Shown: positions 1 through 64,000 of the stretch, piece by piece
Layout of the letters: each line of letters starts with the position of its first letter
Numbering within the stretch: position 1 is the stretch's first letter
Assembly (NCBI RefSeq): GCF_004210375.1
Contig: NC_134834.1
Span: 14,245,857 to 14,309,856, forward strand
Source of the DNA: Tachypleus tridentatus
Lineage: Eukaryota; Arthropoda; Merostomata; Xiphosura; Limulidae
Direction of reading: 5' to 3'
DNA length: 64,000 bases
Made by a program: the position numbers and the translations under genes
Notes under the pieces: model-generated
Told to the model about the DNA's origin: nothing
Databases searched by the model: none
Seen by the model: only the letters and a program-made list of their open reading frames with translations

Positions 1-437
1 ATATCATGTTGCGATAGAAATGATTTTACTAATATTCATGATACTGTTAAGTTCAGTGAAACCTAAAATGTAGATTGTAACGCGTATAAAGTCATTTATA
101 AATTCAGGTAGGTTAATCTTTAATTGAAAACTCGTACAGATTTTAAAATTTAACCTTTAATTGTTGTAAAAACATATGTTTACATATAGTTAACTGGACT
201 GAAGTTGTATTTATAATAATGTGGCAGATATTTGTGTTGAGGTATATTGTTATTTTTAATTAACTCTGGTTAATGCAAAATTTGGGTGATATCTATGTTT
301 TGAAGTAAACATTATTAATTTATGGTTTGTGTAATTTATTTTTCAGTGAATTATTTTGTTTAATGGAAATCAATCACCCACTAAATAAATGTTTGTTTAT
401 TTAGGTAGCCTATCTGTAATAGACATCCATATTATAA
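1..437. other. Left-edge non-coding sequence, nothing recognised
   Basis: AT-rich sequence with no ORF and no recognisable repeat. A pyrimidine-rich stretch ending in AG near 402 could be a splice acceptor for the exon that carries the ORF at 438, but this is weak evidence. Confidence 0.5.
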
Positions 438-695
438 ATGAGTAAACCCAGATCTATGGTTCTTGCTGAAAGTTTATATGAAATCAAACAGCGTTATGAG
501 GACACTGCTTTAGTTTTGTTCAGAGAAAGACAGAATAAGCCACGTCCACTTAGCTATCTCAGTACTGGAGAGAGTAGAAAGTGTTATACATATAGTTGCC
601 ATGGAAACTCGGCTGTGGTAGTCTACAAGAAAGGAAACGTGGTTACAAAATCAGATGAAAAATCAGTTGAAAGTGAGTTTTGTGTTATTTTATGA
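438..695 (+). CDS. Unrecognised small ORF upstream of the kelch gene; possible first exon or upstream ORF
   Basis: An 85-codon ORF begins with ATG in a fair context (A at -3). Its composition is ordinary and non-repetitive: charged, no membrane segment and no signal peptide. I do not recognise the protein. A good donor, GTGAGT, begins at 673. The nearest good acceptor is the pyrimidine tract ending in AG at 765. Joining 672 to 766 gives 78 codons plus six more and a TAA at 783-785, that is an 84-residue protein ending 21 nt before the kelch start codon at 807. It may be a real small protein on a two-ORF transcript, an upstream ORF in the RABEPK 5' leader, or chance. The splice is inferred; codon content is the only sign of coding. 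Confidence 0.35.
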   Translation: MSKPRSMVLAESLYEIKQRYEDTALVLFRERQNKPRPLSYLSTGESRKCYTYSCHGNSAVVVYKKGNVVTKSDEKSVESEFCVIL

Positions 696-765
696 AGACA
701 TATTGAAGACAATTTGACTTTTTTGTGTGTAAGAAATATGAATATGTTCATAATTTTTTTATCAG

Positions 766-1169
766 TGATACTCGAGAGCGTGTAATCATTCTAGTCTTTA
801 AAAATAATGTTTCACGTCAAAAACGATCGGCATGCGTGGAAACAGTTGACCACTCGGGGAAATTCTCCATCAGCTAGGGTTGGACACGGTTGTGTCTTCT
901 TGTCAAATTCTGAATCCAAGGCTCGTGTGTTTGTAGTTGGTGGAGCTAATCCCGAATGTACCTTTAGTGATGTTTACTGTCTGGACTTGGATAGTTTAAC
1001 TTGGACAGTGGTTGAAACTGTAGGATTTCATGGATGCTATGAACATGCTACAGTTAAAACTGTGCATCCCAAACCTGGAATTTTAGTTTTTGGTGGGGCG
1101 GATACTGAAGGCAACAAGAATGATATTCAGGTTTTGGACTTGAAAACAAGGATGTGGGAAACTATTCAG
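766..1169 (+). CDS. RABEPK: RABEPK exon 1 (coding from 807)
   Basis: A T-rich tract ending in AG at 765 suggests an acceptor, so 766-806 would be 5' UTR with an in-frame TAA at 783. Coding runs from ATG 807 to CAG at 1167-1169, followed by the donor GTTAGT. It encodes residues 1-121 and kelch blades 1 and 2 (ARVGH at 23-27, VFVVGG ending at 46, LVFGG ending at 97). The exon ends in phase 0. Confidence 0.88.
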
Positions 1170-4100
1170 GTTAGTTAAAAGTGTGGGTTTACTAAACATT
1201 TAATTTTTTTTTGGATTTGTTTTTAATACAAAATTTGTTTCCGTGTGTCGCTGTAGTTATTTCAAAGATCCAAGTTTTATGTCAGAATAATGACTTAGTT
1301 GAATATAATAGATTAATAAAATTGAAGATTAGATGTTTACCACATTTTAGTAATTGTTCAGAACTACGTGTAGTCTTTGTTTATTTTGAAATTGATTTTG
1401 TAATATAGAACTGTAAAATGGTGACATAATGAAAATACAGACAAAATATATTTGTCTTAAATGGTCAGAATCTGAGAATTCTTGTAACAAACGTGTAATT
1501 ATGTTGACTAAGTCCCAATGACTAAATGTTAAATGCCATAAAATAACTTTAGTGAACGATATGTACAAAGACTTGGAAGTTAAACTTGGTATACGCTGTC
1601 CCAAGTGAAGTTAAGCTGCCAGTCTCATAGTGTTAATAGATATTTAGGATTGTGCCCCAAAATAAAATATTTTTTAAAGCTAAAAATATTAATAAGAATG
1701 TTCATTTTTTTTAGGGTTTCAGATATTTTACTGAATAAATAGCCCAGTTTTGCTCACATGGCATTTTTTTGTTTTTTGGGAAAGCTGTCCAAAAATGACA
1801 AACTACACAAGCACCATTTGATATCTAAGTTCATCATAGTGTGTGTGTGTGTGTATATACAGAGTGGCCCGTAAGTCCCTACCCATCCATATATCTTATG
1901 TATCCAGTGTATCTTGTGGTGTCACCAGTATTCTTGTGTTCATGTACCCACGTACTTGTCACAATACGTTCTTCAAGTGTAACAGTGCTCACATCGGCCA
2001 TATTTCTCTGATAAAAAAGAAACCAATTTATAACACATGCGTAATTGAATATAACATCATAACATATGGATGGGTAGGGACTTACGGACCACCCTGTATA
2101 TATGAAATTAATACTTCTATCAAGTTATCTGTTGTAAGGTAATATATGAACCAATAGCAGACTTGGATAATGAATGTTAACTGTTTACTTATGAGCATTA
2201 GTTGATAGAAATTACAATTTGATTGTTGTCATAATTTCTCATTTTATCTTTGATTAATTCAAGGTTGTTCATCTCAATGAATCAGTGTCATGACTTAGAG
2301 AAATAATGAACTACTGAAATTATTGTTTTGGGTTTTTTCAGCTCTGCAGGGTTTATGTAAGAATAACGAATGACCAATCAGTTGAGTCTACTTAACAAGT
2401 CATATAATTATTTGGTTGTTTTATCAGCTATAGAAGAAGTCATGTCTTTTTGTTTTGGAATTGGACAGTTTTTAAAAACATTTACATATTTACTATCTTT
2501 AATAAAATATTGACTGTCATTACAGTACATGCTTTGTCAGATAATGTCTTAACTTATCAATATTATTAGGAACCTGTTAAGAGGTGTAACTTTGTACAGA
2601 TGGAAACAGTTGGGTTATTAATTCATTTTACCTCCTTTCTCAGTTCTGAATCTTGGGATTTTGATTTGTTCTCTGGAGTGGGGAAGATTAGTGTATTGAT
2701 TAGTGAAATGTTCAAATCATGGTATGTACAAACAACAACAACAACAGTTGGTGGCTGGTGCTTGAGCCAGTTGTCTTCCCTCTAGTGAGTAATTCAGGAA
2801 CAAAGATAAATCAGTATGTGTGTTTTTTTTGTTTTTTTTTTTTGGTTAGCAGTTGAGGAAACAAAGTTGGAATAAGGTGACAAACATTTATTTTCTATAC
2901 AGCAGTTCATGGTTGTTGAAGCTGACAGAGTGAATTAAAGTCAAATGCCAATTCACCCAAAGCTACACAAACTTGAGTTGAAAACAAAGTTTATGTGGTT
3001 ATAATTAGGTAGAGCACAGGTGACACATTATGTAACTTTGAACGTAGCAACAAGCACAGGTAACACATTATGTAACTTTGAATGTAGCAACAAACACAGG
3101 TAACGCATTATGTAACTTTGAACGTAGCAACAAGCACAGGTAACACATTATGTAACTTTGAACGTAGCAACAAGCACAGGTAACGCATTATGCAACAAGC
3201 ACAGGTAACGCTTGATTATGTAACTTTGAGCGTAACGCAACAAACACAGGTAACACATTATGTAACTTTGAACGTAGCAACAAGCACAGGTAACACATTA
3301 TGTAACTTTGAACGTAGCAACAAGCACAGGTAACACATTATGTAACTTTGAACGTAGCAACAAGCACAGGTAACGCATTATGTAACTTTGAACGTAGCAA
3401 CAAGCACAGGTAACACATTATGTAACTTTGAACGTAGCAACAAACACAGGTAACACATTATGTAACTTTGAACGTAGCAACAAGCACAGGTAACGCATTA
3501 TGTAACTTTGAACGTAGCAACAAACAAACATAACAGCAATATTTCAGTCACTTGGACTGTTGGAGTTATAAAAATATTAATTAGAAACTACAGTTTAAAT
3601 CTGTTCATTATTTAATGACATCTGATTTAATTATAAGTTGGAATGGTCGAAAACAAACGAAACTAGAAACTATATTTGATTAATTGGTTGTGTATCTAAT
3701 TTGTGTAATTGCTGCTCCAAGGTAATTGATTTTTATTGTTTTCTGTAAAAAATAAAGATTTAAGTTTATATATATACATATTATGAGACAGAGAGGGGTG
3801 GAGACAAGTAGAATTTTAAAAAGGGTGTGAAGACTGTTTTTGGCCATTTTATCTCTCAAAGAAGAAATGTTTTAAAATTATAGATAAATACACCGAATCA
3901 ACTAAAGATATACTGGAGAACAAAAACATCATTTACATGATTTTGTAAATTTGAAATTGTATTCTAGTCTACCTGTTATAGAAGATGACCATACAATACT
4001 TAATATTAACTTAATGGATACCAACAGTACAGGGTAAAAACAAGGTAAAGGAAGCCTTCTTCGTCCACCTAACAGATATCACACTGGCCAACTTATTACA

Positions 4101-7100
4101 GAAGTTACCAAAGTGTGGTTAACCTCTTATAACCATTCATATAAGTTGATTAAAATCTGTGTGAAAGATACCAGAAAATTGGATAAAACACCAGATCCTT
4201 CCTCTAGGGTTGAATCACAGCCATGAAGATGACATCAGGTTAGCAGTTCAGATACAGGATTAAAACCAGAGTTGGGCAACTTAATCACTGAACCAGTATA
4301 ATGAATTATTTATGAGCAGTAACTACATTAATTAGTATTACATACACTAATAAGTCAGTGTAAAATTGGTATTTCTGGTTATTACCATTGCTGGTCATTT
4401 CAATATTCCATTTATCAAAACCATGGTTAAATTTATTCCCATGTACATAACTTTAGGTAACAGGTTATCTGTTAACATAATGTTAGATAACAGGCTATCT
4501 GTACTGTACGTAACTTTAGATAAAGGGCTATCTGTACTGTACGTAACTTTAGATAAAGGGCTATCTGTACTGTATGTAACTTTAACCTTAGAAATAGTTT
4601 TTTTTTACTTGAAATTTGTTTAATGTTTGTGATTCATGGGGTGAGAGCTCATGATTTGAGGATTTCAGGTTTTTGACTCTTGTTATTCTAAACTTGTTTT
4701 CTTTATCCTTGTTATGGCAAAGTTACTGAAGTTGTATGCCACTCATTAATTTTGTATAACTGGCTGACAGCACCCAACCACCTTTTATTTTTGTTTGAAT
4801 GTACTGAGACGAGGAATACTGTTGTTATAGACTGATTAAGTGCACTTTGTTAGTGGGATCGTCATGATTATCAGTTACAAAATGCCACTCATTGCCTGAG
4901 TACAGTTAATTATATAGTAATTGCAAAAGATTAGTTAATATTTAATAATTAGATTGATCATGCACTAATTGATGGTCAGTTGTCACAGACATACTATAAG
5001 TATAATGCAAATTACTTGTACCAATTAATCTATACTAAGATGTTGTTACTTTACTTTTAAAAGTGGTTCTACATCATAACTGTTGTTTTCAATTCTTGCA
5101 GGTAAAAGGATGTAAGCCATCTCCACGCACCCACCACTCTGTAGCATCTACAGATGAAACTTTTATGATTTTCTCTGGAGGTCATCTTGGTTCTCAGCCT
5201 GTGGTGGACAAGTAAGTGAAATTTTGATTTATTAACTAAGCCTGATTCTATAAACTAGGACATGTAACACAGTTCAGTGATGGTTTTACTGTTGCACTGT
5301 TCGTGTCAAATAGTTGAGACGATGGTCTAAAGGTAGGGAAAAATCTTTTATCTTTTGGAAATCAAATGGTTTGGTGTGAGCCTAGAAAATACAGTGATGA
5401 CTGCTTTTTGTTTAATCATGTGATGTGCAAGTTTACAACACTTGAAATAAAAAGTTAATTTCTGACCTGAACGTTCAATCTGTTATAAGACCTGATGTAC
5501 CTGTACCTTCTGGGATTGTTTTCAACCTGACATGTCTGGCGAACCACAACTTTTCACACAAGGTGAACTTTATAATTTGGTGAGAGATTTAAGCCTTCCA
5601 AATGATTCTTCAGAGATTTTGGAGTCTAGACTTTGGGCTAATAACTTACTTTCTCTAGGAACAACATTTTACTGGTACAGAAATTGTGAGAAAGAGTTAA
5701 TACCATATGTTTCACAAGAAGGTTCATTACAACTATTTTGCTGAATTAAAACCAATGCTGTAAGCTGCAGTTTGTGAACCAAGTGAATGGAAATTGTTTG
5801 TTGGTTTCTCCAAAGATGTCTAAATGTTTGTTCTCCTTTGCAATGGTAACATGTATGCATCTGTTTCTATTACGTATTTGGTTTACTTGAAGGAAACATA
5901 TGAAAATCTCGGACTTCTTTTTAATGAGGTCAAATACAATTGGTGTTCTTTCTTTTTCTTAAGTTTGTTTTTAATTTTTTTAAACAAACATAATAATAAA
6001 AAATGTTTGTTTAGGTAAACAAGATAATAATTTGATCTAAGTAAGATTTTATTTTCACTTTGTAAACAAATGCTTATGTGATAGAAGAAAAAAATATTTT
6101 TAAAACCTACATTGTTAAATTATGGAACACCTGTTATTTAAACTAAAACAACTTATGAAGTTTAAGTATGTAGGCTTAAAAATGATAATAATTCTAACCT
6201 TTGACACTTGCACCTCTTACTCTGTAGTGTAGTCATTATTTATTTTGTATATCTCTCAGGAAGAACATTTCTAACCAGCCAGTGAGATTTCTCATCAGTG
6301 TTGGAAGAGCATTTCGAAATGCAGATTTCTGACTTTTAATATCAAAGTATCTTTAAATTATTCACTTGTTATATATGTATGAATTTTTAGTGAATTAGTG
6401 TGTGAAAATGTGGTTGTTATTATTCTTTTTCTGCTCTTGAAAATTATATAAAACAAAATGTTTTTTTTAAACTCCTACAGAGATGTATACGTCTTCCATC
6501 TTCCATCTTACTGTGGAACAAACTTAGTGTCAGTAGCATCTGTCCTCCTGCTAGACTAGGTCACGTAATGGTAGCTATGGCAGACCAGTTGTACGTCCAT
6601 GGGGGTACATCAGGAAATACTTTTTACGATGACCTCCACGTTCTCGACCTTTCTACGTGCAGGTGGAAAAGACTCGATCCTAAAGGGTGCATTCCTTGCG
6701 GACGAGCTGCTCATGGTGTAGTTGCAGTACAGAAGGACTTCTACGTGTTTGGTGGACTTACCAGTGAAGGAGTTGTAACGGACCTGTACAAATACGATAC
6801 AAGTACCTTGTTTTATGTGTAGTAATAACACCAAATCAAATCTGTCTCCCTAGATTGTAACGGACCTGTACAAATACGATACAAGTACCTTGTTTTATGT
6901 GTAGTAATAACACCAAATCAAATCTGTCTCCTGAGATTGTAACGGACCTGTACAAATACGATACAAGTACCTTGTTTTATGTTTAGTAATAACACCAAAT
7001 CAAATCTGTCTCCCTAGATTGTAACGAACCTGTACAAATACGATACAAGTACCTTGTTTTATGTGTAGTAATAACACCAAATCAAATCTGTCTCCCGAGA

Positions 7101-10100
7101 TTGTAACGGACCTGTACAAATACGATACAAGTACCTTGTTTTATGTGTAGTAATAACACCAAATCAAATCTGTCTCCCTAGATTGTAACGGACCTGTACA
7201 AATACGATACAAGTACCTTGTTTTATGTTTAGTAATAACACCAAATCAAATCTGTCTCCCGAGATTTTGAAAAATGGCTTTAACTGTACACAGTTATTAT
7301 ATTTTACGAATGATCGGAAGTGTCACATTGTGGGAGTTAAAGAAAGGTTTTGTGATTTTTCAGCCATCTTTCTTTCCAATTGCCGTAGAGAGAACTGTTT
7401 AAGAGTACACGAGAGATCTTGTATAAGTGTCATGTAATATTTTTCTTTAAAATAATAAATAATAATATATGTAAATCATACATTATCCAGGTCATTTATA
7501 TATAGTTCAGAATGTTTGGTTATTAACAATGAAGATGCATGTGTAGTTTTCCATGAAAAATATTTTGCCAAACACCAGAACTTTGTTTTTGTACTTTCTC
7601 GTATTGTCATGTTTCTAAAACACCTCCTATAATAAGGGTTTGTAATATGCAAAATCTACAGTACAGTTATGCATAAAAATGTTATGTTAGAAAACTTGCA
7701 TATTGTTTTGTTAATAGCACTTGAAGGGAAGTTTTGGTACAGATATTAAATGGAAGGAATTACAACTTGTGTAAGTGAAGGTTTTCATGCTCTTTCTAAA
7801 GATGTTTCAGTTTGTTTATTATGTATTTCTGTAGTCTGAACAGCATGATGTAGCTTGGTATTTCTTTATCCCTGAAGGTTTGGAGACATGGTTCAAAATT
7901 AACTGTGGAGATCAAGTCCCTCGTGGACGTCTGGATTTTGGAATTTGTCTTGTGGAATTGTCAACAGGTCAGTTTCCACATCTATTTATTAATATTTCTC
8001 CAAACTGTCACTTACAAATAATAAAATAGCCCAGTTTTCTTTACTATGATTTCTTTAAATCTGTAGATATTTATATATTTATGCTAGAGGTTCAAAACAC
8101 TCATGTTAACCCCCATAATGCAACTTTTTATTACCACATTGGAGCTCAGATTGCAGATGTTTCTCTAACAGAAGTAGTCATAGTTTTACATTGAATCTGT
8201 AAAACATTCAGAATGTGGAATGACTCATAAAATGTAACAAGACCAACAAGCTTATGTATCAGTAGCTCGTTCCGATATATTGAATGCTCAGAAACAAAGA
8301 GTTAAAGAAACTTGACAACAGTATACAAGTAATCTTATCTATAGAAAGGGAGAAGACAGAGTGGGCCTGTGTCATGAGTAATTAGTATAATAGCTGTTTA
8401 AAATAATTATGAGATAGAATGTTTAAACATCTTGTTAGCTTACAAAGGTAATGCTACATTACTTGGTAACATATGATGGGGCTCTTGTAGCTGGCAACAT
8501 ATCTAATGGTTAATGACAAAATGTGAAACCTATATTCACATAGATTCATTGTGATGAGTGTTGAAAGGTAATGGTTTGTCATTCTGTGTGTGACAAAATA
8601 CTACATTACTGTGTATGTAGTTTTAACACTTGCAGGCTGATTTACCACACATTCCATCAGTAATTTGAAAGACTGTTTCTATGAATATGATTATACAACA
8701 TGTTTTAGAATCACTTAATATTTACATTGGCATAATGTTATTCTTACAATAAGCCAGAAAGTATAGTTTAATGGTTCTGAACTTTCTGTTTAATACCATC
8801 ACTACAATAAGCCAGAAAGTATAGTTTCATGGTTCTGAACTTTGTGTTTAATAGCATCACGACAGTCAATTAAACCTTTAGTATGACTACTGTTATAGAA
8901 ACAACAACACAAATTCATGTGTAATAAGTTTTCTTGTTTTTAGTGTCAGATTGAACAATCTTTATTTCATCATTGGTATAATGGCAAATAAACAAAATGA
9001 TAGCTAAACCAATAAATTTAACTCAATAAATCTTACATATAATAAGTATTGTGTAACTCAATAAAATCTTACCAATAATAAGTATTGTATAAATCAATAA
9101 AATCTTACCTATAATAAGTATTGTGTAACTCAATAAAATCTTACCTATAATAAGTATTGTGTAACTCAATACAATCTTACCTATAATAAGTATTGTGTAA
9201 CTCAATAAATCTTACCTATAATAAGTATTGTGTAACTCAATACAATATTACCTATAATAAGTATTGTATAACTCAATACAATATTACCTATAATAAGTAT
9301 TGTATAACTCAATAAATCTCACCTACAATAAGTATTGTATAACTCAATACAATATTACCTATAATAAGTATTGTATAACTCAATACAATATTACCTATAA
9401 TAAGTATTGTATAACTCAATAAATCTCACCTACAATAAGTATTGTATAACTCAATAAATCTTACCTATAATAAGTATTGTATAACTCAATACAATATTAC
9501 CTACAATAAGTATTGTATAACTCAATAAATCTCACCTACAATAAGTATTGTATAACTCAATAAAATCTTACCTACAATAAGTATTGTGTAACTCAATAAA
9601 ATCTTACCTACAATAAGTATTGTGTAACTCAATAAAATCTTACCTATAATAAGTATTGTGTGACTCAATAAAATCTTACCTACAATAAGTATTGTGTAAC
9701 TCAATAAAATCTTACCTATAATAAGTATTGTGTGACTCAATAAAATCTTACCTACAATAAGTATTGTGTAACTCAATAAAATCTTACCTACAATAAGTAT
9801 TGTGTAACTCAATAAAATCTTACCTACAATAAGTATTGTATAACTCAATACAATATTACCTATAATAAGTATTGTGTAACTCAATAAAATCTTACCTATA
9901 ATAAGTATTGTATAACTCAATAAAATCTTACCTATAATAAGTATTGTATAACTCAATAACATCTTACCTACAATAAGTATTGTGTAACTCAATAACATCT
10001 TGCCTACAATAAGTATTGTATAACTCAATAAATCTTACCTATAATAAGTATTGTGTGACTCAATAAAATCTTACCTACAATAAGTATTGTGTAACTCAAT

Positions 10101-11158
10101 AAAATCTTACCTATAATAAGTATTGTATAACTCAATACAATATTACCTATAATAAGTATTGTATAACTCAATAAAATCTTACCTATAATAAGTATTGTAT
10201 AACTCAATAAAATCTTACCTATAATAAGTATTGTGTAACTCAATAACATCTTACCTATAATAAGTATTGTGTAACTCAATAACATCTTACCTACAATAAG
10301 TATTGTGTAACTCAATAACATCTTGCCTACAATAAGTATTGTGTAACTCAATAACATCTTGCCTATAATAAGTATTGTGTAACTCAAAATCTTACCTATA
10401 ATAAGTATTGTGTAACTCAATAAAATCTTACCTACAATAAGTATTGTGTAACTCAATAAAATCTTACCTACAATAAGTATTGTATAACTCAATAAAATCT
10501 TACCTACAATAAGTATTGTATAACTCAATAAAATCTTACCTACAATAAGTATTGTGTAACTCAATAAAATCTTACCTACAATAAGTATTGTGTAACTCAA
10601 TAAAAGCTTACCTATAAGTATTGTGTAACTCAATAACACCTTGCCTACAATAAGTATTGTGTAACTCAATAAAATCTTACCTACAATAAGTATTGTGTAA
10701 CTCAATAACATCTTGCCTACAATAAGTATTGTGTAACTCCATAACATCTTGCCTATAATAAGTATTGTATAACTCAATAAAATCTTACCTATAATAAGTA
10801 TTGTATAAATCAATAAAATCTTACCTATAATAAGTATTGTGTAACTCAATAAAATCTTACCTACAATAAGTATTGTATAACTCAATAAAATCTTACCTAC
10901 AATAAATATTGTGTAACTCAATAAAATCTTACCTACAATAAGTATTGTATAACTCAATAAAATCTTACCTATAATAAGTATTGTATAGTTTTTAACAAGG
11001 TTGTGAATTTTTAAAATATTAATTTTTCTTCTAATTAACTAGGAAATCATGAAACTGATGGAGAAGATGAGAACAAGAACAATCAGTGTATTTTAGTACA
11101 TGGAGGCATGGATACAAATGGTGAAATATTTGACGATACTTGGGTCTTTCCACTGTAG
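807..11158 (+). CDS. RABEPK: Rab9 effector p40-like kelch-repeat protein, five coding exons
   Basis: The coding exons are 807-1169, 5102-5211, 6481-6802, 7878-7967 and 11043-11158. They predict about 333 residues if one missing base in exon 3 is allowed; human p40 has about 372. Six kelch blades can be traced. Each has an R-x-G-H or similar opening, a hydrophobic strand ending in GG, and a tryptophan near the end: GG at residues 45-46 and 96-97, then HGG, FGG and the final VHGGM. The closing segment, GEIFDD before the stop, matches the p40 family. In vertebrates p40 binds GTP-Rab9 and promotes endosome-to-trans-Golgi transport; that role is carried over by homology. The ATG at 807 is the first in frame after a TAA at 783, so the start is well placed. 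All introns are GT-AG with compatible phases. As written, exon 3 has a frameshift leading to TAG at 6557-6559, so this copy is broken unless it is a sequence error. Confidence 0.9.
1858..2098. mobile_element. MITE, mariner-like, about 240 bp
   Basis: The left end reads CAGAGTGGCCCGTAAGTCCC and the right end is its near-perfect reverse complement, running GGGACTTACGGACCACCCTG. The inverted repeats continue through a CCATCCATAT motif. Each end is flanked by TA, the target site of Tc1/mariner elements. The interior has no transposase ORF, so it is non-autonomous. Confidence 0.8.
3008..3530. repeat. Minisatellite, 40-bp unit, about 13 copies
   Basis: The repeated unit carries ACATTATGTAACTTTGAACG followed by TAGCAACAAGCACAGGTA. 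Copies differ by few bases (AACACA/AACGCA, CAAGCA/CAAACA), and one region near 3185-3240 is shortened and rearranged. Each unit contains CACAGGTAAC, which resembles a donor site on the gene's strand. No coding role is seen. Confidence 0.95.
4440..4580. repeat. Short tandem repeat, about 33-bp unit, 4 copies
   Basis: Four copies of a unit containing GTAACTTTAGATAAAGGGCT and ATCTGTACTGTAC. The first copies are more diverged than the last two. It lies in RABEPK intron 1, and the 85-codon ORF across it follows from the repeat. Confidence 0.85.
5102..5211 (+). CDS. RABEPK: RABEPK exon 2
   Basis: The acceptor is TTGCAG at 5096-5101 and the donor GTAAGT begins at 5212. The exon is 110 nt, enters in phase 0 and leaves in phase 2. 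It encodes the start of blade 3: SPRTHHS, a hydrophobic strand (FMIFSGG) and VVDK, which aligns with the p40 segment leading into the next exon. Confidence 0.88.
5532..5985 (+). pseudogene. Relic of a transposon-like protein, amino-terminal part
   Basis: The 70-codon ORF at 5532-5744 (LVRDLSLPNDSSEILESRL, GTTFYWYRN) and its continuation to about 5985 (CEPSEWKLF, LLCNGNMYAS, LKETYENLGLLF) resemble a multicopy hypothetical-protein family that I recall from many arthropod genomes. The continuation crosses at least two in-frame stops and a frame change, so it is dead. It is the amino-terminal part of the family whose central part lies at 60420-61345. The family's enzymatic class is unknown to me. 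It sits in RABEPK intron 2 (5212-6480), which otherwise shows nothing. Confidence 0.65.
6481..6802 (+). pseudogene. RABEPK: RABEPK exon 3 with a one-base frameshift
   Basis: The acceptor is CTACAG at 6475-6480. The entry frame reads DVYVFHLPS, as expected for the end of blade 3, and would then run to TAG at 6557-6559. From about 6511 a different frame continues the family sequence (LWNKLS, PPARLGH, YVHGG, FYDDLHVLDL, YVFGG, LYKYDT) to 6802. The spacing from DVYVF to the conserved W is right only if one base is missing near 6505-6512. The whole gene also sums to 1001 nt, one short of a multiple of three. The exon leaves at ACAA with GTACCT as a weak donor. It could be a true null or pseudogenising mutation, a polymorphism or an assembly error. 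Confidence 0.8.
6773..7265. repeat. 82-bp tandem array containing the RABEPK exon 3 end and donor
   Basis: Six copies of an 82-bp unit. Copy 1 contains the real end of exon 3, about 30 nt encoding VVTDLYKYDT, then the donor GTACCT and 50 nt of intron. Copies 2-6 lie in intron 3 and keep both the exon-derived bases and the donor. A TAG at 6820-6822 follows the first donor in frame, so a transcript not cut at copy 1 would end there. Confidence 0.93.
7266..7877. other. Rest of RABEPK intron 3
   Basis: AT-rich intron sequence between the 82-bp array and exon 4. No repeat or coding match seen; the 70-codon ORF at 7225-7437 looks random. Confidence 0.5.
7878..7967 (+). CDS. RABEPK: RABEPK exon 4
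   Basis: The acceptor is CTGAAG ending at 7877; the exon opens with GT, completing a serine codon from exon 3, and continues LETWFKIN. This places the blade 5 tryptophan at the spacing found in p40. PRGRLDFG opens blade 6. The donor GTCAGT begins at 7968. The exon leaves in phase 1. Confidence 0.85.
7968..9017. other. First part of RABEPK intron 4
   Basis: Non-coding. It contains a direct duplication of about 58 bp (about 8748-8860; both copies hold AATAAGCCAGAAAGTATAGT followed by a CATGGTTCTGAAC-like stretch). Otherwise nothing is recognised. Confidence 0.6.
9018..10986. repeat. Minisatellite, 36-bp unit, about 55 copies
   Basis: The unit combines CTCAATAAAATCTTACCTAC and AATAAGTATTGTGTAA. 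Variants are TATAATAAG/TACAATAAG, GTGTAACTC/GTATAACTC, and deletions of one or two bases. Because 36 is a multiple of three, the minus strand stays open for 168 and 310 codons with a 12-residue period. That is a by-product of the repeat; there is no exon context. It fills the end of RABEPK intron 4 and stops about 55 bp before exon 5. Confidence 0.96.
11043..11158 (+). CDS. RABEPK: RABEPK exon 5 (terminal)
   Basis: The acceptor AACTAG ends at 11042. The exon encodes an acidic linker (HETDGEDEN) and then ILVHGGMDTNGEIFDDTW, the closing strand of the propeller, with TAG at 11156-11158. The match to the p40 carboxyl end confirms the frame. Confidence 0.88.
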
Positions 11159-11627
11159 AATTCACAGCTCATTCATTTAACATTATCATAATACAATGCT
11201 CATGTATTTAAGCTTTACCTGTAATTTTGTATGACACTTGGGTAATTAAGATGTCCAGTTAACAGCTGCCACAATGTCAAAATGTTTACAGTCAACTCTG
11301 ATCTGTCTTTTTTATTTTATTTTATTTCTGAAATATATAGATATTTTTAGACAACTAAAAACTTTTAAGCTAAACTGAATGTTAAATTTACTGTCACTTA
11401 CTGTATTGGAGTCATAAAACTTAGTCTCTTGAAATGAGTGTAATGGAAAAGTGTGGCACAAAATTAGAATTTGGAGCAGATGCATTTTTTAGGAATCTGT
11501 CCTGCACAAAGAGAATTTCTGTGCAGAAAAAATGTCTGCCCTTGCATCAGATTAATTACAACAACTGAAAGTTATTGATTGGCAGACAGAACATCAACTG
11601 TTTGAGGTTTAAGTGTAAGATGTAATT

Positions 11628-11900
11628 AACACGACCAGGTGGATAAAGCACTCGACTCATAATCCAAGGGTTGCGGGTTTAAATCCCTGTCGCACCAAAC
11701 GTGCTCACTCTTTCAGTCATGGAGGTGTTATAAAGTGACGGCCAATCTCACTATTCGTTGGTAAAAGAGTAGCTCAAGAGTTGGTAGTGATGACTAGCTG
11801 GTTTCCCTCTAGTCTTACACGACTGAATTAGGGATGGCTAGCACAGATAGCCCTCTAATAACTTTGCACAAAATTAAAAAACAAACAAGCACCACATGGT
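11628..11900 (+). mobile_element. tRNA-derived SINE, family 1
   Basis: The head has tRNA-like promoter boxes: CCAGGTGGATAAAGCACTCG (A-box region) and GGGTTTAAATCCC (B-box). A body follows with CTCACTCTTTCAGTCATGG, GAGTAGCTCAAGAGTTGG and CTAGTCTTACACGACTGAAT, ending in a short A-rich tail (AAACAAACAAG). The same family recurs at 25172 and 57453. I recall it as abundant in horseshoe crabs. Confidence 0.8.
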
Positions 11901-14677
11901 TGAGTTTCAATCCAAAGATGCATACCAACTAAAGTGATCTGTATTAAAAGTTTTTTTTTTTCCAGTAATAACATATTGTGATGTATATAATTTTTTCTTC
12001 TCAAATAATTTACTGTGACTTTTTATACTTGTCACCAGGTGGCTGGTAACTTGTTAGTTTTTATTTTCATGGCAGCGGTTTAAAATCTTCCGAATGTTTA
12101 TAATACATTCCGAGAAGATGCTCGTGTGAATTTTATGCATCAGGTTGTGTGGGGTGATTTTGTTTACAGCTTCAAATGCTATTTAATGCAATAACTTAGA
12201 CCAAAACAGCAACCCCTTAAAGTATCAATAAGTTAAGGTAATACTTGTTTCAAAAGATGATGTTACTGAAAACAAAGATATGATGACTGTATTTTACAGT
12301 GCAGTTCAATGGGCCATCAATTCATTAATATGTTTTTAGAGAGAAATTACCATTATTTGCTGGAAAGGTGTAGGAAGTCATGTCAGAACTTTGCAATGGA
12401 CTTGTTTCTTAGATGTACCCCGTGACCTTTCAAGTCCAGCTTAAATGTGTAGTTTACAAGCATTCAGACTGGGTTGTTTCACACTTTGCCCATTACAGGG
12501 AATGAACCCAAATTTTAACACTAATCCCATTAGGAGAATTAGCTGTAAGTGACATGAAAACATCTGAGGTTATTTATCATTCTATTAAATGATACTTTGT
12601 ATTAATCTTCAGGAACAGTGAAAAATGTACCGTTGTTTTGCAAGTGAAAAGCTTATAGAAACTATATTTTCCATGTGTTTCAGTGAATCCAGGCTGTCTG
12701 GAATATTTCTTATGTGGTCATTAATTATGACTGTGCATTTATATTGCATCACTTAGACAGGAAAAAACTAACTTTGGTAAATTTTAACAAATTCAAATAT
12801 AGACGAATCTTGTAAGAAGAAAGTATAAAAAACAAAATATATCACAACACCACTACTGTAGTGTCTGTAACACAATGATCAGTGTTTGGTATGTAACAGT
12901 TTTCACTGTAATTTGTACAAGAATTTCCAAAAGTGCAAATAAGTCATTCCAGTGTGTCTTATGGCAAATGTATTGGTGATATAGAATGCTTCTGCTGTAT
13001 GTGTAAATTAGACACAGAGTGGTGTCTATCTTATAATTATGACAAACGTTAAAATACCTAAACCTTTTGACATTCTAGGTAATGGTACTGGTTTTGCTTG
13101 AGGTTCCAGTGCTATCCCATTTCCTTTTTAAAGATCCCTGTTGAAGATTTTCTGTTGGCTGTATTTAGAGTGTGACTTCTGGTAGTTTGTTGAGCAGCCT
13201 ACTGAGGTCTGGTAATATTATACCAGTAATTCTCTTTGTACTTGTATCAATTTTCACAGGAAATGGCACATTTGTGTATATTTTGCTGGATGTCTTAATT
13301 TTTACGAATTCAAACAGGGCATAGTATTTCCTTGCTTTGTAGTGATTTCAGCATAAAAATATGTAAACTTAACTGTAGTGTTTTTGTTGCCTGTCCAGAT
13401 ACTTGGCTTGTGATCATAAACGTGTTTGCAGAACCCAATGGGTGCTTCCAGCATTACAATATACTTTCATTTGTCACATGCCAGATACTGCTTGTTGGAG
13501 AAGTGTGATAAAAACTGGCTATTTGTAGACTTTTGTCTGTGTGAATCATCCTAGTTACAATGTCAAGTGAAGTCCCTAATTTAACTGTAATGGTCCACTG
13601 TGCTTTAGATTTCTAACTTTTCTCCAGTGATACAATATTTACTAATAACAGCAGAATAACAGCTTTGTATCAGAAACCTCTGTAATTACAGAAGTGGCTA
13701 ATTTTAGAAAGGCACCAATTGTAGTATGGGTTGAATATGCAGATTGTTAAACCAAATCACGAACAACCCTCTGTAGGTTTACAAGTCTGGGTATTACTGA
13801 TGAAACCTAAAGTGACTTGGGTTACAGTGAAATAATCAGATGGTAAACTAGCACAGTGGATTCTCATAACCAGTAATACTTGTTTAGGTGAATAGAGGCT
13901 CTTGGACTGACCTGCTATTTCAGTAATGCACACTGTACAAGCTAATTCTGAATTAAACAGATGTTTAAACCATGTGGTAGCTTAATCATCAGTTTAATCT
14001 TTTCAAACTAGGGTCCAGTGTGTGTGGAATTTATTCTAATTACGTGTGATTTGTTATATTTATACTAGTCTTTTAAATAAGGAAACCCTGGGTTGCTTTC
14101 TACCTGAATCAGAACAGTATAGATGTGACCAGAATTACAACTACTTCAAGGAATGATCCATATATTTGTTTTTTATTATTATTATAGTTGTCACTGTGTT
14201 AAATTTATTATCAAAACAGGGTTGTCTATAGATAACTGTTCTCAGTAAGCATTGGTCACCACACCACAGTATTTCATCAGGCAAAGATGACACTCGAAGC
14301 ATTGTGTCTGGTACCTAATTGTCCAGTTTTATATATTCTTTGCCCATAAGTTAGCATCTAGATGAGATACTGTAATTCATTTTGCTCGAGTCTTATCATA
14401 AAATCAAAATATTATTAGCACTGTGGTAATTGTTTATATGTTTATGCACATTCAAAATATCTTTGTCATATATGCCTGCAAGACAATTATTGGAAAGCTA
14501 ACTTCCAAACTATTTATTTATGTTTGGTTTATTATTTATGATGAAACAACACTGGATTGATGTGGACCATTTATATAAGTTAAAATGTATGCTTAATTTT
14601 TGTAGAAAACTATCTGGCCTTTTGTTGTGTGTTACGATCTGTAGTTTTGTAATGAATAGCTTGAGATAAAAATGTTA

Positions 14678-14683
14678 AATAAA
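14678..14683 (+). terminator. Candidate polyadenylation signal for RABEPK
   Basis: AATAAA in the + strand, about 3.5 kb after the RABEPK stop and about 275 bp before the COP1 stop. The hexamer is common in AT-rich DNA, so the assignment is tentative. Confidence 0.35.
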
Positions 14684-14860
14684 TATTCTTGGTATTTCAT
14701 TAAAAAGTATTTTTATTTAACAGACAATTGTGAAGGTTTAGGGTTTAGTATCTTAATGAAACAGATATTCAATTCTCATGACTGCTGTTAGAACTGAATC
14801 AGTTTTTATTTTGATTTTTATTTAAAAAAACAACTAATGTTTATACATGGTTAATAAGGA

Positions 14861-14866
14861 TTTATT
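14861..14866 (-). terminator. Candidate polyadenylation signal for COP1
   Basis: AATAAA on the minus strand, 93 nt beyond the COP1 stop codon. Further TTTATT matches on the + strand follow down to 14700. If used, the COP1 3' UTR is short and need not overlap the RABEPK transcript. Confidence 0.45.
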
Positions 14867-14958
14867 GACAATATAGATGGCCAAGTATCTACAAGTTTGT
14901 ACTGTGTTAAGTACTAATACCTAGAGACGATTCAGTTTCACTCCTAATTTCTCTAACT

Positions 14959-14976
14959 TCATACAAGTTCTAGCAC
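14959..14976 (-). CDS. COP1: COP1 exon 22 (last, six codons)
   Basis: 18 nt coding VLELV and TGA after the strong acceptor TTTTTTACAG. The five terminal residues are identical to those of vertebrate COP1, which fixes the end of the gene despite the tiny exon. Confidence 0.95.
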   Translation of the reverse strand: MLELV

Positions 14977-17900
14977 CTGTAAAAAACAAATGACATACTT
15001 ATAATAATTCTAAACAAAATCACGTACATTAAAAGATACAAAATATTTGTGAAGAAAATAATGGAGTCCAAGTTCAGTTTAAAAATGTGTTCTTACCAAA
15101 ACAAGGAGATATTTTGATGCAAAGCAGAATTACTACTCACACCTAAAGTTATGATTTTAAACTTTCAAAATGTTACCATATTCTATACCTTAATATATTT
15201 TTTCCAGACATTTAAAACAAATTATCTACAATTACATTTTAGTTGTTATTGTCCTTTGAAGTAATTAAACAGAATAAACCTTATCCAGAATCTCGAGTGA
15301 AATTTTAATTCATTAGTGAAATCAGGAGTATCCAACATCAATCAACTCAAGTTCTTTCTTTTGTGCTCTGTTTATTTAACCATTCAAAAATATTGTTCAC
15401 TGTATATTATTATTCAAATACAGTTTTGTATCACATTTTCAATTAAAAGTTATTATTAAAATCTACTTTTCAACTTTGGTTGATTCCACGATTGTAATGA
15501 CAACATGAAAGTTAAATTGTGAGGGTGTAAACACTTATTTTACTGAAGTTATAACAGTCCGCACAGATCATCAAAATGTACGACACAATATCTAAAAACT
15601 GAACCTACGAGTGAGAAAAAAACGTTTTGTTTTCAAAGTTTTATTTCACTTATTTTTAAGATCAAAGTATCCAGCGTTATGTAACAAATCTGAGTCACTT
15701 GTACGACTCCAATACAAATGAGACAAACTTACTTTTATGTTTCCTTGACTGTTAGCTGCTACAACAACGTTAGTTCCCTGTAATGTTGAAGGAAACAGTC
15801 TATATGTATATACCAATAATTATCACATAACTTGGCAAGAACCAAATATTATGACAGTATTTCTTGATACATAAAGTACAAACACACCCTTAATGTTCGT
15901 ATAACCCACCGAGACAGAAACCTGTATTCTACGTGAAATAACTCATGCACGAGATACCCACCAAAATGAACGGGTTATTTTTTGAAAAACATGATTTACT
16001 GTACTGTACTGGGTTGCATCATACAAGGATTTAGAGAGAACTCCATTAATAACAGAAAACTAATGCAAAATTAGCTCTTACGAACGTTTAATTACAAGCA
16101 ACTAATGGATTTCAATAAAACAACTGTAAAAATCACTTACCATTCTCCAACAGACGGCGCTAACAAATTCATTTGTCTCTTCATCCTTTCTGTCTTTCTC
16201 CTTTAGAACAGGAAACAAATTATGTTAGTAGGACAATGTAACATGAAGCAGTGACTTGTATCAGATGTGACAAAGTAACGTTCTCACTGTCAAACCCCAG
16301 TTTGTCCGTCTTCACAAAGTAACGTTCTCGCTGTCAAACGCCAGTTTGTCCGTCTTCACAAAGTAACGTTCTCGCTGTCAAACGCCAGTTTGTCCGTCTT
16401 CAAAGTAACGTTCTCGCTGTCAAACGCCAGTTTGTCCGTCTTCACAAAGTAACGTTCTCGCTGTCAAACGCCAGTTTGTCCGTCTTCACAAAGTAACGTT
16501 CTCGCTGTCAAACGCCAGTTTGTCCGTCTTCACAAAGTAACGTTCTCGCTGTCAAACGCCAGTTTGTCCGTCTTCACAAAGTAACGTTCTCGCTGTCAAA
16601 CGCCAGTTTGTCCGTCTTCACAAAGTAACGTTCTCGCTGTCAAACTCCAGTTTGTCCGTCTTCACAAAGTAACGTTCTCGCTGTCAAACTCCAGTTTGTC
16701 CGTCTTCACAAAGTAACGTTCTCGCTGTCAAACGCCAGTTTGTCCGTCTTCACAAAGTAACGTTCTCGCTGTCAAACGCCAGTTTGTCCGTCTTCACAAA
16801 GTAACGTTCTCGCTGTCAAACGCCAGTTTGTCCGTCTTCACAAAGTAACGTTCTCCCTGTCAAACGCCAGTTTGTCCGTCTTCACAAAGTAACGTTCTCC
16901 CTGTCAAACGCCAGTTTGTCCGTCTTCACAGTAACGGTCTCCCTGTCAAACGCCAGTTTGTCCGTCTTCACAAGTAACGGTCTCCTGTCAAACGCCAGTT
17001 TGTCCGTCTTCACAAAGTAACGTTCTCAATGTCAAACGCCAGTTTGTCCGTCTTCACAAAGTAACGTTCTCAATGTCAAACGCCAGTTTGTCCGTCTTCA
17101 CAAAGTAACGTTCTCGCTGTCAAACGCCAGTTTGTCCGTCTTCACAAAGTAACGTTCTCGCTGTCAAACGCCAGTTTGTTCCTCTTCACAAAGTAACGTT
17201 CTCGCTGTCAAACGCCAGTTTGTCCGTCTTCACAGTAACGTTCTCGCTGTCAAACGCCAGTTTGTCCGTCTTCACAAAGTAACGTTCTCCTGTCAAACGC
17301 CAGTTTGTCCGTCTTCACAAAGTAACGTTCTCCTGTCAAACGCCAGTTTGTCCGTCTTCACAAAGTAACGTTCTCCTGTCAAACGCCAGTTTGTCCGTCT
17401 TCACAAAGTAACGTTCTCCCTGTCAAACGCCAGTTTGTCCGTCTTCACAAAGTAACGTTCTCGCTGTCAAACGCCAGTTTGTCCGTCTTCACAAAGTAAC
17501 GTTCTCGCTGTCAAACGCCAGTTTGTCCGTCTTCACAAAGTAACGTTCTCGCTGTCAAACGCCAGTTTGTCCGTCTTCACAAAGTAACGTTCTCGCTGTC
17601 AAACGCCAGTTTGTCCGTCTTCACAAAGTAACGTTCTCGCTGTCAAACGCCAGTTTGTCCGTCTTCACAAAGTAACGTTCTCGCTGTCAAACGCCAGTTT
17701 GTCCGTCTTCACAAGTAACGTTCTCGCTGTCAAACGCCAGTTTGTCCGTCTTCACAAAGTAACGTTCTCGCTGTCAAACGCCAGTTTGTCCGTCTTCACA
17801 AAGTAACGTTCTCGCTGTCAAACGCCAGTTTGTCCGTCTTCACAAAGTAACGTTCTCGCTGTCAAACGCCAGTTTGTCCGTCTTCACAAAGTAACGTTCT

Positions 17901-20900
17901 CGCTGTCAAACGCCAGTTTGTCCGTCTTCACAAAGTAACGTTCTCGCTGTCAAACGCCAGTTTGTCCGTCTTCACAAAGTAACGTTCTCGCTGTCAAACG
18001 CCAGTTTGTCCGTCTTCACAAAGTAACGTTCTCGCTGTCAAACGCCAGTTTGTCCGTCTTCACAAAGTAACGTTCTCGCTGTCAAACGCCAGTTTGTCCG
18101 TCTTCACAAAGTAACGTTCTCGCTGTCAAACGCCAGTTTGTCCGTCTTCACAAAGTAACGTTCTCGCTGTCAAACGCCAGTTTGTCCGTCTTCACAAAGT
18201 AACGTTCTCGCTGTCAAACGCCAGTTTGTCCGTCTTCACAAAGTAACGTTCTCGCTGTCAAACTCCAGTTTGTCCGTCTTCACAAAGTAACGTTCTCGCT
18301 GTCAAACGCCAGTTTGTCCGTCTTCACAAAGTAACGTTCTCCCTGTCAAACGCCAGTTTGTCCGTCTTCACAAAGTAACGTTCTCCTGTCAAACGCCAGT
18401 TTGTCCGTCTTCACAGTAACGTTCTCCTGTCAAACGCCAGTTTGTCCGTCTTCACAAAGTAACGTTCTCGCTGTCAAACGCCAGTTTGTCCGTCTTCACA
18501 AAGTAACGTTCTCGCTGTCAAACGCCAGTTTGTCCGTCTTCACAAAGTAACGTTCTCGCTGTCAAACGCCAGTTTGTCCGTCTTCACAAACGTAACGTTC
18601 TCGCTGTCAAACGCCAGTTTGTCCGTCTTCACAAAGTAACGTTCTCGCTGTCAAACGCCAGTTTGTCCGTCTTCACAAAGTAACGTTCTCGCTGTCAAAC
18701 GCCAGTTTGTCCGTCTTCACAAAGTAACGTTCTCGCTGTCAAACGCCAGTTTGTCCGTCTTCACAAAGTAACGTTCTCGCTGTCAAACGCCAGTTTGTCC
18801 GTCTTCACAAAGTAACGTTCTCGCTGTCAAACGCCAGTTTGTCCGTCTTCACAAAGTAACGTTCTCGCTGTCAAACGCCAGTTTGTCCGTCTTCACAAAG
18901 TAACGTTCTCGCTGTCAAACGCCAGTTTGTCCGTCTTCACAAAGTAACGTTCTCGCTGTCAAACGCCAGTTTGTCCGTCTTCACAAAGTAACGTTCTCGC
19001 TGTCAAACGCCAGTTTGTCCGTCTTCACAGTAACGTTCTCGCTGTCAAACGCCAGTTTGTCCGTCTTCACAAAGTAACGTTCTCGCTGTCAAACTCCAGT
19101 TTGTCCGTCTTCACAAAGTAACGTTCTCGCTGTCAAACTCCAGTTTGTCCGTCTTCACAAAGTAACGGTCTCCCTGTCAAACGCCAGTTTGTCCGTCTTC
19201 ACAAAGTAACGGTCTCCCTGTCAAACGCCAGTTTGTCCGTCTTCACAAAGTAACGTTCTCGCTGTCAAACTCCAGTTTGTCCGTCTTCACAAAGTAACGT
19301 TCTCGCTGTCAAACTCCAGTTTGTCCGTCTTCACAAGTAACGTTCTCGCTGTCAAACGCCAGTTTGTCCGTCTTCACAAAGTAACGTTCTCGCTGTCAAA
19401 CGCCAGTTTGTCCGTCTTCACAAAGTAACGTTCTCGCTGTCAAACGCCAGTTTGTCCGTCTTCACAAAGTAACGTTCTCGCTGTCAAACTCCAGTTTGTC
19501 CGTCTTCACAAAGTAACGTTCTCCCTGTCAAACGCCAGTTTGTCCGTCTTCACAAAGTAACGTTCTCCCTGTCAAACGCCAGTTTGTCCGTCTTCACAAA
19601 GTAACGTTCTCGCTGTCAAACGCCAGTTTGTCCGTCTTCACAAAGTAACGTTCTCGCTGTCAAACGCCAGTTTGTCCGTCTTCACAAAGTAACGTTCTCG
19701 CTGTCAAACGCCAGTTTGTCCGTCTTCACAAGTAACGTTCTCAATGTCAAACGCCAGTTTGTCCGTCTTCACAAAGTAACGTTCTCAATGTCAAACGCCA
19801 GTTTGTCCGTCTTCACAAAGTAACGTTCTCAATGTCAAACGCCAGTTTGTCCGTCTTCACAAAGTAACGTTCTCAATGTCAAACGCCAGTTTGTCCGTCT
19901 TCACAAAGTAACGTTCTCAATGTCAAACGCCAGTTTGTCCGTCTTCACAAAGTAACGTTCTCCTGTCAAACGCCAGTTTGTCCGTCTTCACAAAGTAACG
20001 TTCTCACTGTCAAACGCCAGTTTGTCCGTCTTCACAAAGTAACGTTCTCACTGTCAAACGCCAGTTTGTCCGTCTTCACAAAGTAACGTTCTCACTGTCA
20101 AACGCCAGTTTGTCCGTCTTCACAAAGTAACGGTCTCACTGTCAAACGCCAGTTTGTCCGTCTTCACAAAGTAACGTTCTCACTGTCAAACGCCAGTTTG
20201 TCCGTCTTCACAAAGTAACGTTCTCCCTGTCAAACGCCAGTTTGTCCGTCTTCACAAAGTAACGTTCTCCCTGTCAAACGCCAGTTTGTCCGTCTTCACA
20301 AAGTAACGTTCTCAATGTCAAACGCCAGTTTGTCCGTCTTCACAAAGTAACGTTCTCAATGTCAAACGCCAGTTTGTCCGTCTTCACAAAGTAACGTTCT
20401 CAATGTCAAACGCCAGTTTGTCCGTCTTCACAAAGTAACGTTCTCAATGTCAAACGCCAGTTTGTCCGTCTTCACAAAGTAACGTTCTCGCTGTCAAACG
20501 CCAGTTTGTTCCTCTTCACAAAGTAACGTTCTCGCTGTCAAACGCCAGTTTGTCCGTCTTCACAAAGTAACGTTCTCCCTGTCAAACGCCAGTTTGTCCG
20601 TCTTCACAAAGTAACGTTCTCCCTGTCAAACGCCAGTTTGTCCGTCTTCACAAAGTAACGTTCTCCTGTCAAACGCCAGTTTGTCCGTCTTCACAAAGTA
20701 ACGTTCTCCCTGTCAAACGCCAGTTTGTCCGTCTTCACAAAGTAACGTTCTCCCTGTCAAACGCCAGTTTGTCCGTCTTCACAAAGTAACGTTCTCAATG
20801 TCAAACGCCAGTTTGTCCGTCTTCACAAAGTAACGTTCTCGCTGTCAAACGCCAGTTTGTCCGTCTTCACAAAGTAACGTTCTCGCTGTCAAACGCCAGT

Positions 20901-23900
20901 TTGTCCGTCTTCACAAAGTAACGTTCTCCTGTCAAACGCCAGTTTGTCCGTCTTCACAAAGTAACGTTCTCGCTGTCAAACGCCAGTTTGTCCGTCTTCA
21001 CAAGTAACGTTCTCGCTGTCAAACGCCAGTTTGTCCGTCTTCACAAAGTAACGTTCTCGCTGTCAAACGCCAGTTTGTCCGTCTTCACAAAGTAACGTTC
21101 TCGCTGTCAAACTCCAGTTTGTCCGTCTTCACAAAGTAACGTTCTCGCTGTCAAACTCCAGTTTGTCCGTCTTCACAAAGTAACGTTCTCGCTGTCAAAC
21201 CCAGTTTGTCCGTCTTCACAAAGTAACGGTCTCCTGTCAAACGCCAGTTTGTCCGTCTTCACAAAGTAACGGTCTCCCTGTCAAACGCCAGTTTGTCCGT
21301 CTTCACAAAGTAACGGTCTCCCTGTCAAACGCCAGTTTGTCCGTCTTCACAAAGTAACGGTCTCCCTGTCAAACGCCAGTTTGTCCGTCTTCACAAAGTA
21401 ACGTTCTCACTGTCAAACTCCAGTTTGTCAGTCTTCACAAAGTAACGTTCTCACTGTCAAACTCCAGTTTGTCCGTCTTCACAAAGTAACGTTCTCACTG
21501 TCAAACGCCAGTTTGTCCGTCTTCACAAAGTAACGTTCTCACTGTCAAACGCCAGTTTGTCCGTCTTCACAAAGTAACGTTCTCACTGTCAAACGCCAGT
21601 TTGTCCGTCTTCACAAAGTAACGTTCTCACTGTCAAACGCCAGTTTGTCCGTCTTCACAAAGTAACGTTCTCAATGCCAAACGCCAGTTTGTCCGTCTTC
21701 ACAAAGTAACGTTCTCGCTGTCAAACGCCAGTTTGTCTGTCTTCACAAAGTAACGTTCTCCCTGTCAAACGCCAGTTTGTCCGTCTTCACAAAGTAACTT
21801 TCTTTCCATAAGTTGAGCTGGACAGTTAATTCAATTTACAAATTATCTATGAGCATCAGTTAGTGTTGGATAAAAGCATACAGTTAGTTTACAATTATTA
21901 CTGCTTTAGATTATTACTATTCATGTAATCAAAATATTAAAATTACAATTTTTCACAATTGTTTAGTTTATGCAAATTGTCACAACTCATAACAATGATC
22001 AACTTGTCAAATTATTTTGTACACTTATTTTTATATTATTCAATCTGTCCAAGTCCTATGTGGGAGTTTAATTGGATTAATGACTGAGGATTAATCAGAA
22101 TATTCTTCTAACTGTTCAATCGTTATAGTTTAATTGGATTAATGACTGAGGATTATTCAGAATATTCTTCTAACTATTCAGTTCTAGACACACATTATTT
22201 AATCTTTGTTTAAAGATAATTTAGGCACAAAAATTACCAAGACATGGTATAAATAAAATATTATCTTTCTTTAAACTCAGTAATGGAAGGTTTAACACAA
22301 AGTGTATTATTTAGTTAAAATAATAAAAATATAAACTATTCTGATTCATTCCAGTAAATTTTTCAACACTTAACATTAATTTGATGGAGAAAAAAGAAAA
22401 CCTAAAAAGTTGACACCATATAAAAATACATGGTGTTCGGAAAGTCACTGTGCAGTTTTGTAATCACATACAAGTGCAAAGTGACTTTCCAAACACCCTG
22501 TATAATCCCCACAAGCAATACTTTAAACTGACAGATATTATCACACAAATATACAAGTTACCCTAATTACTTTAAGAATTGGAAAGGACACACATTTAGC
22601 ATTAATACAACTACAAGAATCACAACTGGTTTAAGAGTTGGTAAACCTAAAAGGCTGAAGCTTCTGAAGAAACACAATTTTTGGTTAAAATATTTTTATT
22701 ATACTTCTCTTACAAATAAAAATAGTCCACGAGGCATTTTGAACTCAGAAAAGTGTGTAAATCAGTGATCTAAAATGGTATATTTTAAAACGTGATATGA
22801 GATCTGTTAACCAATCAAAATAATGTTCAGGGACCTACTGGTCCATGTTGGCTTTCCCATCCTTTAACCCAAACTAAAACTGTTAAAAACTATTAAAGCC
22901 TTATCACTCATAAACCTATCAAGCTTTGTTTTTAACTCAGTCAAATTCACTGTCTCCACAATATCTGAAGGTAATCCATTCCATAAACCAACCACTCTTA
23001 TTTAAAATATAAAAAACTGTCTCAGCTGAAGACAGCTTCTACCTGACCTACATCTATACTTGTGTTGATTCATCAACAGTATTAATTCCTTTTACAATCT
23101 TAGACATTTCAATCAGATTCCAACTCTTTCTTTTTAAGAGAAAACAATATGAAGATTTCATCCTCTCTTTATATGGCAAACATTTTAGTAACCCTTTGAA
23201 GAATTCAATGTCTTTAAGGTAAGGAACCCAAGACTGAACAATATTCTAAATGTGGCCTAACCAGTTAAATAACCTCTTTAAAATTGTATTCAATATTTCT
23301 GTAGATACAACCTAAAATACTATTTGCCATACCACTGACAAGAGCACACTACTTGGATGGCTTAAAAGACTGATCAACTAATACACCAAGGTCCTTTTAT
23401 TTTGGGACATTAAGGTTATCCATATCCAAAACATAATTTAGTAATAACCCACATGCAGTATCTTGTATTTATTATAATTAAAATCCATCCACCATTTATC
23501 TGTCCAACTCACTAAATGATCTAAATCCTTTTGTAAATCAGTAACATCCTCTTCACAGCCATCAACACCCAAGACCTTAATATCATCAGTACATTTACAG
23601 AATTTGTTGGCCACTCCTTGATCTATGTCATTACTGTAAAATCAAAAACATTAATCCAGTTTGACTGAACTCTACTTATAAGAGCCCTCTGCTCCCCCCT
23701 CAAGCCACTCTTCTATCCAATTAGTTACCTCATCCTCCACACTTATAGAGATGCGTTTCTTTACAAATCTTGTCACTTGCTTTCTGAAAATCCAGTACCA
23801 TTTTCAAAGAATGCCAAAAGACTCGTACATCAAGATTTGTCTTCAGGGAAACCAATACTAACTATCCAATAAAATTCTAAACTTTGTTAAATAACTTTGC

Positions 23901-26900
23901 AAAGTTTTTTTTTATTATTATTAGACTTTCCAAAACTCAAAAACAATAGGGCTATAATTATTGGGACAATTTCTATTACCTCCCTTAAAGACAGAAACAA
24001 CATTAGCTAATTTCCAATCTGTTGGTACCTGCCACAGTTCAAGGACTTCCCAAAAATTGTGGCAAGTGGCTCACATAAAGTCTTTGACTTTCCTTAAATC
24101 CCTTGAGGAAACATTATCTGACAGAAGCTTTATTCTTTAAAAAACACTTGCCAATTTTATTTTCCAAAGCTCAAAATTTATTGAATTATCTTCAACTTTG
24201 TTTTCATTAATCAATTACTCAAGATGAGAAATAGTACTTAAGTCTTCATTTGTAAAAACTGAAGAAAAAGAATTTAACAACCTATCAGATACAAGCCTTC
24301 CTTCATCATCCCACAAGAGTCATACCCCATCATAACATTATATGAAACCTTAATTCACTTTTAAAAAAATCCAAACTGTTAGTGTTTAACTCTTCAGTCA
24401 TTTTGTCATGCATCTTTTTCAATGTCCCAATTTCCTGGTTCACCAACTTTCTCAATCTCCAATAATGTTCTAAATCTTCTATATTACCAGTCAACTTAAA
24501 ATTATCAATTTTATTTTTATTTGTAGCTACAAGGTAGCATGAGTTTGCTCAAAACTGAATGGAAGATACAGAGAATTCCAGAAAAATGTTCGAGAATACA
24601 CACGAATTTATTCAAGTAGTTTGTTTTTTCTCTATGGAATTTTACACGAGTTATTTGCACTAGCTGTTTCTAATGTCGAAGTGACCGACTGCTTGGAAGG
24701 ATTTCATGAATAATACCTACTGCAAACTCAAGTTATTCTAATTAAATATAGGATTGACCATACATTTATAACAGCTGATAGAGTGAGCATGTTTGGTGGT
24801 GGTATTTGAACTGAAAATCCAGAGATCAAGAGTCAAGTGCCTTGACCTCCAGGCCGTGCCAGCCTTCAAACAAACAGAGGAGTAGAACAGAAAGGTTCAG
24901 CTGGTTTTGACAAAATCATACAACTTAGAAAGTCACTTTGTTTCATGACTGAGATGTGCTAATTCATTACATTATTCAAAAGATAATGTAATATGTTGTA
25001 TGTTTAGGAATAAATTGTACTTTGGTTCTCTATTAAACTACCAATGTTGAACTATGCTAGACACAGGAAAGGTGTTTATCTTGCTTGTGCAGAAATTAAT
25101 GGGATTCATTCTGTATTTAAAAGCTGAGTCTTAAAACTTATTTCAAAATATTGTTATACAACATAGCATAGACCTGGCATGGCCAGGTGGGTTAAAGAGT
25201 TCGACTCGTAATCTGAGAGTCCAGGGTTTGAATCCCTGTCGCATCAAACATGCTCGCCCTTTCAGCTGTGAAGGCATTATAATGTGACAGTCAATTCCAC
25301 TATTAGTTGATAAAAAAGTAGCCCAAGAGTAGCCCTCTAGTCTTATACTGCTAAATTAGGGACTGCTAGTGCAGATAGCCCTCGTGTAGCTTTACGTGAA
25401 ATTAAATAAAATAACAAACAATGTAAAGTAGCAATCAGATGGTTTAATTCTTTTCACACACCCCCAATTTTCAAAATAAAAAGTTTTTCCAGACTTACAC
25501 ACTTGATCATTCAATACACATAAATGTGGAAGTTTGCTCAGTATCCTAATCATTATTTAATCTGGTTGCAAAGGGTAAAACAAAAGCTTCAGATTATGAC
25601 GCTACAGAAATACACCTTCAAAACAGAGACTTAGCAATGATGGGAGATATTAAGACATTGAATTTTTTTTTTATTACATAAAAGTTAATAGACATCAAAA
25701 TGTAATGAATTAGAGAGTTACTAGTCATGGTTAAGTTATAATACACAAATAACTGACAGTTAAACAACAGTGTCTACGTTCACACGTGCATGTTATGATA
25801 AAAATGGAGGGGAGTAGCTTTGGGGTAATCACAAAACGTTCCTTTTTTTTTTACAACCCCTTAATTTCCCAACCTTTCCCAGGTCCACGGCCATCCCATT
25901 CAACTACATATAGGGTGTGATAGGGTGTAATACACACCACGATGAATAAATCCAAACTTACCAGCACATTTCGCACGGTGTCAAACTTGAAAGTTAACAC
26001 TTGCTTGGACATGCCTTTGTAGTATATGTACAAGGAATTGTTTTCACTTCCTGTTAAAAAGACTTTCTGTAATAATCTTTACCTCTTTAGTGAATCCTAT
26101 AATTGAAAATAAAGTTATCTATCTGACATAACAATTATAATTCCTCCAGTTTGTACTGCATATTTTAGAGAACTTGGTTTGACATTTTATCTCAAAATAA
26201 CAAAATGTCTTAAAAGAAAGTTCTATAAGTATCTGTGATGACAAGAAAACCCACTTGCAGAGAAAATTATATAAAAATGGCTGGTACGGGTAGAGGAAAG
26301 ACTAGTAGAGGAGCGAACAATGTTTCAACGTTCTTCGGTTATCACCAGGTTCACTATGACCAAAAAAGGTCGAAATGTTGTTCGCTCCTCTACAAAGAGC
26401 TTTCTCTACCCATACCAGCCATTTTTAAGTATGTAAAATTATATAATTTTTCCCATTTGATACAATTATACAGCCCCCCCTGACAAAAAACGAAAAAGGG
26501 GGTGTAATAACACTGAAATAAACCAATAACATACAAAAAAACATGTCAAGGTGAAGTATCATATCATTAATAAATTACAATGTAAGTTTCTGTTGTGGAA
26601 TATACCTGGAAAGTAAAACCATAAAATGGACCAAATTTCAAATTTTCAACTAACACACTGTACACATTACGGTTTTATTGCTAGTTAGATACTGTTACAT
26701 TGTATTTAGGTTTTAAGGTGCATATTTGAAAGATTTAATAAACTTTTAATATAACTTAAAATTCAACTCTAAAATACTCATTGATGCGTGTTAAGATGAA
26801 TAATAAATGAATATAAAATATTAAAAACGACAACACATTAGAAATATTACCCATAGCAGAAATTTTACGATTCTTTGATGGATAGTTTAAAATGTACATA

Positions 26901-29900
26901 TTTCTATTCCCTGTATAAACTGTACATTAATGATAATAGCCTACAGTTAATAATGTGGTAGAGAAAATAACATGATAGTAATTCAGAAGGTCTTAGAGGT
27001 TTATACAAATGAAATTCATGAACTGTAATGTGATAAAACAATTTTATCCTTAAAATGAATATCACCTTGCATGTGAATTATTCAGTCTCAATGAAATAAT
27101 TAGAATAAATAATAAATTTTTAGTAAAAAGAAAGAAACGATATTACAAAGTTTATTTTCCTGGAATTACATGCATTTAGAAAACTTCCTGTGAAGTTAAA
27201 TAATTTCGTCAACTAGTTGTATTTTTGAAATGAAATTCGACAAGAGTTACGTCACATCCTAGAAATGTAGGGATGTGGTGTGTTAAACAGATCTAGAACT
27301 CACCACAAGCAACATAGTCACCGTCAGTGGCTAAACCAACAAAATTCTTCTCGTTTATGTGACCCTTGAAAGAACGCAAACAGTGGGGTTTGTTGATGTT
27401 CCATAATTTCAACTGGCTATCTGTAGAACTATAGAATAAACAACATTCAAGTTCACATTTCAACTGGCTATCTGTAGAACTATAGGATAGATCAAACAAC
27501 ATTCAGGTTCAAATTTAAACTGGCTGTCTGTAGAACTATGGGATAGAAGCAAACAACATTCAGGTTCAAATTTAAACTGGCTATCTGTAGAACTATAGGA
27601 TAGAAGCAAACAACATTCAGGTTCAAATTTAAACTGGCTGTCTGTAGAACTATAGGATAGAAGCAAACAACATTCAGGTTCAAATTTAAACTGGCTGTCT
27701 ATAGAACTATAGGATAGAAGCAAACAACATTCAGGTTCAAATTTAAACTGGCTGTCTGTAGAACTATAGGATAGAAGCAAACAACATTCAGGTTCAAATT
27801 TAAACTGGCTGTCTGTAGAACTATAGGATAGAAGCAAACAACATTCAGGTTCAAATTTAAACTGGCTGTCTGTAGAACTATAAGATAGAAGCAAACAACA
27901 TTCAGGTTCAAATTTAAACTGGCTGTCTGTAGAACTATAAGATAGAAGCAAACAACATTCAGGTTCAAATTTAAACTGGCTGTCTGTAGAACTATAGGAT
28001 GGAAGCAAACAACATTCAGGTTCAAATTTAAACTGGCTGTCTGTAGAACTATAGGATGGAAGCAAACAACATTCAGGTTCAAATTTAAACTGGCTGTCTG
28101 TAGAACTATAGGATAGAAGCAAACAACATTCAGGTTCAAATTTAAACTGGCTGTCTGTAGAACTATAGGATAGAAGCAAACAACATTCAGGTTCAAATTT
28201 AAACTGGCTGTCTGTAGAACTATAAGATAGAAGCAAACAACATTCAGGTTCAAATTTAAACTGGCTGTCTGTAGAACTATAGGATGGAAGCAAACAACAT
28301 TCAGGTTCAAATTTAAACTGGCTGTCTGTAGAACTATAGGATGGAAGCAAACAACATTCAGGTTCAAATTTAAACTGGCTGTCTGTAGAACTATAGGATA
28401 GATCAAACAACATTCAGGTTCAAATTTAAACTGGCTGTCTGTAGAACTATAGGATAGATCAAACAACATTCAGGTTCAAATTTCAACTGGCTATCTGTAG
28501 AACTATAGGATAGATCAAACAACATTCAGGTTCAAATTTCAACTGGCTATCTGTAGAACTATAGGATAGATTAAACGACATTCTATGCTAAAATTAAATT
28601 TTAGGATATTTTTCAAACAAAGAAAAGTATTTTTAATCTTAACATGAAACTCACTTTGCAGTTGGAGCAGGCAACACTTTGAATCCATGTATTAGTGGAG
28701 AAATCTTTGGTGAGAATACCACATTAAAAATTGTGATTGTTACCTCTAAATATCACTCTCAATGACTGCTCGAAGCTTGCAACATGTGTCAAAGATACAC
28801 AAAACATACAAGTAATAGTATGGAAACTACGGAGGTCAACCTGGGGTTATGAAGTCATCTGATTTGACCAAGCTTGTAGTGAAAGAGTTAATGACTACAC
28901 CAGACCAGCGTATAACTCAAAACCTTGTATTTTAACACAAACCACTTCTAACATGAATACCAACAACAAGTGGACACTTAACCAGGAACAGAAAGACTAA
29001 AGTTAGAATTATGAAACACAACACTTTTTATAACATTTATGACAGAGAAGACAACCACCTTACAACATGAATAATGCTAGAATAATGGGTTCAGAACCGC
29101 TTACGAGAAAAGATAGAAAGACACTTCTTGCATTCACCTAACTGATAACATAAAGCAGCCAACCTAGTATAGAAGTAAACAACATTAGATACACCCCCTA
29201 AAAGGTGCAAGATCCTAAACAAGTGGATACCATAGCAGCCTGTGGCACAGCAGTACGTCTACAGACACAAACCACTAAAAACCTGGTTTCAATACCTGTG
29301 ATGGGCAGACAACAGATAGCCCATTGTGTAGCTTTGTGCTTAACTGCAAGCAACCCATAGCAGCCTTTCTGTGAAGATGTAGGATATTATATCTCAGCCT
29401 CTGCCACTATGAAAATAGTTCGTATGACGTATCTAAACATGGCAGCTGATTGATTAACAGCTGAAAAAAAATAGGATAAAAATTAGTAATCAGACTTGGG
29501 TGTAAAGGTTGATAACCATGACAGAGACCAACATCCAATCACCACAGCTTTATCTAAAGTAATTAACTTTAAAATTGTTGGCCCTCATTAATAACACAGC
29601 ACTGTGGGGATGTAATATTACAATTTAAACGACACTTCCAAAAATCTAAACCACTTACGCCGATACAATTTCTTCGGTATTCAGAAACTTCACATACGAA
29701 ACAGCTTTTTTATGTCCACGGAACGTTCCCAAGGGTTGTTTAATGTTTCTAAGGTCGTAATAATGCACGCTGTGATCTGAAACGAAACATGTCTTAAATA
29801 GGCGACAAAGTACCTAGATTTAATATGACTAACATTTTCTCTTTACTTTGATTAGTATAGAAAGTTACATAATAGAAGAATCTAACTTTTCTTGTGAGAA

Positions 29901-32900
29901 AATGATACAAATATAACATGTATATGAATAATGTTATATACATATAAAATAAACATCCAAACTAGGACTAACAAAGGTATCTAAAGTGTTTTTAATCCTT
30001 ATTTCATAGTACACTCATTCTTTTATAATGAAGTTAATTTCCTATTAACAATTAATAATAGTGAACCAATAATCAGTGATGTCGAGAAAACCCACTTGTA
30101 GAGAAATATATATGTAAAAACGGCTCGTTTGGGTCGAGAAAATATTTTACGTAGAGGAGCGAACAACGTTTTGACCTTCATTAACCTGTCGATGACCGAA
30201 GAAGTTCGAAACGTTGTTCGCTCCTCTACGTAAAATATTTTCTCAACCCAAACGAGCCGTTTTTATATATATATAATAATAGAAGTTATTATTGTTATAC
30301 ATACTTTAAATGTTGACAAAAGAACTCTCACATAATTTGATATTTTGTAATTCATTATACATACTTTAAATGAAATACAAAATATCAAATTATGCGAGAT
30401 TTCTTTTGACAACACTTTCACCATCACAGATTTAAAGTCACATTTCCAAATCTTTCAACCAAGTCCAGATATAAAACATAAAGGGGGTGAGCCCCTTCTC
30501 CCTCCCCCGAAAAATTATTTCTACATACACTAAAACTGGTACATTAATTAAATATCTGACTTATAAAATCATTCACTGTGACAAAAATATATTTTTAATG
30601 ACTTGAAAGATTTCTGACAAGTGTAAAAATAGTCAAACCACATTTTATGTTCTATAAATTAAACACAAACGAAATTCTCTTAGATTTGTTTTCATTACTT
30701 TTAACATATATTTCAAAACCATTTATTGATAAAAATAAGTGTTCACTTTTTTTTTTTTTTAAACAGTTTGGGATAGATTAACCTAGAAAACATGTTTATG
30801 GTATTGATAATAGAAAGACTGGGAAAGAATACTGCATCAGATTTATCAAAATATTTTATGTAACCAACACAAGTAATTAAAGATCTAAATCATAATGAAA
30901 AGAAAAACATTTAAAATTTTAGTTTTTCGGAGATCAGGAGAAAAATAATTTTGCGAGTTTCCAGTTTGAACGTAAAGAAATTTAACGAACAACAGGCTAA
31001 GATTACGAGAAGTTTTTAAAGTCTACGAAGGAGGTTTACGGATAAATTCTGATTGTTAACACTTTAGTAGAGATAAAATTAAGGTGACAGTAATAGACAA
31101 GTACCAAGTCTGGAGCTGTCAATGTCCTCTTCTATTACCCATAAGCAAGCAGAACAGAGAGAATAAAAACAAACTGGGAATTATGATTGGCTAAAAACAT
31201 GTCACATGACACAAACATGCAAGCACTGAACAAAGAGTGAAGACATGAATTACTACATTTGATTTTTGGACTGCATATCATTTTAAAGATATAAATAAAT
31301 AAAATAAAATGTCCATACTGTAATCATTAAAGAAAATAAAACTTCTATAACTCGAAATGCAGTGGAAAATCTTTAATAAGACCAAATATTTTGAAATTAA
31401 TTAGAATAAAATAAGTTGACATCTCTATACAAAAATCACACATTTTATATCATTTACATATATTTTTTCAATCGCTGGTTGTTTCTCTAAAATAGTGAAG
31501 TTTTATTATTATTTTATTGTAAACACCTAACCTGCACTGCTTATAAAACAATTATGAATATACTACATTACTGAAACTTATGACTGGTCAAAAATTATGT
31601 GAATATGTTGTGATTGGTCAAAAATCTGTTTTAATATGTTGTGATTGGTCTCATTGAAGAGCTTCCATTGTATAAAATATAGATAAGAAATGTTAGCCAG
31701 TGTAATTCTTACTAACCAGCCGAGCCAAATGCCAGATGGTATCTGCTTTCAGGGTTAAACTTGACACAACACACGTTGGCCTTTGTCTCCAGTGATGTTA
31801 CAGAATGATCCATTCCAGTTGACCAAAGCTTAACTACGGAACGATAAACAGGTTTTTTTTTTTTTTAGAGATTGGACCTTTTCCAGTACAAGTCTTCACA
31901 GAAACATTTGCACAACAAAAGTACTTGGCATTTCTTTTGCATTTAAAACATTTTTTAATCAAAGAATTTTCTCTTTCAAAAAAAAAAAAAATAGTCGTTG
32001 GTACATGATGAATTTTGTGCAAAACTTCTCAAAGGTTAATAGCATCAACTGTCCCTAATTTTATAAATTAAAAGATAACCAATCAACACCACCGACTCTT
32101 GTTATAAATTAAAAGATAACCAATCAACACCGCCAACTCTTGTTATAAATTAAAAGATAACCAATCAACACCGCCAACTCTTGTTATAAATTAAAAGATA
32201 ACCAATCAACACCGCCAACTCTTGTTATAAATTAAAAGATAACCAATCAACACCGCCAACTCTTGTTATAAATTAAAAGATAACCAATCAACACCGCCAA
32301 CTCTTGTTATAAATTAAAAGATAACCAATCAACACCGCCAACTCTTGTTATAAATTAAAAGATAACCAATCAACACCACCAACTCTTGTTATAAATTAAA
32401 AGATAACAAATCAACACCACCAACTCTTGTTATAAATTAAAAGATAACAAATCAACACCACCAACTCTTGTTATAAATTAAAAGATAACAAATCAACACC
32501 ACCAACTCTTGTTATAAATTAAAAGATAACAAATCAACACCACCAACTCTTGTTATAAATTAAAGATAACAAATCAACACCACCAACTCTTGTTATAAAT
32601 TAAAAGATAACAAATCAACACCACCAACTCTTGTTATAAATTAAAAGATAACAAATCAACACCACCAACTCTTGTTATAAATTAAAAGATAACAAATCAA
32701 CACCACCAACTCTTGTTATAAATTAAAAGATAACAAATCAACACCACCAACTCTTGTTATAAATTAAAGATAACAAATCAACACCACCAACTTTTGGGTG
32801 CTCTGTTCAAAAAGTGGGATTCAATTGCTACTTGTATAATGCATACACGGCCTCAAAATGGAATGCATGTTGTTTTCTTTGCAACATTATTGGTGCAAAC

Positions 32901-35900
32901 TGCACTGTCACAGTATGGCACACTTGTCTTCTTTTAAAAAATCAAAACAAAAAAACTTAACAGTTACACGTACTTGAGACACTGGTCATAACCAACTTAT
33001 ACTGGTCATTAAAAAATTGATTTCCAAAAGCACTCTTATAATGGATAAAAGGCAGTTCTATAACACTAGTTGACATATCATTTTAATGGAATAGAAAAGC
33101 CAATAAGGTCCAAGAACACAACATCATTTAATTGTTGTAAAAGTTCAGTAACACATGCAGTAACATTAAAACATCATATCTGATTTTTATTCCAAAGAAC
33201 ACAACAAAATAAACTGAATATAAAAAGTTCAAGAGGTACAGGTGGACATCTAAAAATGTCAAGAAGGGAGTAACTGTGTGTCACACTGTAATAACCAAAC
33301 TTTTGAATACAGTAATACCAGTCTATCAGCTCCAAGTTAGTTTTCCTTCATATAATAAATCAAAGTAAAGATAGCGAGCCTTTTAAAAATATGGCAAACT
33401 ATGCTGTCCGATTTCAGCTTCTAAAAAGTTATAAAGATAACCTGAATAACCACCATGTTGTAACATTATATCAATACTTATAAACACAGGATGTAGTACA
33501 TACCTTTAGAATCATCAGATCCCGATGCAACTAGTTTGGTGTCAACACGGTTGAAATCAACACTCCAGCAACGTTTCTCGTGTTCCTAGATGCACATGTA
33601 AAATGACAAAAGTTTGAGATCAGTTGATACAAAGTTTCTTTAGATATCATGTTAAGATATGCATGTTTATGTATACAACAAAGTGACCATATTTCTCTTA
33701 AAATATATTTCAGACAACTGTCCAAGTAAGGAGGAAAAACAACGTGTAAGACAACGAGTTGTTGTTGCATTTTTGTTTATAACACAACTGGGACTGTACT
33801 GGTTATTAAAACAATGAATTAAAAAACTATCACAAAATAGCAAAAAAAATTGACTGACTAATATAAAACTATACCACTATATGACACAAACACCAAAATG
33901 ACTTCCCCAGGTCTTTGGATAATTTTTCTGACAAACGTACACACACTGTGTTCTTCATATTTTACTATATACACAAGCACTTGAACAAAAATACTGTGTT
34001 TTGTGTAGTAAAGCTATCTCTGTTTTTGAGCTACTGAACAGAGGGAAGGCAGCTAGTCAGTAACACCCCATTAATTACTTTAAAAGATTGACTGTCACCC
34101 TTATAATGCACCAACACTTAAAGTGCAGGGAAGATTTTGAGATACACAGGTTTTAAATCCAGTTTAACAGCCCTAAAATCCAGAGTTCTATTACAGGGCT
34201 AACCCATGCCTTAAAACAACACTATGAATTAATTACAATAATGTTTTAAAGAAGTGTGCTTAAAAATAGAAATTAATAAATACTGGCATTATTTGTTTCT
34301 CAGTCGTGGAAACTAATTTCAAGACTTGTTTTGGATTATACCCACATAAAAACCAATTCACCACACTAATACACAGTCCATTATAACCCAATAGTTAAGA
34401 GTTATGATTGTATATTTATTTGTTTAATTGACTAAGTCACATCCTACTACTCTATCATCATGGTTAATTTATCTTTAAACCCAATTAAAACAAAATTTTC
34501 TTTATAATAATAGTTTACCTACCTATCAGTGCAACTGTTTATAAGAAACAATTATTGTCAGAAAAATACAAACTTTAACACTTGAATAATATTATTAAGA
34601 TGTGTCCTTCACATAAAATAATGGTACCAAAATATAAAGTGTAAATCAGGCCTACAAACCTTGATGTTAGATTCTATATCAACATTTCACGATGTGACCA
34701 TACCTGAAAGTTCCGTATCTTCTGACCGGTGAAAGCGTCCCAGATGGTGACAGTTCCCTCATAATCACTGCTTGCTAACATCCCTTTGTGATACGAACTC
34801 CAGCTGATACAGCTTGAACATACAAGTTTTCTTATTACTCACTGAAAACACTGCACTCAGTACTCAAAGAAACAGGTCTATTTCTGTATACACACTACAT
34901 AATAGCTTCTACACGTAAACCCCAACATAAGTTTTCTATCAGTTTGATAAAAACATCACTTTTTTCTGGATTATTTACCCACTAGAGAAGTTTAGTATTT
35001 GCCAAAGCATGGATCTAGTCCTTGTTATATAGTTCAGTTAAAGCATGTTTGTTAGTGCACATGCGAGATAGTGTACGTTTCTCTACCCAAATTGTTAAAG
35101 CACACAAGTAAAAATATTTCACTCAATAAATTATTCTAGTTAATAAATAAAGTGACCAGTTTAGGAAAACAAACTTTATATATTTTAACATATAAACTAT
35201 TAACATCTTAAACTTCGAGACTGCCGTGAGTCATTACTGAATATCATGTCACTTGTGATGTTAATTTTTACCGTGACATCTATTTTGTGCAAAATAACAA
35301 TCAAATATATTGTTTGATCTAGTGCTAACTATCTGACAAAAAAAAAACTCGGATCAAATTGGAATACCACTAAAAAGAATGGTTTAAATACATGTGGTTA
35401 AAAATGAATTAATCATAAAATCATTAAAATTACACAGAAAAGTATAATACTTTGTAATTACTATATGCAGGGATCTCTGTAGTATCTTTCTGTATTGTAG
35501 TAAAAATTATGTAAACCAATGAAACAAATGATATAAATCCTAAACATTTCTTTCATATTAAGCCTGTTTTTAATTTTTTGTTCAAAAGGTTATATTTATT
35601 ACCAAAATTTTAAATTGACTGTTTAAAGCTCATACATGTTTTTAAATCATGTTTGTGTACAGGAAGAAACGAACAATTTAAGAATCATAAAATCATCTAC
35701 ATTCAATCCACAGCGGAACTGGCCCGATTTTTGAATTGCACATCCACAACGGAACTGGCCCGATTTTTAAATTACACATCCACAACGGAACTGGCCCAAT
35801 TTTTAAATTACACATCCACAACGGAACTGGCCCGATTTTTGAATTGCACATCCACAACGGAACTGGCCCGATTTTTAAATTACACATCCACAACGGAACT

Positions 35901-38900
35901 GGCCCAATTTTTAAATTACACATCCACAACGGAACTGGCCCGATTTTTAAATTACACATCCACAACGGAACTGGCCCGATTTTTAAATTACACATCCACA
36001 ACGGAACTGGCCCGATTTTTAAATTACACATCCACAACGGAACTGGCCCAATTTTTAAATTACACATCCACAACGGAACTGACCCGATTTTTTAATTACA
36101 CATCCACAACGGAACTGACCCGATTTTTAAATTACACATCCACAACGGAACTGACCCGATTTTTAAATTACACATCCATAACGGAACTGGTCCGATTTTT
36201 AAATTACATATCCACAACTGAACTAACCTGATTTTTGAATTACACACCATCTCGTTCACTGGATAGTGCATGTCTATGGTATCCATTATCGCAGTGCCAT
36301 AATCAAAGACCTGCATCATAATTAATATGTTAAAAGAACAGCTGAGCAATAAAAATTATAAAATCAAACAAAAAAAGACAAAAGTAATTAATGTGTTTAT
36401 CAGATTCAGTTTCAACTGTATTTCTAGTACATAATCCAAACAATGTTTTAAAAGAACATATTAATTGTAAATAGTATAAAATTAACATTACTGTAAGTAA
36501 ACATTAAAACTGAACTGGGTATTGGAACTATAGAATGTAGTTTGGGCTTATAATTTGTTAACATTGGAGAACTGAAGGAAAATATGTTAAGTGAGTATAA
36601 TTATTCACTGTCAGGTTTAGCACTCAATTTAACCACAGCCCTCAGTTTGTAACCAACTTGTACATGAACAACCACAGCTCTCAGTTCATAACTCCATGTT
36701 TGCCAACAATCAATTCATCAGTACGACCCTTATTATAGAACTCAAAATGATCTTGCTTCCTGTATTTGTTCTTTTTTCAATATTTTATTTAAACTTCAAA
36801 CAGAATCAAATATTTTAAACTGTGTTTAAATAAGTGAAAAGTTACAGGATAAGGGAGATAAAAATCAATAAATTTACTATAAATTAATGAAATTTAATGG
36901 ATTATTAAATCTTCAGAGATTTTTACATTTGCAAAAATGATGCCGTATTTTAACTGAATGGGAAAGAAAACAATTTCTTTGAATTAACAAAAGAAACAAA
37001 AATTAACTTTGAGTCAGAACAGTCAGGTTTTGCAATATAATTACATTAATTTACATATAATAATGGCTTGTGGAAAGATCCTTTGGGAATAGGTTTCCTT
37101 AGGAATGTAGCATTAGAGCTGGCCATAAATACTGCTAGACAAAGAACAGCAACACACTTGTCTGTATCATAGCACAGCTATATGAATCAGGTTTTCACAT
37201 CTGTTCTAAACTGTAGATTGTTAGTCTTAGGAGAAGGTGTAACAAGGATTTTAGACATTAAAAAATTTTTTTCTATGAAAAAGTAAACATCCTCCTCGAC
37301 TGTAACCGATTTAAAGAAAATGGTAACTTTAGAAAGATGCTGTTCTGGAAATTAGTTTAATTAAAAATGTATCATACCTAAACTCTCCACCAGGTGATAC
37401 TTAAACAGTTAACATTATTTCTTGCTCGCAACTTCTTTAACCTCTTGACTGACAAGTAATTCAGTTGCTACGATAGCTCCTATGCCAGTTTTTTTTCCAG
37501 CAAAATTGAGTAATTTTTAAAACATTGAATCAAAAGTGAAACAATTTGCAAGTAGGTCAAATGCATGTATGGTGCTGACATCTGGCGTTGAAGTTAGGTA
37601 TTATTGAGAAGGAATTAACTCATCCGTGGCACTGTGTTACCGATCCGTTTGGTCGAGTTATCTCGTCTACAGCACTGAACAGGTTAATGTAGAGTACAGT
37701 AACATATCAACCACTAAAACAAACTTAAAAAATACCACGTACTGGACTGTTTGTCACAGATGCCATAAACACACTCCAACAGGAGGTCTCAGAAACTTAC
37801 ATTATTTCAATATGACATGAAGGATAAAATTACTTGGAGATATCTGACTAACAGTCATGAGCAAGAAAAACTTGAAACTTAACATGTTGTATCAATATAA
37901 AAACTTACCTTAATTTTTTTAGTGACTCCAGCAATTGCAAAAAATTCATTATCTTTATCAAATTCAATACTGTGGGTGGAGAGAAAAAAGTAAAATTAGT
38001 AAACAAATAAATAACAAAAAAAAAACAATTTTTCTACATAGAAATAACAGTTTGGGATGTGAGAAATATTACATATGTTTGGCTGAAAATTCCAACGTTT
38101 TAAAATGCATAATAAATTATTACTTTTAAATTTTATGCAATAAATTATTATGCATTTTAAAATACTGGAGTCTTCAACTGATTTCATTACAAAATGTTCA
38201 TCATACTTTTGTGCAAAAATGTACTTCAAGTATCTACCAACAACAAACAGGTTCAAGTATTACTTTCAGCACGATGCACTTTCAACCTTGAGAATATACA
38301 CAGTAGAAAACTGGAAAAAAAATTCCAGAAAACAAGTATTCATTAGATGGAGTCACTGCTTACCACGGAGGGCAACTGTCTGACAGCATCCACTGTCACC
38401 TTTTGGGATACCTTTCACTGGAGAATAGGGAGATTGACCATCACATGACTGAAAGACTACATATGTGTGTTGTGTTTTGTTCCTTGACCTACATGTTACA
38501 AGTTGAGAATCTTAGCCATCAGGCCATATGGGATAGTACAACAATTTTGGAAAAGATGCAGATGTAAGGTTTTGACAACTTTTAAATTTATACAACAAGT
38601 AAAGTGAGGATAAGTACAGCAACTTAAAAATGGCATTAGCTTATCCTACTGCACAAAGTTGTAAAAATGGCATTAGCTTATCCTACTGCACAAAGTTGTC
38701 TAAATGGCATTAGCTTATCCTACTGCACAAAGTTGTAAAAATGGCATTAGCTTATCCTACTGCACAAAGTTGTAAAATGGCATTAGCTTATCCCACTGCA
38801 CAAAGTTGTAAAATGGCATTAGCTGTATGGCATTACTGCACAAAGTTGTAAAATGGCATTAGCTTATCCTACTGCACAAAGTTGTAAAATGGCATTAGCT

Positions 38901-41900
38901 TATCCTGCACAAAGTTGTAAAATGGCATTAGCTTATCCCACTGCACAAAGTTGTAAAATGGCATTAGCTTATCCCACTGCACAAAGTTGTAAAATGGCAT
39001 TAGCTTATCCCACTGCACAAAGTTGTAAAATGGCATTAGCTTATCCCACTGCACAAAGTTGTCTAAATGGCATTAGCTTATCCCACTGCACAAAGTTGTA
39101 AAATGGCATTAGCTTATCCCACTGCACAAAGTTGTAAAATGGCATTAGCTTATCCCACTGCACAAAGTTGTAAAATGGCATTAGCTTATCCCACTGCACA
39201 AAGTTGTAAAATGGCATTAGCTTATCCCACTGCACAAAGTTGTAAAATGGCATTAGCTTATCCCACTGCACAAAGTTGTAAAATGGCATTAGCTTATCCC
39301 ACTGCACAAAGTTGTAAAATGGCATTAGCTTATCCCACTGCACAAAGTTGTAAAATGGCATTAGCTTATCCCACTGCACAAAGTTGTAAAATGGCATTAG
39401 CTTATCCCACTGCACAAAGTTGTAAAAATGGCATTAGCTTATCCTACTGCACAAAGTTGTAAAAATGGCATTAGCTTATCCTACTGCACAAAGTTGTAAA
39501 AATGGCATTAGCTTATCCTACTGCACAAAGTTGTCTAAATGGCATTAGCTTATCCTACTGCACAAAGTTGTAAAAATGGCATTAGCTTATCCTACTGCAC
39601 AAAGTTGTCTAAATGTTTTCTGCAAGCCTTGCCACCACTAGTCCGAGACAATCACAGGCTGCAAATTATTAACCATCTTAAAATTAAGACATGGTTTTAT
39701 TTTAATATGAACTTCATAACTGCCACAACAAGATTAGACCCGTTTTTCTGATAAATGTTTTAACCCTATGCTGGTCTGCCGAGGTCTTCACGGACTACAA
39801 ATATTTTGTAAACATTGGCACAGACAGATGGAAGCACATACGTTTGTTGTTCTCAGTAGCTTCCATATCAATTCAGTTTGTGTTAAGTTGTTATACTTAG
39901 CTTAGAAGGTAAGAAACTAGTTGTAATATTCAGTGTTAATTTATTGACCAATAAAGGAAAAGATTTTAACAGTTTGTTTTGTTATAGCAAAGCCACATCG
40001 AACTATTTGCTGAGTCTGCAGAGGGTTGAGTGTCAATGTTTTTTTTTGCTTGCAAAATGATAGTTTATTATTGTGTAAATATTTTAAAATTAATTTCTTC
40101 ATTATACGGTCCACTCAGACCCCATCACAGTGACTACGGACATTTTACAGAATCTGCTAAAATGTACCAAATAAATTTGACACATTTCTATCGTAACTAC
40201 ATGGTTGTTCAACCTGCCGTAAAACCTTTTACAGCACAGATCCACAAAATAATCAGCATGAAAGCTGACGAAGACACTTCAGGTAAATATAAGTGATTCC
40301 AACTATCTATTACTATCATAACTAATCACTACTACAAATGAAGATTGTGTTGCTCATGTTATTTGAAGTTACATCTGTACAAAAAATAAAGTAACCTTGA
40401 AAATATTAAATCACTGGTACAACATCATATGATAACAAGTAAATACACAATACAATGTACAATAATTTGCATTAAGGTTTAAGCCCACAGTAACAGTAAA
40501 ATATCAAAGTCACGTATACCAGTTTCAACACTTCGTGTTCTTTCCATACCAACATCGAGTTCCACACAGTTATATTTCTGTCTATCTTATCATTACCGGT
40601 TGTCCTACCATTGTACTGACTCACTGGAGCCAGTTTTGGTCAAACATATGATAAGAGATCTAAACACCCAGATTACAACTATCTTCCCAACTTATATAAG
40701 AACCTCTCTCAAAGCATTCCAATCCCAGACTAGTTTTTCACATCTATTGTACTGAGAGACCACTGTATGCGCTTTTTCACTTGTTCAACAGAATTAACCA
40801 CATTAATTTATCAACTGCCTTCAAGTCTCCTGAACGTACTTAGCTTACGTTTGAGCAAGAGTTACGTAACACAAACATAAAGATTATTGTTACCTTTTAA
40901 AACAAACATGTGCACTGAGCGTAGCTTACTAAATGGTTTAGGTAATCAATAAAAACCATCTCACCTTGAAACGATACTCGACGCGTTAAACAAATCACTC
41001 GCATAATTTAATGTTACTAAAGGTCTCATGGCACTGTATCTGGTAAACTTGGAAAGACTCTCTTGAAATTCTTCCAACCCATCACACTGTGAATTACCTG
41101 TGTCAATAAACAAACATTCAGGGTTGTGCTTAAAGTCACTGAACACAACATTCCAAATATATCTTAACATAATGCTACAAGTTATTAAAAATTAAAAAGG
41201 AATTTTTCAACATTTTGTGCGTGATGAAACAAGATAATTTATTATCAAGTTTAAATTGCTATTAGTTAATATTTACATACAAAACTTCATGACCACTACA
41301 TGAACTATATCTTGTTTTCATACAAGAATTGGTTGGTATACATTAACAGCTTGTAAAGACAAGGGTTAGTAAAGCCACAGTAGTGTGTGGCTTTTGTACC
41401 ATTAATTCATGCCAACATTATATCAAGAACAATTATAGAGAATTTAGGTTTCATTCAAGCTAGGCTTATGCAAAGTCTACATAAATAACATAATGAGCAG
41501 CTTCCAATGCAATTAAATTCCAGGATGAGAAATGAATATATATATTATGCAAATAATGAACGAATGCACTAAAAAGTACCATTTAAAATTAGAAAAAGAC
41601 ATCACAGATGCCAGTGTTTGTTAACAGTTTCAAATAACACAAGTAGTAATAATTACATTTCAATAATAAAATAATACATGATGTTCTTGGAGCATTGCTT
41701 CAATGTCATTTTATAACTATAAAACTGGGGAATCTAACAAGAGGAAAACACAAGCAGTTTTAAACAGTTTTCTCAATCTTTAAACAGTAACGGGCATATC
41801 ACTAACCAGATGAATTCAAATGAATTTCTTTACTTCGAGACGAGAAATAACACTGTTGCAAGTCTTCAAAATGTATATTCATACGCTTTCTTCTAGCTGC

Positions 41901-44900
41901 TACCGTAGTTGGCAACCAATGTTGTTTACTTCCCTAAACAGGCGTAGAAAAACAACAAACAATTTAATTAATTACATAATATTACATAATACTAGGGAAT
42001 ATGAAAACAAGTAACACAGAAAATTAATAACAAATAATTTTCAATACAGAAGTCATGTGTAGAAGTTAAACTTCAATATACGTTTTCACTTAACGGAAAA
42101 AATACTATATTTCATAATGAGCCAACATAAAGCAGAAGCTAAAAGTGGTTACAAATACAACAACTTATTTGTAAACTTTAAAAAAGTTAAAACTACAACA
42201 ATATTTTGCCTTATTGAAAAGCTATTTTAAATCTGTTTAATAGGTAAATGCTGAAATTACAGCTTCGCAGACCAGGTTGTGTGAATGTCACTAACATATG
42301 ATGACTATTTTGTTACACAAGCAGAAACAAGCAAATTGCAAGAAACTTAGATAGATTATTTAATTTTTTTTTAACTCAAAAACTAGCATCTAACTTAGCT
42401 TTTCTACCATTTTTGTATGTCAAGCATTTTGCTGTTAGTCTTAAAAATACACATTAAAATTATTTTATTTTTTCTGTAATTAAATGTTTTTCAAATATTC
42501 ATCAGATTATTCCATCCTTTATAATCAGTTAACTTCTACTTATTTTGATCAACATATTTCTTATAAAAATTACTGATTTATTGACTGCAGTAGCTACAAC
42601 ACAGCATAGACAGAAGTGTGTGTACTGACGACCCACGACCTTCATATGATGTCAGGTCAAAAAAGGTAACAACATTCTTGGTTGAAGTAAATTGTACAAC
42701 CAATAAATACACTTTATTTTCAATAAATTAAAAGTTTTTATTAGTGTGTGTTGTTTGAAATATAATGGGCTATCTGGGCTGTGCCCAACAAAAGGTAGTG
42801 AAACCTGTTTTGTTTTTTTAGTATTAAATAAAACTACAAACCACGTACCACTGAGGGGCTGTTTCTTACAAATAAGAATGCAAATCACTAGAATATTTAA
42901 GAGTGGTAACAATGTTTTCAGAGCACTAAAACACTAAACACTAACATCTATAAACATTTACTATTACAAATAACAATGAATCAACTTGCAAAAGTTGGAT
43001 GTCAACTGCACACTTATGCTCCTCAAAGTGAGACATTCAGCTATTAACTTACGTATCGACTTCCGTTGAAGCCATCTTGAAGACCACTAAGAGAAGTACA
43101 ACCAGTATTATCTAAAGACATAGCCTGAGTTTCTTCATTAGCTGAACAAGCAACATTTAAGTGGCCACTGAACAAAGACAGCTGAGAAAAGGAAAATCAA
43201 TGTTACATCAAATTTTACAAACTATCAAATCTGTTATAAACCAAGCATGATAAATACAGGCCAAGAAGTTTCCAAGAAATATGGTGGTTCTTTTATAGTT
43301 AAAATGTATACAAGCAAGCTAATGTTTCTTAAATACCATAAAAACTTATTATTGTGTACCAAATCCTTTCAGTTACCAATTTTATCTTCAGTATATTTGA
43401 ACGGTATTACTTGAACATTTGTTTTAGGCCTTACAATCACCACACGTCACAGTTAAAACGTTTTAATGCGAGACAATCATCACTTGAGCAATGCCTGTCA
43501 CAATGTCGTCATGTTTTATACCAAGTGGAAGATTTAATGTGGTGGGTAAGACTAAAAGGTTTGAAAGTGCATTCTGTAGCTTGGAGCTCGGAGATATAAT
43601 CAACTCAAAATTAAAGATTAAATCAATTAATGATCCAAATAATAACCAGATAATCAAAATGAATTTTTGTTTACTACTGCTTTCAATTATTTTACTTATC
43701 CCAGTAATCAAAATATTACTATTACAATTATAACAATTATTATTGACTAATCCCAGGTTTAAAAAATTAAATGAATTAGTGCCATAACTCATGAAACTAT
43801 TCAACTAATCCAAATTAGTGATTTTATCTGTTTCTAACTTCTACAACTGTTTAAGTTCCATGTGAAAATAATGAAGTTAATGTAATTGATTAATGAACTC
43901 AATGATTAATTAAGAAATTCCACTTATCGCCCAGTTGTACATTAATTATACAAAACTTTAAGTATAATATGAAAACAACAGTTGTAGTTGAAAAAAACCT
44001 GTGCACGTATCCGAAACGCGTATTCAAATACACTAGGGTGAAGTTTTCGTAGTGAAAAATCTGGAAAGCTGCAAATTCTACTGGTTTTACTAAGGTACAA
44101 GTAACACAAGTTCTATTATAGTCTCTAATGACTCACAAGTGAAACTTTTAAACATATGAGAACAAGATCATCTGGTTACATATGGTCACTAAATACAAAG
44201 AGTAGGGCAATATCTCAACAGGATTTTGATAGTTCATGTGATTTTAAATATTAAAATCTGTAGTTCGGGTCTGTTTCCGTCATCTGACAAAATAACTGTG
44301 TACACTATAAACTCAATTTTCAAGTTCTGTTTGTCGCTTGAGAGAAATTATAGTTTAAGTTTTAACACAACTGAAGTGCAGGTGCAAAAGGAATAATAAT
44401 TTGAAATGAAATTACAGAAATAACAATGAAATACTCTGCAAATTTAAAAACCATATTACTAAAAAAAAAATGAACATTTTATGTTCCAGTTATAAATTAT
44501 GTGCATTTCACCAATATTTACAGACAAAGTTTCTCAGAATGTATGTTAAACTGTATATTTAGGGATGCTAAAAAGGTTTACATAACAGCTTCCAAAAAAT
44601 TATGAATGATTCATCATAAATAAATGACCATTCTAATAAAAGAGTCACGACAGGCGAAACGTGAACCCACAGATAACACATTCACAACAACAAAACAAAC
44701 ACACAATGTTTTCTTCAATCTTTTTTACTTTTCAAACACCAAGAGCAACCAACTTGTGTGTTTAGTGCACACAAAAACAGTACTAGAACATTCTAGACAT
44801 CACGTCTGTCCTTTAGGAATCACATTTGTTTCTAGAAAGCTTTCACTAATTATCTTGAGAAGTTAACTTAACCATTAGAGATTGGGCCAAAATGAATATT

Positions 44901-47900
44901 TGTGTTTTAGTGTTAACTTTTACATATAATATCAGAATTTTAAAAACTTATTTATTTGTTAACATATCGAACAACACTACAAAAAATAACAACAGGTTTC
45001 AACTTAAATATTTGTTTTCTACTTTACAAGAGAAATGTAAAATAATATTTGTAGAAGTACAAGAAAACCAAAATTCTCTTGACACCAATTATGATTTTGA
45101 AAACTTTATCTTGTCCACTTCTGGTATAAACAAGTCTAACTCTCTCAACACAAGCTCAGTCAATTTGACCAACCATGTGACCTGTTTGTACTCAAAGTCT
45201 TTACAGATTTCAATGCTTTGGTGTATAATTAAACGTAAGAGAAAACTATTAATAAATTCTGAGAGGATGTGACAAGTGGGTGTGGCAGGAGAGGTCTGAC
45301 TTTCTATTTGATAGCTCTGTAACTACACAAAATTGAAGGCCATAAAAATTATGGTTTGGCTGACCAATGACAATATTATAGTGAGTGATTTATATTTAAT
45401 TTCATAGTTACTGGAGAGGTTGTAGATAAAGAGAAGATTGTCTAAAGAAAATGTTTCACACCAGGGGAGAAAAAAATTGAGGATTTGTAAAATACTGACT
45501 AAGAATTAAAGAACTTAAAACTTAATATTAAAATATGGATTATTAGCTAAGAATTATGCTGTACTAACTGGTATGGCACAAATAGTTTAATAAAATTTTG
45601 AATGCAAGAAACTAAACCTTGTGTCATGCATTAAAAAGTTACCCATGACAATAGTTTTAATAATGAAAATACACTTACACTTTTTCTTTGGTAGACTAGT
45701 TGGTGGTCTTGAATCATTTCCTATATGAACCAAAAAATAAAAAAAAACTTGAAGTGAACGAACATCTCTGATGAACAAATGTTTTCCTTTTTTAACAAAC
45801 GGAAATATATACATATTTGATTTTAATATCAAGCCGTTTCATCTGACTGATGTTCGAATTTCAAGTTCCCACACATTATCAGAACAAGAGTATATAACCA
45901 GAAAGACACTGCAACTTTCACGTTTATAAAAATTTATTTGTACACATAAAAGAAAGTCAATAAAATTATTAACAAGTAGTGTTACACAATGAGAATCAAA
46001 CTTGAGTTTAGCATGTTGATTCTAAAATTGAAGAAGTTTAGAAGGACAGAGAAAACAAGTATGACCATTACAATAGCAATGCCAAAAGGTTGAGAGAGAT
46101 TTATAGATAACATACTTCCACATGTTTGGTGTCTTTATCAATGACGTCTATTTCTTTGTTTATCTGGTCTAGTACCTACAACAAAAAGTATACAAAAATT
46201 ATAAAATAACTGCTAATTTATAGCTGATGACAAAATTTAACACAGTAAAATTCAGTGGCATACAACCGTTTTAATGCTTGAAACACAAGAATAACTTTAG
46301 AATATGGCTACTGTAAATTGTACAATTAAAAGTTACATTGGGTTGTACACACAATTTCTACTGGTATTGGTATAAAACACAGGTTAAAAGTAACAACAAC
46401 AAGGTTACTACAGCTTCAACCATAAACACTTAAAGACATCCAACATGCATACAGCTTTATTGATCAGAATAACAGAATCTGTTTTTATTTACGAACATTT
46501 CATAAGTATTCAGGTATAAACAATTATATAATTAATCATTCATTTCTGCTATTCAAAATACTGAAAAAAGCTCTTATTTAACTTTTACTATATATTAGGC
46601 ATTTTGATCAATGAAATTCCTCAAAATAAATATAAAATATCAGAGTCTCACATCTTTCTTTTGTTTCCTAATCTGTTCCAAAAATTCTTTAAGTAATTGA
46701 AGCTGTGTTGCCTTACAGTCCTGTACAAAAATTTAAAAAAATATATATACAAAACAAGTCAGGGATCGTATCTCAATATTTACTGACTTTCCATTTGTAA
46801 CAAATAATCATCAATAGCAAGTAAAGAAAATAATTTAAAATAAATATTCATAACCCTTCTAATTTCAAATACACGTATAAAACTTTGCAGACAGGATGTT
46901 AGAGAAACACACCAACTACATAATAGTTCCATATAAAAATTCTAGGACTTCATTAAAATCAGTTTAATTTCAATATAACTAACTCACAGATTAAACAAGT
47001 GTTTGGTTCATGTGTAAATTCAGCACAACAGTTTGAAAATATACAAAAACGCTTCAAAATCAAAATAACTGTGCCACTTATATTTTCTGGTCTTTGTGTA
47101 TAATACAGGGTGTTCGGAAAGTCACTGTGCACTTATATATTTATTAACAGACACGTTTCAATATAGAATACAGGAGGTAAATATGAATGACAATTATAAA
47201 CAATGTTGAAAGTGACCCCCATTGGATCCTTCTTATTTCGTTCCTAAACACCGCTATCAGTTGCTGGCTTGAAATAGACTGAATAAAATATGATTACAAA
47301 ACTACACAGTGACCTCCGAACATCCTGTAGTTATAACATATGTAGACTGCAAAAAGCATTTACTATATCACTACTTTGGGCACACACATGGTTCCTTCTA
47401 GAACAATGGTTTGGGATTCTCCTTTCAAATTTACTAGTTTTGTTTTTAAAATAAATCTGGCACCAGGAGAATTTTTTTTCCTGTAAATAATGCAGTAAGA
47501 AAGTTTTTTCTTTTCACCCCTTGTTTTACAGTAATGACGAAACACATTTATATTGATACCAGGTTTCTGTGGATGAAAACAAACGAAGCCTATAAAGAGA
47601 GGTTTCTTAAGATGTAAAAAATTTAATAAATTCTAAATAAATAAAATACTAATCTCCTCTTTGGTAAAGGTACTTTTTGCAGTGTTAAGAATTCATTGTG
47701 ATATTTGCTGGTATACTCAATGTTATCAGTATTGAAATATCAGACACATTAGGTTGAAACATCTACTTAACTAATGAATAATTCACTTTTCAACTCCCCC
47801 CAACAAAAATTCTGTGTCAGAAGTTATATAGCTGAAACAGAATTAGATTAATTACTTATATAAAGACATTATCCTGTTTCTTGAATAATTACATCACCAA

Positions 47901-50900
47901 AGTTAAAATTATTATAAACTGTGGACATAGAATTTCATAACTAAAAATTTCATATCAGAAAAAATATATGTTGAAACATGTTTGGTTGGCAATGCATTTG
48001 AAAAGTATATCAGATATTTATTAAACCTTATATTTTGTATCACTGAAATGTACAATTCAACAGCTTTTATTTTATATAAATTTTCTGTTATTAAACACAG
48101 AATTTCATTTGATTACTGACCAACAGCCAACTCAAATAGATAACAAAAGATTAAGCATTTTAAAGGTCAACATGTCAGTGAAGTTCTAGGACTAAAGTGT
48201 TCGTGATTAGAAGTACATGAAGGTTCCACAGATATCTCACAGTACGTGTCCTCTCAGCCATTGTGATATAGATACTTAGACTGCAAAATATTAATAGAAT
48301 GATATAAAGTGAGTAATAAATAGTGAAAAAGACAGAACTTTAAGTTTATCATCTTGAAACTATCAAACAATTTTTCAAGCCCTTAACATCAGGTAATTTC
48401 AGTTGAAAGACGGTAACATGACAAGGCATTCTCTTACGGCTTCTAACTGTTGTTTTTTCTGCGACAGCATTTCAAGCATGTAGTTAACATCAGCAAGGTT
48501 TAGCTTGTCTCCTTCTTGAGCAAGAAATTCTTGAAGCTTTGATACCCCTTGGGCTTTCTATAATCAAACACAAACTTATTGTTGGTCAAGCTATTTGTTT
48601 TACTTTTTTCTATTAACAATGTAATTTAAAAACTATAAACACAGACTTTGAGAGTTTGTAATGAACAATTTTAGTGCTAAGTGCCAACTACTTCCTAGCT
48701 CCAAATCTGATTGTTTTGGAAGTCTGAGATAGTTTTTGACATTTATGCAATGTTAATGGTGCTGGAAGAAACTGTTGTAAATTATTAAAAGCAATGCACA
48801 CACACACACACAGACTAAATCATTCAACAAATCCACTTTCATAAAAATAAAACTGACTTGTTAAAAGGTATTCAATAAAGATACTAATAGCAGAAAACAT
48901 TAGTAGCTGAGATTAATGACAGATTAAGTGAAACATTTGTTTACATGACTGTTCATTCACAACTTGATTAGCATTCAACCTGTAAAAAGGTTGTATCTAT
49001 TGCAATATGCAAGTTAGAACTTGATACCAAAGAACATAAATGTTTTGAAATTGTGTAAACCTTTACCAATCTCTCTAATATATGTAAAATATGAAGCTTT
49101 ATTTATAAATCATCACATTCATTATTTTAACTGAAAAGCAGTAAGTAAAGAAAGAAAACATCAAAATCATTATGGGTTTGCAATATATTGTCTACAAACA
49201 ATACGTATGGAATAACAAAGTATTACTGCTTACAGTGTTGTCTACTTTGAGTTTCTTTTCTGCCATCTTCTGTTGATGTTTCGTAATAAGCTCATTCACT
49301 AAATAAAATTACATTTAAGTGTTAAAACAAAAATAGTCTATAACCTCTCTTAATCGAAATGACCAAAACTAAAATATGTCGTGAAAACTAACCCAAATTA
49401 TGAAAGTCTGAATACAATTAAGTTTTAATAAATAGTTCAGTTGTAGATACAAATTTTCAACGGTATATATTGTACTTAGTTAAAAAAAATTATAAAGTAA
49501 TGCTAAACATAAAAAATTTTAACACTAAATTTGAAATTATATTCAAAACAATATTTATGCAAAAAAGATTTTTAGTGGTTCATAAAACTTATGAATGAGA
49601 ATAAAAATCGCGTGTCAGCTGTTGAAATAAAGTATTTCTTACAAAAGAACAAAGACTACGTTAGACTACAAATACCAAATTTGTCATACACCCTGACAAT
49701 ACAGATATTCATTATAAACTTTATCAAAATCTATCTTTCATTTCTGGTCAGTTTTAAATTTCAAGATTGTAAAGGTTTTTTGGGGTAAGAAGTATTCCCA
49801 ACAGAACCAAATCATGCCAACCATTTAGAATACAGTTAGAATTACCAATGACTACGATTCTAACAAACCCATAAAAATAAATAATGAAAGTCCTAAGACA
49901 TATCTTTGAGTAATTTAACTAGACAAATTTATCATCACTTTACTTTCTATCCCGAGTCAGTTCTTTTAATCAATTTGTGATTATTCAGTGAACCCAATAG
50001 GTGTTCAACTTACAACTGTAATTAATCCCACATAAGACGACTTATCACAGAGTTTCTGAAGGTCAAAATATACAAAATTAACTAGAATGTAAAACAACTA
50101 TTAAAAAGAGAGACAGATAAATTTACAAAATATGAAAATCCCTTTATAAAGATATGCCAGTAATCAGTTGTCAAATGAAGACAGTTTTACAGATAGACTT
50201 GGTAGACATATAAAGTAAAAGATACAATACTAACATAGGAAGTTGGGGAATATTTGATCTTTTTTGTCGATCACAAAGTTGCACTTGGGACACCTGTTAC
50301 TCTGTTCCAGGGCTCTTCTGATGCACTTGAAACTGAAACGTAAACAGTGAGAACACAAGTATTTGAAATGTTACTCAGTGTGTATAATGTGACAATTCCT
50401 GCAACGATGTGTTACAATGTGTACACCTCCTGTAAAGAAATATTACACAGGCCTTATAACACGATACTTCTTGTAAGACATAATAAACATACAAACAAAT
50501 TTACATTCCAATCAGCATAAAGAAAGAAGTCATTGTTATGGCGTGAACTACTTTTCCAAGCTGACAAAGCGCGAGTATAATTCATGATATTTGGTATAAG
50601 ACTTTAGTATTAGGTCTATTATATTTTTCAAAACTACAATATTTTCTCCTAACAGAGACAAGATGTTAACATCTTAGCAGCTGTTGTCGTAACAAATGAC
50701 CTATATCAACACAGTGTTCCAACCACCACTGTGTTCCAGCTGGCCTCACGAGTTCTGTATTGAGAAAAGCTCATTATTGGCAGTGGACTTGACAAACATG
50801 ATGTGGTTAACACTATTATTAAACACTTGTACTTCCTGAAAATCCCTAAGAGAATAGCTAATGAATGTAGTGTTAAAAAATATACTAAGCCTACTATACA

Positions 50901-53900
50901 GCTTGTTACCAGATTCTTATAGGTTTGTGTAATAGGCTATAATTAATTGTAACTGTCAAAAGATTAAGCCTATTATAACTTGGACGTGAAACTTTTTCAA
51001 CATCTTGTTTAACATAAGGTATACCTCTGCTGTTTCTCTTATAGGACCATACTACCATACTTTGGTTAGGGCTTATTATAATGAATGAAAGTCTTTAGGG
51101 CCTTTCTTCAATGAAATATATTGCAACTCAAATCAAGTACAGAATTTTTGATACATCAATGTTTCTCAGAATACAAAATGCCTGGTTACAATACGGTTCA
51201 TGATAGAACCAAGGTAAGTGTATGATCAGATGAAATTCAAAAACTGGTATCATGAACATTTACAGATACCAGTTACATTGGTAAAAATTCATACCTCTGC
51301 ATGAGAAATTGGGGGCCCTTCAGTTATATACATATCCAACATTCAATAAATCAAACTGTTAAACCTTAGACAAAATGGTGCTCTTCTGTGCAATATAGAA
51401 ACAGATAAAATTATATTTATAAACATAACAAAAGCAGCAGAATGTCAAACTTTTGAGGCAAGCACTTCAAACAGTTAAAATTTAGATAATAAAGGAGGAA
51501 GGATTTGTTTTTCATTTTAACTAAAAATTGTTTAGGGGATCTACAGCCACAAATGTCTTCCTCAGGTTTACTCTTCAGTGGCAAATGAAAATAACACATG
51601 CTTCAATAAATGATAAATGTAACGTGCAAAACATGCCACATTTTACACCTTGTGACACACCAATTGTCTTTTAAAAATACCTTGAAAAATCCCTATGCAT
51701 CTTCAGAGATAAAAGTGATGGATTAAGACAAGAGGTTAGCTTAGGGCGTACTCAAAATGGCTTCTCATACAGATAGTAATCTCATTACTTACCAATAAAT
51801 ATTTTCAACAGCATAAAACATTAAATTTAACTAATATTGTCAATATAGTGTGAGGAATGTGATGTATTTGACTGTATTTAATCAACAGGATGAAAAACCA
51901 TCAAGGCTGCATCAAGGTGTTTGTTGATTAGTCAAAATATTTTCTTAGAATCATCTTTCCATAACTAGGGTGGATCTTCCATGATGTAGCGTCTTACAAG
52001 GCATCGAATATAGTACACATTTTTCAATGGACGTTTATTTGGCACTCAAATAGGACTGGCTTTAAACTCAAACATGATGATGTCTTGATGAAAATACTTA
52101 GAAATTTAAAATTAACAGTATATTTTCACAAGTGGCACACTAATGATTTATTAAACTATAATGTAAAAGATGTCCGATATCAAATCTTCTCCCACTGCTC
52201 GCACGCATACGATTATTTGGTAATTCTTGAATACAACTTTTAAAAGTAAATAACTGAAAAAAAGAAAGTAACCAACCCTTTTCTTCCATTAAATAACAAA
52301 ATACCATATTTAATTTCAAAACATCTAAGAATTTCACTTGTAAGATTTTTGGGGAGAAAGAGGAAACAGCAATGTAGAACACTTCTAGAAGTCTTAGATT
52401 TTCCTCTGTCTCACACATCAAACAACCAGTGCCTAACTCCCATCAAATACAGATGTAACAGGTCAATACAAACACACTAACATCATAACACTCCCTTCTA
52501 TACCAAATTAAAACTGTTTCTAGTGCCTGTTAATACTAAAAACTTGTATCTTTTACTGGGTACAGTACATGCCAAACACAAAGCAACAACTCAAAACTTA
52601 TTAAACTGCTTTAACAAAACGTTGATACAGTGGTGTTTACTGCAGCTTTGGTTATACGTATGGGTCTGAAATAAACACAGATTTGATTAGACAATAAAAA
52701 CAAGGTCAAAAATGAAAAGATTTAACACGTAAAACCAAACAATCAATTTCATATCAGTTAAAGTAACACCCAACGTAAGTTATTAGGGTCATTACAAGTT
52801 GACATAAACTCTTACAAGTGGGTAATTTGTATCTCAGAATGGCTGGTATGCAAACTCTGTTTTGTTAACCTGAAGATGACCTAGGAAGGTCAAAACATTG
52901 TTCTCTCCTTTATCAATAAAAGTGTTAATACCCATACCAGCCATTCTGAGATACATTTTTATCTCAAGTGGGTTTCTTGTCACCAACAGGTGGAGATTTT
53001 ATTAATCATAATTTGATGTCACTAAGACTTAATATTTTTTTTTTAAATTCAAGCAACTTAAGTTTTCACTTACCAAAATGTATGTCCACATTTCGTCATA
53101 TGAGCTTCTTCAATGAGGTCAAAACATATGGGACTAAAGCAAAAACAAACAAAAACATCACTGTGAAAACGATTTTTCACCAAAGTTTCCAATTAATGAA
53201 ACAAAATTCACACAGTTTTTGTAAGGAGTTCTAACTTTCCATTTATTTATGAAGTAATTTGAGTAATTCATCAGCTCTCTCTTTACAAAAACCATTTATT
53301 GTTTTATGTCTTATTATAAGATTATTGTTATTATTCAGGAATTGAAATTCTACATTTCCGAGGAATTTAGTCTTTTTAGCTGGCTTTTCCAATCAAGAAT
53401 GCAAGGTCTATCCATACTCCATTAATAATGATATTAATTAATTAATAATATTTAATCTATTGCATAGATTAAATATAAAAGGATGTCACGAGGAAATGAA
53501 ACTTTACATGAAGGAATCTTCCTAAAAGCATTGTCTCAATTGAATTTTATAATTATTTCTGTGTTACTATTATATCTCTATTTTCTATTGTGCTTAACAT
53601 GAAATATTGCATTACAAATTAATTAATTTCTTTACAAAAATATTACTTGTCATCTGGTTAATATTACATCACTATATTTTCAGTTATATTCACCAACAGG
53701 AAATCTTCCATTACAAATCTGTTAACTTCTTTAATAATACTGCTTGCTTTCTGGACAATAAAAAATGGCAAGGAGTTGAGGTACTCAGATTTTTCAACCA
53801 TTTATGATAAGGTACCAGACAGATTAGTTAATACTCAAATTAACAGTTTCACTTTTCTAACAAGGCAATTACCTGTTGGAACAAGCTGCCAATAGCATTG

Positions 53901-54826
53901 ATAGAGGCCAGAATATCAATTAAAAAGTTTAACAGAGGAATTGAAAATCTTCTAAACATAAGTAATAGAACAAATTAATACTTTCTTCAAGGGTAGTGTT
54001 GTTACAGGTAGTAGAAGGGAAGCGACATTACACTCAGATTACACTGCACAACATTTTTCCTGATAAGTTTTTGTTGATTGTGACAGGTACCTGGTGGGTA
54101 TGCACAAATATAGTTTTGGTTTTGCTTCATCACGTTGGAACTCTGAGAAATAGACAGTTAACTGTTTACCGGCAATAATGTATTTAATTGCGTTTATGTT
54201 TCTAATACGCTATAAAGTTCAACATAATTAAAAGTGTTTTACTCGTGATTTTTGTATGTATTCAATGTACGGTGCCTCATGTTGCAGTGTCCAACACTAG
54301 TTAGCAAGCATTGACGGATTACAGTTGCCCTGATATCGTTTTTCCATTGTAGCAATGTTCTGGTGAAACTGAAGATTTCAATGAAACAGTACGTGATGGG
54401 CAAATTTGGATGAGATTTTCATGAGCAGCAGCCAAAAATCTATAAGAGACACCCAACAGTGTTCAATAAACAAAAACTTTGTTGTGCAGTGTTACTTGCT
54501 GGAATCACCCTGTTGGCAACTCTTCAAGTTACATACTTTCAAATATGATCACTGAATGACCTTGGTATATTGTTATTCATATATTACATATGAAGAAGAT
54601 ATTTGTCGGTAAAGGAAGCAGACTCATAGAAAAGTTACCGTCATTTACACAAATTGAAAATCAACTAGAAATATTTAAAAATCTACCAAACAAAATCACT
54701 GTCTCTGTCTTCAAAAGAAATTCCAGTTCCATTAAAAACTGGCGGTTGTTGTCTTTTCCTCTGTCTACGAGAGGACTCGGTTGCTACTACCAAAGGTTGA
54801 GGTCTAGGACTGTTGTTGTTGGCCAT
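14959..54826 (-). CDS. COP1: E3 ubiquitin ligase COP1 (RFWD2), 22 coding exons
   Basis: The joined exons total 1950 nt (649 residues plus stop), with every junction GT-AG and phase-consistent. Residues 1-46 form a short amino-terminal region, far shorter than the serine-rich one of vertebrate COP1 (731 residues in human). A complete C3HC4 RING follows (C47, C50, C62, H64, C67, C70, C81, C84). A coiled coil spans roughly 105-210. A linker with the conserved RRKRM...[11 protein letters not shown] block lies near 275-293. The WD40 propeller fills about 340-649 and ends VLELV. In animals COP1 works with DET1 and CUL4-DDB1, recruits substrates bearing VP peptides (JUN, ETS factors, Tribbles adaptors) through its propeller, and drives their ubiquitination. 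This role is by homology. No frameshift or premature stop was found. The start is the ATG at 54826 within an exon that may begin at an acceptor near 54838; an in-frame ATG at 54907 is less likely. Confidence 0.95.
14977..16140. other. COP1 introns 21 and 20
   Basis: Apart from exon 21 this is AT-rich intron sequence with no repeat or ORF that I recognise. Confidence 0.6.
15733..15777 (-). CDS. COP1: COP1 exon 21 (WD40)
   Basis: 15 codons: [15 protein letters not shown], the last strand pair before the carboxyl end. The donor is GTAAGT and the acceptor TTACAG. Confidence 0.95.
16141..16200 (-). CDS. COP1: COP1 exon 20 (WD40)
   Basis: 20 codons: [20 protein letters not shown], residues 610-629. 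The acceptor is CTAAAG at 16206-16201 and the donor GTAAGT. It follows the largest intron of the gene (9.8 kb). Confidence 0.95.
16269..21798. repeat. 44-bp satellite array, about 125 copies (5.5 kb)
   Basis: The unit joins ACAAAGTAACGTTCTCGCTG and TCAAACGCCAGTTTGTCCGT plus CTTC. It is about 48% GC with up to four CpGs per unit, in an AT-rich setting. The variable spot after TTCTC reads GCTGTC, CCTGTC, CTGTC, AATGTC or ACTGTC, and copies with the same variant cluster in runs. ACAAAG is sometimes shortened to ACAG or ACAAG, and CGCCAG becomes CTCCAG in small groups. There is no ORF. It lies in COP1 intron 19; its edge is about 70 bp upstream of the exon 20 acceptor. Confidence 0.98.
21799..22820. 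other. COP1 intron 19 between the satellite and the LINE
   Basis: AT-rich. It contains a direct duplication of about 63 bp (about 22068-22190, both copies with GGATTAATGACTGAGGATTA) and a small MITE (22427-22502). Nothing else was recognised. Confidence 0.6.
22427..22502. mobile_element. Short palindromic MITE, same family as 47104-47329
   Basis: The left arm GGTGTTCGGAAAGTCACTGTG and the right arm AAGTGACTTTCCAAACACCC are inverted copies, with TA at both ends. It shares GTTCGGAAAGTCACTGTGCA and GTTTTGTAATCA with the element at 47104. Confidence 0.75.
22830..24500 (-). pseudogene. Decayed CR1-like non-LTR retrotransposon, reverse transcriptase region
   Basis: Read on the minus strand, fragments of a reverse transcriptase can be followed through many stops and frame changes. 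They include [20 protein letters not shown] followed by [17 protein letters not shown], then [34 protein letters not shown] and LVRPHLEYC. This order (active-site DD region, then the conserved PHLEYC block) is that of CR1/L2-type LINEs. The active-site box reads CTDDI rather than FADD. The copy is clearly inactive. It sits in COP1 intron 19, opposite to no exon. Confidence 0.8.
24762..24868 (-). mobile_element. tRNA-derived SINE head, inverted
   Basis: On the minus strand it reads GGCTGGCACGGCCTGGAGGT and CAAGGCACTTGACTC, an A-box-like start, then a degenerate B-box region and CCACCAAACATGCTCAC. This corresponds to the first 100 bp of SINE family 1. The body is missing. Confidence 0.6.
25172..25425 (+). 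mobile_element. tRNA-derived SINE, family 1
   Basis: The head is CTGGCATGGCCAGGTGGGTT with the B-box GGGTTTGAATCCC. The body contains AACATGCTCGCCCTTTCAGC, AGTAGCCCAAGAGTAGCCC (a small internal deletion) and CTGCTAAATTAGGGACTGCT, with the tail AAATAAAATAACAAACAA. It is in COP1 intron 19. Confidence 0.85.
25962..26050 (-). CDS. COP1: COP1 exon 19 (WD40)
   Basis: 89 nt: [20 protein letters not shown] then KFDTVRNVL. The donor is GTAAGT and the acceptor TAACAG. Confidence 0.95.
26235..26440. mobile_element. Palindromic element with hammerhead-like core (copy A)
   Basis: The arms are inverted: AATGGCTGGTACGGGTAGAG on the left and CTACCCATACCAGCCATTTT on the right, with GAGGAGCGAACAA repeated inverted inside. 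On the minus strand the centre reads CTGGTGATAACCGAAGAACG followed by TTGAAAC, close to a hammerhead core (CUGANGA, stem II, GAAA). The leader TGACAAGAAAACCCACTTG is shared with copies B and C. An 82-codon ORF spans it but is a product of the palindrome. It is in COP1 intron 18. Confidence 0.6.
27304..27428 (-). CDS. COP1: COP1 exon 18 (WD40), acceptor next to a derived tandem array
   Basis: 125 nt: [41 protein letters not shown]. The acceptor CTATAG and the first 20 or so exon bases recur some 20 times in the intron upstream. The donor is GTGAGT. Confidence 0.95.
27429..28575. repeat. 57-bp tandem array derived from the COP1 exon 18 acceptor, about 20 copies
   Basis: On the minus (gene) strand each unit holds a pyrimidine-rich stretch, CTATAG, then TTCTACAGACAGCCAGTT, which is the start of exon 18. 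The real exon differs by a base or two (GATAGCCAGTTG). Most units are 57 nt, some 56, and the one next to the exon 51. Long minus-strand ORFs of 256-317 codons result from the period and are not evidence of a gene. Confidence 0.95.
28576..29658. other. Rest of COP1 intron 17
   Basis: Intron sequence with one SINE of a second family at 29218-29352. No other feature was seen. Confidence 0.55.
29218..29352 (+). mobile_element. tRNA-derived SINE, family 2 (short)
   Basis: The sequence runs GTGGCACAGCAGTACGTCTA, ACACAAACCACTAAAAACC, GGTTTCAATACCTGTGATGG and ATAGCCCATTGTGTAGCTTT, then GTGCTTAACTGCAAGCAA. It shares the same order of blocks with the copy at 56388. Confidence 0.7.
29659..29776 (-). 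CDS. COP1: COP1 exon 17 (WD40)
   Basis: 118 nt: [41 protein letters not shown] is the WD-R-type dipeptide region of this blade. The donor is GTAAGT and the acceptor TTTCAG. Confidence 0.95.
29777..31716. other. COP1 intron 16
   Basis: It contains palindromic element B (30077-30275), and inverted short repeats around 30300-30420 sharing ATACAAAATATCAAATTATG. The rest is AT-rich and unassigned. Confidence 0.55.
30077..30275. mobile_element. Palindromic element with hammerhead-like core (copy B)
   Basis: The left arm AAAAACGGCTCGTTTGGGTC and the right arm GACCCAAACGAGCC-like sequence are inverted, as are TACGTAGAGGAGCGAACAAC and GTTGTTCGCTCCTCTACGTA. The centre reads CTGTCGATGACCGAAGAAGT and TCGAAACGTTG: a hammerhead-like CUGANGA (one mismatch), a stem II and GAAAC. 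The leader GAGAAAACCCACTTG is shared with copies A and C. Confidence 0.65.
31717..31833 (-). CDS. COP1: COP1 exon 16 (WD40)
   Basis: 117 nt encoding [20 protein letters not shown] and [18 protein letters not shown]. The donor is GTTAGT and the acceptor CCGTAG. Confidence 0.95.
32050..32795. repeat. 41-bp tandem array, about 18 copies, apparently seeded in a SINE
   Basis: The unit holds CAACACCGCCAACTCTTGTT and ATAAATTAAAAGATAACCAA. Copies split into a GCC/CCAATC group (left) and an ACC/ACAAATC group (right). The part ACACCGCCAACTCTTG matches the inverted body of SINE family 1, and the array runs straight into SINE sequence at its right end. Confidence 0.92.
32780..32860 (-). mobile_element. 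SINE family 1 fragment, inverted
   Basis: CACCAACTTTTGGGTGCTCT, AGTGGGATTCAATTGCTAC and TATAATGCATACACGGCC follow the reverse complement of the SINE family 1 body in order. Diverged and truncated. Confidence 0.5.
33504..33585 (-). CDS. COP1: COP1 exon 15 (WD40)
   Basis: 82 nt: [20 protein letters not shown] then SGSDDSK, a conserved COP1 blade with the [12 protein letters not shown] signature. The donor is GTATGT and the acceptor ATCTAG. Confidence 0.95.
34018..34205 (-). mobile_element. SINE family 1 fragment, inverted and degraded
   Basis: GAGGGAAGGCAGCTAGTCAG, then GATTGACTGTCACCCTTATA and ATGCACC, correspond to the reverse complement of the SINE family 1 body. The head is hardly recognisable. 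It is in COP1 intron 14, which otherwise shows nothing. Confidence 0.55.
34704..34812 (-). CDS. COP1: COP1 exon 14 (WD40)
   Basis: 109 nt: [20 protein letters not shown] then [16 protein letters not shown]. The SSYHK and SDYEGTV-WD pattern is diagnostic of COP1. The donor is GTATGG and the acceptor TTCAAG. Confidence 0.95.
34813..35699. other. Distal part of COP1 intron 13
   Basis: AT-rich intron sequence between exon 14 and the 36-bp array. Nothing recognised. Confidence 0.5.
35700..36227. repeat. 36-bp tandem array derived from the COP1 exon 13 donor, about 15 copies
   Basis: On the gene (minus) strand the unit reads TGTAATTTAAAAATCGGGCC then AGTTCCGTTGTGGATG. The real junction reads TGTAATTCAAAAATCAG followed by the donor GTTAGTTCAGTTGTGG. 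Most copies have lost the donor GT (GGGCCAGTT), but about three copies near the exon read GGGTCAGT and keep a usable-looking donor. The period is a multiple of three, so the exon frame stays open into the array. Confidence 0.95.
36228..36310 (-). CDS. COP1: COP1 exon 13 (WD40), donor next to a derived tandem array
   Basis: 83 nt: [20 protein letters not shown] then MVCNSKI, leaving in phase 2. The donor GTTAGT occupies 36227-36222. The last exon bases and the donor are the template of the 36-bp array that follows immediately in the intron. Confidence 0.95.
36311..37908. other. COP1 intron 12
   Basis: 1.6 kb of AT-rich intron. ORFs are short and unconvincing; no repeat recognised. Confidence 0.5.
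37909..37969 (-). CDS. COP1: COP1 exon 12 (WD40)
   Basis: 61 nt encoding [20 protein letters not shown], the first blade of the propeller. The donor is GTAAGT and the acceptor CCACAG. Confidence 0.95.
38630..39612. repeat. 36/37-bp tandem array, about 27 copies
   Basis: The unit is ATGGCATTAGCTTATCCCAC then TGCACAAAGTTGTAAA. Outer copies have TCCTAC and an extra A (37 bp), while inner copies have TCCCAC (36 bp), so the core was homogenised separately. Both strands read open for over 100 codons with a 12-residue period, without exon context. It is in COP1 intron 11. Confidence 0.95.
39965..40035 (-). mobile_element. SINE tail fragment, third family
   Basis: The minus strand reads GACTCAGCAAATAGTTCGAT and GTGGCTTTGCTATAACAAAA, resembling the 3' end of a tRNA-derived SINE that I recall from arthropod genomes (GATAGCCCGATGTGGCTTTGC). 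Only the tail is present. The rest of COP1 intron 11 (37970-40964) outside this and the array is unassigned. Confidence 0.45.
40965..41097 (-). CDS. COP1: COP1 exon 11 (propeller start)
   Basis: It encodes [20 protein letters not shown] and [18 protein letters not shown], residues about 304-347, the strongly conserved entry into the WD40 domain. The donor is GTGAGA and the acceptor ACACAG. Confidence 0.95.
41807..41933 (-). CDS. COP1: COP1 exon 10
   Basis: 42 codons plus one base: [19 protein letters not shown] followed by [15 protein letters not shown]. The RRKR patch and HFEDL block are conserved COP1 marks before the propeller and may act in nuclear import. The acceptor is TTTAG and the donor GTTAGT. 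Confidence 0.93.
43053..43181 (-). CDS. COP1: COP1 exon 9 (linker)
   Basis: 43 codons, residues 219-261, a serine- and asparagine-rich linker of low conservation ending [12 protein letters not shown] followed by exon 10 (SKQHW) matches the vertebrate linker. The acceptor is CTCAG and the donor GTAAGT. Confidence 0.87.
45679..45720 (-). CDS. COP1: COP1 exon 8 (short linker exon)
   Basis: 14 codons ([14 protein letters not shown]), phase 0 at both ends. The opening EM continues the HVE of exon 7 as in the family (VEEM). The donor GTAAGT follows. It is the least conserved internal exon, and its call rests mainly on frame and junctions. Confidence 0.78.
46116..46175 (-). CDS. COP1: COP1 exon 7 (coiled coil)
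   Basis: 20 codons, residues 185-204: [20 protein letters not shown], the end of the coiled coil, matching the QKELSVLEEDIKRVEE-type segment of vertebrate COP1. The donor is GTATGT. Confidence 0.9.
46652..46720 (-). CDS. COP1: COP1 exon 6 (coiled coil)
   Basis: 23 codons, residues 162-184: [20 protein letters not shown], a leucine heptad pattern used by COP1 for self-association and partner binding. The donor is GTGAGA and the acceptor TACAG. Confidence 0.92.
47104..47329. mobile_element. MITE, mariner-like, 226 bp with TA ends
   Basis: The left end CAGGGTGTTCGGAAAGTCAC and the right end GTGACCTCCGAACATCCTG are inverted copies; each is flanked by TA. The interior includes TTGAAAGTGACCCCCATTGG and no long ORF. 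It shares its ends with the tiny copy at 22427. It is in COP1 intron 6. Confidence 0.82.
48438..48557 (-). CDS. COP1: COP1 exon 5 (coiled coil)
   Basis: 40 codons, residues 122-161, including [20 protein letters not shown] and ending SQKKQQLEA, the conserved coiled-coil entry of COP1. The donor is GTAAGA; both ends are phase 0. Confidence 0.92.
49234..49298 (-). CDS. COP1: COP1 exon 4
   Basis: 65 nt encoding [20 protein letters not shown], residues about 101-121, the lysine-rich start of the coiled-coil region after the RING. The donor is GTAAGC and the acceptor TTTAG. Confidence 0.9.
50235..50332 (-). CDS. COP1: COP1 exon 3 (second half of RING)
   Basis: It encodes [19 protein letters not shown] and continues to FPNFL. 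It supplies ligands C70, C81 and C84, while C67 is split across the previous junction. The donor is GTTAGT and the acceptor TTTCAG. Confidence 0.93.
50333..53073. other. COP1 intron 2
   Basis: 2.7 kb, with one hammerhead-like element (52835-52985) close to exon 2. No other repeat or coding sequence was recognised; ORFs at 51417-51599 and 52140-52421 are not convincing. Confidence 0.5.
52835..52985 (+). mobile_element. Palindromic element with hammerhead-like core (copy C)
   Basis: The left end CTCAGAATGGCTGGTATGC and the right end CATACCAGCCATTCTGAG are inverted. The centre reads CTGAAGATGACCTAGGAAGG then TCAAAACATTG: an intact CUGANGA, a GACCU/AGGUC stem II with AGGA loop, and AAAAC where GAAAC is expected. 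The right flank AAGTGGGTTTCTTGTCA is the inverse of the leader seen in copies A and B. Confidence 0.65.
53074..53133 (-). CDS. COP1: COP1 exon 2 (first half of RING)
   Basis: 60 nt encoding [19 protein letters not shown], with the first four zinc ligands C47 (split codon), C50, C62 and H64. The donor is GTAAGT and the acceptor CTTTAG. Confidence 0.93.
53858..53960 (+). pseudogene. CR1-like LINE carboxyl-terminal fragment
   Basis: One frame reads [20 protein letters not shown] then ISIKKFNRG, like the conserved W-N-x-L-P end of CR1-type reverse transcriptase ORFs. It is short and isolated, in COP1 intron 1. Confidence 0.5.
54225..54430 (-). pseudogene. Relic of the transposon-like protein family, carboxyl-terminal part
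   Basis: On the minus strand it reads [23 protein letters not shown], a stop, then [17 protein letters not shown]. The FH-x-x-I-x-x-(M/F)E-(K/R)RYQG block is shared with the copy at 60420-61345, which reads ILDFERRYQGAYN there. The in-frame TAG probably replaced a tyrosine codon. It is in COP1 intron 1. Confidence 0.6.
54687..54826 (-). CDS. COP1: COP1 exon 1 (start codon)
   Basis: It encodes residues 1-46 and two bases of C47: [10 protein letters not shown], a basic cluster RRQRKR that may aid nuclear import, and DRDSDFV leading into the RING. The donor is GTAGAT. Upstream on the minus strand a pyrimidine tract ending AATCCAG suggests that 5' UTR exons lie further out, not identified. Confidence 0.88.
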
Positions 54827-56270
54827 CAGTTTTTTCTGGATTAAAAGATTCAACAGTATATCAGTGTACACTAACTTTACATTAAAACCTAACCTAAATT
54901 CTAACAAACAACCTCGGTCAATGACTTTACACTATACTTGACTACATCTTGCATTTAAATTGTCTATATCCAAACATGGCTATCTTTAACATAAGGTTAT
55001 AGAATTTTAAAGAAAGTATCTCCACTTCTATTGACTATACAGTTGAGATTTAAATCTATATTTGAGTAATGTTTGCAAAGTTCATAAAGGACAGCATTTA
55101 GTTATATTAGTTTATTTAATTGTTTAGAAATAATTATGGAGATTTTCTTTTAAATTAAAAGTTTATGCATATAAAACTCAATTTTTTATATTAAAACTAA
55201 TTTCCACATCAGGCCACCTACAAACTTATCTGCTTTGAACTCTGGGTGATTTACGTTTACCAATTTAATTACTGTTTTAAATACTTTTGTTAAAAAGCAA
55301 GAGTATTAGTAATACTGCTGTTAAATATGTCCACTTCAGGAATATGAAATTTGTAAAAAATCTCCATAGATACAGATTTATCAGATTATAACACTAAACG
55401 TGTTTTTACTCATCTCTTACTGTGTGTGCTCAAACATAACAATACCAATGATAGTTACCAGAAGGTTTGAGTTTGGCTTAATGTACAAATTATTCATTCA
55501 TTCTAACAATAACATAATTAACTTTAAATAACAACTTCTAATATTTAAAATAGAAAGTTATTTTTACACTACCTAAGTTGAGCCTAAGGCATTAACAATT
55601 TATCATAATTTATCAGTAGCACTAGTGACAATACTATTACTGTTACTATATTACCACTACTAGTGCTAAAATAATTAATGGTAGCAACAAGTAGCAATGT
55701 TAAACGAGACTAGTTTTATAACTTTATAATTCATTTTTATGAATAATTTACATAATATTAGTATTTTAATTACAACTAAAACAAGAACTTAAAGGCCCTA
55801 AAACTATGATCGAATTAGAGTACCTCTGTAGCTTATAATTATTTTAAATACAAGTAATCTTAACAGGGTTTTAATTTAAAATTAGTTTCACATTTTGAAC
55901 TTTTGAAACATTGGTCTATGTCACCATAACTCTGCAATTTAACAAACTATGGCTTCAACTTAGGCTACACGACATCATGAGTACATCGAGAGCAAAGTAT
56001 AAGAAACTTACAAAAGTGATTATAAAAACGCTTATATGAAGATAATTGTAAGAATATGGTTCCCTTTCTCCTCTTCCCTTAAACCGTCCGGATAAAATAA
56101 ACCTAAATGAATTATTGCGAAGCAAAAAATGCAAGCTTTATATTTTACCTTCCCACTTTTTCCTTCAAGTCCCAAATTTTATTTTGCAGGTTAATCACAG
56201 CTTAGCAGTATAGATTCCATGAGATAGAGGGCGAAATTTCCTTGATGGGAGGAAATGATTATTATTTTTG
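54827..56270. other. Upstream region of COP1
   Basis: It should hold the COP1 5' UTR exons and promoter, but I could not place them. No CpG island, TATA box or clear initiator stands out. No repeats were recognised. Confidence 0.4.
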
Positions 56271-56387
56271 ATAAAAGTTGAGAAAATGCGACCTTTATTA
56301 TACTCCACATGAATATAAAATAATATATTTTTATTTAAACAAAGCGTTTCGTCATTGCATTTTCTTCCGAATTGATATAGTTTTGCA

Positions 56388-56512
56388 ATATGGCTCAGCG
56401 GTATGTCTGCGGACTTACAACGCTAAAAACTGGGTTTCGATACCCGTGGTGGTCAGAGCACAGGTAGCCAATTATGTAGCTTTGTGCTTAATTCAAAACA
56501 ACAACAACAACT
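56388..56512 (+). mobile_element. tRNA-derived SINE, family 2
   Basis: ATGGCTCAGCGGTATGTCTG (A-box) and GGGTTTCGATACCCGTGG (B-box) give a tRNA-like head; the tail has TTATGTAGCTTTGTGCTTAA and a CAA repeat. A diverged tail of the same family follows at about 56675-56755 (GATAACACATTGTATATCTT). Confidence 0.8.
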
Positions 56513-56759
56513 TCTTTGAGGTAAGCCTGCCGCTTTTTCAATTGTCGCACTATTAAAACCTCTTGTAAAAAATAACTAGGGTCAAAATTAAAACTTATTA
56601 CTAAAGTATAACAAAAGATGTAAAGTGACAAATCCGACATAGTAGCGTCGCATCATATAAAAACATCTATGCAATAATGCCCACAGTACTTTAGGGATAA
56701 GTTTGTAGATAACACATTGTATATCTTTGCACTTAACACCAAACAAAACCACAAACTAA

Positions 56760-57450
56760 GTAATAATAATTAAATTAGGTTTAGGTATATCATTCCTTTA
56801 ACGATTTTTTATAATCTAAAATATTTTATCTGATTCGAGAACGTGATGTACCATCACAATTGATTATCCATTATTATTCAGCGGACTAACTAGTTATTTA
56901 TTTATTTTCTTCGTCGAAAAACGAATTTCAGTTGAAGTATGGTTCTAACTTATACAGTAAAACGTGTAAGTCTAGATAAAATTCAATTATTTAAATGGAG
57001 AACAAAATTTCAAAAGCATTTTGCCGATTCTTTAACCGCGACCTTTTTTGAAAAAATAAAAAGGGTGTCCTTCAGCCATAGCATGGTCTTGTTTTCAGTT
57101 TCTGGATTACTTTGCACCATATAACGTTCACTTACTACATATTGAACGATGCTCAAACCTAGAATTAGAATGTTATTTTAAACGACCTCTCAGTTTTCTA
57201 ACAGTCGAAGTCCTTATCGCTGGATAGCAGAATTCATAAATATGTGGGCACTTAATAAGAAATCTTTCTTTTGAATATAGTACATTATAACACTCTCTTT
57301 TATATAAATTTTACTGTAATTTTAGTGCTTAAAATTTAAGAATTTTCGTACAAAAGTTTTTTCCTGAATGTGAAAAACAACTGGTATTGTTAACATAAAA
57401 CTGGACCGCACCTGACAAGCATGTATGTTAAACAGCACTTCAGATACCAC
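56760..57450. other. Unassigned intergenic sequence
   Basis: AT-rich; the 61-codon ORF at 56939-57124 has no recognisable relation. Nothing else seen. Confidence 0.5.
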
Positions 57451-57452
57451 CG

Positions 57453-57733
57453 ATCCTGCATGGCCAGGTGCGTAGGGGACACTCGATTCGTAATCTAAGG
57501 GTCGCAGGTTCGATTCTCCGTCACACCAAACATGCTTCTCCTTTAAGTTGTGGAGGCTTATAATGTGACGGTCAATCCCAATCCAGCTATTTTTGATAAA
57601 AGAGTAGCCCAGGAGTTGGCGGTGGGTATTGATGACTAGCTTCGTTCCTCCTAGTCTTACACTGCTAAATTAGGGACAGCTAGTGCAAACAGTCCTCGTG
57701 TAGCTTTGCGCGTAATTCATCAAACAAACAGAT
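57453..57733 (+). mobile_element. tRNA-derived SINE, family 1
   Basis: The head is CCTGCATGGCCAGGTGCGTA with the B-box AGGTTCGATTCTCC. The body has AACATGCTTCTCCTTTAAGT, AGTAGCCCAGGAGTTGGCGG and CTAGTCTTACACTGCTAAAT, with the tail CATCAAACAAACAG. It is the longest and least damaged of the family here. Confidence 0.87.
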
Positions 57734-58584
57734 ACTACTAGGGTTCAGGCATAGCTGTCCTTATTTTGACCCACTGACCAGAGGAACATCCATTATCTAG
57801 CAGACCTCACCATTGCAAGAATTCCGTCTGGCTCTTTTGACCAAATAATTGGATTCACTACCATTTATATAACATGTCTGCAGATGAAAGTGTGAACATG
57901 GTCAAAGACATAAGGTCTTAAAATTTGGCCACTTTGATCCACATTAGAGTTTGTTAACCATCATGCCTTACTAACTCCAGATGCAGATAAAGATACAGTG
58001 TCTGTGCTCTGCTCACCACTGGTACCGAAACCAGATTTATAGAGTCATCAGTTTATAGGCTTGATCCACTGACGAGGGTGTGGAGCTTTTGAGCTTGTTT
58101 CATTACATTAATATACATTATGACATATTATAATGTTTTATAGCGATTTAACGTGTGACTTGCTTAATACTAGTGGTTGTGGTAATTGTGCACTCATTGA
58201 CACTGAATGAAGGCCAGGATCGAATTAATAAATAGGCTTTTAAGGTTTGGGCCTAAAGTGCAATAATTTGAGGGGTGCATCTTCAGGATAAACAGTTTCA
58301 ATATAAATTCAATAAAAGTAAATGTCTCTACCTTTTAATTTATTAGTGTTATTTTTCTGTTGGAGGATAGTTTTCCTAGTGAGACATTCGAGAAAAAGGT
58401 CTACATCTAAAACCATAGGTCTAGAACGCCAACGAACCTTAACACGCTACTGTTGACGACTGTCAGTTGCATTCAATAGTAAGCTCTATTTTAATGTATA
58501 TTTACTGTAATATTCAGTTTAATTACCATTTAAAACTATTTCAACGTATTTTTTTCTTTTAAAGTTTTTGTCGCTGTGGTAATA
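57734..58584. other. Unassigned intergenic sequence
   Basis: No ORF, no recognised repeat. Confidence 0.5.
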
Positions 58585-59845
58585 GAATAATATACAGATA
58601 TAATAATAATAATATAATAATAATAATAATATAATAATATAAATAATATACAGATATAATAATAATAATATAATAATATAAATAATATACAGATATAATG
58701 ATAATAATATAAATAATATACAGATATAATAATAATAATATAATAATATAAATAATATACAGATATAATAATAATAATAATATAATAATATAAATAATAT
58801 ACAGATATAATAATAATAATAATATAATAATATAAATAATATACATAATAATAATATAATAATATAAATAATATAATAATATAAATAATATACAGATATA
58901 ATAATAATAATAAAATAATATACAGATATAATAATGATAATATAATAATAATAATAATAATATAATAATATAAATAATATAATAATATAAATAATAATAA
59001 TATAATATAATAATATAAATAATATACAGATATAATAATAATAATAATAATAATAATATAAATAACATAAAGATATAATAATAATAATATAATAATATAA
59101 ATAATATACAGATATAATAATAATAATAATAAATAATAAATATAATATATAATATATAATATATAATAATAATATAATAATATAAATATTTATATATACA
59201 GATATAATAATAATAATATAATAATATAAATAATATACAGATATAATAATAATAATAATATAATAATATAAATAATATACAGATATAATAATAATAATAA
59301 ATAATATACAGATATAATAATAATAATATAATAATATAAATAATATACAGATATAATAATGATAATATATATAATATACAGATATAATAATAATATAATA
59401 ATATAAATAATATACAGATATAATAATAATAATAACATAATAATATAAAGATACATACAGATATAATAAATGATAAATAATATATAATATAAATAATAAT
59501 AATATAATAATATAAATAATAATAATATACTAATATAAATAATAATAATAATAATATAATAATAATAATATAATAATATAAATAATAATAATATAATAAT
59601 AATAATAATATAATAATATGATAATATAAATAATAATAATATAATAATATAAATAATATAATAATATAAATAATAATAATATAATAATATAAATAATAAT
59701 AATATAATAATATAAACAATAATAATATAAATAATAATAATATAATAATATAAACAATAATAATATAAATAATAATAATATAATAATATAAACAATAATA
59801 ATATAAATAATAATAATATAATAATCATAATAATATACAGATGTC
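58585..59845. repeat. AT-only microsatellite block, 1.26 kb
   Basis: Irregular AAT/ATA runs in which a longer motif, AATATAAATAATATACAGAT, recurs some 20 times in the left two thirds. The right third has AATAATATAAACAATAAT-type units. Minus-strand ORFs of up to 386 codons of I, L and Y arise because the block almost never spells a stop in two frames; they are not genes. Confidence 0.95.
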
Positions 59846-59869
59846 GGAGCTTATACTTCTTATTGCTGT

Positions 59870-61345
59870 ATGAAGCATTTTCAGAGTGGTCAGTAGATCG
59901 CCATTTCTAGGTGAGTCCGGGGAGCATGCTCCCCAGAGGGCATGCTCCTCAGAAAGGTTTTGAAGATTTAAAACTATGAGATTGAATCTTGAGCCCCTTT
60001 AACTACAAATGCTGCATACACACAACATAATGTATTGAATTAAAGAAGCAAGTCTTGATACATGACATGACAATTTGGTTAAGCCATGACCTGAGTGGCC
60101 TTGCCGCTTCTCACACCCATTACACTATGTAACACAAATTTTGGATTCCTGGATAGTATGTGTTATTCCTTAGCTGCTTAGCACAGAAAATGGCCATTAT
60201 TCCCTTCAAACTTTGCTTTTGTGACCTGGATAATGAAATTTAGAAATTAACCTATTTTCTATGTAAAAAGGGCAAATTTGCATATTTTCATTTACATAAG
60301 GTCTAAATAAAACAACATATGGATCAAGATTTACATGTATTTATACTAAAGTTATACAAACATGTTTAGAAGTGAGTAGTTTTTCGAGATGTGTGACTGT
60401 AATGTAAATCACTTTCACGTATCAGTCCCTAAATATAGTCTCCCATCATGTTTTTGTTATACGCTCCTTGATAGCGGCGTTCAAAGTCTAGTATATCTTA
60501 GTGGAATCGCCCGCCTTGCTCCTCTGAGTATGCTCCCATGTTCTCCTTGAATTCATCAAGATGAGCATCAAGGAAATGGACTTTCAGGGACATCCTGCAG
60601 CCCATTTTGCCGTAGTTCTTCGCCAGAGCCTCAACCAATTCCACATAGTTTTCGGCCTTGTGATTACCCAAAAGTTCTGAACAATTGCGACAAACCTCCT
60701 CCAAGCTTTTTTTTCCTTTCTACTGAGCTTCTTGGGGAATTCTGTGCACTTCAGGATCTTCTTTATTTGTGATCCAACGAAAACACCAGCTTCGACTTTT
60801 GCCTCAGACAGCTCAGGAAAGAAGTCTCGTGGGTACTTGAAGGCTGCAGATTCCTTGTCAAGAGCTGTGACAAATTGTTTCATAAGACACAGTTTTATGT
60901 GCAATGGTGGGAACATCACCTTCTGGAGGTCCACTAGTGGTTTACACTTAACATTGTGCCTCCCCACAGAGAACTCGGTCCGTTGTGGCCAGTGCTTCCT
61001 GTTGTATTGTGCTGCGGTGTCCCTGTTGTTCCAAAGGGAAAAATAACAGTGAAAATTGGTAAAGCCTCCTTGGAGACCCATCAGGAATGCCGACATTTTG
61101 AACTCTCCGATAACCTCCCAGCCATATTCATCATACTTCAAGGCTTCTAGCAAGGTCTTGATGCTATTGTATTCCTTTATGAGGTGCACTGAATTAGTCA
61201 AGAAAAGAGACGGATACTTATTTCCGTTATGGAGCAGCACAGCTTCTGGATGAGCTATCAATGAAGAGGCACTACTCGTTTGGGTTACAGGCAATTCCAA
61301 TTGCCTCGCACAGACCGGATACATTGTGGCAGAAGCAGAGTCCAA
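59870..61345 (-). pseudogene. Transposon-like protein relic, central and carboxyl part (best copy)
   Basis: The minus-strand ORF 61345-60584 (253 codons) reads AVLLHNGNKYPSLFL, YDEYGWEVIGEFKMSAFLMG and FPPLHIKLCLMKQFVTALDK. The frame changes near 60680-60700 and continues in ORF 60704-60498 (NYVELVEALAKNYGKMGCRM, MGAYSEEQGGRFH). Further similarity runs to about 60420 (ILDFERRYQGAYNKN, MMGDYI) through two in-frame stops. It belongs to a multicopy hypothetical-protein family that I recall from arthropod genomes; the mobile-element nature is inferred from copy number and decay, and the catalytic class is unknown to me. The 3' flank to about 59870 includes GGGGAGCATGCTCCCC, a perfect palindrome I associate with the element's end. 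An HSE array lies just upstream. Confidence 0.7.
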
Positions 61346-61476
61346 CTTGACGAGAGAAGTTCTACAACATTCTAGAAATTTATTGTAAGTTCTACAACAT
61401 TCTAGAATGTTCTTGAAAGTTCAAGAAAATTCTCTATCAGCTACTCAGCACTGAATCTACCTGGAATGTTCTGGAA
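61346..61476 (-). promoter_or_regulatory. Heat-shock-element array upstream of the transposon-like ORF
   Basis: At 61400-61432 seven alternating half sites follow in exact 5-bp register: TTCnnGAAnnTTCnnGAAnnTTCnnGAAnnTTC. Two more, one degenerate (CAA for GAA), extend it to 61390. A second three-unit element, GAATGTTCTGGAA, is at 61464-61476. A 19-bp segment, AGTTCTACAACATTCTAGA, occurs twice (61358 and 61388 region). HSF trimers bind three or more such units. The array begins about 45 bp before the ATG at 61345. Confidence 0.7.
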
Positions 61477-64000
61477 AATGGATAAATTTAAAAATTCCAT
61501 TACCCAGGTCACAAAAGCAAAGTTTAAAGAGAAAAAAAGGTCTTTTCTATTTACTTTAGGCATAAGCAACTGGGAAATAACACTTTATCTCCAGGAACAA
61601 GAAAAAGTAAAAATTTTGTTACATAGTGTTATTCATATTTCCTACACATAAGTCACTACCTACTGTCCTAATACATAGGTATGACGTGCGCTTTATTTAT
61701 TTATTTTTTTGGGGGGGTTATTTTGTAAATTAGAGAAAACATTAATTAAATTACACAAATGGATACTCAGATCCTCTTTTCCAAGATAATTCAAAATATT
61801 TGACTTAATTTTGAGGTTTCTCACTTTCAAAACTGCTGATATCACGTACTCGACGGAAATATTTAGACTTTGAAATTAAATTTAAAGTACAAGATAAAAA
61901 TTGTTATTTACAATTTCCTAGACTTAAAACAAAAACTATAAAGTTTTGATAAAGTTTTTCTTCAATTTGAAGAAAATAAAATGTCACTTTTCCAAAGTAC
62001 TCAATATTTGAATAATTATGAAGTTGTAATTATTATAAAAGAGAGTAAACCATAAATAAAAAAGGCAAAATATTTTCTTTTATCAAAAATATTTACATCC
62101 ATATCCTTATCAATTATTTTAATTTCTAAATCTAAACAATGTGCTTCTGTATTATATATTAAAGTATTTTCAATTTCTAATTCTGCTGGATATTGTAAAA
62201 TTCGTAATATATTACAATATTTTATCAGTAACGATGAAATACTGATACAAAATTTAATAGTTAATGGATTTAATAAAGAAACTTTAAATAAAATTATCAA
62301 ACTATTTTGTAACAAATATAAGAATGTATTAAATAAATATAAAAAATACGAATTACAGAAGTTTTACTAAATTTTTCTAGTACCTATTTTTACTTACGAA
62401 TAAGGTTATTTAACAACTTTGCACTATTTTATGCGGATGTACACCTTGCCGCATATAAAGACTTGTTAAGAGCATGAGAGTCACATGGGTGGTTGGGTGC
62501 TATACCAGTTTATTTAGATAACTGGATGGGACTCTCTATGGTAGTATAATTCGTTTACTGGGCTACCAAGTAGTGCTTTCCTAACAATTGGAACTGGAAT
62601 GCTAACTTCAAGAAGCAAGTTTTTAACTTACTTATCCCCAAATTGTAGTACTTTATTTTTCTTATTGTTATTTTTCAACTAATTTTTTTTTTTCACTTTG
62701 GAGAGCAGCCACCTTCTTACAACTGTTTCGAGGCAGTGAAGAGTGATATAGATGTGGGACGTTGTGGGCTCGAGGACCCACATCTTGCTCTCCTACTTTA
62801 TATTTCTATATTTATTGCTACGCCTTTATTTTTTTATGTGAGACTGGCGAATGGAGACTGATAGATGGTGTATCCCCACCGCAATGTGGGTCCTACTCCA
62901 ACAGTCACCTCCAAAACCCAGGGTAATTTTATATTTCATATTATATACGATAGCTTGTACCATAGGATATTTTTAATTAGTGCAGGGTTTTCTGTTTGCC
63001 ATTTTTTAATTTATTTTTGTTTCGGCTTGTGTTTAGATTATAACAAATTAATGCATACGTACAAACGTACACACACACATACACATATATGAAACTGGCG
63101 AATATACGTGTATATGTACATCCGAACATATATAACATTTTCTGAATCTCCTTAATATTTACATGAAAGTATCTCAGTGCGCCCTCTACACAAATAAAGG
63201 ATGCGGTGACAATTATTATCAATCTATTGGTTGTTAGCTTAGACTAAACTTTGTCTTCAAAGATTATATCAGATAATTACCAAAGCTGTCTCAGAAAATG
63301 TCTTTGAGACGCTCTGAAAAGTTTGCTCAGCAATCTTTCATCGTGAATAGCCTCGAGGTGTGAGACATTCCCAAGAGATTTGATTCAATTTCTTAAAGCA
63401 CATTGTGTAACGACCTTAGCGAATATCTATGGAAATTAGAAGTAAAAGATGGGTGGAGCCACCTTCATCATTGTTCAGTGGACTACATCCACCAACGATC
63501 CTATCACAAAAACAACTTTAATTTTTAATGTTAAAGTAACACTTTTGGCGAATCAAGTGTTATTAGTCTATTTTTATCACATAACTGTTAAGACGTGGAT
63601 CAGGAGTAGCGCAGTTGAGCGCGTGACTGATCGATGAATCTGATTATTGGTGATTAACACAGAACGGCCATGAAAGCACTGTAAGAGCGACAGCTGATCC
63701 CAGTATTATATCATAAATTAGCACAGCAATCCATCAGCTCAAAATTGTAGACAACTGTGCGAAGATGTTTCATGAACAGCTTTCGTCCGTCACAAAATCG
63801 CAACAATTTTTTTGTGATGTTCAACATTCAACAGCTGTTTAAGGGTCTAACAGTTTCGTTTATGTGCCTGAGAGTATTGTAGGAAAGGGTTAATTTACAC
63901 TTTAAATTGTAAGTCTTAATTTCTTCCTTCCCAGCTATTATTACGTGTTTTAGCGCCATCTTTAGGAATACCCAAGAAGCTTTTCAGTTCAAGACAGTCG
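61477..64000. other. Right-end intergenic sequence
   Basis: Mostly unassigned. It includes a weak reverse-transcriptase-element trace at 62060-62200, a short CA/TA microsatellite near 63070-63110, and GGATCAGGAGTAGCGCAGTT at 63598, which resembles a tRNA-like A-box but lacks a B-box partner. No host gene was recognised. Confidence 0.5.
62060..62200 (-). pseudogene. Possible retroelement ORF fragment
   Basis: The minus strand reads YPAELEIENTLIYNTEAHCL then DLEIKIIDKDMDVNIFDKRK, in order resembling a hypothetical reverse-transcriptase-associated family with SYLDL, EI and YDKRDDF motifs that I recall from invertebrate genomes. It lacks any catalytic motif and is very AT-rich, so chance resemblance is possible. 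Confidence 0.3.

Follow-up and report, generated by a model that had tools for sequence, protein, structure and literature searches.

In the horseshoe crab Tachypleus tridentatus, an exon of the COP1 gene is preceded by a minisatellite (array A) whose units repeat the 3′ end of the intron together with the 5′ end of that exon, which places 20 decoy acceptors upstream of the authentic one. We consider it probable that array A is a mirage, as minisatellites straddling intron/exon boundaries in lancelets are called (PMC3087553, PMC3902484), and that it is tolerated since the copy nearest the exon keeps the junction, while exon definition and decay deal with the decoys. The anatomy of array A, its reading frames and the annotated junction at 27428 are direct observations. 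The mirage type itself was already known; what is new is that it occurs in a further lineage, that it has many copies and that two companion arrays (B and C) lie in the same window, which is the whole 64-kb stretch of DNA that was analysed.

The COP1 model comprises 19 exons on the minus strand, between 53133 and 14959, and all its introns are GT-AG; it leaves out the N-terminal exon and, of the annotated protein, the part EMIQDHQ...SRY. The exon behind array A is the 15th of the 19, with further upstream exons outside the model, and its flanking introns measure 2230 and 1253 nt. Among the best 120 of 3166 matches, the one closest to the model-derived protein of 545 aa was the T. tridentatus E3 ubiquitin-protein ligase COP1-like isoform X2 (P0001), at 88% over the whole 545-aa query with gaps counted. 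In their alignment, inspected by eye, the only differences are the unmodelled exons and the residues SCI, which P0001 lacks. The gene model, the motif positions and the P0001 junction bear out the identity of the gene and the exon edges given in the original prediction. The features concerned are the following (a slash marks a splice junction):

27304..27428, minus strand, 125 nt: COP1 exon STDSQLKLW...DYVACG, with acceptor edge 27428 and donor after 27304 (gene model; same junction in T. tridentatus P0001)
29659..29776, minus strand: upstream COP1 exon, with donor GGC/gtaagt (gene model)
27405..28570, minus strand: array A, 57-bp minisatellite with units that join the end (3′) of a COP1 intron to the start (5′) of the exon behind it (TRF, motif positions, unit alignment)
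27429..27479, minus strand: 51-nt unit of array A, the sole decoy (edge 27479) read through in frame, adding 17 codons (script)
27480..28558, minus strand: 19 further decoy acceptors (edges 27535 to 28558), giving a premature stop if used (script)

Twenty copies of the acceptor and exon start had been expected here, and TRF and the motif positions confirmed 20 units, that is, 21 acceptors with the authentic one, whose exon edges run from 28558 to 27428. TRF placed the array at 27405-28570 (period 57, 20.6 copies, 96% matches). In the whole window the motif [CT]ATAG/TTCTA occurs 21 times on the minus strand, always at these edges and nowhere outside array A, and not at all on the plus strand. 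The proposed unit length of 57 bp holds for 15 units, but the other five have 56 or 51 nt; from 28558 to 27428 the edges are spaced by 56, 56, 56, 15 times 57, 56 and 51 nt. Each unit joins about 24 nt of exon start to about 33 nt of intron end. The 15 units of 57 nt share a mean pairwise identity of 98% (105 pairs), and eight distinct sequences are found among the 20 units. The acceptor hexamer is CTATAG in 17 of the 21 sites, TTATAG in three (28219, 27934, 27877) and CCATAG in one (27535).

Variation in array A is ordered from edge to centre. The units at 28558, 28502 and 27479 retain the exon's own GATAGCCAGTTGAAAT, and the inner units mostly present GACAGCCAGTTTAAAT instead; both derived changes (GAC and TTTAAA) are common to 16 of the 20 units, and unit 27592 has one of them. 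The exon's version in the two distal units and the proximal-most one, with derived changes inside, is as expected if the centres of arrays are homogenised and their edges left out, which was described for a lancelet mirage in PMC3087553. The array probably arose by tandem duplication of a segment of about 57 bp, which took in some 33 nt of intron end, with the pyrimidine-rich tract and CTATAG, and some 24 nt of exon start; ordinary minisatellite turnover would then have expanded it. The AG-free stretch before the acceptor is 22 nt at 28558, 38-39 nt at the other 19 decoys and 33 nt at 27428. A YTNA branch-site candidate lies between -15 and -50 of all 21 acceptors, and is uninformative for site choice; at 28558 the candidates sit beyond an earlier AG.

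When the exon 29776-29659 was joined by script to each of the 21 acceptors, reading remained open only through 27428 and 27479. The other 19 decoys lead to a premature stop, which falls at 27462 for 16 of them and at 27701, 28405 and 28485 for 28446, 28502 and 28558, respectively. Array A was also considered as a coding array and this was rejected: units of 57 nt share an open frame, but the 56-nt units break it and stops follow. The script reproduced the prediction that acceptor 27479, 51 nt upstream of 27428, would add 17 codons in frame without a stop. The broader suggestion that an insert in the WD40 propeller is tolerated stands for this decoy, whose frame is open, but not for the 19 that meet a stop inside the array; thus the functional idea holds for 27479 only.

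The annotated protein P0001 joins exactly at 27428, without insert, and human COP1 structures present the same unbroken sequence at this junction. It is very unlikely that part of the transcripts use 27479 and encode a form of COP1 whose propeller is 17 residues longer, since P0001, the cluster member viewed, has no such insert, which moreover would interrupt a conserved WD40 segment; human COP1 is unbroken at this point. In a search with the peptides encoded by the arrays, none of 2166 candidates from a protein database clustered at 90% identity scored at E<=10; this null is a weak one, given that the query was a single composite region of arrays A and B and that matches had to share five-residue words. 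On the other hand, the frame is open, 27479 outscores the authentic acceptor (10.63 against 8.59, see below), and P0001 stands for a cluster of four members, of which one was viewed, so a 17-residue variant could be hidden behind it. Array A probably leaves the COP1 protein unchanged. At arrays A, B and C alike, the annotated T. tridentatus proteins (P0001 and, for array C, P0121) use the exon-proximal site; these proteins are computed models, not transcripts.

The other alternative in the original prediction, that the true acceptor is somehow favoured, agrees with the annotated junction, but neither the sequence of 27428 nor its predicted accessibility favours it. A position matrix was built from 22 acceptors of the window, with each true site left out when scored. 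The score of 27428 (8.59) was the 8th of 23 true sites, and five of the 20 decoys exceeded it (28502, 28446, 28390 and 27479 at 10.63; 28558 at 9.41), the remaining 15 ranging from 5.6 to 7.2. The matrix is weak evidence either way, because it rests on only 22 acceptors and its top score among the 150 AGs of the region (11.56) fell on an AG at 27420, inside the exon. A stronger authentic acceptor was discarded as the selector, since a quarter of the decoys (5/20) outscore it. Structural hiding of the decoys was likewise discarded: in local folding 27428 is the least accessible of the 21 acceptors of array A (predicted accessibility 0.27).

The likeliest selector of 27428 would be exon definition, in which the donor at 27304 and sequence within the exon pair with an acceptor, and the exon-proximal acceptor may be favoured. 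According to the human data in PMC9225289, sites nearest across the exon are favoured when the flanking introns are long, as the two introns here are; there is a general tendency to prefer the upstream acceptor, which weakens as introns become long, and for long introns and acceptors of similar strength this preference is described as only 'significantly reduced'. For this reason exon definition by itself may be insufficient to confine splicing to the last acceptor of the 21. Occasional use of the 19 decoys with a stop would be removed by nonsense-mediated decay, and the array may be near-neutral.

The same human preference for upstream acceptors, though weaker with long introns (PMC9225289), could also be read in another way. 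Array A might act as a leaky or regulated splicing sink, where a sizeable share of the transcripts goes to decoys, meets a stop and is degraded, and where array length sets COP1 dosage. Premature stops from 19 decoys, the five decoys that outscore 27428 and its low accessibility fit with this, which we regard as unlikely, since the annotated isoform joins at 27428, chance in a neutral array would give stops equally, and the lancelet mirages are reported to occur without disturbance of splicing (PMC3087553, PMC3902484). A tolerated mirage is the more probable reading: with the original junction preserved in the exon-proximal copy, the other units would be removed as part of the intron.

In lancelets, PMC3087553 and PMC3902484 describe mirages in the globins BflGb6 and BflGb9 and in Adh3, and report them also for PGBD5 and troponin C. 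As described there, they share with array A a tandemly duplicated boundary, which may be that of an acceptor or of a donor, many copies with splice signals and edges that escape homogenisation. Length polymorphism, somatic instability included, is a further trait of the mirage type. In the window, an array lies across an intron/exon boundary at 27428, 36228 and 6802. Units made of exonic and intronic sequence carry splice signals in 21 of 21 copies of array A, 4 of 15 of array B (GT) and 6 of 6 of array C, and the unit alignment of array A presents homogenised inner units and edge units left out. Compared with the mirage described for BflGb6, which has 3 or 6 units of 150-160 bp, array A has shorter units (51-57 bp) and more of them (20 extra copies). 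The host also differs, being a horseshoe crab with three arrays in one 64-kb window, which are known here from the DNA sequence. No report of mirages in horseshoe crabs was found in the open-licence literature, judged by title and abstract start, and no title there pointed to relevant work on tandem repeats, minisatellites included, in these animals.

Intron gain by tandem genomic duplication, as presented in PMC4974935 and PMC2891723, also involves a within-gene tandem duplication bearing on splice signals, but it makes a new intron, whereas array A copies an existing boundary. On the donor side, the described system nearest to arrays B and C is the minisatellite of human IFI6 (6-16). Its unit has 12 nt. 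As cited in PMC4526556, Turri et al. 1995 found this minisatellite at an exon end, with units that act as splice sites, and the copies are said there to be used in three mRNA species. Short units, donor side and copies in use set IFI6 apart from array A, which is on the acceptor side and whose decoys are not known to be used.

The donor-side companions and their exons are located as follows:

35706..36246, minus strand: array B, 36-bp minisatellite made of a COP1 exon end and donor, 15 junction copies from 36228 to 35724 (TRF, listing)
36228..36310, minus strand: COP1 exon VFDYG...VCNSKI, with authentic donor CAG/gttagt after 36228 (gene model; donor kept in P0001)
6773..7266, plus strand: array C, 82-bp minisatellite made of a RABEPK-like exon end and donor, six copies from 6802 to 7212 (TRF, listing)
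6481..6802, plus strand: RABEPK-like exon ending YKYDT, with authentic donor after 6802, joined to 7878 (translation; YKYDTSLETW junction in P0121)

In array B, the 14 decoys comprise three GT, ten GC and one AC, and with the authentic donor GT is found in four of the 15 copies. In the donor matrix the authentic donor reached 12.2 and the GT decoys 9.1, with no other copy above 3.1. Two of the GT decoys would lengthen the protein in frame, 36156 by 24 residues and 36120 by 36, and the third, 36084, leads to a stop. P0001 joins donor 36228 to an acceptor 9 nt downstream of the modelled one. A candidate second acceptor, CTGTATCAG, lies 9 nt within the COP1 exon that follows the array B intron (34812-34804, minus strand), in keeping with P0001 lacking SCI; the annotation of this 9-nt variant suggests transcript support.

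In array C, the donor CAA/gtacct is identical in all six copies, with a score of -2.2, which is lower than that of any of the 20 matrix donors (minimum 1.1) and than those of other GTs in this intron, which reach 6.6. Each of the five downstream donors leads to a stop. In the further units (6803-7266, plus strand) an AG precedes each exon copy, and in three of five it belongs to CCCTAG. With an acceptor and a donor each, these units resemble small cassette exons, the situation from which intron gain through mirages was proposed in PMC3087553. The RABEPK-like gene lies on the plus strand, and 94% of the query aligns with T. tridentatus P0121 at an identity of 99%, with one E/Q difference. Its frame is broken (6481-6560, plus strand) between ...VYVFHLPSY and WNKLSV, where the annotated P0121 is continuous, which suggests an assembly error or a variant. 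Taken together, this break and the E/Q difference point to a different assembly or haplotype from that of the annotated protein.

This interrupted frame indicates that small errors are possible in the assembly, and near-identical arrays are easily misassembled. Even so, it is highly improbable that array A, or its copy number, is an assembly artefact, considering its eight sequences in 20 units, the lengths of 51, 56 and 57 nt, the ordered variation from edge to centre and the two independent arrays placed in the same relation to exons.

Among the 12 tandem arrays of the window with a period of at least 30, three contain a junction: A (27428), B (36228) and C (6802). Random placement with one founder unit per array gave 0.26 expected against these three (P = 0.0019), and placement of 11 arrays within the two genes only gave 0.32 (P = 0.0033). 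For the eight arrays with five or more copies, 0.19 were expected (P = 0.0006), and without array A two of 11 arrays remained (P = 0.021 or 0.044, by the overlap required). The test used 49 junctions, four of them approximate, with overlapping TRF rows merged and the ATA microsatellite at 58586-59837 left out. The enrichment is only suggestive, because it comes from one window that was chosen for one of its arrays. We raise tentatively, as a possibility we would not bet on, that exon/intron junctions are preferred birthplaces of horseshoe crab minisatellites, owing either to some process linked with transcription or splicing or to a sequence preference.

Other repeats and frames were observed in the window. 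A 44-bp minisatellite of 126 copies (16270-21803) ends 70 nt upstream of the COP1 acceptor 16200. Another, with a 36-bp unit and 55 copies (9019-10984), stops 59 nt short of the final acceptor of the RABEPK-like gene, on its upstream side, and contains the donor-like TAGGTAAGA 36 times on its minus strand. An open frame inside a COP1 intron (23438-23641, minus strand) resembles what we take to be a piece of a LINE reverse transcriptase, and a 278-codon open frame lies upstream of COP1 (60584-61420, minus strand).

In array A, 21 near-identical acceptors compete in a conserved gene, and donors do likewise in arrays B and C. Transcription order would favour the far end of array A, but in arrays B and C the near end. 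Should all three use the exon-proximal site, as the annotated proteins suggest, then transcription order is not the rule, and the arrays may be considered as natural tests of exon definition and splice-site choice. Following the lancelet reports, the three cases within 64 kb of chelicerate DNA suggest that mirages are more widespread than the literature found indicates, and raise the question of why minisatellites start at splice junctions. If a preferential birth at junctions were true, mirages would be recurrent and genome-wide in at least two distant animal lineages, and would be a standing source of alternative splicing and intron gain.
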